A stretch of DNA of 42,094 nucleotides from an uncultured Bacteroidales bacterium (lineage in GTDB: Bacteria; Bacteroidota; Bacteroidia; Bacteroidales; Paludibacteraceae): the NCBI GenBank assembly GCA_902792535.1, contig CADAZU010000031.1:1-42094 (forward strand), given 5' to 3'. Under the pieces are notes generated by a model. It saw nothing but the letters and a program-made list of their open reading frames with translations, was not told the DNA's origin and did not search any database. A program made the translations under genes and the position numbers. Each line of letters starts with the position of its first letter. The stretch's first letter is position 1. Below, piece after piece: positions 1-42,094 of the stretch.

Positions 1-326
1 GTATGCGTGTTGAAATAACCGGCGATCCATTGAAAAACAAATAATCCTATTGTAGCAGGCACTAATAACTTGCGGGTGCGACTTTTGAACCACTCTTTCC
101 CCGAATGAGCATCCAATGCGTACCGGGCACTGATACCTGCCAGCAAGAACAAAAGAGGCATAAACCAAGGATAGAGCAGATACATGATTCCATCTTGGTA
201 CTGAGGACCTCCGAAACCACCTATTCCGCCTACTACACCTTTGCCGTTATAGTAGTAAATAACATGGTAAAAGAGTACCAACAGTACGGTCACCCAACGC
301 AAATTATCTATCCAATGTTTTCGCAT
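1..326 (-). CDS. acyltransferase family 3 membrane protein, N-terminal part (runs off the window)
   Basis: The reverse strand from the ATG at 326 reads open to the window edge (108 residues seen). The start MRKHWIDNLRWVTVLLVLFY is the typical opening of acyltransferase-3 (PF01757) integral membrane proteins, which O-acylate surface glycans or other carbohydrates. The conserved early H of the first membrane segment (FYHV) is present. A glycine-rich loop follows, then a second hydrophobic segment around residues 53-65 and the basic loop FKSRTRKLL. The 3' part is outside the window, so length and intactness are unknown. It starts 6 bases after the stop of the sufS/gldB remnant and is probably on the same transcript. 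The family call is firm; the substrate cannot be told. Confidence 0.75.
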   Translation of the reverse strand, partial: MRKHWIDNLRWVTVLLVLFYHVIYYYNGKGVVGGIGGFGGPQYQDGIMYLLYPWFMPLLFLLAGISARYALDAHSGKEWFKSRTRKLLVPATIGLFVFQWIAGYFNTH

Positions 327-332
327 GTTTTC

Positions 333-763
333 TTATGGTTTATAATAACTATCTTCCAATATCTTCTGTGCATCTCCTTCCGCCATCAGTTGCTGGATCG
401 CCACTTCGGGATGATGCTCTACTCCGCTCACGATGATCTCGTCGCCCTCTTGGATAAAAGCTTCTCCAAAGGAGAACGCCAGCGCGTTGAGACTGTCGGT
501 CGTGCCTTTGGTGAAGAGATCTCGTCGGAGCTTTTTGCCCCGATGAAGTCCGCCACGGCTTGCCGTGCTGCCTCGTGGTGGGAGGTAGCGATCTGGCTCA
601 GATGGTGTACGCCGCGGTGGATATTGCTGTTCCAATGCGTATAAGCCTCCGCGATGGCGTCTATCACCGACTGCGGTTTCTGGCTCGTTGCCGCATTATC
701 AAGGTACACCAGCTGACGCTTGTGTACGGTCTCTTTCAATATTGGAAAATCTGTTCTGTTCAT
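333..763 (-). pseudogene. sufS: broken sufS (cysteine desulfurase N-terminus) with a foreign gldB-like tail
   Basis: The first 82 or so codons match the N-terminus of SufS/CsdA class II cysteine desulfurases (VYLDNAATSQKP, then NIHRGVHHLS). The frame then breaks near 519-522: GAGATCTCTTC reads as DEISS, while restoring one C (ATCCTCTTC) gives DEILFTKGTTDSLN, the expected family sequence. In the second frame the match continues to SGVEHH, where SufS would go on for some 270 residues. Instead the protein ends in PEVAIQQLMAEGDAQKILED plus SYYKP, which is the C-terminus of GldB and nearly identical to the end of the intact gldB at 939. The PLP-binding Lys and active-site Cys are missing, so it cannot be functional. 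Its ATG overlaps the DUF4250 stop (ATGA). A working sufS presumably lies elsewhere. Confidence 0.85.
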
Positions 764-942
764 TTGAATTGCTTTTGTTCCACGTTATACTCATAGCCGC
801 TCTGCCGCAGGAACTCCTTCATCTCCTCCGGATCGCGGCCGAAAGAGGCGCAGAGGTCCTCCAGGGTCTCAAACTCATCGTCCCGCAGCAGCATGTTGAC
901 CGCCGAGACCAGCATATGCGGATTATTCGGTAACTCACTCAT
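760..942 (-). CDS. DUF4250 domain-containing small protein
   Basis: A 60-residue protein, full length for the DUF4250 family of Bacteroidetes and Firmicutes. It has the family pattern LPNNPHMLVSAVNMLLRD at the start, a central short acidic helix (EDLCASFGRD) and the closing GYEYNVEQKQF. The middle resembles a small helix-turn-helix, but no function is established for the family. It overlaps gldB upstream and the sufS remnant downstream by 4 bases each (ATGA), so translation is probably coupled. Confidence 0.85.
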   Translation of the reverse strand: MSELPNNPHMLVSAVNMLLRDDEFETLEDLCASFGRDPEEMKEFLRQSGYEYNVEQKQFK

Positions 943-1952
943 GGTTTATAATAACTTTCTTCCAAAATCTTTTGTGCATCGCCCTCCGCCATCAGGTCCT
1001 GCAAGGTGACCGCTTCGTTATGCGCCATATAGCTCTCTGCGATGCGCCATCCGAGCCATATACCGAGCCTTCCCGGTGCGTCCTGGGAGATCTCCGAAGT
1101 GAATGGTCCGTCGTTGAGGTAGCCCGTCAGGATCAGATTCTCGGTCTTGAAGAGGTCCCTTTTGTCCATCACCAAGTGCCATATCTCCCGCTCATTCCGG
1201 ACACACCATTCCCATTGCTCTTTGGTCCAGCCCATGACCTCATATCCGGGCAGTTCGTCGAAGATCTGCGAGGTGAGGTACATCACCTTGCCGCGGTAGA
1301 TCATCTGGTCCAGGAGGCGGCTTTTGGCGCTTGTATAGGGTAGTGTGCGGAAGAGGAAGGCGGAGACGACATCGACCGGAATACACTCCTTGCGCATCGT
1401 CTGTTTCTGGTACTCATACACGACGCGGTTGTAGTACTCATAGTCGCTGCCGAGGTACATGTCCGCGCCGATGCCGACCAGTTCCTCGCCGAAATAGATA
1501 GGCGTTTGGAAACCCGAAACGAAGAGATACAGGGTGGGGATCTCCGTTTCCGGATAGAGCCACTGAATGCGCCCGAACGCCTTGCCCAAAGACCGCTCTA
1601 TGTCGCTCACGTCGGCGAAGAGAGTTTGCTCGCGGGCGTTGGTGGCTTTGAACCCATACAGCGTGTCGTTCAGAAATGCCGGCAACGCCTGCTCCAGGTA
1701 CGCCGTGTCCGCACTCGGAATACCCAATATATCTTCGACCCAAAGCGGCATAAAGACTGGATACTCGTCGTACAAGACGCGTATGTCCTGCGCCACCGTC
1801 GCTTCGTGCACGTTCATCAGCGCCTTGTCAAACCGCACTATCTCCACTTCTTGCGGCTCTATCTCCTTCGGGAAATAAGTTCTACCGCGATGGCAGGAGA
1901 TAAAGGCAAGTGTGCATAATAAAACCAGAGTTTGCAGGTATTTGTTTCTCAT
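939..1952 (-). CDS. gldB: GldB-family lipoprotein
   Basis: A 337-residue protein with a lipoprotein signal (hydrophobic residues 8-19, then ISC with Cys20), so probably anchored in the envelope. The body matches the GldB family: IVRFDKALM near residue 38, a central YLFVSGFQTPIYFGEE stretch, and the C-terminal GRLGIWLGWRIAESYM followed by LQDLMAEGDAQKILEE. GldB is required for gliding and is linked to type IX secretion in flavobacteria. In non-gliding Bacteroidales its role is unclear, but its presence fits the T9SS cargo encoded further right. It follows lolD by 43 bases and overlaps DUF4250 by 4. A second, diverged copy of its last 25 codons sits at the end of the sufS remnant. Confidence 0.85.
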   Translation of the reverse strand: MRNKYLQTLVLLCTLAFISCHRGRTYFPKEIEPQEVEIVRFDKALMNVHEATVAQDIRVLYDEYPVFMPLWVEDILGIPSADTAYLEQALPAFLNDTLYGFKATNAREQTLFADVSDIERSLGKAFGRIQWLYPETEIPTLYLFVSGFQTPIYFGEELVGIGADMYLGSDYEYYNRVVYEYQKQTMRKECIPVDVVSAFLFRTLPYTSAKSRLLDQMIYRGKVMYLTSQIFDELPGYEVMGWTKEQWEWCVRNEREIWHLVMDKRDLFKTENLILTGYLNDGPFTSEISQDAPGRLGIWLGWRIAESYMAHNEAVTLQDLMAEGDAQKILEESYYKP

Positions 1953-1966
1953 TTGATTTATTTTTT

Positions 1967-2010
1967 GTCTCGGTCTTGTCTCGGTCTTCTCTCGGTCATC
2001 GGTCGGTCAT
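1967..2010. repeat. tandem 11-bp repeat, 4 units, at the 3' end of lolD
   Basis: Four consecutive 11-mers on the plus strand: GTCTCGGTCTT, the same again, CTCTCGGTCAT and CGGTCGGTCAT. The last two units overlap the final codons and stop of lolD; the rest fills the lolD-gldB gap. The unit sequence differs from the other 11-bp arrays in the window. Confidence 0.8.
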
Positions 2011-2664
2011 TGCTCCGTCTTTGATCTCAATCACGCGGTCGGCAATGCCAGCTAACTCTTTGTCGTGGGTGACGAGGAGGATCGTCTCGCCATATTTCCG
2101 TCGCAACTGCAAGAGCAAGTCGCTCAACTCCTTCTTGTTCTTCTCGTCCAGACTGCCGGTAGGCTCGTCCGCCAGAATAATATCGGGGTGCATCATGAGC
2201 GCCCGTGCTGCCGCTACACGCTGTTTCTCGCCGCCGGACAGCTCGTTCGGCTTGTGCCCCATGCGTTCCTTGAGACCAAGATCCGTCAGCAACTTCTCCG
2301 CGCGAGGACGGTACTCCGATTCTTTCTCACGCGCAATCATCGCCGGGATACAGACGTTCTCCAGCGCCGTGAACTCCGGCAAGAGCTGGTGGAACTGGAA
2401 GATAAAACCGATATGTTTATTGCGAAAAGCCGCCAACTCTCTGTCATTGAGCGCAAACACATCGTTGCCCTCAATCATTACCTTGCCGCGGGTAGGGCGG
2501 TCTAGCGTGCCGATGATCTGGAGTAGGGTGGTCTTGCCTGCGCCGGACTTGCCGACGATAGCGACGATCTCACCTTTCTTGACACGCAGGTTTACCCCCT
2601 TCAGCACCTCCAGCGCACCGAACGATTTATGTATGTCTTGTACTTCTATCATAATTTCACTCAC
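1996..2664 (-). CDS. lolD: LolD-like ABC transporter ATP-binding protein
   Basis: A 222-residue ATPase of the LolD/MacB type. Walker A is GKSGAGKTT (38-46), the Q-loop is FIFQ (87-90), the signature is LSGGEKQR (142-149), Walker B is [11 protein letters not shown] with the catalytic Glu, and the H-loop His is at 200. LolD with LolCE releases lipoproteins from the inner membrane. No LolC/E permease gene is adjacent, as is common in Bacteroidetes, where this gene stands alone. The start at 2664 overlaps the tsaE stop by 4 bases. The family is certain; the LolD assignment rests on length and overall similarity, and a MacB- or FtsE-like role is the alternative. Confidence 0.85.
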
Positions 2665-3116
2665 TCATTCACTTCCAATTTTCGGTCGCCATTCTCCTGT
2701 GGCACGATCTTCACATGCACGGTGTCCTCCGGCAACAGCGCCTCAATCATCTCCGGCCATTCGATGAAACAGTAGTTGCCGGAGTAGAGGTACTCCTCGG
2801 CGCCGAAATCAATCGCTTCGCGGATGTCCTTCAGGCGGTAGCAGTCGAAATGATAGACCTCGCCTCTATACGGCTGTTCCACGTCATAGACATTGACGAT
2901 GGCGAACGTCGGGCTGTTCACCACATCCATCGTGCCCATCGCTTCGCACAGCGACTTGATGAAAGTGGTCTTGCCTGCACCCATCTGTCCGTCGAACGCA
3001 TACACCCGATGCGGCTCCGTCGTCTTCAAGATCTCCAACGGACTCACTTCCTCCCCCTGCTCGTTGAGAAGGAAAAGACGCTCTTCCTTTGTCTTTTTTA
3101 TCGTATAAATACTCAT
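2661..3116 (-). CDS. tsaE: tRNA threonylcarbamoyladenosine biosynthesis ATPase TsaE
   Basis: A 151-residue protein of the normal TsaE size. Walker A is GQMGAGKTT (43-51); [19 protein letters not shown] and FIEWPE are the family blocks. TsaE works with TsaB and TsaD to place t6A at position 37 of ANN-decoding tRNAs; ATP hydrolysis by TsaE resets the complex. The protein has about 30 residues before the P-loop domain, typical of Bacteroidetes homologues. It lies 22 bases after uvrC and overlaps lolD (ATGA). Confidence 0.95.
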
Positions 3117-3138
3117 CTTCGTTAAAAATATTTAATTC

Positions 3139-4959
3139 TCAGGGCGTTATTTGTGCCTGAAAATACTCGTAAAGCATTGATCCTCTGTTGGTTCCGAGCA
3201 ATTCAATCCACTCTTCCTTTTTCGCCGTTCTAGCGCGTTTCACGGACCCGAAATGACGCAGTATTTTTTGCTTGGTTGCAGGTCCAACTCCTTGTATATC
3301 ATCGAGTTGGCTATGAATCTGCGCCTTGCTGCGCTTCGATTTATGGTACGTGATCGCGAATCGGTGCACTTCGTCTTGGATGCCGGTCAGCAGTCGGAAC
3401 ACTTCGCTCGTCACCGGCATGCTGATCTCCGACGGAGGAAAACCATAGAGCAGCGTCTGTGTCCGGTGTTTGTCGTTTTTCTTAAGACCTGCGATGGGGA
3501 TGCTTAGCCCCAGCTGATCCTCTATCGCCTCACGAATCGCGTGCATCTGTCCGAGACCTCCATCGGCGATGATCAGATCCGGCATCTGTCCTCCTTCGTC
3601 AATCAGGTGTTGGTACCTTCTCCTTACCACCTCGCGCATGGATCCATAATCATCCGCTCCCTCTACGGTCTTGATCTCAAACCGTTTATAGTCGCTCTTG
3701 CTCGGTTTCGCCATCCGGAAAACCACGCATCCTGCCACCGCGTTCGTGCCTTGTATATTGGAGTTATCGAAACAATCGATCCACCGCGGCAGGGTAGGGA
3801 GACCCATCATCTGTTGCAACTCGGTCAAGATCCTCACTCCTCGCTGCTCGGGGTTCAGCTTGTCGTCCTGTTTGAGCCGATCCATCTTATACTGCCGCAC
3901 GTTCTGCATTGCCAGATCCAGCAGCTTCTTTTTGTCTCCGCTAACGGCTATATTCAGGTGCAGCGTCTCATCAAAAACCTCCGGAATGAACGGAACAATC
4001 ACCTCTTTTGTTCGACTCTCCAGCCGTTCTCGTAGCTCTATCATTCCGAGTGCCAGCAGCTCCTCTTTTTCTTCCTCCATCTTTCGTCGGTATTCGATCG
4101 TCTGACCCTGTACGATAGAGCCGTTATGTACGTGCAGCATAGAAATATATACTTTCTCGTCCTGCTCGTCATAACCGAATACATCGATGTCTCCGGCGTG
4201 CGTGTTCGTTATGATTGTCTTGCTCTTGAACTGCTCTAATAATTCTATCTTCCGCTTAATCTCTGCTGCCTCTTCATACTTCATTTCTGCCGATTTCATC
4301 GACATTTCTTCTTCTAGTTGGCGACCGATCTCGTGCGCGTCCCCTTTAATCAACTTGCGTGCCTGGTCGATCCATTCCCGGTAGTGCTCGCTACCCGGTC
4401 TCATCTCGCATATACCGCAGCAGTTATGAAGATGGTATTTGAGGCAGACGCGAACCTTGTTTTTCTCGATGGATTCGGCAGAAAGCGGGATGTTGCAGGT
4501 ACGTATAGGGTATAGTTTATGGATTAGTTCCAATACCAGATCCACCGTATTGCCGAAACTGTATGGACCGTAATACTCCCCTGCTTTCTTATTGATCGTC
4601 CTTGTCTTGAAGATTCGGGGGTAGGGTTCTCTCGTAATGCAGATAGAAGGGTAGGACTTACCGTCTTTGAGTAAGATGTTATAGTGCGGCTTGTACTGCT
4701 TGATCAAATTGTTCTCCAGCAGGAAAGCATCTTGCTCGCTCTCCACTACGACGTACCGTATGTCCGCTATATGGGCTACTAACTGGCGCGTCTTGGAGGA
4801 TTGATGGTCTTTGTTGAAATAACTATTCACCCGCCGGTGCAGGTTCTTAGCTTTACCCACATAAATGATCTGCCCGTCCTTATCGAAGTACTGGTACACG
4901 CCCGGACTCTCCGGTATGCGTTTTAATAACAAGGCTATATGATCATTCTTAGCACTCAT
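3139..4959 (-). CDS. uvrC: UvrABC excinuclease subunit C
   Basis: A 606-residue, full-length UvrC. The N-terminal GIY-YIG nuclease (about 12-95: GVYQYF, IIYVGKAKNL) makes the 3' incision. It is followed by the UvrB-binding UVR helix pair (near 210-245), the RNase H-like 5' nuclease domain (DCFDNSNIQG and IADGGLGQM carry the acidic residues) and a C-terminal helix-hairpin-helix pair (DDIQGVGPATKQKILRHFG). It acts in nucleotide excision repair in the cytoplasm. It starts 15 bases after apt and is probably on the same transcript. Confidence 0.97.
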   Translation of the reverse strand: MSAKNDHIALLLKRIPESPGVYQYFDKDGQIIYVGKAKNLHRRVNSYFNKDHQSSKTRQLVAHIADIRYVVVESEQDAFLLENNLIKQYKPHYNILLKDGKSYPSICITREPYPRIFKTRTINKKAGEYYGPYSFGNTVDLVLELIHKLYPIRTCNIPLSAESIEKNKVRVCLKYHLHNCCGICEMRPGSEHYREWIDQARKLIKGDAHEIGRQLEEEMSMKSAEMKYEEAAEIKRKIELLEQFKSKTIITNTHAGDIDVFGYDEQDEKVYISMLHVHNGSIVQGQTIEYRRKMEEEKEELLALGMIELRERLESRTKEVIVPFIPEVFDETLHLNIAVSGDKKKLLDLAMQNVRQYKMDRLKQDDKLNPEQRGVRILTELQQMMGLPTLPRWIDCFDNSNIQGTNAVAGCVVFRMAKPSKSDYKRFEIKTVEGADDYGSMREVVRRRYQHLIDEGGQMPDLIIADGGLGQMHAIREAIEDQLGLSIPIAGLKKNDKHRTQTLLYGFPPSEISMPVTSEVFRLLTGIQDEVHRFAITYHKSKRSKAQIHSQLDDIQGVGPATKQKILRHFGSVKRARTAKKEEWIELLGTNRGSMLYEYFQAQITP

Positions 4960-4974
4960 TCCCTAAACCTTCAC

Positions 4975-5514
4975 TCATTCATCCACCTCAATGCTCAGCA
5001 GGCAGTTAATGTCTTCTGCCTTGCCTTTGAGAAACTCCATTCCGTTCAGACCCTCTAATTCAATGATGCAATTAACGTAGATCTTCTTTACACCCAACTT
5101 CTTCACCAATTCGATAGCAGCCGCCATAGATCCGCCAGTAGCCAGAATGTCATCGTGGATAAGCACCACATCCTCCGGTTTCAATGCATCCTTGTGCATC
5201 TGGATGGAGTCTTCTCCATATTCCTTCTGGTAAGTTACTGACACGGTCTCTGCAGGCAGTTTGTTGGGTTTACGGATTGGCACAAACCCTGCCCCCAACT
5301 CCATAGCCACCGCCGGAGCCAATATAAAACCCCTGGACTCGATACCTACCACTTGTGTAATACCCAGACCCTTGTAGCGTTTTACAATCTCATCGCGCAT
5401 CCACTTCAGACACTCCGGCTTAGCCAAAGCAGTAGTAATGTCTTTGAATTGAATACCCTTGATCGGAAAATCAGGCACATTGCGGATCGCTGCAATTACT
5501 TCTTTTGCTGTCAT
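4975..5514 (-). CDS. apt: adenine phosphoribosyltransferase
   Basis: A 179-residue protein of standard length. The PRPP-binding loop is VLIHDDILATGGS (118-129), and FKDITTAL near 23 and ESRGFILAPA near 59 are the Apt family blocks. It salvages adenine to AMP using PRPP. It is the first gene after the parS-containing gap behind mnmG. No convincing Bacteroidetes promoter was found in that AT-rich gap, so it may be read from the upstream mre/mnmG transcript or from a promoter of a different form. Confidence 0.96.
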   Translation of the reverse strand: MTAKEVIAAIRNVPDFPIKGIQFKDITTALAKPECLKWMRDEIVKRYKGLGITQVVGIESRGFILAPAVAMELGAGFVPIRKPNKLPAETVSVTYQKEYGEDSIQMHKDALKPEDVVLIHDDILATGGSMAAAIELVKKLGVKKIYVNCIIELEGLNGMEFLKGKAEDINCLLSIEVDE

Positions 5515-5560
5515 AAAATTATTTACAATTTAGTTATTTACCATTTATTCATTCGTTGCG

Positions 5561-5576
5561 TGTTCCACGTGAAACA
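5561..5576. other. parS: parS centromere site (ParB binding)
   Basis: The sequence TGTTCCACGTGAAACA matches the widely conserved chromosomal parS consensus TGTTNCACGTGAAACA at every fixed position. It lies in the intergenic gap between mnmG and apt, not in a coding region, next to a second inverted repeat. In many bacteria parS sites cluster near the replication origin, and mnmG (gidA) is also often origin-proximal. Confidence 0.8.
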
Positions 5577-5583
5577 TTCTAAG

Positions 5584-5603
5584 TTAGTTTGTTTACAAAC
5601 TAA
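5584..5603. repeat. inverted repeat downstream of mnmG
   Basis: TTAGTTTG and CAAACTAA form 8-bp arms around a TTTA loop, 7 bases from parS and just past the mnmG stop. There is no T-run after it on the minus strand, so it is not a standard intrinsic terminator. It could be a weak terminator, a mRNA-end stem or a protein site. Confidence 0.5.
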
Positions 5604-5613
5604 AAGTTCTATT

Positions 5614-7479
5614 TTATCGTCCCATTAATACCAATAACACACTAATATCATTAGGACTCACGCCCGGTATGCGTTGGGCTTCGCCTATAGAACGCGGACG
5701 AATACGGCTCAGTTTCTGGCGCGCTTCGGTGCTTAGACTCTGCACTTCTTCATAATTGAAAGTCTCCGGTATGCGGATCTGTTCCAGCCGCTGCAGTTTT
5801 GCAGCCTCTTGTCGCTCGCGTTTGATATAACCTGCATACTTGATCTGGATCTCACAACTCTCCACGATCTCATCGGACAAATCGGCCATCTTGACCTTTA
5901 ATTCGGGCAGGACTTCTGCTAACTCCTTGATCCCTACCTGCGGACGTAATACCAAATCACTCATTTTGCATCCTTCATGCATGGCACTACTACCGATACT
6001 CTCCAGCCAACCGTCGATAGTTCCTTTACGCACTGTGGTTTGCTGCATATACCCGATGAAATCGGCGCAACTTGTTTGTTTTTGTTTCAGTAAGTTATAC
6101 CGATAAGCGTCTGCTAATCCCATCTCATAACTGCGAGCGGTGAGTCGTTCGTCCGCATTATCTTGGCGCAGTAAGATTCGGTATTCTGCTCTGGAGGTGA
6201 ACATGCGATAGGGTTCATCCACTCCTTTATTAACCAAATCGTCTATCAGTACACCGATGTAACTCTCGTCTCTGCCCATGGTGAACGGAGCGCCTCCGTG
6301 CACGTTAATATGTGCATTCACTCCAGCTACCAATCCTTGACCTGCCGCCTCTTCATAGCCCGTCGTGCCGTTGATCTGACCGGCAAAAAACAGATTTTTA
6401 ATCTGTTTGGTCTCTAAGGTGTGGTGCAGTTGGGTGGGGTCGAAGAAGTCGTACTCTATCGCATAGCCCGGCCGATACATCACTACATCTTCCAATCCCT
6501 TAATGGTTTTTAATCCGGCTAACTGCACTTGCCATGGCAGACTGCTGGAGAAACCATTGACGTAATACTCGTTGCTATCTACTCCTTCGGGTTCCAAGAA
6601 GATCTGGTGGGCTTCTTTATCCGCAAAGGTCACAATCTTAGTCTCAATACTTGGACAGTAACGCGGTCCGATGCTTTTGATTTGTCCGTTGAAAAGGGGA
6701 GAATCTGCTAATCCGGCACGTAGGGCTTCATGTGTGTCCGGGTTGGTATATGTGATCCAACAAGGCATCTGTTTTAATCCTCTTTGGACAGTGTCCAGAT
6801 AGGAAAATTGATGCCAATCGTTGTCTCCGTCCTGACGCACCAACTCTTCAAAATGAATAGATCGCGCATCGATACGAGCCGGTGTGCCTGTTTTCATGCG
6901 GTCGGCTTTGAAACCCAGCGAGACTAACTGCTCTGTGATGCCATAAGAAGCCGGCTCGGAGGTACGTCCGCCTTTGATCTGTGTCTTGCCGCAATGCATC
7001 AGTCCGTTCAGAAATGTACCGTTGGTCAACACAACCGCTTCGGCACTCATCTCAATACCCAATGCGGTCTTAACACCGCATACCTTATTATCTTTGATAA
7101 TAAGAGAAGTCACTATATCCTGCCATAAATAGAGGTTTTCGGTATGCGAGAGGGTATGCACCCACTCTTCGATGAACCGCTTTCTGTCGCTCTGACTCCG
7201 TGGGCTCCACATTGCCGGACCTTTGCTTTGATTTAGCAGCCGGAACTGGATAGCACTGTGGTCAGTCACAATACCCATCTGTCCTCCGAGCGCATCGATC
7301 TCGCGTACTATCTGTCCTTTGGCGATACCGCCTACAGCAGGATTGCAACTCATCTGTGCGATCTTATTCATGTCCATTGTGATGAGTAGCGTCTTGCTTC
7401 CCATCCGTGCGGCGGCGCTGGCGGCTTCGCATCCTGCGTGTCCGGCTCCTACTACTATGACGTCGTATTTAAAATTCAT
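5614..7479 (-). CDS. mnmG: tRNA uridine-5-carboxymethylaminomethyl modification enzyme MnmG (GidA)
   Basis: A 621-residue protein from the chosen start. The FAD-binding Rossmann motif [14 protein letters not shown] begins at residue 8, [22 protein letters not shown] follows within the first 75 residues, and [16 protein letters not shown] is near 365. With MnmE it modifies U34 of several tRNAs. An in-frame ATG 14 codons upstream exists, but the start at 7479 is preferred because the Rossmann fold begins directly after it and it overlaps the yraN stop by 4 bases like its neighbours. It ends before the parS gap. Confidence 0.96.
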
Positions 7480-7925
7480 TTCTTTTTCCCTATTGTTTTC
7501 CCTCTGTGCGCCCATCTCCAAATGCCGCTAAAACTGGCGGAACTGATCGTCCGGAGTCCGGGCTGAAAAGCATTCTCCAAATGATTGCGATACGTGATCT
7601 CATTGGTCTGCGGGTTTACCAATACACCAATGATGTCAAACCGCGGTGTTTTTTCGATTTTCCTATATTTGATATACGCATTGGCGGCAACTGTTATTCT
7701 GCGTTTCTTATTCTCGTCCACATATTCTTCCGGCATCTTACCACCGTAGGTGGTAGTGCGTGCTTTGACTTCCGCAAACACGATCTCCTTCCGGCTCTCG
7801 GCAATTAGGTCCACTTCCAGATGTCCCATCCGCCAGTTGCGCTCCACGATGCGGAAACCTTTCTTCTCCAGCATCCGTGCCGCTTCTTCTTCTCCTATGA
7901 TTCCTATTGGGTCTGTAACAAACAT
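7476..7925 (-). CDS. yraN: YraN family (UPF0102) putative nuclease
   Basis: A 149-residue protein. The N-terminal two thirds match UPF0102/Yra[21 protein letters not shown], then VDLIAE and [10 protein letters not shown], which supply the Asp and Glu-x-Lys of a restriction-endonuclease-like PD-(D/E)xK core. The C-terminal 30 residues are basic and look disordered. The function is unproven. It starts 3 bases after rodA and overlaps mnmG. Confidence 0.9.
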
Positions 7926-7928
7926 CGT

Positions 7929-9392
7929 TTATCTCAATTGCTCCATACGCGCTGCGTCCAGTCTGAGCAGGATAAAAAGCAGCAATGTGAATCCCCATAA
8001 CGAACTACCTCCATAACTGAAGAAAGGCAGCGGAATACCGATCACCGGCAGCAATCCCAATACCATACCTACGTTGATCGTCAGGTGGAATAGGAATATG
8101 CTGGCTACGGCATAGGCGTAGATCTGGGTGGACACATTCCTCTGCCGCTCTGCGATCTCGATCAGTCTCAGGATGAAGAACAGATATACCAGCAGCACAC
8201 CTAATGAGCCCACAAATCCCCATTCTTCGCCTACGGTACAGAAGATGAAATCGGTATCTTGCTCCGGCACAAACTGCAGTTTGGTCTGTGTTCCGTTCAG
8301 GTATCCTTTGCCGAAGAAACGCCCTGAGCCGATGGCTATACGTGCCTGGTTGACGTTATATCCTGCGCCCGCCGGATCCTCTTTCATACCCAGCAAGACC
8401 TCGATACGGATCCGTTGGTGGGGTTGCAGGACATGGGTGAAAACGAAATCGCAAGCCTGGGTATACCCGATGCAGAAGACGCTGAATGCCGCTACGATCA
8501 GTAGCATGTACTTGCGCCAGTAAACGCTGACAAACACGGTGTATAGCGCCAAGGCGACCACGACACCCATAGAGATCCAGTCGAAAGGTACGTTTACCCA
8601 GATATTGATGATCAGGCATATACCATAAATGACAGCAACACTACCGGTCAGGATCAGTAGCTGCCAGCGCATCCTATGCTCCTTACAGATGAAATAGATC
8701 TCTACCGCTGTCAGTAACAGCATACAGCTCAAGATACCGACGCTACCGGTGCCTAAAGGCAAAGCCAGCCCGCCCCAACGGATGCTGATAATAAACAGTG
8801 CCACAGCGGCTACACCCATCCATAGGACATAACCGCTCATTCCTTGGCGATAGAATACCAACAGGAATGCAGCAAAAACGAGTGCCGAACCGGTCTCTTT
8901 CTGAAGCACCATAATGATGAGTGCCGGCACTCCAATGAGTGCAAAAGGTACGATGAGATCGCGCCAAGTTCGTATTTTGTAGTCGTACCGACCCATGTAT
9001 TTGGCGATAGCCAGAGCCACTACGCATTTGGCAAACTCCGCCGGTTGCAGACTCACGGGACCCAGCGAGATCCAGGACATGGATCCTTTGATGTCGTGCG
9101 CCAGAAATGGCGTGGCGAGGAGCAGCAGTAGCATTGCGCCATAGGCGAAATACGCCAGCACATCGTATGTCTTATAGTCGATAAGCAGCAACACAGTGCC
9201 TAAAACGACGGATCCGATGATCCAAACGAACTGTTTTCCGGCGCGGTTGGAGAAATCGAAGATGCTGGTTTGGTCAAACGTATAGCTGGCGCCATAGATA
9301 TTCAGCCAGCCAAAGATGACTAAGGCTAGAAAAAGACCGATTGTTATCCAATCGACATGCTGCAATATGTTACCATTTCTTGACGCTCTCAT
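7929..9392 (-). CDS. rodA: rod-shape SEDS glycosyltransferase RodA
   Basis: A 487-residue multi-spanning SEDS protein that polymerises lipid II together with PBP2. SEDS blocks visible are SLGPVSLQPAEFAKCVVALA, LQKETGSALVF (the catalytic Asp region reads Glu-Thr-Gly here, as is usual for RodA of this phylum), ARIAIGSGRFFGKGYLNGTQ and the final FFSYGGSS. It is roughly 100 residues longer than E. coli RodA because of an inserted hydrophobic stretch between about 200 and 310, which adds several membrane segments; this is common in Bacteroidetes. The start overlaps the mrdA end by 23 bases, next to its functional partner. Confidence 0.93.
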   Translation of the reverse strand: MRASRNGNILQHVDWITIGLFLALVIFGWLNIYGASYTFDQTSIFDFSNRAGKQFVWIIGSVVLGTVLLLIDYKTYDVLAYFAYGAMLLLLLATPFLAHDIKGSMSWISLGPVSLQPAEFAKCVVALAIAKYMGRYDYKIRTWRDLIVPFALIGVPALIIMVLQKETGSALVFAAFLLVFYRQGMSGYVLWMGVAAVALFIISIRWGGLALPLGTGSVGILSCMLLLTAVEIYFICKEHRMRWQLLILTGSVAVIYGICLIINIWVNVPFDWISMGVVVALALYTVFVSVYWRKYMLLIVAAFSVFCIGYTQACDFVFTHVLQPHQRIRIEVLLGMKEDPAGAGYNVNQARIAIGSGRFFGKGYLNGTQTKLQFVPEQDTDFIFCTVGEEWGFVGSLGVLLVYLFFILRLIEIAERQRNVSTQIYAYAVASIFLFHLTINVGMVLGLLPVIGIPLPFFSYGGSSLWGFTLLLFILLRLDAARMEQLR

Positions 9393-11208
9393 TCAGTACA
9401 CTACCGGCTATACGTTGTTTTAAATCTTTGCGCTTCATGTTGCCCGTCAGATATTGCTCCATCATCATGCTGGCAATAGGTGCTGCCCAAGTAGCACCAA
9501 AGCCGGCATTTTCTACCACCACAGCTACGGCGATCTTCGGATCGTCCACCGGAGCAAAACCGATGAAGATAGCATGGTCGCGGCCGTGGGAGTTCTGCGC
9601 CGTACCGGTTTTGCCTGCCATGTTTAGACTATCGATGGCATAATGCCGACCGGTACCAAATACCATTACTCGATGCATGCCGTCTTTGACGGTCTCGAAG
9701 TGCTTTTTCGCTATGTTCAGATCATGCCGATGAGTCAGCATGGAGTCGTTTCTATTCAAATGCGGGGAGATATAATACCCCTCGTTGGCTATCGTTGCCG
9801 CCTGATTTGCCAGTTGCAGCGGAGTCACCAGGATCTCTCCCTGACCGATACTGAGCGAGCGGATGGTGATTGCTTTCCATCCCGTCTTGCCGTAAAATCG
9901 GTCGAAATATTTGGTGCTCGGGATACTTCCGGAAGACTGTTCTCCTACATCGGAGTCGGTGAACTTCTGCCCTAGACCGAACGTCATGACGTCGTTTCGC
10001 CATATCTCATACCGCTTGCGGAAATCCTCGTTTTCCTTGCCATATCCGTCTTTTTGCAACACATCGCGGAAGGCGCACCAGAAATAGGGGTTGCAGCTTT
10101 GTTCGATCGCTTTGTCCAGCGCCACGGGCGAACCATGGTGGTGGGTGCATTTGATTGGCGTGCTGCCCGGACCGGAACAAGGATAGAGGGTGTTAGGGGT
10201 AATGCCGCCTTCCTCCAGACAAACGAGTGCCTGAATGGTCTTGAATGTCGATCCGGGAGGATAGGTGGCTTGCGTAGCGCGGTTCAGCAGCGGTTTGGTT
10301 TTATCATTGAGCAAAGCATTGTAGTTCTTGCTCCGCTCTTTTCCCACCAATACCCTGGGGTTCCACGCAGGATTGGATACCAATGCAAGGATCTCGCCGG
10401 TCTTAGGCTCTATCGCTACTGCGCTGCCGATTTTTCCACATAATAATTCTTCCGCTAACATCTGTAAATGAATGTCCAGCGTGGTATAGAGATCGGTACC
10501 GGCTACAGCTGTTTTGTCCAGATTGCCGTTCTGGTAACTGCCTTGCATGCGCCCGCGCGAGTCGCGCATGAGCACCTCCATTCCTTTCTCCCCGCGCAGT
10601 TGCTTCTCGTATGTCCGCTCCAGTCCGTCGCGACCGCTATAGTCGCCACGTGTGTAATAATTGTCGCGGTCAATATCGTTTTGGTTCACTTCGCCAACCG
10701 AACCCAACACATGCGCTGCGGCTTTGTAGGTATAGTCGCGCAGCGTGCGCTTCTGAATCTGAATACCGGGGTAGAGGAATAGGGACTCTTGCAGCGTCGC
10801 AATATCTTCTTTCTTCAGCTGGCTCATGAACACTTGCGGAGTCCAGCGGGAGTAGCCGCGGTTCTTGCGTTTGTCTTTGATCTCCTCCAGACGGTGGTCA
10901 AAATCCTCCCGACTGATCTGCAGACACCGGCAAAAACCCAACGTGTCCCAATTGGTACCCATGTCACGCATGGTCATCGTGATCTCGTAGATAGGCTGAT
11001 TGAAGACCAGCAGCTCGCCATTGCGGTCGTAGATCAGACCGCGGGAAGGGTAAATAGTCTGTTTGACCAAAGCGTTGTTGTCCGCTTGGTCCTTTGTCGA
11101 TTGATCAATGACCTGGAGATAAAACAACCGAATTATATACACCAATACCACACCAACAGCAATGCCGCTGATCACATACCGGCGTCTATAAAACTTGTCG
11201 TTAATCAT
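9370..11208 (-). CDS. mrdA: penicillin-binding protein 2 (peptidoglycan transpeptidase)
   Basis: A 612-residue class B PBP. It has one N-terminal membrane anchor (about 13-33), the PBP dimerisation domain beginning with PSRGLIYDRNGELL, and a transpeptidase domain with the three active-site motifs STFK (Ser320), SCN (Ser371) and KTGT (Lys533). It forms the elongation pair with RodA, the next gene. The GRDGLERTYEKQLRG linker block is intact. It overlaps mreD by 4 bases upstream. Confidence 0.95.
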   Translation of the reverse strand: MINDKFYRRRYVISGIAVGVVLVYIIRLFYLQVIDQSTKDQADNNALVKQTIYPSRGLIYDRNGELLVFNQPIYEITMTMRDMGTNWDTLGFCRCLQISREDFDHRLEEIKDKRKNRGYSRWTPQVFMSQLKKEDIATLQESLFLYPGIQIQKRTLRDYTYKAAAHVLGSVGEVNQNDIDRDNYYTRGDYSGRDGLERTYEKQLRGEKGMEVLMRDSRGRMQGSYQNGNLDKTAVAGTDLYTTLDIHLQMLAEELLCGKIGSAVAIEPKTGEILALVSNPAWNPRVLVGKERSKNYNALLNDKTKPLLNRATQATYPPGSTFKTIQALVCLEEGGITPNTLYPCSGPGSTPIKCTHHHGSPVALDKAIEQSCNPYFWCAFRDVLQKDGYGKENEDFRKRYEIWRNDVMTFGLGQKFTDSDVGEQSSGSIPSTKYFDRFYGKTGWKAITIRSLSIGQGEILVTPLQLANQAATIANEGYYISPHLNRNDSMLTHRHDLNIAKKHFETVKDGMHRVMVFGTGRHYAIDSLNMAGKTGTAQNSHGRDHAIFIGFAPVDDPKIAVAVVVENAGFGATWAAPIASMMMEQYLTGNMKRKDLKQRIAGSVLNESVKKW

Positions 11209-11699
11209 CTGTATCTCAAGGCGTTATAGCCTATTATAATAAGAATTGTAACCGTACTGCTAACGATCGTTTCGAGTGCCACAAACCCTATATGGTGCCA
11301 ACTCCAGGCTGCCAATAGGAAGATCGTCAGATGATGAATCAGCACCATTATTATCACGTATTTCACCAGCGCCTCCATGCCGATCGTATGCAGGTTGATC
11401 TGTTCGTTCAACCGGTCTTTGTCGCTTACGATAGCGCCAATCAGGTAGGGACGGATGAACATTACCAGAATGCAAGCAGCGGTATGTACGCCTAATGAAT
11501 TGCAGAAAATATCCATGATTATTCCGGCGGCGGCACCCAATATCATATCTACGCTGTGCGGCAATGTGATCGGCATCATCAGCAAGCATAGCACATAGAT
11601 ATACGGATGGCATGCACCCAGTAACTGCAGTTGGTCAAACAGCAGCACCTGCAGCGCCATCACCAGAATATATCGTCCTATCTGTTTAGTCCAATCCAT
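11205..11699 (-). CDS. mreD: rod-shape-determining protein MreD
   Basis: A 164-residue, almost entirely hydrophobic protein with five to six membrane segments; the ALQVLLFDQLQLLGACHPYI start is characteristic of Bacteroidetes MreD. It is a membrane component of the elongasome, lying between mreC and mrdA and overlapping both (14 and 4 bases). The assignment relies on hydrophobicity, size and gene order as much as on sequence. Confidence 0.88.
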   Translation of the reverse strand: MDWTKQIGRYILVMALQVLLFDQLQLLGACHPYIYVLCLLMMPITLPHSVDMILGAAAGIIMDIFCNSLGVHTAACILVMFIRPYLIGAIVSDKDRLNEQINLHTIGMEALVKYVIIMVLIHHLTIFLLAAWSWHHIGFVALETIVSSTVTILIIIGYNALRYR

Positions 11700-12477
11700 G
11701 CTCCAGTTCCTCCAATTCGTTCTGCGCGCTGTTCTGCACTACCTCTACGTATTTCAACCGCTTGAAATTGGTGTTCAGCCGCACGCGGATGGTATAATAC
11801 GAATCCCCCTGCTTCAATACGCTGTTTTCCACGATTCCAACGGGTATTCCTTCCGGGAAGACGGGACTTAATCCGCTTGTTATGATCGTGTCTCCGGGGT
11901 TGACTACCATGTGCGCCGCTACATCTGCCAATAGGGCAAACCGGCTGTCTTTGCCGTCCCATTGCAGCGTGCCGATATAGTCGTTTTTGGCAAAACGGCA
12001 ACTGAGATTGGTGTGCGTATTGATAATAGGCAGTACTACGCTGTAGTTTCTGCCTACTGTCCGCACAATACCCACTGCGCCGTCTTCGTTTCGGATACCT
12101 TGACCGCGGTAGATACCGTCTTTGCTGCCTCGGTTGATAGTCAGGTAGTTATGCAGCCGGTCGGTCGTCATCTGTACCACTTTGGCGGGCACGTAATGGA
12201 ACGTATCACCTGTTTTTGCCGAATCCATCGAGCAAATCTGGTTGCGCAGTGCAGCATTTTCTGCCGCCAACTGTTCGTTCTGGCTGCGCAGACTGAAATA
12301 CGATTTGATCTCGCTGATCTGCTCGTGCTGCCATGCAATAGCGTCGTTGGCGGTACTCATGATACTGCTCCGCGGATAGACGTTGTTCCAACTAAGCAGC
12401 ATAAATGCAGCAACTTCCAAGGCGATGAACACGAGGAAGTTGCTGTAACGCACCAGTATTTTCAGCAGAGTCTGCAT
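11686..12477 (-). CDS. mreC: rod-shape-determining protein MreC
   Basis: A 263-residue protein with an N-terminal membrane segment (about 13-30), a coiled coil near 45-80 (SLRSQNEQLAAENAALRNQI) and the periplasmic beta domain (NYLTINRGSKDGIYRGQGI, then GAVGIV and PVGIVENS). It connects the MreB filament to PBP2 in the periplasm. It follows mreB by 13 bases and overlaps mreD. Confidence 0.94.
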   Translation of the reverse strand: MQTLLKILVRYSNFLVFIALEVAAFMLLSWNNVYPRSSIMSTANDAIAWQHEQISEIKSYFSLRSQNEQLAAENAALRNQICSMDSAKTGDTFHYVPAKVVQMTTDRLHNYLTINRGSKDGIYRGQGIRNEDGAVGIVRTVGRNYSVVLPIINTHTNLSCRFAKNDYIGTLQWDGKDSRFALLADVAAHMVVNPGDTIITSGLSPVFPEGIPVGIVENSVLKQGDSYYTIRVRLNTNFKRLKYVEVVQNSAQNELEELEHGLD

Positions 12478-12490
12478 CTTTTGCTATCGC

Positions 12491-13510
12491 TTAGCGCAGC
12501 AGGAAGCCGAAGTTATTGACGTTTTTCAGTGCTACGCCTGTACCGTGAGCCACGGAGTGCAACGGATCATCGGCTACGTGGAACGGAATAGTGATCTTAT
12601 CTGTCAGACGGCGTGCCAAACCGTGCAGCAACGCGCCGCCGCCGGTCAGGTAAATACCGCGTTTCACGATATCCGAATACAACTCAGGCGGCGTGGACTC
12701 CAATGCTTGCAGAATAGCGCCTTCGATCTTGCTTACGCTCTTCTCCAGGCAGTGAGCTATCTCCTGATAACTAACCGGAACGGACATCGGCAGTGCCGTC
12801 ACTTTGTTCGGACCTACAACGACGAAATCGTCCGGTGCATCCTCCAGCTCCGGCAGGGCGGAACCCACCTGGATTTTGATACGTTCTGCGGTCGGTTCGT
12901 CGATGCGCAAGTTATGCATGCGGCCCATGTATTCGATAATATCTTGGTTGAAATCATCGCCTGCAATCTTGATTGATTTGTTGGACACGATACCGCCGAG
13001 CGAGATCACAGCGATCTCCGTTGTACCACCGCCTATATCTACGATCATGCATCCCTCCGGGCTCTCAACGTCCAAACCGATACCGATAGCCGCCGCCATC
13101 GGCTCATAAATCATGTAGATGTCGCGACCGCCTGCGTGCTCCGAACTGTCGCGCACCGCGCGGATCTCCACTTCGGTCGAACCCGACGGAATACAAACTA
13201 CCATGCGGATAGACGGAGAGAACAAACGAGCCTTTTTCGGAATCATCTTGATCATTCCGCGAATCATCATCTCGCAAGCGTAGAAGTCAGCGATCACACC
13301 ATCGCGCAACGGACGCACCGTACGGATCATATTACCGCCTTTACCAATCATCTGTTGTGCCTTGCGTCCGACGGCAACCATCTTGTTGTCCGCCATTGAG
13401 ATAGCTACTACCGAAGGCTCATCCACTACGATCTTGTCATCGCACATAATGATCGTGTTCGCCGTTCCAAGGTCAATCGCAATCTCTTGTGTAAAAGAAA
13501 AAAGTCCCAT
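12491..13510 (-). CDS. mreB: actin-like cell-shape protein MreB
   Basis: A 339-residue MreB of normal length. The phosphate-1 motif is DLGTANT (13-19), phosphate-2 is DIGGGTTEIAV near 165, the adenosine motif is TGGGALLHGL near 290, and an N-terminal amphipathic stretch GLFSFTQEI binds membrane. It organises lateral wall synthesis. It is the first gene of the shape operon and has a clear promoter 120 bases upstream, so its mRNA has a leader of about 110 bases carrying an 11-bp tandem repeat. Confidence 0.97.
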   Translation of the reverse strand: MGLFSFTQEIAIDLGTANTIIMCDDKIVVDEPSVVAISMADNKMVAVGRKAQQMIGKGGNMIRTVRPLRDGVIADFYACEMMIRGMIKMIPKKARLFSPSIRMVVCIPSGSTEVEIRAVRDSSEHAGGRDIYMIYEPMAAAIGIGLDVESPEGCMIVDIGGGTTEIAVISLGGIVSNKSIKIAGDDFNQDIIEYMGRMHNLRIDEPTAERIKIQVGSALPELEDAPDDFVVVGPNKVTALPMSVPVSYQEIAHCLEKSVSKIEGAILQALESTPPELYSDIVKRGIYLTGGGALLHGLARRLTDKITIPFHVADDPLHSVAHGTGVALKNVNNFGFLLR

Positions 13511-13546
13511 ATTTTATCGTTTGTTTATATTTTTTTCTGCCACTGA

Positions 13547-13601
13547 ATCGGGGTTTTATCGGGGTTTTATGCTGGTTGTATCGGGGTTTCATGCTGTTAT
13601 C
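13547..13601. repeat. tandem 11-bp repeat, 5 units, in the mreB leader
   Basis: Five consecutive 11-mers on the plus strand: ATCGGGGTTTT twice, ATGCTGGTTGT, ATCGGGGTTTC and ATGCTGTTATC. The array lies between the predicted transcription start and the ATG of mreB, so it is transcribed as part of the 5' leader. Confidence 0.85.
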
Positions 13602-13628
13602 GTATTCGTTTAAACATGAAAAAGCGTG

Positions 13629-13659
13629 CAAAGATACAACTTTTTTTTTACATATGCAA
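13629..13659 (-). promoter_or_regulatory. promoter of the mreBCD-mrdA-rodA operon
   Basis: On the minus strand a -33 TTG (13657-13659) is followed after exactly 20 bases by the -7 box TATCTTTG (13629-13636), a full match to TAnnTTTG of the Bacteroidetes primary sigma factor. Transcription would start near 13622. Confidence 0.85.
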
Positions 13660-13674
13660 GCGCGCGCGTTTTTT

Positions 13675-15153
13675 TTAATGAAAATTTATGCGCAGCACGT
13701 ACGCCCGAAGCCATGCATCGATGTCTTCGATCTCCGGATGTACATGCTTTCGGACGATCTGGCGGCGGTGGTAAATGGTCTGTTTTTGTACGTTCAGCAA
13801 TATACCCATGTCGCTGTCCGAAGCACCGATAATACTGAGGATTGCAAACTGCATGTCCGATTCGGTCAGTTGCGGATATTCCTTGCGCAAACGGCTGATC
13901 GCTCCGTCCAGTGCTTCATCCACCGATTGGATCAGCTCGTCTATACTCTCTTTGTTCATCGTCAGCTGTTCGTCGCGATAGGTCTGCAGCCATTTCGGAA
14001 ACTCCACTTCATTGCCTCGCAGCCGTTGCAACTCGATCTCGCGTGTCAGGTTCACTTTTTGCTGCAGCCGCTCCAGCGCCAGCTGCAACTGCTGTCTGTA
14101 CTTGGCTTGAAGCGCTTCGATCGCCGCATTCTGCTCGCGCCGACGTTGCTGCCAGTACCGCCATAATACGACCGTCAGGGTGATTGTGAGGGCTAGTAAT
14201 AACACTAGAATGACGGACACCGTTCGTTGCCATTGCCGCTCGCGTCGCGCCTCTTCTGCCAACTGCTGCTCCCTTGCTACGTCATAGTGCAGCGACAGCG
14301 CATACGTCCGTGCTCCGGCGTCCCGCTGCAACTCCTCTATCTTGCGGTCGTACAAATCCAGCAATTCGTCATAGGCTTCTTCTGCGTTTCCCTGCCGCCA
14401 TAGGATCTTGCTCTGGAAATACACATAACTCTGCTCGAACCAATAGGCATATGCCGAATCCTGGGGATGCAGATATTCCAAATAATAGGCAGCAGAATCG
14501 GTCTCTCCGCTCGCCAGATACATCCCTATGATCTCCGCATATCGGGTGGTCACTCCATATTGCTCCGCCAAAGTACGACAGGCATTCAGCAGCCCGGATT
14601 TATTCTCCGGTTCGCAATATTGGTAGTAGTATGCCGCAATGTCTTCCGCCAGCATTTTATTCCCGATGGAATCGGCAAAAACTGCTGCTTTTCGAAACCA
14701 AAAACGAGTGGAGTCCTCGTTTCCTCCCATGATCGCATTGGTGCGGGCTATGTCCCGGTAGGCGCAGGTCAGAAACAGCGCATCTTCTTCGGGGTCTAAC
14801 ATCGGAATGGATTTCTTGTAATACTCCTGCGCAATGTCGTACAGCATCTCGCTCTCAGAGGTGTTCCCCAGATGAAACCAAGTCAATCCTAACAGCCTCT
14901 TCCGCCTTGCCTGGTCTTCCGGCCGCAGTTCTGACGGGGCTATCCGTAGTAGCGCATCTTCCGCCTGCTTCAGATAATAGGTGGATTCCTCATAATGGCT
15001 GGCATGATTGGAGGACGTTCCGGAAGCATAATATCGCTCTGCCTCTTGCAGCCGTTCTATGCTCTCCGAACCCCAAAATCGGCAACTCGGCAACAAGAAA
15101 ATCAAGCCTATAAAGGCGGCTTTCCAAAACCGTACAACTATTTTTCTGCGCAT
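13675..15153 (-). CDS. membrane-bound TPR / helix-turn-helix regulator
   Basis: A 492-residue protein. It has an N-terminal signal with lipobox-like LPSC (Cys24), a TPR-like helical region (about 35-290), one membrane segment (about 310-332), a long coiled coil rich in Q, R and E (335-400) and a C-terminal domain (about 440-480) resembling a LuxR-type helix-turn-helix (LTESDMQFAILSIIGASDSD, then QKQTIYHRRQIVRKHV). This architecture is common in Bacteroidetes, where it is usually annotated as a TPR-containing regulator; the signal sensed is unknown. It is divergent from the adhesin gene at 15304 and a good candidate to control it. A CAAAA (15215-15219) and TAGTGTTT arrangement 20 bases apart may be its own weak promoter. 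Confidence 0.75.
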   Translation of the reverse strand: MRRKIVVRFWKAAFIGLIFLLPSCRFWGSESIERLQEAERYYASGTSSNHASHYEESTYYLKQAEDALLRIAPSELRPEDQARRKRLLGLTWFHLGNTSESEMLYDIAQEYYKKSIPMLDPEEDALFLTCAYRDIARTNAIMGGNEDSTRFWFRKAAVFADSIGNKMLAEDIAAYYYQYCEPENKSGLLNACRTLAEQYGVTTRYAEIIGMYLASGETDSAAYYLEYLHPQDSAYAYWFEQSYVYFQSKILWRQGNAEEAYDELLDLYDRKIEELQRDAGARTYALSLHYDVAREQQLAEEARRERQWQRTVSVILVLLLALTITLTVVLWRYWQQRRREQNAAIEALQAKYRQQLQLALERLQQKVNLTREIELQRLRGNEVEFPKWLQTYRDEQLTMNKESIDELIQSVDEALDGAISRLRKEYPQLTESDMQFAILSIIGASDSDMGILLNVQKQTIYHRRQIVRKHVHPEIEDIDAWLRAYVLRINFH

Positions 15154-15220
15154 ATTTTTTAAGTATTTGAATTTCAGTATTTTAAGGAAACACTATATCG
15201 TGGCTCGTACAACTGCAAAA

Positions 15221-15252
15221 TTTGCGGCATTCATAAAAAAGCAGTACCTTTG
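15221..15252 (+). promoter_or_regulatory. promoter of the adhesin/barrel pair at 15304
   Basis: A -33 TTTG (15221-15224), 20 bases, then -7 TACCTTTG (15245-15252). The surrounding 60 bases closely resemble the promoter at 26181 (CGTACAACT, AAAATTTGCG, GCAGTA and TTTGCACCGGATTT are all shared). Confidence 0.85.
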
Positions 15253-15303
15253 CACCGGATTTAAAAATGTATTTCGCTTGCAAAATTAACACAATTTTTT
15301 CAT

Positions 15304-17616
15304 ATGTGCAAATTTAAATCATATCTTCTTGTATTTTTGTGCTTTTTGGGCACAATGAATGGTCGTTTATGTGCAGCACCGCGGCTCGAAATCAAACCGA
15401 CTGCCGATGCGCTCTGTACTTCCAATCCTTTTATTTCGTTCCTGATCGACTTTGAGGATGACGGTTCGTTCGGTACCGGCAATAGGTATATCTTCGAGTT
15501 CTCTGTGGATGGCGCGAACTGGACCCAAATCGGTAGAACGAGTGACGCTAACTACGGCTATGCCCAGCGACCTACGAACTTACAAGAAGGTTGGTATCGA
15601 GTGTCGGCAGCGCGATTGGGAGAAGAGGACCAACCCGACAAATGGATCTCCAGCGAGCCGGTTTATATGGAGAAGATAGAAGGGGGCTGCACGCCCTTCC
15701 GAAATCCTTGGCCTGACGAGATCTCCGATGAAGTCTGTCCGCGGGGAACAATACTTTTCCGTGAGGACTTCGGCGGCAATGACCCTTCCGATCCGATCAC
15801 CAGCCCGGATCGATTAACGACCATGAGTACTCGCTATAGGCAGGTCTTTAATGTGATCTCCCGGGTTTATAGCGGACTTTATGTGGTCGCCAAACATGGC
15901 TGGCAGAACAATCTCAATACCAGTACTACCGATAATATGTATTCCCAATGGTTTATCCAGGACGACCATACTTATCCGAATGACTATACCCGCGGCTACC
16001 TCTTGGAGGTCGATGGAATCGGAGGAAATGATGCGTTTTATTCCACTACGTTCCCGGTCTGCCATGAGTTGGATCTCTCTTTCTCCGCCTATGTGGCGAA
16101 TGTGCTGGAGCCCGGGCATGATTTTACCCGCCCTAAAGTGCGTTTTTTGATCCAAGATGAATTGACCAATGACACGATCTGGGAGCAATCCACCGGAGCG
16201 ATAGAGCCTGCTCCGAGATCCTATAGACAAACAGGAATACCCATTACCATGTCTTCTCCCTGGCATCTCGTCGGAGCTTCATTCCATGTGCCCGAAGGAG
16301 TCAGCTCCATCCGGCTCTCTATCTTCAATGATGAGCATAAAACCGGAGGTAATGATTTCGCAATGGACGATATAGAGATCCGACTCTGCAAACCCGAAGT
16401 GTCCATCCTTTCGGAGCATGAGATTTGTATGGATTCATCGTATGTTTTCGAGGCGGAAGTGACTGCAGAAGGCGGTTTCAAAGCACCCTATAACTACCTC
16501 TGGCAGTATGCCACGGACAGCCTGCAGTTCAATAGTGACGGCTGGACCAATGTCACCTTGGGTGAGGAGCTTTCTTTTGATTCCGTCAAGCTGTCCGACA
16601 CCGGATGGTACCGCCTTTGCGTTACCTCGGAAGGCGTTGATGTAGAGACAGAACTCCACTGCCGAGCGATGAGCGAACCGTTTCATCTCACGGTGAATGA
16701 CTGTACGCCGCCATGCCCGGAACTGCAATTCGCCGAGGTCGATACCATCGTCTGTGACACCCTCATGCCCTTCCTCTGGCATGACACTTTGGTGACCGAG
16801 CCGCGCTCCTTCTCTATTCTTTATCATAATAAGTACGGGTGCGATAGTGTGCTTGTGACATACAACCTGCAGACGGAGATCTGCTGCCCCGACCTGCAGT
16901 TCGCCGAGATGGACACCACCGTCTGCGACACCCTTATGCCGTTCACGTGGAGGGGACTGCTTTTTACGACTCCGGGAGAGCAAAAAACAATGCTTTACGA
17001 CCGCCGAGGCTGCGACAGTCTGGAGACGACGTGGAAACTCGCAACCGAGGTCTGCTGCTACGATTTGCAGTATGCACCGGAGGACACCGTCGTCTGTGAC
17101 ACCCTCATGCCTTTCACTTGGAATGGCTTGGTCTTTGCCGATCCATCGGTGCTCGAAGTGATGGAACTCAGTCCCCGCGGATGCGACAGTATTCTGCATA
17201 TATACACCTTGGACACCGTCCATTGCGAGCGACTCTATCCTCTTATCGTCAATAAATACAACTGGCAGCTGCTCTGCGACAACACGGTGCTCCATCGTTT
17301 GTTCTCCGAGCAAATGCCGCTGGCTTTCCAGTGGTACAAAGACGAAGCGCCTGTTTGGGGTGCTACCGGAGACGACTATGCGGAGCAGAATGAACTGCAT
17401 GGCGTCTTCCAGCTGCGCGTCACCCTGACCGGAGACCAGATCATCTGGTCAAACATTCTGGAATTACTCGATGAAATCGAAGAAATCCCCATTCATGTGC
17501 ACATCTATAATGGTCGTGGAGAAGAGGTGACCGAAGAGCAAATCACCCGTGGCGTCTATCTCTATCGCTTTGAGCAAGGCGACGCTATATGGACCGAAAA
17601 AAGACTGATTCCATGA
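15304..17616 (+). CDS. T9SS-secreted multidomain surface protein with type A C-terminal domain
   Basis: A 770-residue protein with a signal peptide (about 1-24, ending LCAAP). An N-terminal beta-rich region (30-120) precedes a jelly-roll/MAM-like domain (about 140-360: ILFREDFGGN, FAMDDIEIRLC) and an Ig-like domain (about 365-465: GWYRLCV). Three tandem repeats of about 60 residues follow, each with VCDTLMPFTW and ending in GCDS (about 475-640). The last 75 residues have the pattern of a T9SS type A sorting domain (VHIYNGRGEEV, GVYLYRFEQG, EKRLIP). It should be exported by Sec and T9SS and fixed to the surface; the ligand is unknown. The stop overlaps the start of the next gene by 4 bases. 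Confidence 0.75.
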   Translation: MCKFKSYLLVFLCFLGTMNGRLCAAPRLEIKPTADALCTSNPFISFLIDFEDDGSFGTGNRYIFEFSVDGANWTQIGRTSDANYGYAQRPTNLQEGWYRVSAARLGEEDQPDKWISSEPVYMEKIEGGCTPFRNPWPDEISDEVCPRGTILFREDFGGNDPSDPITSPDRLTTMSTRYRQVFNVISRVYSGLYVVAKHGWQNNLNTSTTDNMYSQWFIQDDHTYPNDYTRGYLLEVDGIGGNDAFYSTTFPVCHELDLSFSAYVANVLEPGHDFTRPKVRFLIQDELTNDTIWEQSTGAIEPAPRSYRQTGIPITMSSPWHLVGASFHVPEGVSSIRLSIFNDEHKTGGNDFAMDDIEIRLCKPEVSILSEHEICMDSSYVFEAEVTAEGGFKAPYNYLWQYATDSLQFNSDGWTNVTLGEELSFDSVKLSDTGWYRLCVTSEGVDVETELHCRAMSEPFHLTVNDCTPPCPELQFAEVDTIVCDTLMPFLWHDTLVTEPRSFSILYHNKYGCDSVLVTYNLQTEICCPDLQFAEMDTTVCDTLMPFTWRGLLFTTPGEQKTMLYDRRGCDSLETTWKLATEVCCYDLQYAPEDTVVCDTLMPFTWNGLVFADPSVLEVMELSPRGCDSILHIYTLDTVHCERLYPLIVNKYNWQLLCDNTVLHRLFSEQMPLAFQWYKDEAPVWGATGDDYAEQNELHGVFQLRVTLTGDQIIWSNILELLDEIEEIPIHVHIYNGRGEEVTEEQITRGVYLYRFEQGDAIWTEKRLIP

Positions 17617-18542
17617 AAAATATCTATCCCATGAAACATATTGCAATGAAGATGATCTTCCTTCTTCCTTTCATCTTTCATTTTCATCCTTCCTCTGCGG
17701 AGCATTTGTTCGAAGCCGGTCTTCGGGCTGGTATGGCGTCGTATCGTGCGCAATGTCTCTATGTCACGCCGACGCCGAATATGCATGCGGGATTCCAACT
17801 CAGCTATGCCTACCATTCCTCGTATGTGGTCGGTTTCCGTCTTGCCGCTACGTTGGACCGCCACCGGATGGGCTTCAGTCAGGCGGACTATACCGACACC
17901 TATTCGGTCATTGATATGGAGAACGCTCCAATGCAGGTGGATTACTCGATCGGGCTTTTGAGCGAGACATACACCACATGGTCGGTCGGTTTTCCGCTGC
18001 AACTGGCGCTCACCAAAGATCATTTTGCGTTCTATCTGGGACCCAAGATCGTCTTCCCGCTTCAGTCCCGATGGACCGAAAAAGCAGAGAAAGCAGTCCT
18101 GTCGGTTTATTATCCGGAGCAAGACAACAGGGTCTATAATTCCTATCCTCTGGCGGCATCGCCTTCTTTCCAAGAGGAGCAAAACGGCGTAACCCAACTG
18201 CCTCCTGTTCACTATTGGATTGCCGCGGAGATCAACTACGACATCCCTGTCCACACCGGTCTGCGCACCAGGTCTTACCTCTCCGTCGGACTCTATTTGG
18301 ACTATTCGCTCTCTTCCGTCGCAGCCGATCCGTCGGACCGCATATCGCTCCTTATGCTCTCCGACACACGCGACGGTTTTCCGCTCCATCGGATCATGAC
18401 GCCGGTCGTCTCCGCTTATCGTCAGGGACGACGACTCGTCTCTTCCCGCCACCCCTTTAATTTTGGTATCAAGATCGCATACCGTATAGCGCCGTATAAC
18501 CCCCACCGTCAGGCGTACAAAATATGTCATTGCAATGATTGA
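17613..18542 (+). CDS. outer-membrane beta-barrel protein (adhesin partner 1)
   Basis: A 309-residue protein from the ATG that overlaps the upstream stop (ATGA). The signal peptide contains LLPFIFHFHPSSA and ends near residue 28. The mature part alternates polar and aromatic/hydrophobic residues in strand-like segments (HAGFQLSYAYHSSYVVGFRLAATL, split by turns; HFAFYLGPKIVFPL; FNFGIKIAYRIA), as in small Bacteroidetes barrels. Specific family assignment is not possible by eye; it does not show PorP/SprF hallmarks. The same arrangement and signal peptide recur at 25143 behind the second adhesin, suggesting a dedicated partner such as an anchor or export partner. Confidence 0.65.
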   Translation: MKNIYPMKHIAMKMIFLLPFIFHFHPSSAEHLFEAGLRAGMASYRAQCLYVTPTPNMHAGFQLSYAYHSSYVVGFRLAATLDRHRMGFSQADYTDTYSVIDMENAPMQVDYSIGLLSETYTTWSVGFPLQLALTKDHFAFYLGPKIVFPLQSRWTEKAEKAVLSVYYPEQDNRVYNSYPLAASPSFQEEQNGVTQLPPVHYWIAAEINYDIPVHTGLRTRSYLSVGLYLDYSLSSVAADPSDRISLLMLSDTRDGFPLHRIMTPVVSAYRQGRRLVSSRHPFNFGIKIAYRIAPYNPHRQAYKICHCND

Positions 18543-18553
18543 TAGCGTTTTAA

Positions 18554-18585
18554 TTTGCATATATCGAAAAATAATAGTACCTTTG
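18554..18585 (+). promoter_or_regulatory. promoter of the 18600 gene cluster
   Basis: A -33 TTTG (18554-18557), 20 bases, then -7 TACCTTTG (18578-18585). Transcription would start only about 8-10 bases before the ATG at 18600, leaving almost no room for a ribosome-binding leader. Confidence 0.8.
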
Positions 18586-18599
18586 CAGCGAATTACCCT

Positions 18600-20438
18600 A
18601 TGAGACGTTTCCTGCACATATTTTTCTGTTGCTGCATCTCTTTGCAGTCCTTTGCCCAGTCCAAAGAACCGCTTCTTCTGACCTGGGGCACAACGGAGGT
18701 CCCGGACAGTCTCAAGAAGACCAATCCCGAGCGCCTCGCCTATCCCACAGCCTTGGAGGATGAGGTGCCGGTTATATACTGCGACGGCGACTTGGAGGAG
18801 ATCGGTCTGTTCTCTGTCAGCGGAACCCGCAAAGTGGCGTTCTCGCCGGGAAACCTGCAATGGACCTCTCTCGGCACACACCGCTGTGCGGATGGTACGA
18901 TCCATCCGGGCACATGGCGCTTTGCACCGAACCAATGGGAGTTCATCGGTCAGGACAATTATAATATTTCCGAGACGTATACAGGTTGGATTGACCTCTT
19001 CGGATGGGCTACGAGCGACTGGCCTGGCAGCGGCATAGCCGCCTATCATCCGTGGAGTACATCGTACACGGTCGATTCCTGGCGGTCCACCAATACCGGC
19101 ATGAGTGGCGACTATAAATACTGCGACTGGGGACAATACAACGATATTAAGAATGTATGGTCAACCGACTCTGCCGGCACATGGTACACGCTGAGCCGGA
19201 GCGAATGGGAATACCTGTTCACAGGCAGAAAGAATGCTGAGGAACACTATGGTCGCGGCAGAGTGGCAGGCATAACGGGTATGATTCTGCTGCCGGACGA
19301 ATGGGAGTTGCCGGACGGACTGACTTTCGTCAGCGGTGCCTCCACTTCTTGGGACGATAATTCTTATACCATCCGCGAGTGGCGGCAGATGGAGGGCAAC
19401 GGCGCCGTGTTCCTTCCTTTGGCTGGCGTGCGCGGCACTACCTATAATCAAAACCAAGGCGTTTACCGCAGTTCTACAGGTATTACTTATACCCAGAGCA
19501 GTACGGCTTGGTCACTGAGTTTCGACGAGACGCATGTCTCGAAAGCAGACTCACGTATGTTCGGCTATAGCGTCCGCCTCGTCAAGATCAAAGAACGTCT
19601 CGTCGCTTTCCCTGTCGGCGGAGGACGTTATGTCCGCTTTGCGCCGGGGAACTTGCAATATAGCACTGAAGGAACGCACCTCTGTGCGGACGGGACGACC
19701 CAACCCGGCACTTGGCGGTTTGCCGAACACCAGTGGGACTTTGTGGGCGATGCGGAAAACGGAAATGTCTTCGATTCCAACGGAGAAAAATGCAATAATA
19801 ACTTGCGTGGAGAGGACTACACCGGCTGGATAGACCAGTTCAGCTGGGGCACCTCCGGCTACAACGGCAAAACGCCCTGGCTGACGAGCAACAGTAATAC
19901 AGATTTCGTATGGGGATTGGTGAATGGCGCGGCGGCGCATGGCGATATAGACACCACTTATTACGACTGGGGAGCCTATAACCAGATTGGAGACGACGCT
20001 CCGGGTACATGGCGTACGATCACGAAAGCGCAGTTTGATGTCCTTACCCGCAGTAACTCGCTCCAAGGGCTGGCTACCGTGAATGGCGTGGAAGGGCATG
20101 TTCTCCTGCCAGACGAGTGGATCCTGCCGGATGGACTGAGCTGGACGGGGCTGCCGCAGGACTACGACGTGAATGTCTATACTCTGGAGGAATGGGAACG
20201 GATGGAGGCGAACGGAGCTGTCTTCTTCCCCAAGACCTACCAGTTTGCGCCTACGAATCCGAATTTAGCTATTTTTGGCCATTACTGGACGGCTACAGGG
20301 GCAACGGGTTTGAATAACACCCCTGTTACGACGAGTGCGGTGGACATATTCTTCAGCCCCTATTACTATAATATCAACCGTAATAACACCTATCGTACGA
20401 GTAAAAGTTGCGTGCGACTTATTCAATATGTCAAATAA
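18600..20438 (+). CDS. secreted protein with two Fibrobacter-major-paralogue (FISUMP-like) domains
   Basis: A 612-residue protein. The start at 18600 is chosen because a signal peptide (MRRFLHIFFCCCISLQSFAQ) follows directly and the promoter lies just upstream. It carries two tandem copies of a domain of about 270 residues: V(A/R)F(S/A)PGNLQ, THxCADGTxxPGTWRFA, GWIDxFxW, a W-R-T-(L/I) block, LLPDEW, EW-RMEG/ANGAVF(L/F)P and a closing SVRL. This pattern fits the Fibrobacter succinogenes major-paralogue domain widespread in gut Bacteroidetes surface proteins. No T9SS domain is seen at the C-terminus. It probably resides on the surface or in the periplasm; the function is unknown. The last 11 bases overlap the next gene. 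Confidence 0.75.
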   Translation: MRRFLHIFFCCCISLQSFAQSKEPLLLTWGTTEVPDSLKKTNPERLAYPTALEDEVPVIYCDGDLEEIGLFSVSGTRKVAFSPGNLQWTSLGTHRCADGTIHPGTWRFAPNQWEFIGQDNYNISETYTGWIDLFGWATSDWPGSGIAAYHPWSTSYTVDSWRSTNTGMSGDYKYCDWGQYNDIKNVWSTDSAGTWYTLSRSEWEYLFTGRKNAEEHYGRGRVAGITGMILLPDEWELPDGLTFVSGASTSWDDNSYTIREWRQMEGNGAVFLPLAGVRGTTYNQNQGVYRSSTGITYTQSSTAWSLSFDETHVSKADSRMFGYSVRLVKIKERLVAFPVGGGRYVRFAPGNLQYSTEGTHLCADGTTQPGTWRFAEHQWDFVGDAENGNVFDSNGEKCNNNLRGEDYTGWIDQFSWGTSGYNGKTPWLTSNSNTDFVWGLVNGAAAHGDIDTTYYDWGAYNQIGDDAPGTWRTITKAQFDVLTRSNSLQGLATVNGVEGHVLLPDEWILPDGLSWTGLPQDYDVNVYTLEEWERMEANGAVFFPKTYQFAPTNPNLAIFGHYWTATGATGLNNTPVTTSAVDIFFSPYYYNINRNNTYRTSKSCVRLIQYVK

Positions 20439-20493
20439 CGTCCGGAAAATAGTATCCTCTTTGTACTTGGTACTTGGTACCTTCGTCCCTTGC
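20424..20493. repeat. 70-bp direct repeat, copy 1 (signal-peptide segment)
   Basis: From CAATATGTCAAATAACG to CCCTTGC. It covers the end of one gene and the signal peptide of the next (MSNNVRKIV...). A second copy of equal length is at 21408. It includes an internal ACTTGGT duplication. Confidence 0.85.
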
Positions 20494-21399
20494 CTCACGG
20501 TTTCAACCGGACGGGCAGAGGCGCAGGAACTTTTTCTGACATGGAACACTACGGAGGTAGCGGAAAACCAGCGTCAGATGAATCCCGAGCGTCTGGCGTA
20601 TCCGGACGAACTGGCAGACCAAGTGCCGGAACTGTTCTGTATCGGCAAACTGCTGTTCCGCGTCAGCGACACTTGCCAGGTGCTCTTTGCGCCGGGAAAC
20701 CTGCAATACAATGCCGCGCAGGGCACACATCGTTGTGCGGACGGTTCTACTGCCAACGGATCTTGGCGTTTCGCTCCGAACCAATGGGAGTGTATCGGTT
20801 CCGCCAATGGCAATATCTCTTCCTCGTACGACGGATGGATTGATTTGTTTGCGTGGGGAAGCCTGAATGCCAAGATACCTTTCCCCGGTGAACATAAGAA
20901 TATAGCCGGTACGAACTACGACTGGGGTGTCTGGTGCGAGATAGGCACCGATGCACCGGGTACGTGGCGTACCTTGACTCGCGAGGAGTGGGATTACCTG
21001 TTCAAGAGCAGAGAAAATGCCCGACAATTATACGGTTATGGAAGTATTGAAGGTATGAATGGATTAATCGTTTTGCCGGATGAATGGGAGCAACCCGTCG
21101 ATGTCTCGTTCGGGCTTAACTACAGTAATTCTTATACGGAGACAGAGTGGCGTAAGATGGAAGCTGCAGGAGCGGTCTTTCTTCCCTATGCAGGCAGCAG
21201 ATATTTTAACGGCCACTATAATCTGGTAGAACGGGTGGGGAGTTACGGGTACTATTGGACGGCTTCCTGTACCAACATGAGCGGGTACGAAGACTATAGT
21301 ATGCAACTCATGTTACCCGGACCGGGGTGCGGGGTCGGTCCGCGCGGTATGGGCAGGTCCGTCCGTCTGGTGCAAACAAAGCGAATAATCAAACCATAA
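20428..21399 (+). CDS. secreted single-domain FISUMP-like protein
   Basis: A 323-residue protein. The start at 20428 overlaps the preceding stop and begins a signal peptide (MSNNVRKIVSSLYLVLGTFV, cleavage likely after AEA at about 34). One FISUMP-like domain follows with the same blocks as in the upstream gene: VLFAPGNLQYN, THRCADGS, WRFAPNQWE, GWIDLFAWGS, GTWRTLTREEWDYLF, VLPDEWEQP, MEAAGAVFLPYAGSR and MGRSVRLVQ. The conserved pre-domain (TWNTTEVAEN, MNPERLAYPDEL) also matches the upstream paralogue, so the two derive from duplication. The ligand is unknown. Confidence 0.75.
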   Translation: MSNNVRKIVSSLYLVLGTFVPCLTVSTGRAEAQELFLTWNTTEVAENQRQMNPERLAYPDELADQVPELFCIGKLLFRVSDTCQVLFAPGNLQYNAAQGTHRCADGSTANGSWRFAPNQWECIGSANGNISSSYDGWIDLFAWGSLNAKIPFPGEHKNIAGTNYDWGVWCEIGTDAPGTWRTLTREEWDYLFKSRENARQLYGYGSIEGMNGLIVLPDEWEQPVDVSFGLNYSNSYTETEWRKMEAAGAVFLPYAGSRYFNGHYNLVERVGSYGYYWTASCTNMSGYEDYSMQLMLPGPGCGVGPRGMGRSVRLVQTKRIIKP

Positions 21400-21407
21400 A
21401 AGATATG

Positions 21408-21477
21408 CAATATGTCAAATAACGTCTGGAAAATAATATGCACTTGGTACTTGGTACTTTGTACCTTCGTCCCTTGC
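21408..21477. repeat. 70-bp direct repeat, copy 2 (signal-peptide segment)
   Basis: The second copy of the repeat at 20424. It spans the 12-base gap and the signal peptide of the large adhesin (MSNNVWKIICTWYLVLCTFV). Two unrelated secreted proteins therefore share nearly the same leader DNA. Confidence 0.85.
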
Positions 21478-24400
21478 ATGGCGTTGCAGACCACCGAGGG
21501 AACGGAGTTCTGGGTGACGTTCCTCAATAATTACAGCCAGCCTGTCGGTTCGACGGAGATGACGCTCAAACTGATCGCCTCCTCCCGTCAGGATGCCTCG
21601 CTGACGATCACGAATCCGCAGACCGGATGGTCGGTTTCATCGGATGTTTTCGCGCACCAAGTAACCGAGATCACGATCCCGCACGACCAGGGTTATACCT
21701 ATTCTTCCGAAACCGTGGAGCAGCGCGGACTGAAGGTCACTTCCTCTGCGCCCATCTCGCTCTATGCCTCCAATTTTGTGGCGCATACCTACGATGCCAC
21801 AATCGTCCTGCCCCTCGAAGCGCTCAGCAACGACTATATCATCCAGATATACGAAAACAACCTCATGCCCAAAGAGTTCGGTATTGTCGCTACCGCCGAT
21901 GGGACAAACCTGACGATCACGCCTCATGCGCGTACACGCGATAATAAGGTGAAGAATGTACCGTTCACGGTCACTCTCAATGCCGGCGAGACCTACCAGG
22001 TGATGTCTGCGGACAACAGCAATGATTTCTCCGGTTCGCGCATCGTGTCGGACAAGCCTGTTGCGGTCTTCAGCGGACATGTCTGTATCAATGTGCCGAC
22101 CGGTAACCCTTGGTGCGACCATATAGTAGAACAGCAGACGCCGGTAATTCTCTGGGGCAGACAGTTTGCCGTAACCCAGACTGCCGGTCAATCCGGCGAC
22201 CGCGTCATGCTCACGGCGGCGGAGGATCAGACCCAAGTGCGCGTCAACGGTGCGCTGGTCGCTACGCTCAACACCGGCGAGTCCTACGAGTGGCGGCTCA
22301 CCGACCGCTCCGAGTGGGTGGAGACCTCCCAAGCCGCCGCGTGCTATCTCTATCTGGAGGGCGCGAGGGATAACAACATGACCGGCGATCCCTCAATGGT
22401 GCATATTACGCCCGTGGAGCAGCGGACCAAAGAACTGACCTTCGCTACCTTCCAGACCGACGAGTCGCGCACCCATTACGCCAATGTGGTCACCACGGTT
22501 GCAGGAGCTGCGGCGATGCGCATGGACGGACAGAGCGTAGCTTCTTTCTTTGAACCTCTCAACGGCAATTCCTCCCTCCGTTTTGCGCAGATACCCGTGG
22601 TGCACGGCACGCATACCTTGGCTACAACTTCCGACGGTTTCATCGGACATATTTACGGAGTAGGCTACTGCGAGAGTTACGCCTATAATATGGGTCAGGC
22701 GGTAACGCCGCTCACCGGTCTGATCGTTGTGAACGGCAAGCCGCGCAGCGAGGTGGATTATAACGATGAGTACTGCTATCTGCAGCCCGTTGCTTTCCGT
22801 CCGAACACCAATATCGACTACCTCGCCGTGCATTGGGATTTCGGCGACGGCAACGAGAGCGACACACCCGAACCGACCCACCGCTATGCCTCGCCCGGGG
22901 ACTATTTCGTCACGATGTATGTCACCGGACCGGATAACAAAGACACGGCGCGCACGACGCTGCATCTGACGGACGTACTGCATGAGTCGCTCAACATAGT
23001 CCTCTGTGAAGGCGAGAGCTACACACTGAACGGCATTGCCTATACGGAGACGGGCACCTATTCCCAGACCCTCACTTCCGCCGGAGGCTGCGACTCGATC
23101 GTCTCTATCCACCTGCAGGTCAACGACACCTCCGTCCTCTATGACACGATACGTGCTTTTGCCGGAACCTCCGTCTCATGGCATGGACGCTGGTATCGGG
23201 AATCCGGCAACTACCGCGACACGCTGCAATCCCAAGCCGGCTGCGACAGTATCATCCAACTGACGCTGCTCTTGGTGGAACCCGTTCAGGAGATGTATGA
23301 CACCATCTGCTGGCAACCCACTTACCGCTTCATGGACTATGACTATCCGATCCCGCCGATGGACGGACTGGACCCGACGCAGTATTATAACTACACGGTC
23401 GAGTACCGCGATGTGGTGGAGTGTCTGACCTATAAGATGCACCTCGCTATCATCAATGCCGCCGACGGCGAACAGATCATCATCCATGACACGATCCAAC
23501 AGGGCGAGACCTATACTTTCTTCGGGCAGACCCTGCGTAAAGAAGGCACTTATACCCATAGCCTCTCTCTGGCGTGCGAGTGTACGAGAACCTATATCCT
23601 CTATCTCAAGGTCCTCTCGTACCCGATCTTGGAAGAGTCCGCCGTCCTCTGCCACGAAGACACGATCCTCTTCCGCGGGCACGAATATACCGTTCCGGGC
23701 GTGTATAACGACACCGCGTTCTCGCTCACCGGCATCGACGCCGTCTATCGGCTGAACCTCTCCGACGGACGCAGTTTCAGGGATTTCTCTATTATCATCA
23801 CCGCCGGAGATCCTTTGCCGCCGCCTTTGGGAAATATCACCGAATCCGGCACGTACCGTTTTGTCTATACCAACGCTGCAGGCTGCGATAGTATTGTCAC
23901 ATGGTATATCGGCGTCAACGAGCGTTGCATTGTGCCCCAAGAGGAACATGTCTCGCTCTGCGCGGGAGAAGTCTATGAATGGCATGGACGTGAACTGACA
24001 GAACCGGGCGAGTACCACGACACACTCTGGCATTCGGCGCCCACCGAGTGCGACACAGCCCTTGTGCTCTACCTTGATCTCTTGCCCAAAGCCTATAACG
24101 ACACGTCCATTACCCTCTGTCCGGGCGACTATTGCGAGATAGGAAACGAGAAACTCTCCGAGCCGGATAACTACACCCTTACGATGCGCGCTGCCAACGG
24201 CTGCGACAGTGTCGTCTCGGTTCGTCTGACTTGGCTGCCGGATTACAGAGACACCACCTTTGCTACCATCCATTATGGCGATTCTATACAATGGGAGAAC
24301 GAATATTTCTCCGATTCCATCGAGCATATCCGCGGATTTGTGGCGTCCAACGGCTGCGACAGTCTGCGCATCTTGAGTCTCACTATCGACTATAGCCTCA

Positions 24401-25146
24401 CGGTGGAGCAGGAGTCATGGGAAGGCGGCTGCGGAGACGGAGATTTCTTCACGCTCCATCTCTCCCTTTCGCGGATCGTGGATTCGGTGCGGTTCGCTTT
24501 CTCCGACGAAGCCAAAGCAGCAGGTTTGCGCGATTCCATCGTCTATATCCATGCCAAAGAAGCTGACATCTTGATTCCCCATGCCGGTGTACGCGCAGGA
24601 TCCTATACCTGCGAAGTAAGTTTGATCCATTCCACCCAAACGCTCTATACCACTTCCTTTGCGTTCACGCTCCTCTATCCGGCTTCGGTCATGGAGCAAG
24701 CGTGGAATGATGTGGTGGCGATCCTCACGCACGATTTCAACGGAGGATATGATTTCACGGCGTTCCAATGGTTCGAAAACGGGGTAGCACTAACCGGAGA
24801 GAACCATTCCTATCTCTACCGTCCGCTGATCATGGGCGGCGAGTACAGCGCGTTGCTGACCGAAGCCAACGGAACGCAAGCCATGACTTGTCCGCTGATT
24901 GCGACTTTCCAAACGGACATCAGTCTCTATCCGACGATCCTCAATGCGCGGCAGGTGATCCAATGCCATGTCTCCGAAGACGCGGAAATGTGGATCTACG
25001 ACGCGCTCGGACGCCTGATCCTGCGTTGTGCCCTAACCGTCGGAGACACCTCCGTCCTTGCGCCCGGTGCAACAGGCGTCTATATAGCCCGCGTGATCAC
25101 AAGAACTAACAAAAAAGAACATACCTATAAACTGATTGTAAGATGA
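21412..25146 (+). CDS. giant T9SS adhesin: IgGFc-binding-like domain, PKD, CDS repeats, type A domain
   Basis: A 1244-residue protein with a signal peptide (about 1-25). Residues about 28-430 match the IgGFc-binding N-terminal domain pattern (TEGTEFWVTFLNNY; ISLYASNFVAHTYDATIVLP; VMSADNSNDFSGSRIVSDKP; HIVEQQTPVILWG). A PKD domain lies near 470-535 (VHWDFGDGN, THRYASPGDYFVTMYV). It is followed by six or so repeats of about 60-80 residues ending in GCDS or ECDT and the strand after it, an Ig-like region, and a C-terminal T9SS type A domain (MWIYDALGRLI, ATGVYIARVI, YKLIVR). It should be a long surface-anchored adhesin. The stop overlaps the start of the barrel gene (ATGA). Confidence 0.8.
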   Translation: MSNNVWKIICTWYLVLCTFVPCMALQTTEGTEFWVTFLNNYSQPVGSTEMTLKLIASSRQDASLTITNPQTGWSVSSDVFAHQVTEITIPHDQGYTYSSETVEQRGLKVTSSAPISLYASNFVAHTYDATIVLPLEALSNDYIIQIYENNLMPKEFGIVATADGTNLTITPHARTRDNKVKNVPFTVTLNAGETYQVMSADNSNDFSGSRIVSDKPVAVFSGHVCINVPTGNPWCDHIVEQQTPVILWGRQFAVTQTAGQSGDRVMLTAAEDQTQVRVNGALVATLNTGESYEWRLTDRSEWVETSQAAACYLYLEGARDNNMTGDPSMVHITPVEQRTKELTFATFQTDESRTHYANVVTTVAGAAAMRMDGQSVASFFEPLNGNSSLRFAQIPVVHGTHTLATTSDGFIGHIYGVGYCESYAYNMGQAVTPLTGLIVVNGKPRSEVDYNDEYCYLQPVAFRPNTNIDYLAVHWDFGDGNESDTPEPTHRYASPGDYFVTMYVTGPDNKDTARTTLHLTDVLHESLNIVLCEGESYTLNGIAYTETGTYSQTLTSAGGCDSIVSIHLQVNDTSVLYDTIRAFAGTSVSWHGRWYRESGNYRDTLQSQAGCDSIIQLTLLLVEPVQEMYDTICWQPTYRFMDYDYPIPPMDGLDPTQYYNYTVEYRDVVECLTYKMHLAIINAADGEQIIIHDTIQQGETYTFFGQTLRKEGTYTHSLSLACECTRTYILYLKVLSYPILEESAVLCHEDTILFRGHEYTVPGVYNDTAFSLTGIDAVYRLNLSDGRSFRDFSIIITAGDPLPPPLGNITESGTYRFVYTNAAGCDSIVTWYIGVNERCIVPQEEHVSLCAGEVYEWHGRELTEPGEYHDTLWHSAPTECDTALVLYLDLLPKAYNDTSITLCPGDYCEIGNEKLSEPDNYTLTMRAANGCDSVVSVRLTWLPDYRDTTFATIHYGDSIQWENEYFSDSIEHIRGFVASNGCDSLRILSLTIDYSLTVEQESWEGGCGDGDFFTLHLSLSRIVDSVRFAFSDEAKAAGLRDSIVYIHAKEADILIPHAGVRAGSYTCEVSLIHSTQTLYTTSFAFTLLYPASVMEQAWNDVVAILTHDFNGGYDFTAFQWFENGVALTGENHSYLYRPLIMGGEYSALLTEANGTQAMTCPLIATFQTDISLYPTILNARQVIQCHVSEDAEMWIYDALGRLILRCALTVGDTSVLAPGATGVYIARVITRTNKKEHTYKLIVR

Positions 25147-26087
25147 GATCCTCTTTCCGACATATAGCCTTTAGGATGTTGTGCCTCCTTCCTTTCATCT
25201 TTCATTTTCATCCTTTCTCTGCTCAGCACTATGTGGGACCTGCTCTTACCGGCGGCTTGGTGCAAACGCTTGACGACCTTCCGCAGACGCAATCCCGACT
25301 CTCCGGCGGAGGCGAGATAGGCGTGGCATACCAATACCAACACGGCCATCTGTTGCTCCACACGGGACTCAATTATACGCTCCAATGTCCCATTCAATCG
25401 GTTGATAGTCAGTGGCTTAACCGGAATATGATTGACACTCGCGGAGTGGCGGTCACGTATCGCGGTCTGTTGGATAATAGGTCAGACCAACTCTTCCTCC
25501 ACCAACTCTCAATCCCCTTTATGGTCGGCGGTTCGTGGTCGGGTTTCTATCTGCTGGCGGGACTCAAGTTCTCTGTCGCTGTGGCTGCCCAAGCGCGTGA
25601 GACAGCAGCCCTCCGCACAGCCGGAGACTATAACGGACGTTACTATGAATGGTTTGAAGACATGCCTAACCACGGCTACCATGACTTCGAACCCGTCCGC
25701 TCCTACCAAAACCTTATGCTCAACCGCTTTGATCTGCGGCTCGCTGCCGAGCTGGGCTACACCTTCCGTCTCAACATCCAACCCACCCATTATAACCCCC
25801 GCCTAAACCCCCATTCCGCCTTTGCCCCCGCTCCTCTCCTCCGCCTTGGTCTTTTCGCCGAGTACGGAATGATCAATATGCTTTCAGCTTCTTCAGACCT
25901 TCCGCCCCGAACCACCGCCGATTGGTCGCAATACCTTTCGGTAAGTCTGACCCACATCTACGCATCGGACGAAGCAGCCAAAGCGCGTGCCAACATGCTC
26001 TTTTTCGGCATCCGCATGACCCTTCTTTTCCCCGTCGCCCCCTCCTCCGACCAGTACAAATGCCGCTGTTTGCAGGTATGGCGATGA
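25143..26087 (+). CDS. outer-membrane beta-barrel protein (adhesin partner 2)
   Basis: A 314-residue protein with signal peptide CLLPFIFHFHPFSA (cleavage near 27), almost the same as in the barrel at 17613; about 28 bases of the DNA coding this segment are identical between the two. The mature chain has strand-like segments typical of the OMP_b-brl fold (GEIGVAYQYQHGHLLLHTGL, FYLLAGLKFSVAVA, LRLGLFAEYGM, FFGIRMTLLFPV). Outside the leader, identity to the first barrel is low. Position and ATGA overlap behind a T9SS adhesin are the same in both loci. Confidence 0.65.
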   Translation: MRSSFRHIAFRMLCLLPFIFHFHPFSAQHYVGPALTGGLVQTLDDLPQTQSRLSGGGEIGVAYQYQHGHLLLHTGLNYTLQCPIQSVDSQWLNRNMIDTRGVAVTYRGLLDNRSDQLFLHQLSIPFMVGGSWSGFYLLAGLKFSVAVAAQARETAALRTAGDYNGRYYEWFEDMPNHGYHDFEPVRSYQNLMLNRFDLRLAAELGYTFRLNIQPTHYNPRLNPHSAFAPAPLLRLGLFAEYGMINMLSASSDLPPRTTADWSQYLSVSLTHIYASDEAAKARANMLFFGIRMTLLFPVAPSSDQYKCRCLQVWR

Positions 26088-26123
26088 CCGCGTACAACTA
26101 TTTGTGGCTACCGTTTTTAGGAG

Positions 26124-26140
26124 TTGTTGATTATCAACAA
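26124..26140. promoter_or_regulatory. 17-bp perfect palindrome upstream of the LRR gene promoter
   Basis: TTGTTGAT, one T, then ATCAACAA. It lies 41 bases upstream of the -33 box at 26181 and 36 bases after the barrel stop. It could be an operator for a dimeric regulator, or a stem at the end of the upstream mRNA. No U-run follows. Confidence 0.45.
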
Positions 26141-26180
26141 ACTATGAATAACATAAAATCAGTATCGTACAACTATAAAA

Positions 26181-26212
26181 TTTGCGTATGTGCGCGAAAA
26201 GCAGTAATTTTG
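26181..26212 (+). promoter_or_regulatory. promoter of the BspA-like gene
   Basis: A -33 TTTG (26181-26184), 20 bases, then -7 TAATTTTG (26205-26212). The flanks are closely related to the promoter at 15221. Confidence 0.85.
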
Positions 26213-26241
26213 CACCGGATTTGATAAAAAGAATAACGAAT

Positions 26242-28044
26242 ATGAAAAAGAGTTGCTTTTGGTTGATCTTGGGTCTGGCTCTGGTAGCCGGCAGGAGTTT
26301 TGCAACGGTCTATACCGGCAGTGTGGGACCGGAGTTGACGTACACGCTGGATTCGGGGACCGGACATCTGGTGATCGAAGGCCGCGGAGCCATGACCTCG
26401 GACGCGTTGAGTAATTATCCGACGAGGGAGTATGTGAAGACCGTCTCCTTCCCGGAAGGACTGACTTCGATCTGCGCGAACGCTTTTCACGGGTGCTATA
26501 ACCTGCAGTCGATCGTTCTGCCGGACAGCGTGGTCTCTATCGGTGCCTATGCCTTTCAGGAATGTACCCGAATGACCCGCGCTGATCTGGGCAAAGGAAT
26601 CAAGACGATTGACACCCAGGCGTTCATTTTTTGTACCGCTTTGCAGAAGGTCAGATGGTCAGATTGTCTCGAATCCATCGGGGATATGGCTTTCTATAAT
26701 TGCACCAACATCGGCGACACGGTCTTCTTCCCGAAGACCTTCAAGACGATGGGCTGGGGCGCTTTCGGGTCGGAGAACTACAATAGTGATTCCAAAGTGA
26801 TGGTATGGGAGGCTATTCACGCGGATGATTTCGTCCGGTATGAATCGGACGTGCCGGGAGAGAACCATTTTACCCATATCATCTTCGGCGACTCGGTGGA
26901 ATATATTCCTAAGATGTTGTGCAAGTTTATGTACAACGACACGATTATTCTACCTCAGACGGTAAAAACAATCGGCGAGAGTGCTTTTACGAATTGCTCC
27001 TGGTTGCAGAGTATCAACATTCCGGAAGGCGTAACGAGTATCGGCGCAAGTGCTTTTGCGGGTTGCAAGAAGCTGAAACAACTCATTCTGCCGTCCGGAC
27101 TGCAGGAGATTCCGGAGCAGTTATGCAACCTTTGCGGAGCCTTAGACTCCGTCAGACTGCCGGCAGGACTGACGATTATTCCCCAGAAAGCGTTTAACGG
27201 CTGCTCGTCGTTACGATCCATCAAAATCCCTAATTCGGTGACCAATATCGGCAATGATGCATTCGGAAATTGTCCGTTGGATACGGTGGTTTTTCCATCT
27301 TCGCTCAATGTGTTAGGTGATGGTGTGTTCAACCAACTGCTTCTGTCATCCAGCCCGAAACATCTGGTTCTGAACGACAAACTGGTAGCAACGGGCATGA
27401 GTACTTTTGCTAATTGGAGCGATCTGGAGACCATTGTGATCGGCAAGAACGTGTCTATTTTGGGTCAGGACTGTTTCTTGGGTGACTCGCTGGTGAAGGA
27501 CATCACCTGTTATGCCGCCCAGCCGCCGCTGATCTACGACGCTACGTTTGACGGCGTGCCGGACACGGCAGTTGTGCATGTGCTGTCCGGCAGCGTCGCG
27601 GCATACAGAGCTGCGCAACACTGGTCCCGTTTCCGCATTGTGGCTCTGGACGGCGAAGAAGTGGTACAGAAGAAAGTGACGGTGGAGGCGGCAGAGACGA
27701 CGGCGGATTTCACATGGCCGACAGACAGCGCGGCGCAGTCTTACCAGATCGATATTTACAAGGACGGAGCGGTCTTCTGCAAACTGACGCTGGGTAGCCG
27801 AGGGCAGTTGCTGGGGATCAATTTCTCTGCTCCGGGCAGAAAAAATAAACAAATGGTAAATGGACAAATGGTCAATGCTTCCACCCTTTCGTTCAAAGTG
27901 ACTGGACTGGATGAAGCCTCGCGCTATACGTACGTGCTCTCCGTATTAGATGCGCAAGGCACACCGATCCATGTCTATGTCGGCGATTTTGCAACCTTGG
28001 GTTATGACGGCGATCTGAAGATGCGCAGACACCGACCGGTATAG
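26242..28044 (+). CDS. BspA-like leucine-rich-repeat (LRR_5) surface protein, 3' end frameshifted
   Basis: A 600-residue reading frame with a signal peptide (MKKSCFWLILGLALVAGRSF, then A). About twelve LRR_5/BspA-type repeats span residues 45-440 (pattern LxSIxIPxxVxxIGxxAFxxCxxL), followed by a fibronectin-like domain (about 470-590: AETTADFTWP, FKVTGLDEASRYTYVLSV). The start at 26242 is chosen because it sits 30 bases after the promoter and begins the signal peptide. The annotated stop is premature: see the tail feature at 28016. BspA-like proteins are surface adhesins. No T9SS type A domain is seen in either frame, but the shifted tail resembles the short C-terminal module often closing such proteins. 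Confidence 0.8.
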   Translation: MKKSCFWLILGLALVAGRSFATVYTGSVGPELTYTLDSGTGHLVIEGRGAMTSDALSNYPTREYVKTVSFPEGLTSICANAFHGCYNLQSIVLPDSVVSIGAYAFQECTRMTRADLGKGIKTIDTQAFIFCTALQKVRWSDCLESIGDMAFYNCTNIGDTVFFPKTFKTMGWGAFGSENYNSDSKVMVWEAIHADDFVRYESDVPGENHFTHIIFGDSVEYIPKMLCKFMYNDTIILPQTVKTIGESAFTNCSWLQSINIPEGVTSIGASAFAGCKKLKQLILPSGLQEIPEQLCNLCGALDSVRLPAGLTIIPQKAFNGCSSLRSIKIPNSVTNIGNDAFGNCPLDTVVFPSSLNVLGDGVFNQLLLSSSPKHLVLNDKLVATGMSTFANWSDLETIVIGKNVSILGQDCFLGDSLVKDITCYAAQPPLIYDATFDGVPDTAVVHVLSGSVAAYRAAQHWSRFRIVALDGEEVVQKKVTVEAAETTADFTWPTDSAAQSYQIDIYKDGAVFCKLTLGSRGQLLGINFSAPGRKNKQMVNGQMVNASTLSFKVTGLDEASRYTYVLSVLDAQGTPIHVYVGDFATLGYDGDLKMRRHRPV

Positions 28045-28151
28045 AGACCGAAAGCGAGAGAAGTTCTTACTCCGTCATTCTCCGAAACGGACAGTTGTTG
28101 TTCGTGACCGAAGAAGGTGTATTTGATGTGCTGGGCAGACGAATTGAGTAG
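28016..28151 (+). pseudogene. out-of-frame C-terminal tail of the BspA-like protein
   Basis: If one base is restored near 28015-28016 (CTG AAG ATG to CTn GAA GAT GCG), the protein continues as EDAQTPTGIETESERSSYSV, then ILRNGQLLFVTEEGVFDVLG and RRIE, and stops at 28149. An ILRNGQLL...GVFDVLGRR pattern is the familiar last module of Bacteroidetes surface proteins, so this is very likely real sequence lost by a single-base deletion or a sequencing error. Confidence 0.8.
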
Positions 28152-28193
28152 AAAGTCACATACATCCGGCATAGAATATCGGGTTGCCGACGC

Positions 28194-28248
28194 GATCATC
28201 ACGGGATCATCTCCCGACCATCACGGGATCATCACGCGACCACCTTAG
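28194..28248. repeat. tandem 11-bp repeat, 5 units (GATCATCACGG type)
   Basis: Units on the plus strand: GATCATCACGG, GATCATCTCCC, GACCATCACGG, GATCATCACGC and GACCACCTTAG. Related units occur at 31532. Confidence 0.85.
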
Positions 28249-28308
28249 GACGACAATACCCCCACAATAGGAGAACGACGGCTCAAATCATAAATAACCA
28301 CGAGTTAC

Positions 28309-28363
28309 CCCTTACTTGCCTCTTATTTGAGTCTTATTTTACCCTTACTTGTCCCTTACTTAA
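28309..28363. repeat. tandem 11-bp repeat, 5 units (CCCTTACTTGC type)
   Basis: Units: CCCTTACTTGC, CTCTTATTTGA, GTCTTATTTTA, CCCTTACTTGT and CCCTTACTTAA. It is preceded by a CATAAATAACCACGAGTTA block that also precedes the array at 35027 (29 of 32 bases alike over 28289-28320 and 35007-35038). Confidence 0.85.
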
Positions 28364-28419
28364 AAATACCAAGTGAAAAAAGGAGCAGGCTTGCGTAAAG
28401 CAAAAAGGAGCAAGTGAAA

Positions 28420-28441
28420 TTAGCAGTCGTTCAGCAGTCAT
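28420..28441. repeat. two 11-bp units (TTAGCAGTCGT type)
   Basis: TTAGCAGTCGT followed by TCAGCAGTCAT. A copy of the unit, TTAGCAGTCAT, is at 31515, in both places followed by TCTCG. Confidence 0.7.
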
Positions 28442-28503
28442 TCTCGTTACCTGTAGGACTGCCTTGGCAGTCTGAAAAACCGGAACGATAACCGTACCCT
28501 TGG

Positions 28504-28857
28504 TTAAGAAAAGGGAATGCAGGCGGGGAACCTAAGCCGACCGAGAGAACAGACCATCGTGTACGTAACCGTTGCATCTGATATTTCGTCATTGATATGC
28601 GTAATGCTGCTTCTCCCCGTCAGTTTATACACCCTGTCTCCGTTGGCATCATAGCCATAGAAGCCGGCGTTCGTGTTGTCCACTACCATTCTAAGACGGT
28701 TCTCATCGTCCCAGTCATGGAAACGGACAAAATCCATTTTGCAGTTCATCAGTTGAGATAAATTACCATTACCATCCCAGAATAGTTGAGTACGTATCTC
28801 ACTTTCTTGGTCAAAGATCACTCGCGGCTGATGGGTCATGTATTTTAAGTATTGCAT
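28504..28857 (-). pseudogene. RHS-repeat fragment
   Basis: A 117-residue frame whose centre is a clear RHS/YD repeat: LFWDGNGNLSQ, WDDENRLRMVVDN, GFYGYDANGDRVYKLTG. An intact RHS protein would continue into the HSDHLG and core region; here the match ends at about residue 100 and the last 17 residues are unrelated. The 5' end is also cut: it begins inside the overlap with the stop of the gene at 28845 (13 bases). It is therefore debris of a large RHS gene lying behind an immunity-like gene, probably not a functional protein. Confidence 0.75.
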
Positions 28858-29441
28858 TCTTGCGCTAAAAACTTGGCGTATTCTTCTCCGTCCATCTTCT
28901 GCGTAATACGAGTACCTTCATACTCAACAAACAAGCCATTATGGGATGCCAATTGATCTAAATCGGTGTTAAAAACAGCCTGCTCTCCCTGCAAGAAATA
29001 GAAACGAGGACTGTTTACATAAACATAATAATCGTACCCAAAATGAATGTATGTCTTAGACTTTTTATGATACAAAACACCATATATATTTTCTCGGAGG
29101 ATTAATGGAATTACATATTGTATTTCGTCCAAAGACAAAGACATGTTATTATCAATTTTCTCATACCATTCTCTTAGTTTTCCATTTCTATCGTAAGTTG
29201 CACGGACAGGGAATTTTAAATCGCTAAATTGAATAATTTTAACTTTATGGGCATGTACATACTTAAATAATTTGACAAAGAAATTAATATAAGACTGCTC
29301 GGTTTTTTTGTATTCTTTATATGTGAATATTTTACCTTGGTATACACGACCAATATCAGACATGGAAGTCCATGAGTTGCTCCATCTATAATTTTTCTCT
29401 TTCAATATAGGAAATGTATTTATGGTCCAATTATCATTCAT
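28845..29441 (-). CDS. hypothetical protein, likely orphan immunity protein
   Basis: A 198-residue protein without signal peptide or membrane segment, rich in Lys, Tyr, Asn and Ile and visibly more AT-rich than the housekeeping genes. I recognise no family. Its position, 37 bases behind an RHS core fragment and in the same direction, is the standard place of a polymorphic-toxin immunity gene; a cytoplasmic protein would fit a toxin acting in the cytoplasm. The toxin tip itself is missing (the RHS fragment ends 24 residues after the core motif), so it would be an orphan immunity gene. A truncated toxin or an unrelated cargo gene are alternatives. Confidence 0.5.
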   Translation of the reverse strand: MNDNWTINTFPILKEKNYRWSNSWTSMSDIGRVYQGKIFTYKEYKKTEQSYINFFVKLFKYVHAHKVKIIQFSDLKFPVRATYDRNGKLREWYEKIDNNMSLSLDEIQYVIPLILRENIYGVLYHKKSKTYIHFGYDYYVYVNSPRFYFLQGEQAVFNTDLDQLASHNGLFVEYEGTRITQKMDGEEYAKFLAQECNT

Positions 29442-29478
29442 TATTGTAAAATTTTAAAATTCTATGGGAAGATTTAAA

Positions 29479-29814
29479 TTAGTCTCCAATTCTCTGAAGA
29501 TTTTCGTCATACGTTCCGTCTCTAGTCTTATTTGTCCCCGCTAATGTGACATCTTTGCCATCAGGATCAACGAATTTTACTGGATTCCACCCACAATAAG
29601 CGTAAGGAGATATATTCGGGTACTTATCGGCTAACGGATCAACGGATAGCCACGTGCCAGCTTCCGACCACAAGTACCTCGCTCCAAACGCATAGTAGCC
29701 TGTTTCCCAGTCTCTTTCTTTGCCTGTGAACTTATACCGTTCATCGTATCTTGCCATCTGTTGCTTGCTGGTTCGCCAGCAGTTGCCTGTACGGCAGTAA
29801 AAATCAAAGATCAC
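29479..29814 (-). pseudogene. RHS core C-terminal fragment without toxin tip
   Basis: The frame contains the RHS-associated core (RYKFTGKERDWETGYYAFGA, SVDPLADKYPNISPYAYCGW, NPVKFVDPDG) followed by only 24 residues. The usual upstream core sequence LPYRQLLANQQATDG is present at 29747-29797 but in another frame, so at least one frameshift separates it from the core. No start of a complete RHS gene exists: the sequence is cut 33 bases after the stop of the gene at 29848. Both the filament part and the toxin are lost. Confidence 0.75.
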
Positions 29815-29847
29815 TAAATTCCGCTGCAGAGATGCAAAAGCGATGAA

Positions 29848-31368
29848 CTATGTTCGAACTTTTCTATATTTCTGATTAGGAGCGTTAGGCCGATCGGGTT
29901 CAGTCATTTCCAATACACCAATGTCTATCAATGGTTGGATGTACTTTCTTCGTGACCTTGATTGATTGTAAACTCCTATTCTATTCATTATTTCTTGTGC
30001 CGTTCTCGGAACGGAGCAGAAGTTCACAATGTCCTTTTGTTGCTGTGTCAGCCGAACTTTAGGTTGGTGCTCTACTTGGTGCTCTACTTGGTGCTCTACT
30101 TGGTGCTCGGTTTGGTTTGCTACTTGGTTATTTTCGTTGGGCTCTCGTTGAATGGTAGTAACAAATTCTCGGATGGTTTCGTTATTCTCAAATTGTATGT
30201 TTGGCGTGTATAGCAGTGCGCGTGTGATTCCACTACCGGCACCGGTGTAAGGCAACAGATTGATACCATGATTGAATAGCAGTTTATTTCTCGGAACAGA
30301 TACTCCCTGTTTGATACTATCCAGTGTGACTCCTTCCGGTAACATGCCGGGACTGTGTATTTCAATACGATTGTCAAAAATGAATACCCGGAGCGGGGCT
30401 TCTATGACATACGAGCGATGCAACAAAGAGTTCACTACCAATTCAGAAAGACTTGTAGCAGACACCTCTAATTCTCCAGGACTATTAAACTCAACCTGCA
30501 TCTGCTTTTGGCGCAGGTTTCGAGTCAAGAAAGACATGATGTATTTGTAGAGGTGGACTATGTTTCCGTCTGCGTCACTTCCACTTTTGTCCCTAAACTC
30601 CGTCCCGCCGATGCTGTTTCCCACAAAGCTGATACATCGCACGGTAAATGCTGGTAGCCAGCGTTGCGGATTTTTTCCCATCAGCATCAATGCCGCCAGA
30701 GTCAGTCTGCCATCCGGAAGAATTAGACCATTGTTCCGCAAGATACCTTCTGGCGTTTGGCTGAGTAGCCCTGCGAGTTCGTTGAGAGGCTGTTGTTGGA
30801 GTTGGATAAAAGATAATTCTTGCCGTTCAAAATCATTCCTAAAACGATTCTGCAAGTAGTTTTTGACGGTATTTTCGTCCAAGTCTCCGAAACTTGTGCC
30901 ATCTATCGGCAGGCTGTCGGGATGAATCTGTCCATTCTCCATGAGCATAGACACGATTTCCGCGCTATCGAACACTCTGCGCTTGTCTGAACCTTGTTTA
31001 AGCCAGATAACGCCTTTATTATCACGATAGGGTTTGTTTTTACCTTCCTTGATGATTGCGACAATGACCTTTCCGCTGTCAACGGGTACATTTTCGATTT
31101 CAAGTAGGATTTGAGGAACTACGCTTTCTGAAGCCAAACTACCTAACAAATTGGTAGTCTCTTGGAGTTCGGAAAAAGAAAGTGGATTGATAGCACCCGT
31201 TTTGTCGTTGATACCGATTATTATCATTCCCCCATGGGCATTACTCAATGCCGCCATCTCACATGCGACGTCGTACTTGTTGTCGCGTGTGACACGTTCC
31301 TTGAATTGAACCGTGGTTTGCTCTCCATTATCTCTAATGCGGATAATATCTTCTTGGGTCAGACTCAT
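29848..31368 (-). CDS. AlbA_2 (Schlafen-like) / divergent ATPase transcriptional regulator
   Basis: A 506-residue protein from the ATG at 31368, 30 bases downstream of the predicted transcription start. Residues about 1-135 match the AlbA_2 domain (ESxxxQFKE-type TTVQFKERVTRDN, ALSNAHGGMIIIGINDKTG, KQGSDKRR). A helical middle part and a HATPase_c_4-like domain follow (about 270-410: LSELVVNSLLHRSY, VFIFDNRIEIHSPGMLP, GAGSGITRALLY). After a linker of four EHQ(V/P) repeats comes a winged-helix domain (about 445-500: TQQQKDIVNFC, TAQEIMNRIG). Such proteins are DNA-binding regulators often found in variable or defence regions. It has its own promoter and stands directly before RHS debris, in parallel to the abiE pair further right. 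Confidence 0.8.
   Translation of the reverse strand: MSLTQEDIIRIRDNGEQTTVQFKERVTRDNKYDVACEMAALSNAHGGMIIIGINDKTGAINPLSFSELQETTNLLGSLASESVVPQILLEIENVPVDSGKVIVAIIKEGKNKPYRDNKGVIWLKQGSDKRRVFDSAEIVSMLMENGQIHPDSLPIDGTSFGDLDENTVKNYLQNRFRNDFERQELSFIQLQQQPLNELAGLLSQTPEGILRNNGLILPDGRLTLAALMLMGKNPQRWLPAFTVRCISFVGNSIGGTEFRDKSGSDADGNIVHLYKYIMSFLTRNLRQKQMQVEFNSPGELEVSATSLSELVVNSLLHRSYVIEAPLRVFIFDNRIEIHSPGMLPEGVTLDSIKQGVSVPRNKLLFNHGINLLPYTGAGSGITRALLYTPNIQFENNETIREFVTTIQREPNENNQVANQTEHQVEHQVEHQVEHQPKVRLTQQQKDIVNFCSVPRTAQEIMNRIGVYNQSRSRRKYIQPLIDIGVLEMTEPDRPNAPNQKYRKVRT
30064..30111. repeat. in-frame 12-bp minisatellite, 4 units, in the AlbA_2 gene
   Basis: TTGGTGCTCTAC three times and a diverged fourth unit, coding EHQV repeats between the ATPase-like and winged-helix domains. 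Units could be gained or lost without breaking the frame, changing linker length. Confidence 0.85.
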
Positions 31369-31404
31369 AGGTATTTTATCGTGTGCCGTGTACCAAAAAC
31401 GCTG

Positions 31405-31435
31405 CAAATTTACTGCTTTTTTCTGAAATACACAA
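31405..31435 (-). promoter_or_regulatory. promoter of the AlbA_2 regulator gene
   Basis: On the minus strand -33 TTG (31433-31435), 20 bases, -7 TAAATTTG (31405-31412). Start expected near 31398, leader about 30 bases. Confidence 0.85.
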
Positions 31436-31514
31436 GGGAGATGGACATTTTTTAATCATTTTCACTCAGCAAACAGACATTCTCCATATTGGATTGCATC
31501 TGCTTTTCTCTCGT

Positions 31515-31564
31515 TTAGCAGTCATTCTCGCGACCATCTCATGACCATCTCGCGACCCTCCTGT
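31515..31564. repeat. 11-bp repeats: one TTAGCAGTCAT unit and three GACCATCTCGC-type units
   Basis: TTAGCAGTCAT (31515-31525), a 6-base spacer, then GACCATCTCAT, GACCATCTCGC and GACCCTCCTGT (31532-31564). Both unit types also occur in the 28152-28503 region. Confidence 0.75.
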
Positions 31565-31597
31565 ACGTCCTAATACGGTGCTTTAACTCCGAATTGC

Positions 31598-31630
31598 CTA
31601 TTACTTACCCCTTACTTGCCTCTTACTCGC
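31598..31630. repeat. tandem 11-bp repeat, 3 units (CCCTTACTTGC type)
   Basis: CTATTACTTAC, CCCTTACTTGC and CTCTTACTCGC, followed by CGCCGG. The same three-unit form and GCCGCC flank occur at 35027. Confidence 0.85.
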
Positions 31631-31710
31631 CGCCGGGGATGCGGTTATAGCGTTCATCCTAATCCGTAGTAGGCGAAGCCAAGGTGATCACTATGGGTAT
31701 AATAGATTTC
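31623..31710 (-). pseudogene. RHS core remnant
   Basis: Minus strand reads EIYYTHSDHLG (the hallmark HSDHLG of RHS proteins) from 31710, then runs into a stop at 31654. In another frame GATGAACGCTATAAC gives DERYN, the block before KFTGKE. It ends in the 11-bp array. A small decayed piece of an RHS gene. Confidence 0.65.
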
Positions 31711-31837
31711 GTATTCCTCTCAGTTCACTCTATAGTTGTTCAGAATTGGTTTTAAGAGTAAATCCTGCTTGGAAAGGATCTACTCAATTCGACTGCAAAG
31801 ATAATACTTTTTTGTGTGCAGCCTAAATCTAACTTTA

Positions 31838-32512
31838 TTAATGACGCGAATCATACCATCCAATTAGATAATTATTCTTTGCCCATAGTATAGCGCAAAG
31901 TCTCCACGCAGATTGTTTCTTATTGCGCCCTAATTCGTATACAGAAATTGGTTTTTCCTCTTCTTTGTATATGACATTCCCTATTTGTCGAAGTTCATAA
32001 TCTTCTTCAGTATCATTTACAATCGGTTCACTCCTTAATTGCAAATCAAAAACCTTCACTTCCTTTGGCGATGCATGCCAAATAATATCCTTACTATGTA
32101 TATCCGTAGTTGTAAATATCCAAACCTTCCACACTTGTTCAATTGTATCTTGTTGCTGGTTATATTTTAACCAATGATATTCGAATACATTTCCTGCACA
32201 ACATGGTGGTTCTAATATACAAAATGGGGATTCCAATCGGTTTGAGTGATATATACACTCTCCAACTCTCTCTATACATTTACCGGAGCGTAGATATACA
32301 AATGTAAAAGGCGATTCTGTTCCCAACTCCATACTGCTACGTGTGACGATAGAATCTATGACGCCATTATTTAGTCTGAAACACTTTGATTCTGGCTCGC
32401 ATACTAATGGAGAAGTCAGAATTTTATAGTTTAGATATAAATCTCTCTGACCATAGCAACTTTCAAAGGCAGAAAGAACCAATAACATTAATAATATTTT
32501 AATAGTTCGCAT
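31838..32512 (-). CDS. secreted protein, likely immunity to the NlpC/P60-type toxin
   Basis: A 224-residue protein with an N-terminal signal sequence (MRTIKILLMLLVLSAFESCY, then GQ); the Cys could be lipidated but the lipobox is poor. The rest is beta-rich with several Cys, and no family is recognised. Its start overlaps the end of the RHS/NlpC gene by 14 bases, the classical toxin-immunity arrangement. A wall hydrolase acts in the periplasm, so an exported immunity protein is what one would expect. It is AT-rich like the other island genes. The immunity role is inferred from position and export only. Confidence 0.55.
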   Translation of the reverse strand: MRTIKILLMLLVLSAFESCYGQRDLYLNYKILTSPLVCEPESKCFRLNNGVIDSIVTRSSMELGTESPFTFVYLRSGKCIERVGECIYHSNRLESPFCILEPPCCAGNVFEYHWLKYNQQQDTIEQVWKVWIFTTTDIHSKDIIWHASPKEVKVFDLQLRSEPIVNDTEEDYELRQIGNVIYKEEEKPISVYELGRNKKQSAWRLCAILWAKNNYLIGWYDSRH

Positions 32513-33281
32513 TTTGATCGTCTTTAGATGGTTTAACTATAATTTCTTGTAATTTTGCGGTAGATGAATCTTCAAAGACATCTGGGGTTTCATTCACTGG
32601 TCTATAAAAGAATGCGTTTTTACCTCTATAGTAGTTTAAAGAATAATTCTCACGGCGTGTAGAACTAACTATTGTTCCGTCATTCTTTTCGTATCTAGTA
32701 GCATGAAGCACCGTAACCGTATTGTCTTTTTCATTGTAACCTTCTATGATTCCGGTATGACCGGCCCATAAAACAATGTCTCCTGCTTGAGGGATGTCAC
32801 TTTTTATAAACTTCGTTTCATCGCTCATCATATTAGCCAACATATCTCTTGTACTATGACTTTCAATTGTTGATGTAATACCATCGCCAGCCAAAACTCT
32901 GCAAACAAATTCAGAACAATCCATAGTAGCCAAAGCCTCTGGACTTGTAGCTGTCCTTAAATAATAGCCTTTGTCTTGATTGTATGGAATCTTCTGCTCT
33001 GCCAACTCTCGCGCTAAAATAACACGATCTTTAGGCCCTCTTCCATCCGGATCAACGTACTTAATCGGATTCCATGCAGCGTATGCATAAGGAGAGATAT
33101 TCGGGTACTTATCTGCCAGCGGATCCACCTTGGTCCAGTGGTACAACAGCGGCATATAGTACCTTGCTCCGAAATAGTCATACCCAGACTCCGCATCCCG
33201 TTCCTTGCTGGTGAACTTGTACCGCTCGTTATATGCTGAGCATGAGTAGGAAAAGTAATATGGAAGGATAGAAAAACGCAT
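32499..33281 (-). CDS. truncated RHS core with NlpC/P60-like peptidase tip (toxin)
   Basis: From the ATG at 33281 the protein has 260 residues. A hydrophobic leader-like stretch (MRFSILPYYFSYSCSA) runs directly into the RHS core (YNERYKFTSKERDAESGYDY, ARYY, VDPLADKYPNISPYAYAAWN, IKYVDPDG). The tip then shows an NlpC/P60 cysteine peptidase: DCSEFVCRVL with Cys122, AGDIVLWAGHTGII with His175, and a third polar residue possibly at His193. Such domains cut peptidoglycan peptides. The N-terminal RHS shell is missing, replaced 15 bases upstream by the abiEii stop, so delivery would not be by a normal RHS cage. It could be a silent tip cassette, or be exported by the leader. Confidence 0.7.
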   Translation of the reverse strand: MRFSILPYYFSYSCSAYNERYKFTSKERDAESGYDYFGARYYMPLLYHWTKVDPLADKYPNISPYAYAAWNPIKYVDPDGRGPKDRVILARELAEQKIPYNQDKGYYLRTATSPEALATMDCSEFVCRVLAGDGITSTIESHSTRDMLANMMSDETKFIKSDIPQAGDIVLWAGHTGIIEGYNEKDNTVTVLHATRYEKNDGTIVSSTRRENYSLNYYRGKNAFFYRPVNETPDVFEDSSTAKLQEIIVKPSKDDQNANY

Positions 33282-33295
33282 GTATAAAAAGAAGA

Positions 33296-34306
33296 CTATT
33301 CTAATGAGTGAAAACGACACTCCAACTCTTTGATACGCGCTATCAATGTAGTGAACGGTAGTTTTTCGCCATATATCATGGTCTCGCACATCTGACGGTA
33401 ATCTTCTTCCCAACCTGCTATGAATTTGTCTGGGGGACAGAGTACAATGCTCTTGCGAAAATCCGCGGAATAATCAATATTCTGCATCGAAGTGAATATA
33501 GATCGATGATGTTGCACGCTTTGCCACAAGTCATTGTCTTCCATAGCTTTCTTGGCAAAATCCAAGTCCATCATCCGCTCCAGATCATACAAATGGCGTG
33601 AACGGCGTTTGGCAACAATCGTGTCGCGCTCAATGGAGAATAACTCATGCAGCAGACATGCTTTCTCTACAAAAGTCTTCGCTGGCGCAGCCGTCACAAT
33701 TTCGGGATTTACGAGCGAGGTGTTTATTGTAGGAGAACAGCTCTCTATCATGCTTGTTATATGACAAGCGATAGTGGGTTCCATGAGGGAACGTGCACCG
33801 ACCTCAAGCACAACTTCGTTTTTCAAGTAACTATATCGGTCCGCTAACAATAACGGATATTTGACAAAGATGCGTCTTGGCTCCGGGTAGGTGGAGTCTC
33901 CTTCTCCATCCGGTTCTACTTCAAGCGCAAGTGTTTGCGCCAGTCCGTATTTCTCTAATCCCTGTTGAAGAGCGGGGGCTAACACATCCTTTACATAAAG
34001 AGACGAGCGTTTACGCAAGTTCTTCAGCTGTTTTTTAGTCAAGTCTCCGCTTAATCCGTATTTAGCAGGGTCGATGGCAATATCTATATCCTCGGAAAAG
34101 CGTTCAATCAAATTGCCGATTTTAGACAAGGATGTGCCGCCCTTGAAAAGGATGTTGGCATCCAAATCGAGGTCGAACAAGATTTGAAGAATGGTTGTCA
34201 CCCACATATCCTTTTCTATTGCGGCAGCTGGTAGGTGGACATTCTCTTCAGCGTTACGCAGTACCAAACGCTTTTGTTCATCTGTTAATGTATGAAAATT
34301 ATTCAT
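33296..34306 (-). CDS. abiEii: AbiEii-type nucleotidyltransferase toxin
   Basis: A 336-residue protein of the AbiEii/AbiGii family. The nucleotidyltransferase motif GGTSLSK (56-62) and acidic pair SEDIDIAI (71-78) are intact, and later conserved Asp/Lys/Arg-containing stretches (EVGAR, FVEKACLLHELF, RRSRHLYDLERM) are present. AbiEii toxins of type IV toxin-antitoxin systems transfer nucleotides, in some members to tRNA, and give phage abortive infection. The gene overlaps its antitoxin by 8 bases and is followed after 15 bases by a truncated RHS gene. Confidence 0.88.
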   Translation of the reverse strand: MNNFHTLTDEQKRLVLRNAEENVHLPAAAIEKDMWVTTILQILFDLDLDANILFKGGTSLSKIGNLIERFSEDIDIAIDPAKYGLSGDLTKKQLKNLRKRSSLYVKDVLAPALQQGLEKYGLAQTLALEVEPDGEGDSTYPEPRRIFVKYPLLLADRYSYLKNEVVLEVGARSLMEPTIACHITSMIESCSPTINTSLVNPEIVTAAPAKTFVEKACLLHELFSIERDTIVAKRRSRHLYDLERMMDLDFAKKAMEDNDLWQSVQHHRSIFTSMQNIDYSADFRKSIVLCPPDKFIAGWEEDYRQMCETMIYGEKLPFTTLIARIKELECRFHSLE

Positions 34307-34901
34307 ATAGCTCTGTTATCTGTTTTTTTACCCATGTGGGCATTAGTTTCATATCCATTTCAGATATGCGTGGTTGCTGATTAAGCAGTCGCTTCAAGGT
34401 CATAAGTTGCTCTTGCGTCAGATTGTCTTTGCCAATCTCTTTGAGAGCGATGGAAACCAACTGTGCAAATGAACTCTCAAAAGCAAAAGTCTTGGGGGCA
34501 GCATGCTTGAAAACAATACTCCTGCCGTTTCGGATTTCCACTTTCCTTCCCTCGCCATTAGTCACATATACGGCATTCATAGGTACTTGCGTGCTTAATC
34601 CTAATTTGTTGATGGCATAGGCACCGGCAGGGGCGATAAGCGTTCTGTCACGATTGGCAAGACAGGTAGCGATTTCATCGAAAGTGGGATATATAACTCC
34701 TAATCCGAGTTCCGTTTCTATCTTTGGATAACAATACACTCCTCTTGTCACCCGGATTATATGTCCGTTTTCAGTAAGCCTTTCAATGGCTTTTTGAACG
34801 GCGGCAGCAGAACCATAGTGGGCGAAACGGGCAGGAGTGAACGCGACACCCCTTCCGCTCTTTTTTAATGATGTTAATATCTTATCCTCAATAGATTGCA
34901 T
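34299..34901 (-). CDS. abiEi: AbiEi-type antitoxin (DUF6088 family)
   Basis: A 200-residue protein with an N-terminal winged helix (VAFTPARFAHYGSAAAVQKA, LTENGHIIRVTRGVYCYP) and the C-terminal domain of the DUF6088/AbiEi family (RTLIAPAGAYAINKLGLSTQ). The antitoxin blocks AbiEii and represses its own promoter by binding repeats there. It starts 25 bases from the predicted -7 box, consistent with autoregulation. Confidence 0.85.
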   Translation of the reverse strand: MQSIEDKILTSLKKSGRGVAFTPARFAHYGSAAAVQKAIERLTENGHIIRVTRGVYCYPKIETELGLGVIYPTFDEIATCLANRDRTLIAPAGAYAINKLGLSTQVPMNAVYVTNGEGRKVEIRNGRSIVFKHAAPKTFAFESSFAQLVSIALKEIGKDNLTQEQLMTLKRLLNQQPRISEMDMKLMPTWVKKQITELYE

Positions 34902-34925
34902 TTACTTTTTGTTTGAAATTTGTCG

Positions 34926-34957
34926 CAAATTTACTGTAAAATTTCGACATACGCAAA
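34926..34957 (-). promoter_or_regulatory. promoter of the abiE operon
   Basis: Minus strand -33 TTTG (34954-34957), 20 bases, -7 TAAATTTG (34926-34933). The region also contains AAATTT-rich near-palindromes that might serve as AbiEi operators, but no long inverted repeat is obvious. Confidence 0.85.
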
Positions 34958-35026
34958 TGTTCTGACAAAAAAATTCAATTTAACATTCTTTTTTTTACAT
35001 TTTTAGCATAAATGATCACGAGTTGC

Positions 35027-35059
35027 CCCTTACTTGCCCCTTGCTTGCCTCTTACTTGC
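35027..35059. repeat. tandem 11-bp repeat, 3 units (CCCTTACTTGC type)
   Basis: CCCTTACTTGC, CCCTTGCTTGC and CTCTTACTTGC, followed by GCCGCC. The last unit supplies the stop codon of the gene at 35052. Preceded by CATAAATGATCACGAGTTG, shared with the array at 28309. Confidence 0.85.
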
Positions 35060-35501
35060 CGCCGTCCGTAAAATATAAGTAATGCCAGAAAGTATTATCC
35101 GATTTATCAAAGTCCTCTAAATAATAGCAGCTCATAGAATATTGTTCTCCGAGTTCTTTTAGAAAAACATTGTCTGCAAAGAAATCCCATTCAAAATTCT
35201 TCATTAAAAAGATTTCCGGCGGAGTGTCTATCGTGCAAAATAATTGCCTGTTTAATGCTTTTGGATAAGGACGTGCGCTATGAGTTGTATTGAGATAAAA
35301 AACTAACAAAACGTGTATATTACCCATTTTTGAACATTCAGTAACGGCTTGACTATAACATCTCCACGCATGATCTATCCAATTATTCTTAGGACAATCT
35401 ATTTCAATAAGTTCGTCGATATGATAACTGTCTTTTTCTAATGAGCCACGAGAAAACTCATTAACCCATTTTGCGATTCTATTGTTCAACATTCCATCCA
35501 T
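35052..35501 (-). CDS. hypothetical protein, likely orphan immunity protein
   Basis: A 149-residue acidic protein without signal peptide, rich in Trp, Tyr, Asp and Asn (IDELIEIDCPKNNWIDHAWR, EWDFFADN, TFWHYLYFTDG). No family recognised. Start at 35501 or, three codons later, at 35492; both overlap the end of the toxin-tail remnant in other frames, as immunity genes commonly do. Being cytoplasmic, it would fit a toxin with a cytoplasmic target such as a nuclease. Its stop lies inside an 11-bp array. The toxin upstream is almost entirely deleted, so it is an orphan. Confidence 0.5.
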   Translation of the reverse strand: MDGMLNNRIAKWVNEFSRGSLEKDSYHIDELIEIDCPKNNWIDHAWRCYSQAVTECSKMGNIHVLLVFYLNTTHSARPYPKALNRQLFCTIDTPPEIFLMKNFEWDFFADNVFLKELGEQYSMSCYYLEDFDKSDNTFWHYLYFTDGGK

Positions 35502-35641
35502 TTTGTTTTAGGTATTGTTTTTGTTCGTTCGTTAATTTCCCGTTTCCATGCAACTTGCTCGGAGAGATTTTCTGCATAAGATGAGGCTAAAGCCATTGAC
35601 AGAATCAAGCCCAATGATAAGTTAGCGATAATGTTTTTCAT
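35479..35641 (-). pseudogene. signal peptide joined out of frame to the last residues of a toxin
   Basis: From the ATG at 35641 the frame gives a good signal peptide, MKNIIANLSLGLILSMALAS then SYA, and ends after 51 codons in meaningless sequence (stop 35486). In the +1 frame from 35577 the DNA reads MQKISPSKLHGNGKLTNEQK, then QYLKQNGWNVEQ and a stop at 35479, which looks like the genuine C-terminus of a nuclease-type toxin tip. So a signal-peptide leader has been fused to the tail of a toxin with loss of frame and of the toxin body. The stop overlaps the start of the immunity-like gene at 35501. Confidence 0.65.
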
Positions 35642-35671
35642 ATTTGTTCGTATTTTGATTTTATAAATAAA

Positions 35672-36460
35672 CTACAAATCATCAATATAGTTAGTAAACA
35701 AAGACCATTCTTGTGCTGTCTGGAAGAGATGTTTGCTTCCTTTTGGGATATGTACAGGAATATCATTTTTCACTCCCTCAAATACCGGTAGCGAGTTAAT
35801 ATCTCCGGTGAGTACGGGTGGTTTGGGAGAATATACATATATTTCTTTTAGTCCTTTACATCCTCCAAAAGCAAAATATCCAATAGAATCTACGCTTCGC
35901 GGAAGAATAACGCATCTAAGTCGTGTACACCCTTCAAATGCGCCATCTTCTATAGTTACAACATGTTGGGGTATCTCAATACTCCTAAGACTCCTACATC
36001 CTTCAAATGCTGAGGATCCTATTCTTTGCAAACCATCAGGTAACTTTATTGATCGCAAGGATTTACACGAACGGAAAGCCCTTTCATATATATGACTAAT
36101 TTCGTTTGGGAGTTCTATATCTTGCAGTGAGATGCATGAAGAGAATGCTTCGCTTATAATGAATTTTAGTTTGCGAGGAAGGCGAACTTCTTTCAAATAT
36201 TTGCATCCCCTGAAGGCATCAGTTATATCGGTTACATAATATACTTCTTTATTAAGATAGATACTATCTGGGATATATACTTTCCCTGAATATAATTTAA
36301 GCCGTTTTTTATACCCGTCAGGTGGGACTACCAATGCGTTACCCTCATGGACTTGATATATGATGTCCTGAATCTCTATCTTTGGTGAAACTTGAGCATA
36401 CAATGTTCCAATGCAAAGCACAAAAAAGGATAATACTGCATTTTTATAATCTCTTTTCAT
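35672..36460 (-). CDS. secreted BspA-like leucine-rich-repeat protein, possible immunity protein
   Basis: A 262-residue protein with a signal peptide (about 1-22, ending LYAQ). Six LRR_5 repeats of 23 residues lie between about 80 and 215 (pattern LxSIxLPxxLxxIGxxAFxGCxxL), capped by a C-terminal module (IYVYSPKPPVLTG, VHIPKGSKHLFQTAQEWSLF) typical of BspA proteins. It is much shorter than surface adhesins of this family. Its ATG overlaps the stop of the clan-CD-like toxin gene by 4 bases (ATGA), the place of the immunity gene in the other cassettes here. An immunity role for an LRR protein is inferred only from that position. Confidence 0.65.
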   Translation of the reverse strand: MKRDYKNAVLSFFVLCIGTLYAQVSPKIEIQDIIYQVHEGNALVVPPDGYKKRLKLYSGKVYIPDSIYLNKEVYYVTDITDAFRGCKYLKEVRLPRKLKFIISEAFSSCISLQDIELPNEISHIYERAFRSCKSLRSIKLPDGLQRIGSSAFEGCRSLRSIEIPQHVVTIEDGAFEGCTRLRCVILPRSVDSIGYFAFGGCKGLKEIYVYSPKPPVLTGDINSLPVFEGVKNDIPVHIPKGSKHLFQTAQEWSLFTNYIDDL

Positions 36461-38268
36461 TTGTCGATATTTTTATATTGTTGTTCACATTGTTTTAAAA
36501 ATTGTTCTAATCCTTCGCCTTTCAATTTACTTTGTACAAACCTTGTCATGGCGCCTTCTTCTCCACTAATTGTCATTATCTGTTTACCTTTGTAAAAAAC
36601 ATTCCAATTGCCACCATCTTTAACATATTCATTTCCCTTTTCATTTATAGCGACCGGAGCTGTGGCTGATATTACTACAGAGCCGGATACTTCTTTTATC
36701 CCTGATAATTGGCGAGCAATAGAATTTTTCCCATTTCCGGCATAGCAGGAATAAAGTATGAAAACAGAAGAATGGCTATTTTGGGCTGAAAGATATGGAC
36801 TACGTTCAAATATTGCATACAATTTGTCAGGGCTATTAATAAAAGCAAACTTGTCATATATACCTGTTCCTTCGCGGTTCCCGTGTGCAAATAGTTCAAA
36901 AACATTGTACCAATCAAGAGCACCTATTGATTTTCCTCTTATAGCCATCCCCCTTTCCAAATGACGGGTTGTTGTTAACATCTCATTTTTGGTAGTTTGA
37001 GATAATGATTTGTTTTTCTTAATTTGCATTTCAGAAGCAAGCCCGCCGACAATCCACTCCCTTCCATCCGGGTCGACATATTTCACCGGATTCCACCCGC
37101 AATACGCATAAGGAGATATGTTTGGATATTTGTCTGCTAAAGGATCTACCGATAGCCATTTTCTTATATTATCAGTATGGTTGGTTCTATTATAATCCAA
37201 TGTTTCTTGGTATTTCTGCATGTATTCTTCTTGCGTATAAGCATAAAAGCCCATTTCTTCGTATGCCTTAATTTGTTGCTGTATATAATCATACTCACGT
37301 CCAAATACGGGGTCATTTCGCAACTCGGCAATCGAACGGAAACCTTTGTTCCACGCCTTCTTCTTCATCTGATATTCCAGATCTCCTATTCTTCGGGAGT
37401 GCAGGTTATCCGCGTAATGGTATTGTAGCCCCAATGTATAGCATTTTCGAACAAAATCATTGGAGTAAAAGCCCGTCTTCCGCTCATAGACACATAATAA
37501 ATCGAAGAGGCATTGTACAACCGTTTCTTTGTTGGTGAGATTCGTCATATATAGCCCGCTACGGATGGCATTTTCATTCACATGAAAACTCTCCATTATA
37601 AAGGAGGAACGGGAATATGTACCGGTCGTTGTTTCGTAGTTCCACCATTTGCCTTCAGCATCCTGATGCCGTATATAGAGATGAAGCGGGGCTAAAGCAA
37701 TGTATGCCTTTGCGCCCACTTTGTCGGCGATGAGCTTATATAGATATGGCAGCGAGTGACATGTGCCCATACCGGTTTTTAGCAGATTGGTTACCATACC
37801 GCCGGTCAGCCCCACATCTTCTATCAGCGACATCTTGTCGTACTCAAAAGGATGATAATTATTAAGCGGGCATGCCTGTGTGTAAAAAAGATATATCGCG
37901 TAATTGAGCGCAACATCAGGTGTCGGAGCAGAAACAGCGGGAGAGAGAGCCATACGTTGGACACCGAAAGCGATGCGCTCTAACTCCGCAAGATAGGCGG
38001 AATGATTCAGTTGACCGTCATACATACAATTCTCCACCGCAAAAACAGCTTCCGCAAAGTCCAAAGGGCGCTTATCCGATAGCATATCCTCTATCATCTT
38101 ATATGCTTGCTCATAGCGATAATGTCCCTCATAGCGAGAGGTATCATTCTCATCCCATGCAAAATTAGCTATCGGGTTTTCCGATTGGAACACATACTGC
38201 GGCTTGGCATACACGTTAATGGATACCAGATACAATAGGGGCAAAAAATATGTATGGTAGTATTTCAT
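36457..38268 (-). CDS. signal peptide + transglutaminase-like domain + RHS mini-core + clan-CD-like peptidase tip
   Basis: A 603-residue protein from the ATG at 38268 (a TTG two codons earlier is less likely). After a signal peptide (about 1-21) comes an N-terminal domain of some 340 residues with a transglutaminase-like Cys-His-(Asn/Glu) arrangement: GTCHSLPYLYKLIADKVGAK (Cys170), ALAPLHLYIRH (His196), WWNYETT. Residues 366-402 are a bare RHS mini-core (DNIRKWLSVDPLADKYP to KYVDPDG). The C-terminal 200 residues carry FELFAHGN (His462) and, after a hydrophobic strand, VFILYSCYAG (Cys508), the His-Gly and Cys pattern of clan CD (caspase-like) peptidases. It starts 8 bases after the lipoprotein gene. 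Neither a cage nor a T9SS domain is present, so it would enter the periplasm by Sec. Confidence 0.65.
   Translation of the reverse strand: MKYYHTYFLPLLYLVSINVYAKPQYVFQSENPIANFAWDENDTSRYEGHYRYEQAYKMIEDMLSDKRPLDFAEAVFAVENCMYDGQLNHSAYLAELERIAFGVQRMALSPAVSAPTPDVALNYAIYLFYTQACPLNNYHPFEYDKMSLIEDVGLTGGMVTNLLKTGMGTCHSLPYLYKLIADKVGAKAYIALAPLHLYIRHQDAEGKWWNYETTTGTYSRSSFIMESFHVNENAIRSGLYMTNLTNKETVVQCLFDLLCVYERKTGFYSNDFVRKCYTLGLQYHYADNLHSRRIGDLEYQMKKKAWNKGFRSIAELRNDPVFGREYDYIQQQIKAYEEMGFYAYTQEEYMQKYQETLDYNRTNHTDNIRKWLSVDPLADKYPNISPYAYCGWNPVKYVDPDGREWIVGGLASEMQIKKNKSLSQTTKNEMLTTTRHLERGMAIRGKSIGALDWYNVFELFAHGNREGTGIYDKFAFINSPDKLYAIFERSPYLSAQNSHSSVFILYSCYAGNGKNSIARQLSGIKEVSGSVVISATAPVAINEKGNEYVKDGGNWNVFYKGKQIMTISGEEGAMTRFVQSKLKGEGLEQFLKQCEQQYKNIDK
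37063..37173. repeat. RHS mini-core segment, copy 1 (111 bp)
   Basis: Codes 37 residues from DNIRKWLSVDP to VDPDG. The same 37-codon block at 39307 differs at only a few residues, although sequence on both sides is unrelated in the two genes. It is probably a recombination joint. Confidence 0.8.
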
Positions 38269-38276
38269 TAACAAGA

Positions 38277-38729
38277 TTAATAGTGATAGTTACATATAAA
38301 TAATGTATTAGTTGTGGTATCTATTACCACGACTGTCTTCTCAAAAAAATCATTATGGAGTTGTAATGTATCTTGCATGATTATTTTGAAATAACCAGCA
38401 TCGCTATTACAACATTTCTCATATTCCTGCACTAAAGAATTATTAGATAGATAAGATGCGCTTTCTAATACTACGGCTTTCAAGGATGAATGTTCGGATA
38501 AAGAATGCCATCCGGTCCAATTTACTACACTATTAGCTAACACATATTTTTCAACAACATACCATTCTCCGATTGCGTTAGATTCATACCTTTTTGATGA
38601 GATGACGCTGACCTCACTGACACACAAAATGTCTAAGAGGTGTTTCTCATACTTATTCACGCATGAAAACATGCTGATAAGAAAGATGAATAATACTATA
38701 TGTATTTTATTTGACTTTTCCTTGTCCAT
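38277..38729 (-). CDS. small lipoprotein, likely immunity protein
   Basis: About 150 residues from the ATG at 38729; an ATG-like start 12 codons earlier lies deeper in the upstream gene and before the signal sequence. The signal is KIHIVLFIFLISMFSC with the Cys as likely lipidation site. The remainder (VSEVSVISSKRYESNAIGEW, LVQEYEKCCNSD, KTVVVIDTTTNTLF) matches no family I know. It overlaps the end of the toxin-tip gene at 38707 by 23 bases and is followed closely by the next toxin gene. An envelope-anchored immunity protein fits a toxin that carries its own signal peptide. Confidence 0.55.
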   Translation of the reverse strand: MDKEKSNKIHIVLFIFLISMFSCVNKYEKHLLDILCVSEVSVISSKRYESNAIGEWYVVEKYVLANSVVNWTGWHSLSEHSSLKAVVLESASYLSNNSLVQEYEKCCNSDAGYFKIIMQDTLQLHNDFFEKTVVVIDTTTNTLFICNYHY

Positions 38730-39519
38730 AATAATATATGTTAAATGGTGTTCCCTTTCCAGCAACCATCGAACCTATTTGAGTTGCAATATTTCTAAAC
38801 CCTCGCCCCCTTTGCATATCAAAATCATAAATGTCTAATAGCCCATTTTTATTGCCTATCCTCACCGTTCCTCCATTATCTATCAAAGTTACCTGAATAG
38901 TGCCATATACCAAACCTGTTTGGATATTAAGATTTTTAGGATCTAGGAAATTAACATGTTTAGAAGATCCAATGGCAGAAAAATCAGATTTCGAAAGAGG
39001 AGATAAATCAACTTTAGCAGCGTCAACGTACAACGGATTACCATTTCCATTTCGATACCAATTATTTGCCTCAGAAAGATTTAATTGCCCATCCCAGTCT
39101 GGTCTATTTGATAGTCCATTATAGTTTTCCTGCATAGAGTTTCTATTTTCTTTATTCAGAAATTCAACCCCCACATCAAATCCTTCAGCTACATCTTTTT
39201 CCATTCCTTGTGTAAATAACTTTGAATCCATAATAATCGGATTTCCTTGCAGTCCATTTTCGTCTGTACCAAGAAGATTTCCATCCAAATCATAGACCGG
39301 CCTCATTCCATCCGGATCGACATACTTCACCGGATTCCAGTTGCAATACGCGTAGGGGGTGATATTCGGATACTTGTCGGCTAAGGGATCCACAGACAGC
39401 CATTTGCGGATGTTATCTGTAATAGGCGGAGACACCTCCGGCGCAAACGAATCAAACGGCGTCTGTGCGTATGCATAGATACCGAGCAGCCAAAGGGTTA
39501 TTAATGCTATTCGTTTCAT
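38707..39519 (-). CDS. signal peptide + RHS mini-core + unidentified toxin tip
   Basis: A 270-residue protein. A signal peptide (MKRIALITLWLLGIYAYAQ) is joined by 15 residues to the RHS mini-core (35-71: DNIRKWLSVDPLADKYP, NPVKYVDPDG). The C-terminal 200 residues form a separate domain with LNLSEANNWYRNGNGNPLYV, then LSPLSKSDF, GLVYGTIQVTLIDNGGTVRI and IYDFDMQRGRGFRNIATQIG. I believe this tip recurs in Bacteroidetes RHS proteins but cannot name its activity. The whole shell-forming RHS region is absent. It lies 20 bases behind the DUF8202-like gene and overlaps the lipoprotein gene. Confidence 0.6.
   Translation of the reverse strand: MKRIALITLWLLGIYAYAQTPFDSFAPEVSPPITDNIRKWLSVDPLADKYPNITPYAYCNWNPVKYVDPDGMRPVYDLDGNLLGTDENGLQGNPIIMDSKLFTQGMEKDVAEGFDVGVEFLNKENRNSMQENYNGLSNRPDWDGQLNLSEANNWYRNGNGNPLYVDAAKVDLSPLSKSDFSAIGSSKHVNFLDPKNLNIQTGLVYGTIQVTLIDNGGTVRIGNKNGLLDIYDFDMQRGRGFRNIATQIGSMVAGKGTPFNIYYYGQGKVK
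39307..39417. repeat. RHS mini-core segment, copy 2 (111 bp)
   Basis: The counterpart of the segment at 37063; related but longer cores are at 29560-29740 and 33045-33225. Confidence 0.8.
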
Positions 39520-39539
39520 GGTGAGGAATTTTAAAGATG

Positions 39540-40853
39540 TTATTGTATATTCGTCGGAATAGGTACCGCCCCGATAATCTGGTTGTTAACTATTATCTCA
39601 ATGTACAAGACGGAGCTCGGCAACGCGCTGATATCGATGGGACTCATGCTGGACAAAGTAGAGAGGTACTTAGCTGTATTGTCATATAGATAAAGGTAGA
39701 ATATCTGCCCGTCAGGAAAACCATTGACGGTAATCTTTTTACCGGATGGATCTAATACAATGCTTGTCTCTGAATCGCCATTTGTTGACGTAACATCCAA
39801 AGGAGAATCATGTGCTATCGGATCATGAGGAAGACCATGTATCTGGATTTGCGACACCGGCTCTGCATCATCTATTGTGAAATAGCATATACTGTCCTGC
39901 CCTATAGAATCCGGCTTAATCAGTTGCGGAAGTAGTCCGTTTTCATTTGTGACTATCAATCGTAAGGAATCCACCATACCTATTTCTGATAACGATAATT
40001 TAAGAGAGATAGGTCTCCCGTACCGGACGGACTGCCGCATACGCCATGTACATTGCAGCGAATATAAGCCATCCGGTTCGGGACTCCAATCTAGGGAACC
40101 TCCATCATCGCCGAGTAATATATACTCACCGGGCAGTAGCGTATCTGCGGAGAGTAACATTTGTGCATTTTCTTTCGTTTCTGATACATTGCTATACCAT
40201 CCATATAGTGTATCATTCCCGACTCCTATCACATGATGGTAAAAATCCTCATCTACTCTCGGATTCCACAACGTATCGCCTACCGGAGACAAATAAGGAG
40301 CGTAATCCAGCGTAATACCATATTTAAGAGCAAGGTATGTTTGAAATGAACCGGACGCAAGGAGCGGTACCTTTCTGCCAAAATAAGCAATCTCTTCTAT
40401 TTCTATCGCGGCATGGATCGTATCCGTCAAAAGACTTGAACTATCCCGCTTATACACTACTTGTTCTCCAAACCGCAAAGTATGTGTTTTGGTACTATCA
40501 ATATGCACACCGCTATGGTAAGCGTAAACACACCAATGAGAGAAATCTGAAGAATTATGAGAAGATATTGTACCAAACGGAAAAATATAAATACCATTAG
40601 TTAGAACCGCGAAAGAAACAGTATCATCTTCCGTAAAACTCCAAAGACATTCGGTGCTATCCGGCTGCAAAGAACGTATGACGGCATACATTGCGTATTC
40701 GTCTGTCCATGAGATACTATCCTCAAAGGGAATCTGTATCATTGTATCCTGTCGATGCCAGACCTCCGGATATACGAAATACGCATCATCCGGCAATGAA
40801 GCAAGCATAGCAATAGGTATGCAAAGAAGCATGTAGATGATGAGTTTGCGCAT
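39540..40853 (-). CDS. secreted DUF8202-like beta-rich protein
   Basis: A 437-residue protein with a signal peptide (about 1-18). The central region has the pattern QTYLALKYGITLDYAPYLSP, then WNPRVDEDFYHHVIGVGNDT and EYILLGDDGG, which recurs in large secreted Bacteroidetes proteins and matches what I know as DUF8202. The C-terminal 70 residues are a beta-rich module ending SVLYIEIIVNNQIIGAVPIP, resembling a short T9SS-like closing domain but without its usual final basic motif. It is second in the island transcript, 15 bases behind the small secreted protein and 20 before the first toxin chimera. Role unknown. Confidence 0.6.
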   Translation of the reverse strand: MRKLIIYMLLCIPIAMLASLPDDAYFVYPEVWHRQDTMIQIPFEDSISWTDEYAMYAVIRSLQPDSTECLWSFTEDDTVSFAVLTNGIYIFPFGTISSHNSSDFSHWCVYAYHSGVHIDSTKTHTLRFGEQVVYKRDSSSLLTDTIHAAIEIEEIAYFGRKVPLLASGSFQTYLALKYGITLDYAPYLSPVGDTLWNPRVDEDFYHHVIGVGNDTLYGWYSNVSETKENAQMLLSADTLLPGEYILLGDDGGSLDWSPEPDGLYSLQCTWRMRQSVRYGRPISLKLSLSEIGMVDSLRLIVTNENGLLPQLIKPDSIGQDSICYFTIDDAEPVSQIQIHGLPHDPIAHDSPLDVTSTNGDSETSIVLDPSGKKITVNGFPDGQIFYLYLYDNTAKYLSTLSSMSPIDISALPSSVLYIEIIVNNQIIGAVPIPTNIQ

Positions 40854-40868
40854 AGTATAGGGATGAGT

Positions 40869-41264
40869 TTATAGTACCACGAATTGACCTATAAGTGCCC
40901 CTCCGGCGGTTTCTATACGGAGTACGTACACGCCTGCGTTGACGATTTGCTCACTCAGCGTGGAGGTGAATCCCCGGTTAACTACTACGCTTCCTGTAGA
41001 AGCATTGACTACAACCGCCTGCGCAACAGGGATAGCTTCTTCCTGTTTGAGGACGGTTAATGAGTTGCCATTGATTGTTGCGCGGAAGTTGTTGGGGCGA
41101 GGAGGTGTAGGAACTGATTGTTCAGGATCATCTAATGGATTGTCACCTGGGAGAATACCCATTTCTACCACTTCCGTTAAAGGAATCTCCATTTCTTCTG
41201 CGCGTAATGCGCACGGCAGCAAGATGAGCAACATCAGCGCCGATGTAAGTAAAAATTTTCTCAT
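40869..41264 (-). CDS. small secreted protein, DUF3244-like
   Basis: A 131-residue protein with a signal peptide (about 1-22, ALRAEE). After a Pro-rich spacer (SVPTPPRPNN) comes a single beta domain: ATINGNSLTVLKQEEAIPVA, then AVVVNASTGSVVVNRG and GVYVLRIETAGGALIGQFVV. This is the layout of DUF3244 proteins and also of T9SS-type sorting domains, so it may be little more than a free C-terminal module. It is the first gene after the promoter at 41337 and heads the toxin transcript. Confidence 0.6.
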   Translation of the reverse strand: MRKFLLTSALMLLILLPCALRAEEMEIPLTEVVEMGILPGDNPLDDPEQSVPTPPRPNNFRATINGNSLTVLKQEEAIPVAQAVVVNASTGSVVVNRGFTSTLSEQIVNAGVYVLRIETAGGALIGQFVVL

Positions 41265-41336
41265 TGTAATAGAATATTAAGTTTAACATTGGGCGCATAA
41301 ATCAATGCGCCGCCAAACCAGTTTGATTTGACGGCA

Positions 41337-41368
41337 CAAAATTACTGCTTTTGGGCGAAGTGACCAAA
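41337..41368 (-). promoter_or_regulatory. promoter of the toxin-island transcript
   Basis: Minus strand -33 TTTG (41365-41368), 20 bases, -7 TAATTTTG (41337-41344). Start expected near 41330, leader about 65 bases. Seven colinear genes and fragments (41264 to 35052) follow without another clear promoter. An AATGTGGGAATTT direct repeat (about 41372 and 41430) lies just upstream and could be a regulator site. Confidence 0.85.
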
Positions 41369-41451
41369 AATAAATGTGGGAATTTGCAAATGCAGAACAC
41401 ACACAGAATCAGCAAGTTGATACAAAATCAATGTGGGAATTTTTGGTCGGA

Positions 41452-42094
41452 TTACTTCTCGACAGCCAATTTAAGCAGAAAATCATGTAGATTTTTGCCT
41501 GTCGTGCCTAATTTTTTTGCTGTATGGTCTTTTAGTTTTCCTACTCCATTTAGGGCGTACGGAAGAGTTTGCGCTATCTCATTTCTGCTCAATTCAAGTA
41601 GTACAAGAATACATAATCGGGTTTCTGTCTCATTCAAAATATGCCGGTTACGTAATTTTGAAGCCAACATATAGAATTGTCTGTCGATAATCCGACACAT
41701 GGCATCAAAATCATTCCATGCCAATGTATTTGCCCGTTTGCTATCGTTTCGCAATAGTTCGCATTTTTCTTTTATTTCATTTTCTATGCGTCGTTGCTCT
41801 GCCAAATAGCGTTCAGACAATTCGTCTTTCTTTTCCTGTATAGTGTTGGCGGTTTTCTCCAAGACTTCTATCTTTTGGGTGAGTAGTTCTTGCTTTTTAC
41901 GCTTTCTATATACGTATGCACCAATGATACATGCAATAATAGCCACCGTTGCAAAAATGGCATACAGCCACTGTAAATCCGGCTTGCGATCCAAGTCTTG
42001 CTCTAATAGCTGAACGGCTTGGGATAGTTTTCCTTGGCGAATAGATAATAATTTCTGAGTATCAGATCTTTCCGCTGCAGTCTTGAGGACTGAT
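41452..42094 (-). CDS. membrane TPR / helix-turn-helix regulator, C-terminal part (runs off the window)
   Basis: The reverse frame is open from the window edge (213 residues seen); TTG 41994 is an internal codon, not the start. It shows the end of a helical, probably TPR region (LKTAAERSDTQKLLS), a membrane segment (LYAIFATVAIIACIIGAYVY), a coiled coil of about 65 residues (QEKKDELSERYLAEQRRIEN) and a LuxR-like C-terminal helix-turn-helix (NETETRLCILVLLELSRNEI, then GKLKDHTAKKLGTTGKNL). Same architecture as the protein at 13675. It lies directly upstream of the toxin-island promoter and is a natural candidate for its regulator. Confidence 0.75.
   Translation of the reverse strand, partial: SVLKTAAERSDTQKLLSIRQGKLSQAVQLLEQDLDRKPDLQWLYAIFATVAIIACIIGAYVYRKRKKQELLTQKIEVLEKTANTIQEKKDELSERYLAEQRRIENEIKEKCELLRNDSKRANTLAWNDFDAMCRIIDRQFYMLASKLRNRHILNETETRLCILVLLELSRNEIAQTLPYALNGVGKLKDHTAKKLGTTGKNLHDFLLKLAVEK

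What the first reader, a model, noticed from the sequence alone, without database searches (positions are those of the whole stretch)
28194..35059. Two parallel composite units: promoter, unrelated defence gene, RHS core debris, immunity-like gene, 11-bp arrays
Read on the minus strand, unit 1 runs: promoter 34957, abiEi-abiEii, truncated RHS core with NlpC/P60 tip, secreted immunity-like gene, RHS remnant, 11-bp arrays (31630-31515). Unit 2 repeats the order: promoter 31435, AlbA_2 regulator, RHS core without tip, immunity-like gene, RHS fragment, 11-bp arrays (28441-28194). The same three array families end both units, and a CCCTTACTTGC array also ends the cassette at 35052. Order, sequences and promoters are seen directly. 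That these are modules acquired or shuffled as units, with 11-bp arrays as borders, is inference. I know of no described system with this layout.
Basis: partly seen in the sequence, partly recalled or inferred. Interest (0 to 1): 0.8.

Follow-up and report, generated by a model that had tools for sequence, protein, structure and literature searches.

The report
Defence genes inside gutted RHS genes
In one genus of gut bacteria, long bacterial-warfare (RHS) genes have repeatedly lost their middle and now hold unrelated defence-like genes there, beside leftover immunity genes and short 11-base repeats, which suggests that old weapon genes serve as swap sites for defences.

Summary
The layout is real. 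Both units are remains of RHS polymorphic-toxin genes: almost the whole shell is gone, and a promoter-like sequence plus a defence-like gene lies between a 5' remnant and a C-terminal piece. Unit 1: stub, immunity-like gene, 11-mer array, abiEi-abiEii, core with weak CHAP-like tip, immunity-like gene. Unit 2: stub remnant, AlbA_2 gene, core whose Ntox21-like tip is mostly deleted, intact immunity gene. A related species (G071) has an intact 3049-aa RHS ORF at the orthologous place.

The arrangement recurs: I list ten distinct cargoes in ten species of one Paludibacteraceae genus. One stub junction precedes five cargoes; the same AlbA_2 segment (97.7% DNA identity) follows two different stubs. 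Seven of ten cargoes match PADLOC at E<=1e-10, against 2 of 19 control genes (small, not an unbiased sample).

So cargo exchange at RHS seams is well supported. The 11-bp arrays are only partly borders: period-11 arrays of many sequences are scattered through intergenic DNA of the genus; one element built of them abuts RHS shell sequence in 6 of 8 copies. Their function is unknown. Recombination, mobility, joint expression and protection are inferred.

The parts
38707..39519 (-). signal peptide (by eye) + RHS core + tip (orphan toxin module)
   Evidence: TIGR03696 core E 1.4e-6, below cut-off; 96.7% aa in G071
38277..38765 (-). likely immunity gene of the 38707 module
   Evidence: 99.4% aa in G071, same order; role inferred from position
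36457..38274 (-). signal peptide + unassigned head (transglutaminase-like by eye only) + RHS core + tip
   Evidence: TIGR03696 E 1.1e-6, below cut-off; no Pfam hit; 72% aa in G071
35553..35641 (-). 5' stub of an RHS gene (signal peptide); rest of the shell missing
   Evidence: 85% nt to RHS N-terminus over 57 bases, E 5e-12; reading frame; G071 has an intact RHS gene in this part of the locus
35052..35501 (-). immunity-like gene directly after the stub
   Evidence: no Pfam hit; 34.5% aa relative beside an RHS module in G054
35017..35063 (+). CCCTTACTTGC 11-bp array
   Evidence: 87% over 46 bases to block B
34926..34957 (-). promoter-like sequence before abiEi
   Evidence: sequence; no functional test
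34299..34901 (-). abiEi antitoxin (unit 1 cargo)
   Evidence: DUF6088 1.4e-46; PADLOC AbiEi 3.7e-59
33296..34306 (-). abiEii toxin (unit 1 cargo)
   Evidence: PF08843 4.4e-24; PADLOC AbiEii 7.2e-89
32499..33413 (-). ORF with RHS core (33039-33233) and CHAP/NlpC-like tip
   Evidence: TIGR03696 6.7e-15; CHAP 3.9e-5, NlpC/P60 0.0025, both below cut-off
31838..32512 (-). secreted immunity-like gene of unit 1
   Evidence: signal-like N-terminus by eye; no Pfam or PDB sequence hit
31644..31700 (-). RHS shell remnant before block B
   Evidence: tblastn to RHS shell, E 2.5e-5; frames
31443..31643 (-). block B: 11-mer element joined behind RHS shell sequence
   Evidence: 88.8% nt in G041 C14; 8 copies compared, 6 with RHS shell directly upstream
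31447..31500 (-). RHS N-terminal coding remnant (about codons 107-123) inside block B
   Evidence: 91% nt over stub query 257-355; alignment
31400..31440 (-). promoter-like sequence before AlbA_2
   Evidence: no functional test
29848..31407 (-). AlbA_2 / HATPase_c_4 protein (unit 2 cargo)
   Evidence: PF04326 8.7e-20; 99.6% aa in G071
29479..29814 (-). RHS pre-core and core with an internal deletion of the Ntox21-like tip
   Evidence: TIGR03696 2.3e-17; Ntox21 profile 53-71 of 71 here, E 1.2e-4, 7-71 in G041 C12, E 1.6e-27
28845..29441 (-). intact immunity gene (likely for the Ntox21-like toxin)
   Evidence: 100% aa beside the intact module in G041 C12; 99.4% nt; no Pfam or PDB sequence hit
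28504..28857 (-). RHS shell fragment (aligned to G071 RHS residues 2520-2609)
   Evidence: tblastn to G071 RHS, 49%
28178..28450 (-). block A: 11-mer arrays at the far end of unit 2
   Evidence: 28178-28267 is 83% nt to the end of the G071 RHS locus; its GACCATC part has four more strong copies in the own genome

Best explanation
Each unit is what is left of an RHS polymorphic-toxin gene (or orphan RHS module) whose shell, about 2,700 codons in the intact relative, has been lost, with a promoter and a defence-like gene in its place. The 5' remnant upstream, and the shell, pre-core or core piece downstream, exist in many copies and give shared homology. Homologous recombination at these RHS seams swaps the cargo (abiE, AlbA_2, YhcG, RhuM, AAA_14 ATPase and others) between loci and species. 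Immunity genes downstream are kept, even when the toxin tip is lost, and can be read from the cargo's promoter. A dispersed element made of 11-bp repeats became joined to RHS shell pieces and travels with the units, often closing them. Shown: genes, junctions, their recurrence, identity of segments between species, the tip deletion. Inferred: recombination as the means, joint transcription, protection against phages or rivals, any role of the arrays.
For: Orthologous locus with intact RHS in G071. RHS-derived 5' remnant before both window cargoes. One stub junction (RHS codon ~123) before five cargoes: AlbA_2, AlbA_2-like, 126-aa lipoprotein, RhuM, 224-aa AbiEi. A second stub junction (..ENPIANFA, read by eye) before AlbA_2 in G071 and YhcG in G118. 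Common 3' seam GTGATCTTTGATT after AlbA_2 (window, G071), YhcG (G118) and a YhcG-like gene (G173); the seam pattern hits 6 of 178 genomes, reversed control 0. G188: AAA_14 ATPase between RHS pieces. Cargo 7 of 10 with PADLOC E<=1e-10 against 2 of 19 control genes, p 0.002. A locus reached by the RHS core query alone (G015) seems to carry a Kiwa system behind an RHS piece and 11-bp arrays.
Against: No strain pair with and without a unit was seen; the loci are from draft assemblies, and the unit 1 junctions (stub to abiE to core) rest on this one contig. Nine of the ten listed cargoes outside unit 1 were reached by array, stub, seam or RHS queries, so the set is not an unbiased sample, and two pairs (YhcG, AbiE) share a family. 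In seven other RHS loci 47 chosen ORFs gave only two PADLOC hits (KwaA, KwaB). AbiEii and AlbA_2 homologues elsewhere mostly lack RHS in their flanks. G034 and G149 have the stub and AbiEi but I saw no RHS C-terminal piece behind it. The promoter part of the stub query is generic in the genus. Two control genes also match PADLOC. PDC labels are candidates only, and the G173 gene appears frameshifted (by eye).
Confidence: 0.6

Rival explanations
1. Ordinary decay: RHS loci are long tolerant pseudogene stretches into which defence genes landed by chance at different times; shared junctions come from a few old events copied with their surroundings.
For: Broken frames and tip deletion; cargo families are also found away from RHS.
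Against: The same stub junction before five cargoes and the same AlbA_2 after two stubs need repeated exchange at one seam, not independent landings.
Confidence: 0.25
2. The units are mobile: the 11-mer element is a MITE-like or transposon end that mobilises the segment between two copies.
For: In G173 element sequence lies on both sides of the cargo (upstream side 36 bases, 81%, E 1.9e-5 against four element sequences). Two fuller copies have imperfect inverted arms (no control). BrickBuilt is a MITE with tandem repeats in Porphyromonas gingivalis.
Against: Breakpoints of exchanged segments lie at RHS seams, not at the arrays; no such end arms in the window and G041 copies; transposases, target duplications and empty sites were not searched for.
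Confidence: 0.1
3. Assembly artefact: repeats in RHS cores and arrays joined unrelated pieces in the draft genome.
For: Draft, 84 contigs, 82.65% complete; several RHS cores and arrays on one contig.
Against: Main junctions of unit 2 and block B recur in other genomes G071, G041, G046.
Confidence: 0.05

Closest known systems
Orphan (displaced) Rhs/CDI toxin-immunity modules
   Same: Truncated core + tip + immunity pieces, RHS fragments, immunity kept without toxin (PMC3967940, PMC10539506: search listing only; the rest recalled)
   Different: Here a promoter with an unrelated defence-like gene replaces the shell between stub and C-terminal piece
Polymorphic toxin loci with cassettes and polyimmunity (PMC3482391, passages seen)
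   Same: RHS delivery gene, alternative cassettes; Ntox21 tip listed there
   Different: Cargo is TA or candidate anti-phage genes rather than toxin or immunity cassettes
BrickBuilt minisatellite MITE of Porphyromonas gingivalis (PMC4596501, abstract and section 7 part 1)
   Same: Dispersed intergenic element of tandem repeats in a Bacteroidales species (order recalled)
   Different: 23-nt unit and defined terminal repeats there; here 11-bp units of many sequences, ends uncertain
Defence islands / type IV TA AbiE
   Same: Cargo genes belong to such families
   Different: The site is a gutted toxin gene with recurring seams

Membership tests
Orphan RHS toxin-immunity module | RHS core fragment joined to a toxin tip | tested here: met
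   Four cores in the window; CHAP-like tip weak, unit 2 tip mostly deleted
Orphan RHS toxin-immunity module | Downstream immunity gene that protects against that toxin | not testable with these tools
   28845-29441 sits beside an intact Ntox21 module in G041 C12; no Imm family hit
Orphan RHS toxin-immunity module | A full-length RHS gene in the same genome as recipient | tested here: not met
   Own genome shows five core hits in ORFs of at most 610 aa, but it is incomplete; G071 has a full-length gene
Type IV TA system AbiE | Adjacent abiEi and abiEii of matching families | tested here: met
Type IV TA system AbiE | Toxin-antitoxin activity | not testable with these tools
   no assay
MITE (BrickBuilt type) | Dispersed copies | tested here: met
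MITE (BrickBuilt type) | Terminal inverted repeats | tested here: inconclusive
   Imperfect in G118 and G033 copies, not in window or G041 C14
MITE (BrickBuilt type) | Target-site duplication and empty sites | not tested
   no call

The most novel reading that the evidence does not exclude
In this genus gutted RHS genes act as a cassette-exchange platform for anti-phage and TA genes: stub junction on the left, shell or pre-core seam on the right, retained immunity genes co-expressed, and an 11-mer element as end cap, so that interbacterial weapon loci turn into combined defence units.
Probability: 0.35. Interest if true: 0.75.

Novelty: new variant of a known kind. Interest (0 to 1): 0.6.

Why it matters
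It would give a concrete route by which toxin loci become sites for gathering defence genes, with sequence seams that can be searched to find new defence candidates. The 11-bp, sequence-diverse arrays of the genus are a separate open puzzle that can now be studied in a defined clade.

Tried and rejected
Arrays as intrinsic terminators: 5 terminator-like sites in 28-36 kb against 5.5 in shuffles. Arrays tied to one gene orientation: none seen by eye in the table; not tested statistically. Arrays as stop codons in all frames: 22 of 36 arrays against 16.8 +- 2.2 after permuting unit positions, 14 of 500 permutations as high: weak. The shared promoter as a cassette mark: dropped, as it matches generically in the genus. 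Defence gene plus RHS as a fixed pair: rejected (33 of 40 listed matches examined). Block B always behind an RHS core start: I first read 7 of 8 by eye; tblastn supports RHS shell upstream in 6 of 8 (E up to 7e-4; best reversed control 0.06), and neither G041 copy. Immunity genes among PDB sequences: two tried, nothing at E<=1. Papers on this layout or on 11-bp arrays: none found with the terms; one search looked for BrickBuilt.
Full report
What is in the window. On the minus strand, from 41 kb to 28 kb, lies an RHS polymorphic-toxin locus with four RHS core pieces. Two genes (38707-39519 and 36457-38274) are core-tip proteins with signal-like N-termini. The two units of the finding follow. 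The CHAP or NlpC/P60 tip of unit 1 is weak (3.9e-5 and 0.0025, below the cut-offs).

The orthologous locus. The own assembly G000 has 2.37 Mb in 84 contigs and is 82.65% complete. In 61 genomes of the genus, 17 (own included) match the RHS core query. Window 37057-41369 is 92.4% identical to it. Beyond that, G071 has an intact RHS ORF of 3049 aa, a gene in the immunity position, and then the AlbA_2 gene. So the window's locus once held, or is the counterpart of, a full RHS gene.

The RHS shell is gone and cargo stands in its place. In unit 1 a signal-peptide stub of an RHS gene lies at 35553-35641 (85% to the RHS N-terminus; frame). It is followed by an immunity-like gene, an array, abiEi-abiEii and, about 60 bases on, the RHS core start. 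In unit 2 the array block contains a remnant of RHS codons about 107-123 (31447-31500), followed by AlbA_2 and the RHS pre-core and core. The Ntox21-like tip of unit 2 is internally deleted: the intact relative in G041 C12 covers profile positions 7-71 (E 1.6e-27), the window only 53-71 (E 1.2e-4, below cut-off), while the immunity gene is 100% identical in protein and its segment 99.4% in DNA.

Recurrence in other species. The RHS codon-123 stub is followed by AlbA_2 (window), an AlbA_2-like gene of 487 aa (G041 C14), a 126-aa lipoprotein and RhuM (both G046 C24), and a 224-aa AbiEi (G034; G149 has a near-identical ORF start that was not scanned). In the window, G041 and the RhuM copy only codons about 107-123 remain. 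A second stub, from the head of the 36457 type, precedes AlbA_2 in G071 and YhcG in G118. The stub query matched 59 of 178 genomes, but only nine places in six genomes (G000 twice, G046 twice, G149 twice, G034, G041, G071) lie in RHS coding sequence; the other places match only the generic promoter end. At most four candidates per genome were scored, so this is a lower bound.

Three-prime side. The seam GTGATCTTTGATT follows AlbA_2 in the window and G071, YhcG in G118 and a YhcG-like gene in G173. In G041 C12 it follows an immunity gene and in G188 it starts an orphan module, so it is a module start rather than a mark of cargo alone. G041's AlbA_2-like gene and G188's AAA_14/DUF4143 ATPase are followed by the same RHS shell stretch (LLFGYD..THQPR), and G046's RhuM by another shell piece. 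G033 has a 283-aa lipoprotein (by eye) before an RHS shell piece and the block. In G034 and G149 I saw no RHS piece behind the AbiEi gene.

Counting cargo. Ten distinct cargoes in ten genomes: abiE and AlbA_2 (G000; AlbA_2 also G071), AlbA_2-like (G041), lipoprotein and RhuM (G046), YhcG (G118), YhcG-like (G173, apparently frameshifted), AbiEi-224 (G034, G149), AAA_14 (G188), lipoprotein (G033). With PADLOC at E<=1e-10 seven of ten match; AlbA_2 (best 1.6e-9) and both lipoproteins do not. The AlbA_2-like match is to Argonaute-associated models, so its label is uncertain. Of 20 genes found behind genus-type promoters in unselected own sequence, 19 were scanned (one was lost at a stretch end) and two match. 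Fisher p 0.002. Cargo loci were mostly found through array, stub and seam queries, so this is not a rate.

A check on other RHS loci. From seven loci reached by the RHS core query (G050, G015, G061, G041 C12, G054 twice, own C50) I scanned 47 chosen ORFs, not all: two match, one KwaA and one KwaB. The scan does not say which; by length, membrane segments and adjacency they are most likely L135:9492-9956 and L135:9969-10883 in G015. There an ORF carrying RHS shell letters (11151-11831) ends in two 11-bp arrays (11014-11190) and the two genes follow: the same order of RHS piece, arrays, defence genes, though beside an intact RHS gene.

The arrays. In 352 kb of own sequence not chosen for arrays, runs of period 11 (18 of 22 matching) number 16, all intergenic by a simple gene caller; periods 10, 12 and 13 give 2, 3 and 1. 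Same-genus stretches (209 kb, nine species) give 8 with other unit sequences, and 0 at 10, 12 and 13. Ten genomes of other families of the order (371 kb) give 3, and 0 at 10 and 12. Period 7 is also common in the genus. So 11-bp arrays are a trait of the genus and not of RHS units. Block B, an element made of them, was compared in the eight copies that match at least query 100-189: six directly follow RHS shell sequence by tblastn (window, G046 three times, G118, G033), and the two G041 copies do not, one of them showing only a core-start-like string by eye. The block query matched 13 of 178 genomes at 21 places (at most four candidates scored per genome); I read the surroundings of 18, not of G173 C3, G075 C89 and G053 C94. 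Places that match only the CCCTTACTTGC array (G118 C43, G087, G075 C39) showed no RHS hit in the fetched stretch. In G173 element sequence lies on both sides of the cargo. Two fuller copies have imperfect inverted arms. Block A's array ends the locus in both window and G071.

How it works, most likely. Many copies of RHS stubs, shell pieces and cores offer homology; recombination there exchanges what lies between, and selection keeps defence genes and immunity genes while toxin tips and the shell are lost. In unit 1 a cell-wall-acting tip and a secreted immunity-like protein would fit together, and in unit 2 a nuclease-like tip (Ntox21 is listed as a tRNase in PMC3482391) and a protein without signal peptide; this is inference from family knowledge. 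Whether the cargo promoter also drives the immunity gene is likely from spacing but not shown.

Novelty. Orphan RHS modules, polymorphic toxin cassettes and orphan immunity genes are known (PMC3482391, passages seen; PMC3967940, PMC10539506, PMC12247911, PMC10470768, search listing only). Dispersed tandem-repeat elements are known in Porphyromonas (PMC4596501, abstract and part of section 7). I found no paper on defence cargo inside gutted RHS genes or on these 11-bp arrays with the searches, in an open-access library only. I rate it a new variant of a known kind.

Noticed in passing
window 1959-2026, 13544-13582 and many loci: Sequence-diverse tandem arrays of exactly 11 bp (also of 7 bp) are scattered through intergenic DNA of this genus; the other families of the order that I sampled have few.
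   Followed up: partly
L135 9492-11190 (G015): A likely Kiwa pair (KwaA, KwaB) follows an RHS piece and two 11-bp arrays, next to an intact RHS gene; which ORFs matched is inferred.
   Followed up: partly
window 30064-30108: Perfect 12-bp repeats (3.8 copies) inside the AlbA_2 gene, coding EHQV repeats: a possible in-frame variable repeat.
   Followed up: no
window 28044-28153: The BspA-type LRR gene 26182-28044 seems, by eye, to continue in another frame, so it may be frameshifted.
   Followed up: no
L217 (Prevotella sp. tf2-5): The only other AlbA_2 relative that the genome-contig scan returned (65%); its neighbourhood was not read.
   Followed up: no
L219 7381-8598, L227 4476-5732: AAA_14/DUF4143 ATPase genes stand near array elements, with no RHS hit in those stretches.
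   Followed up: no
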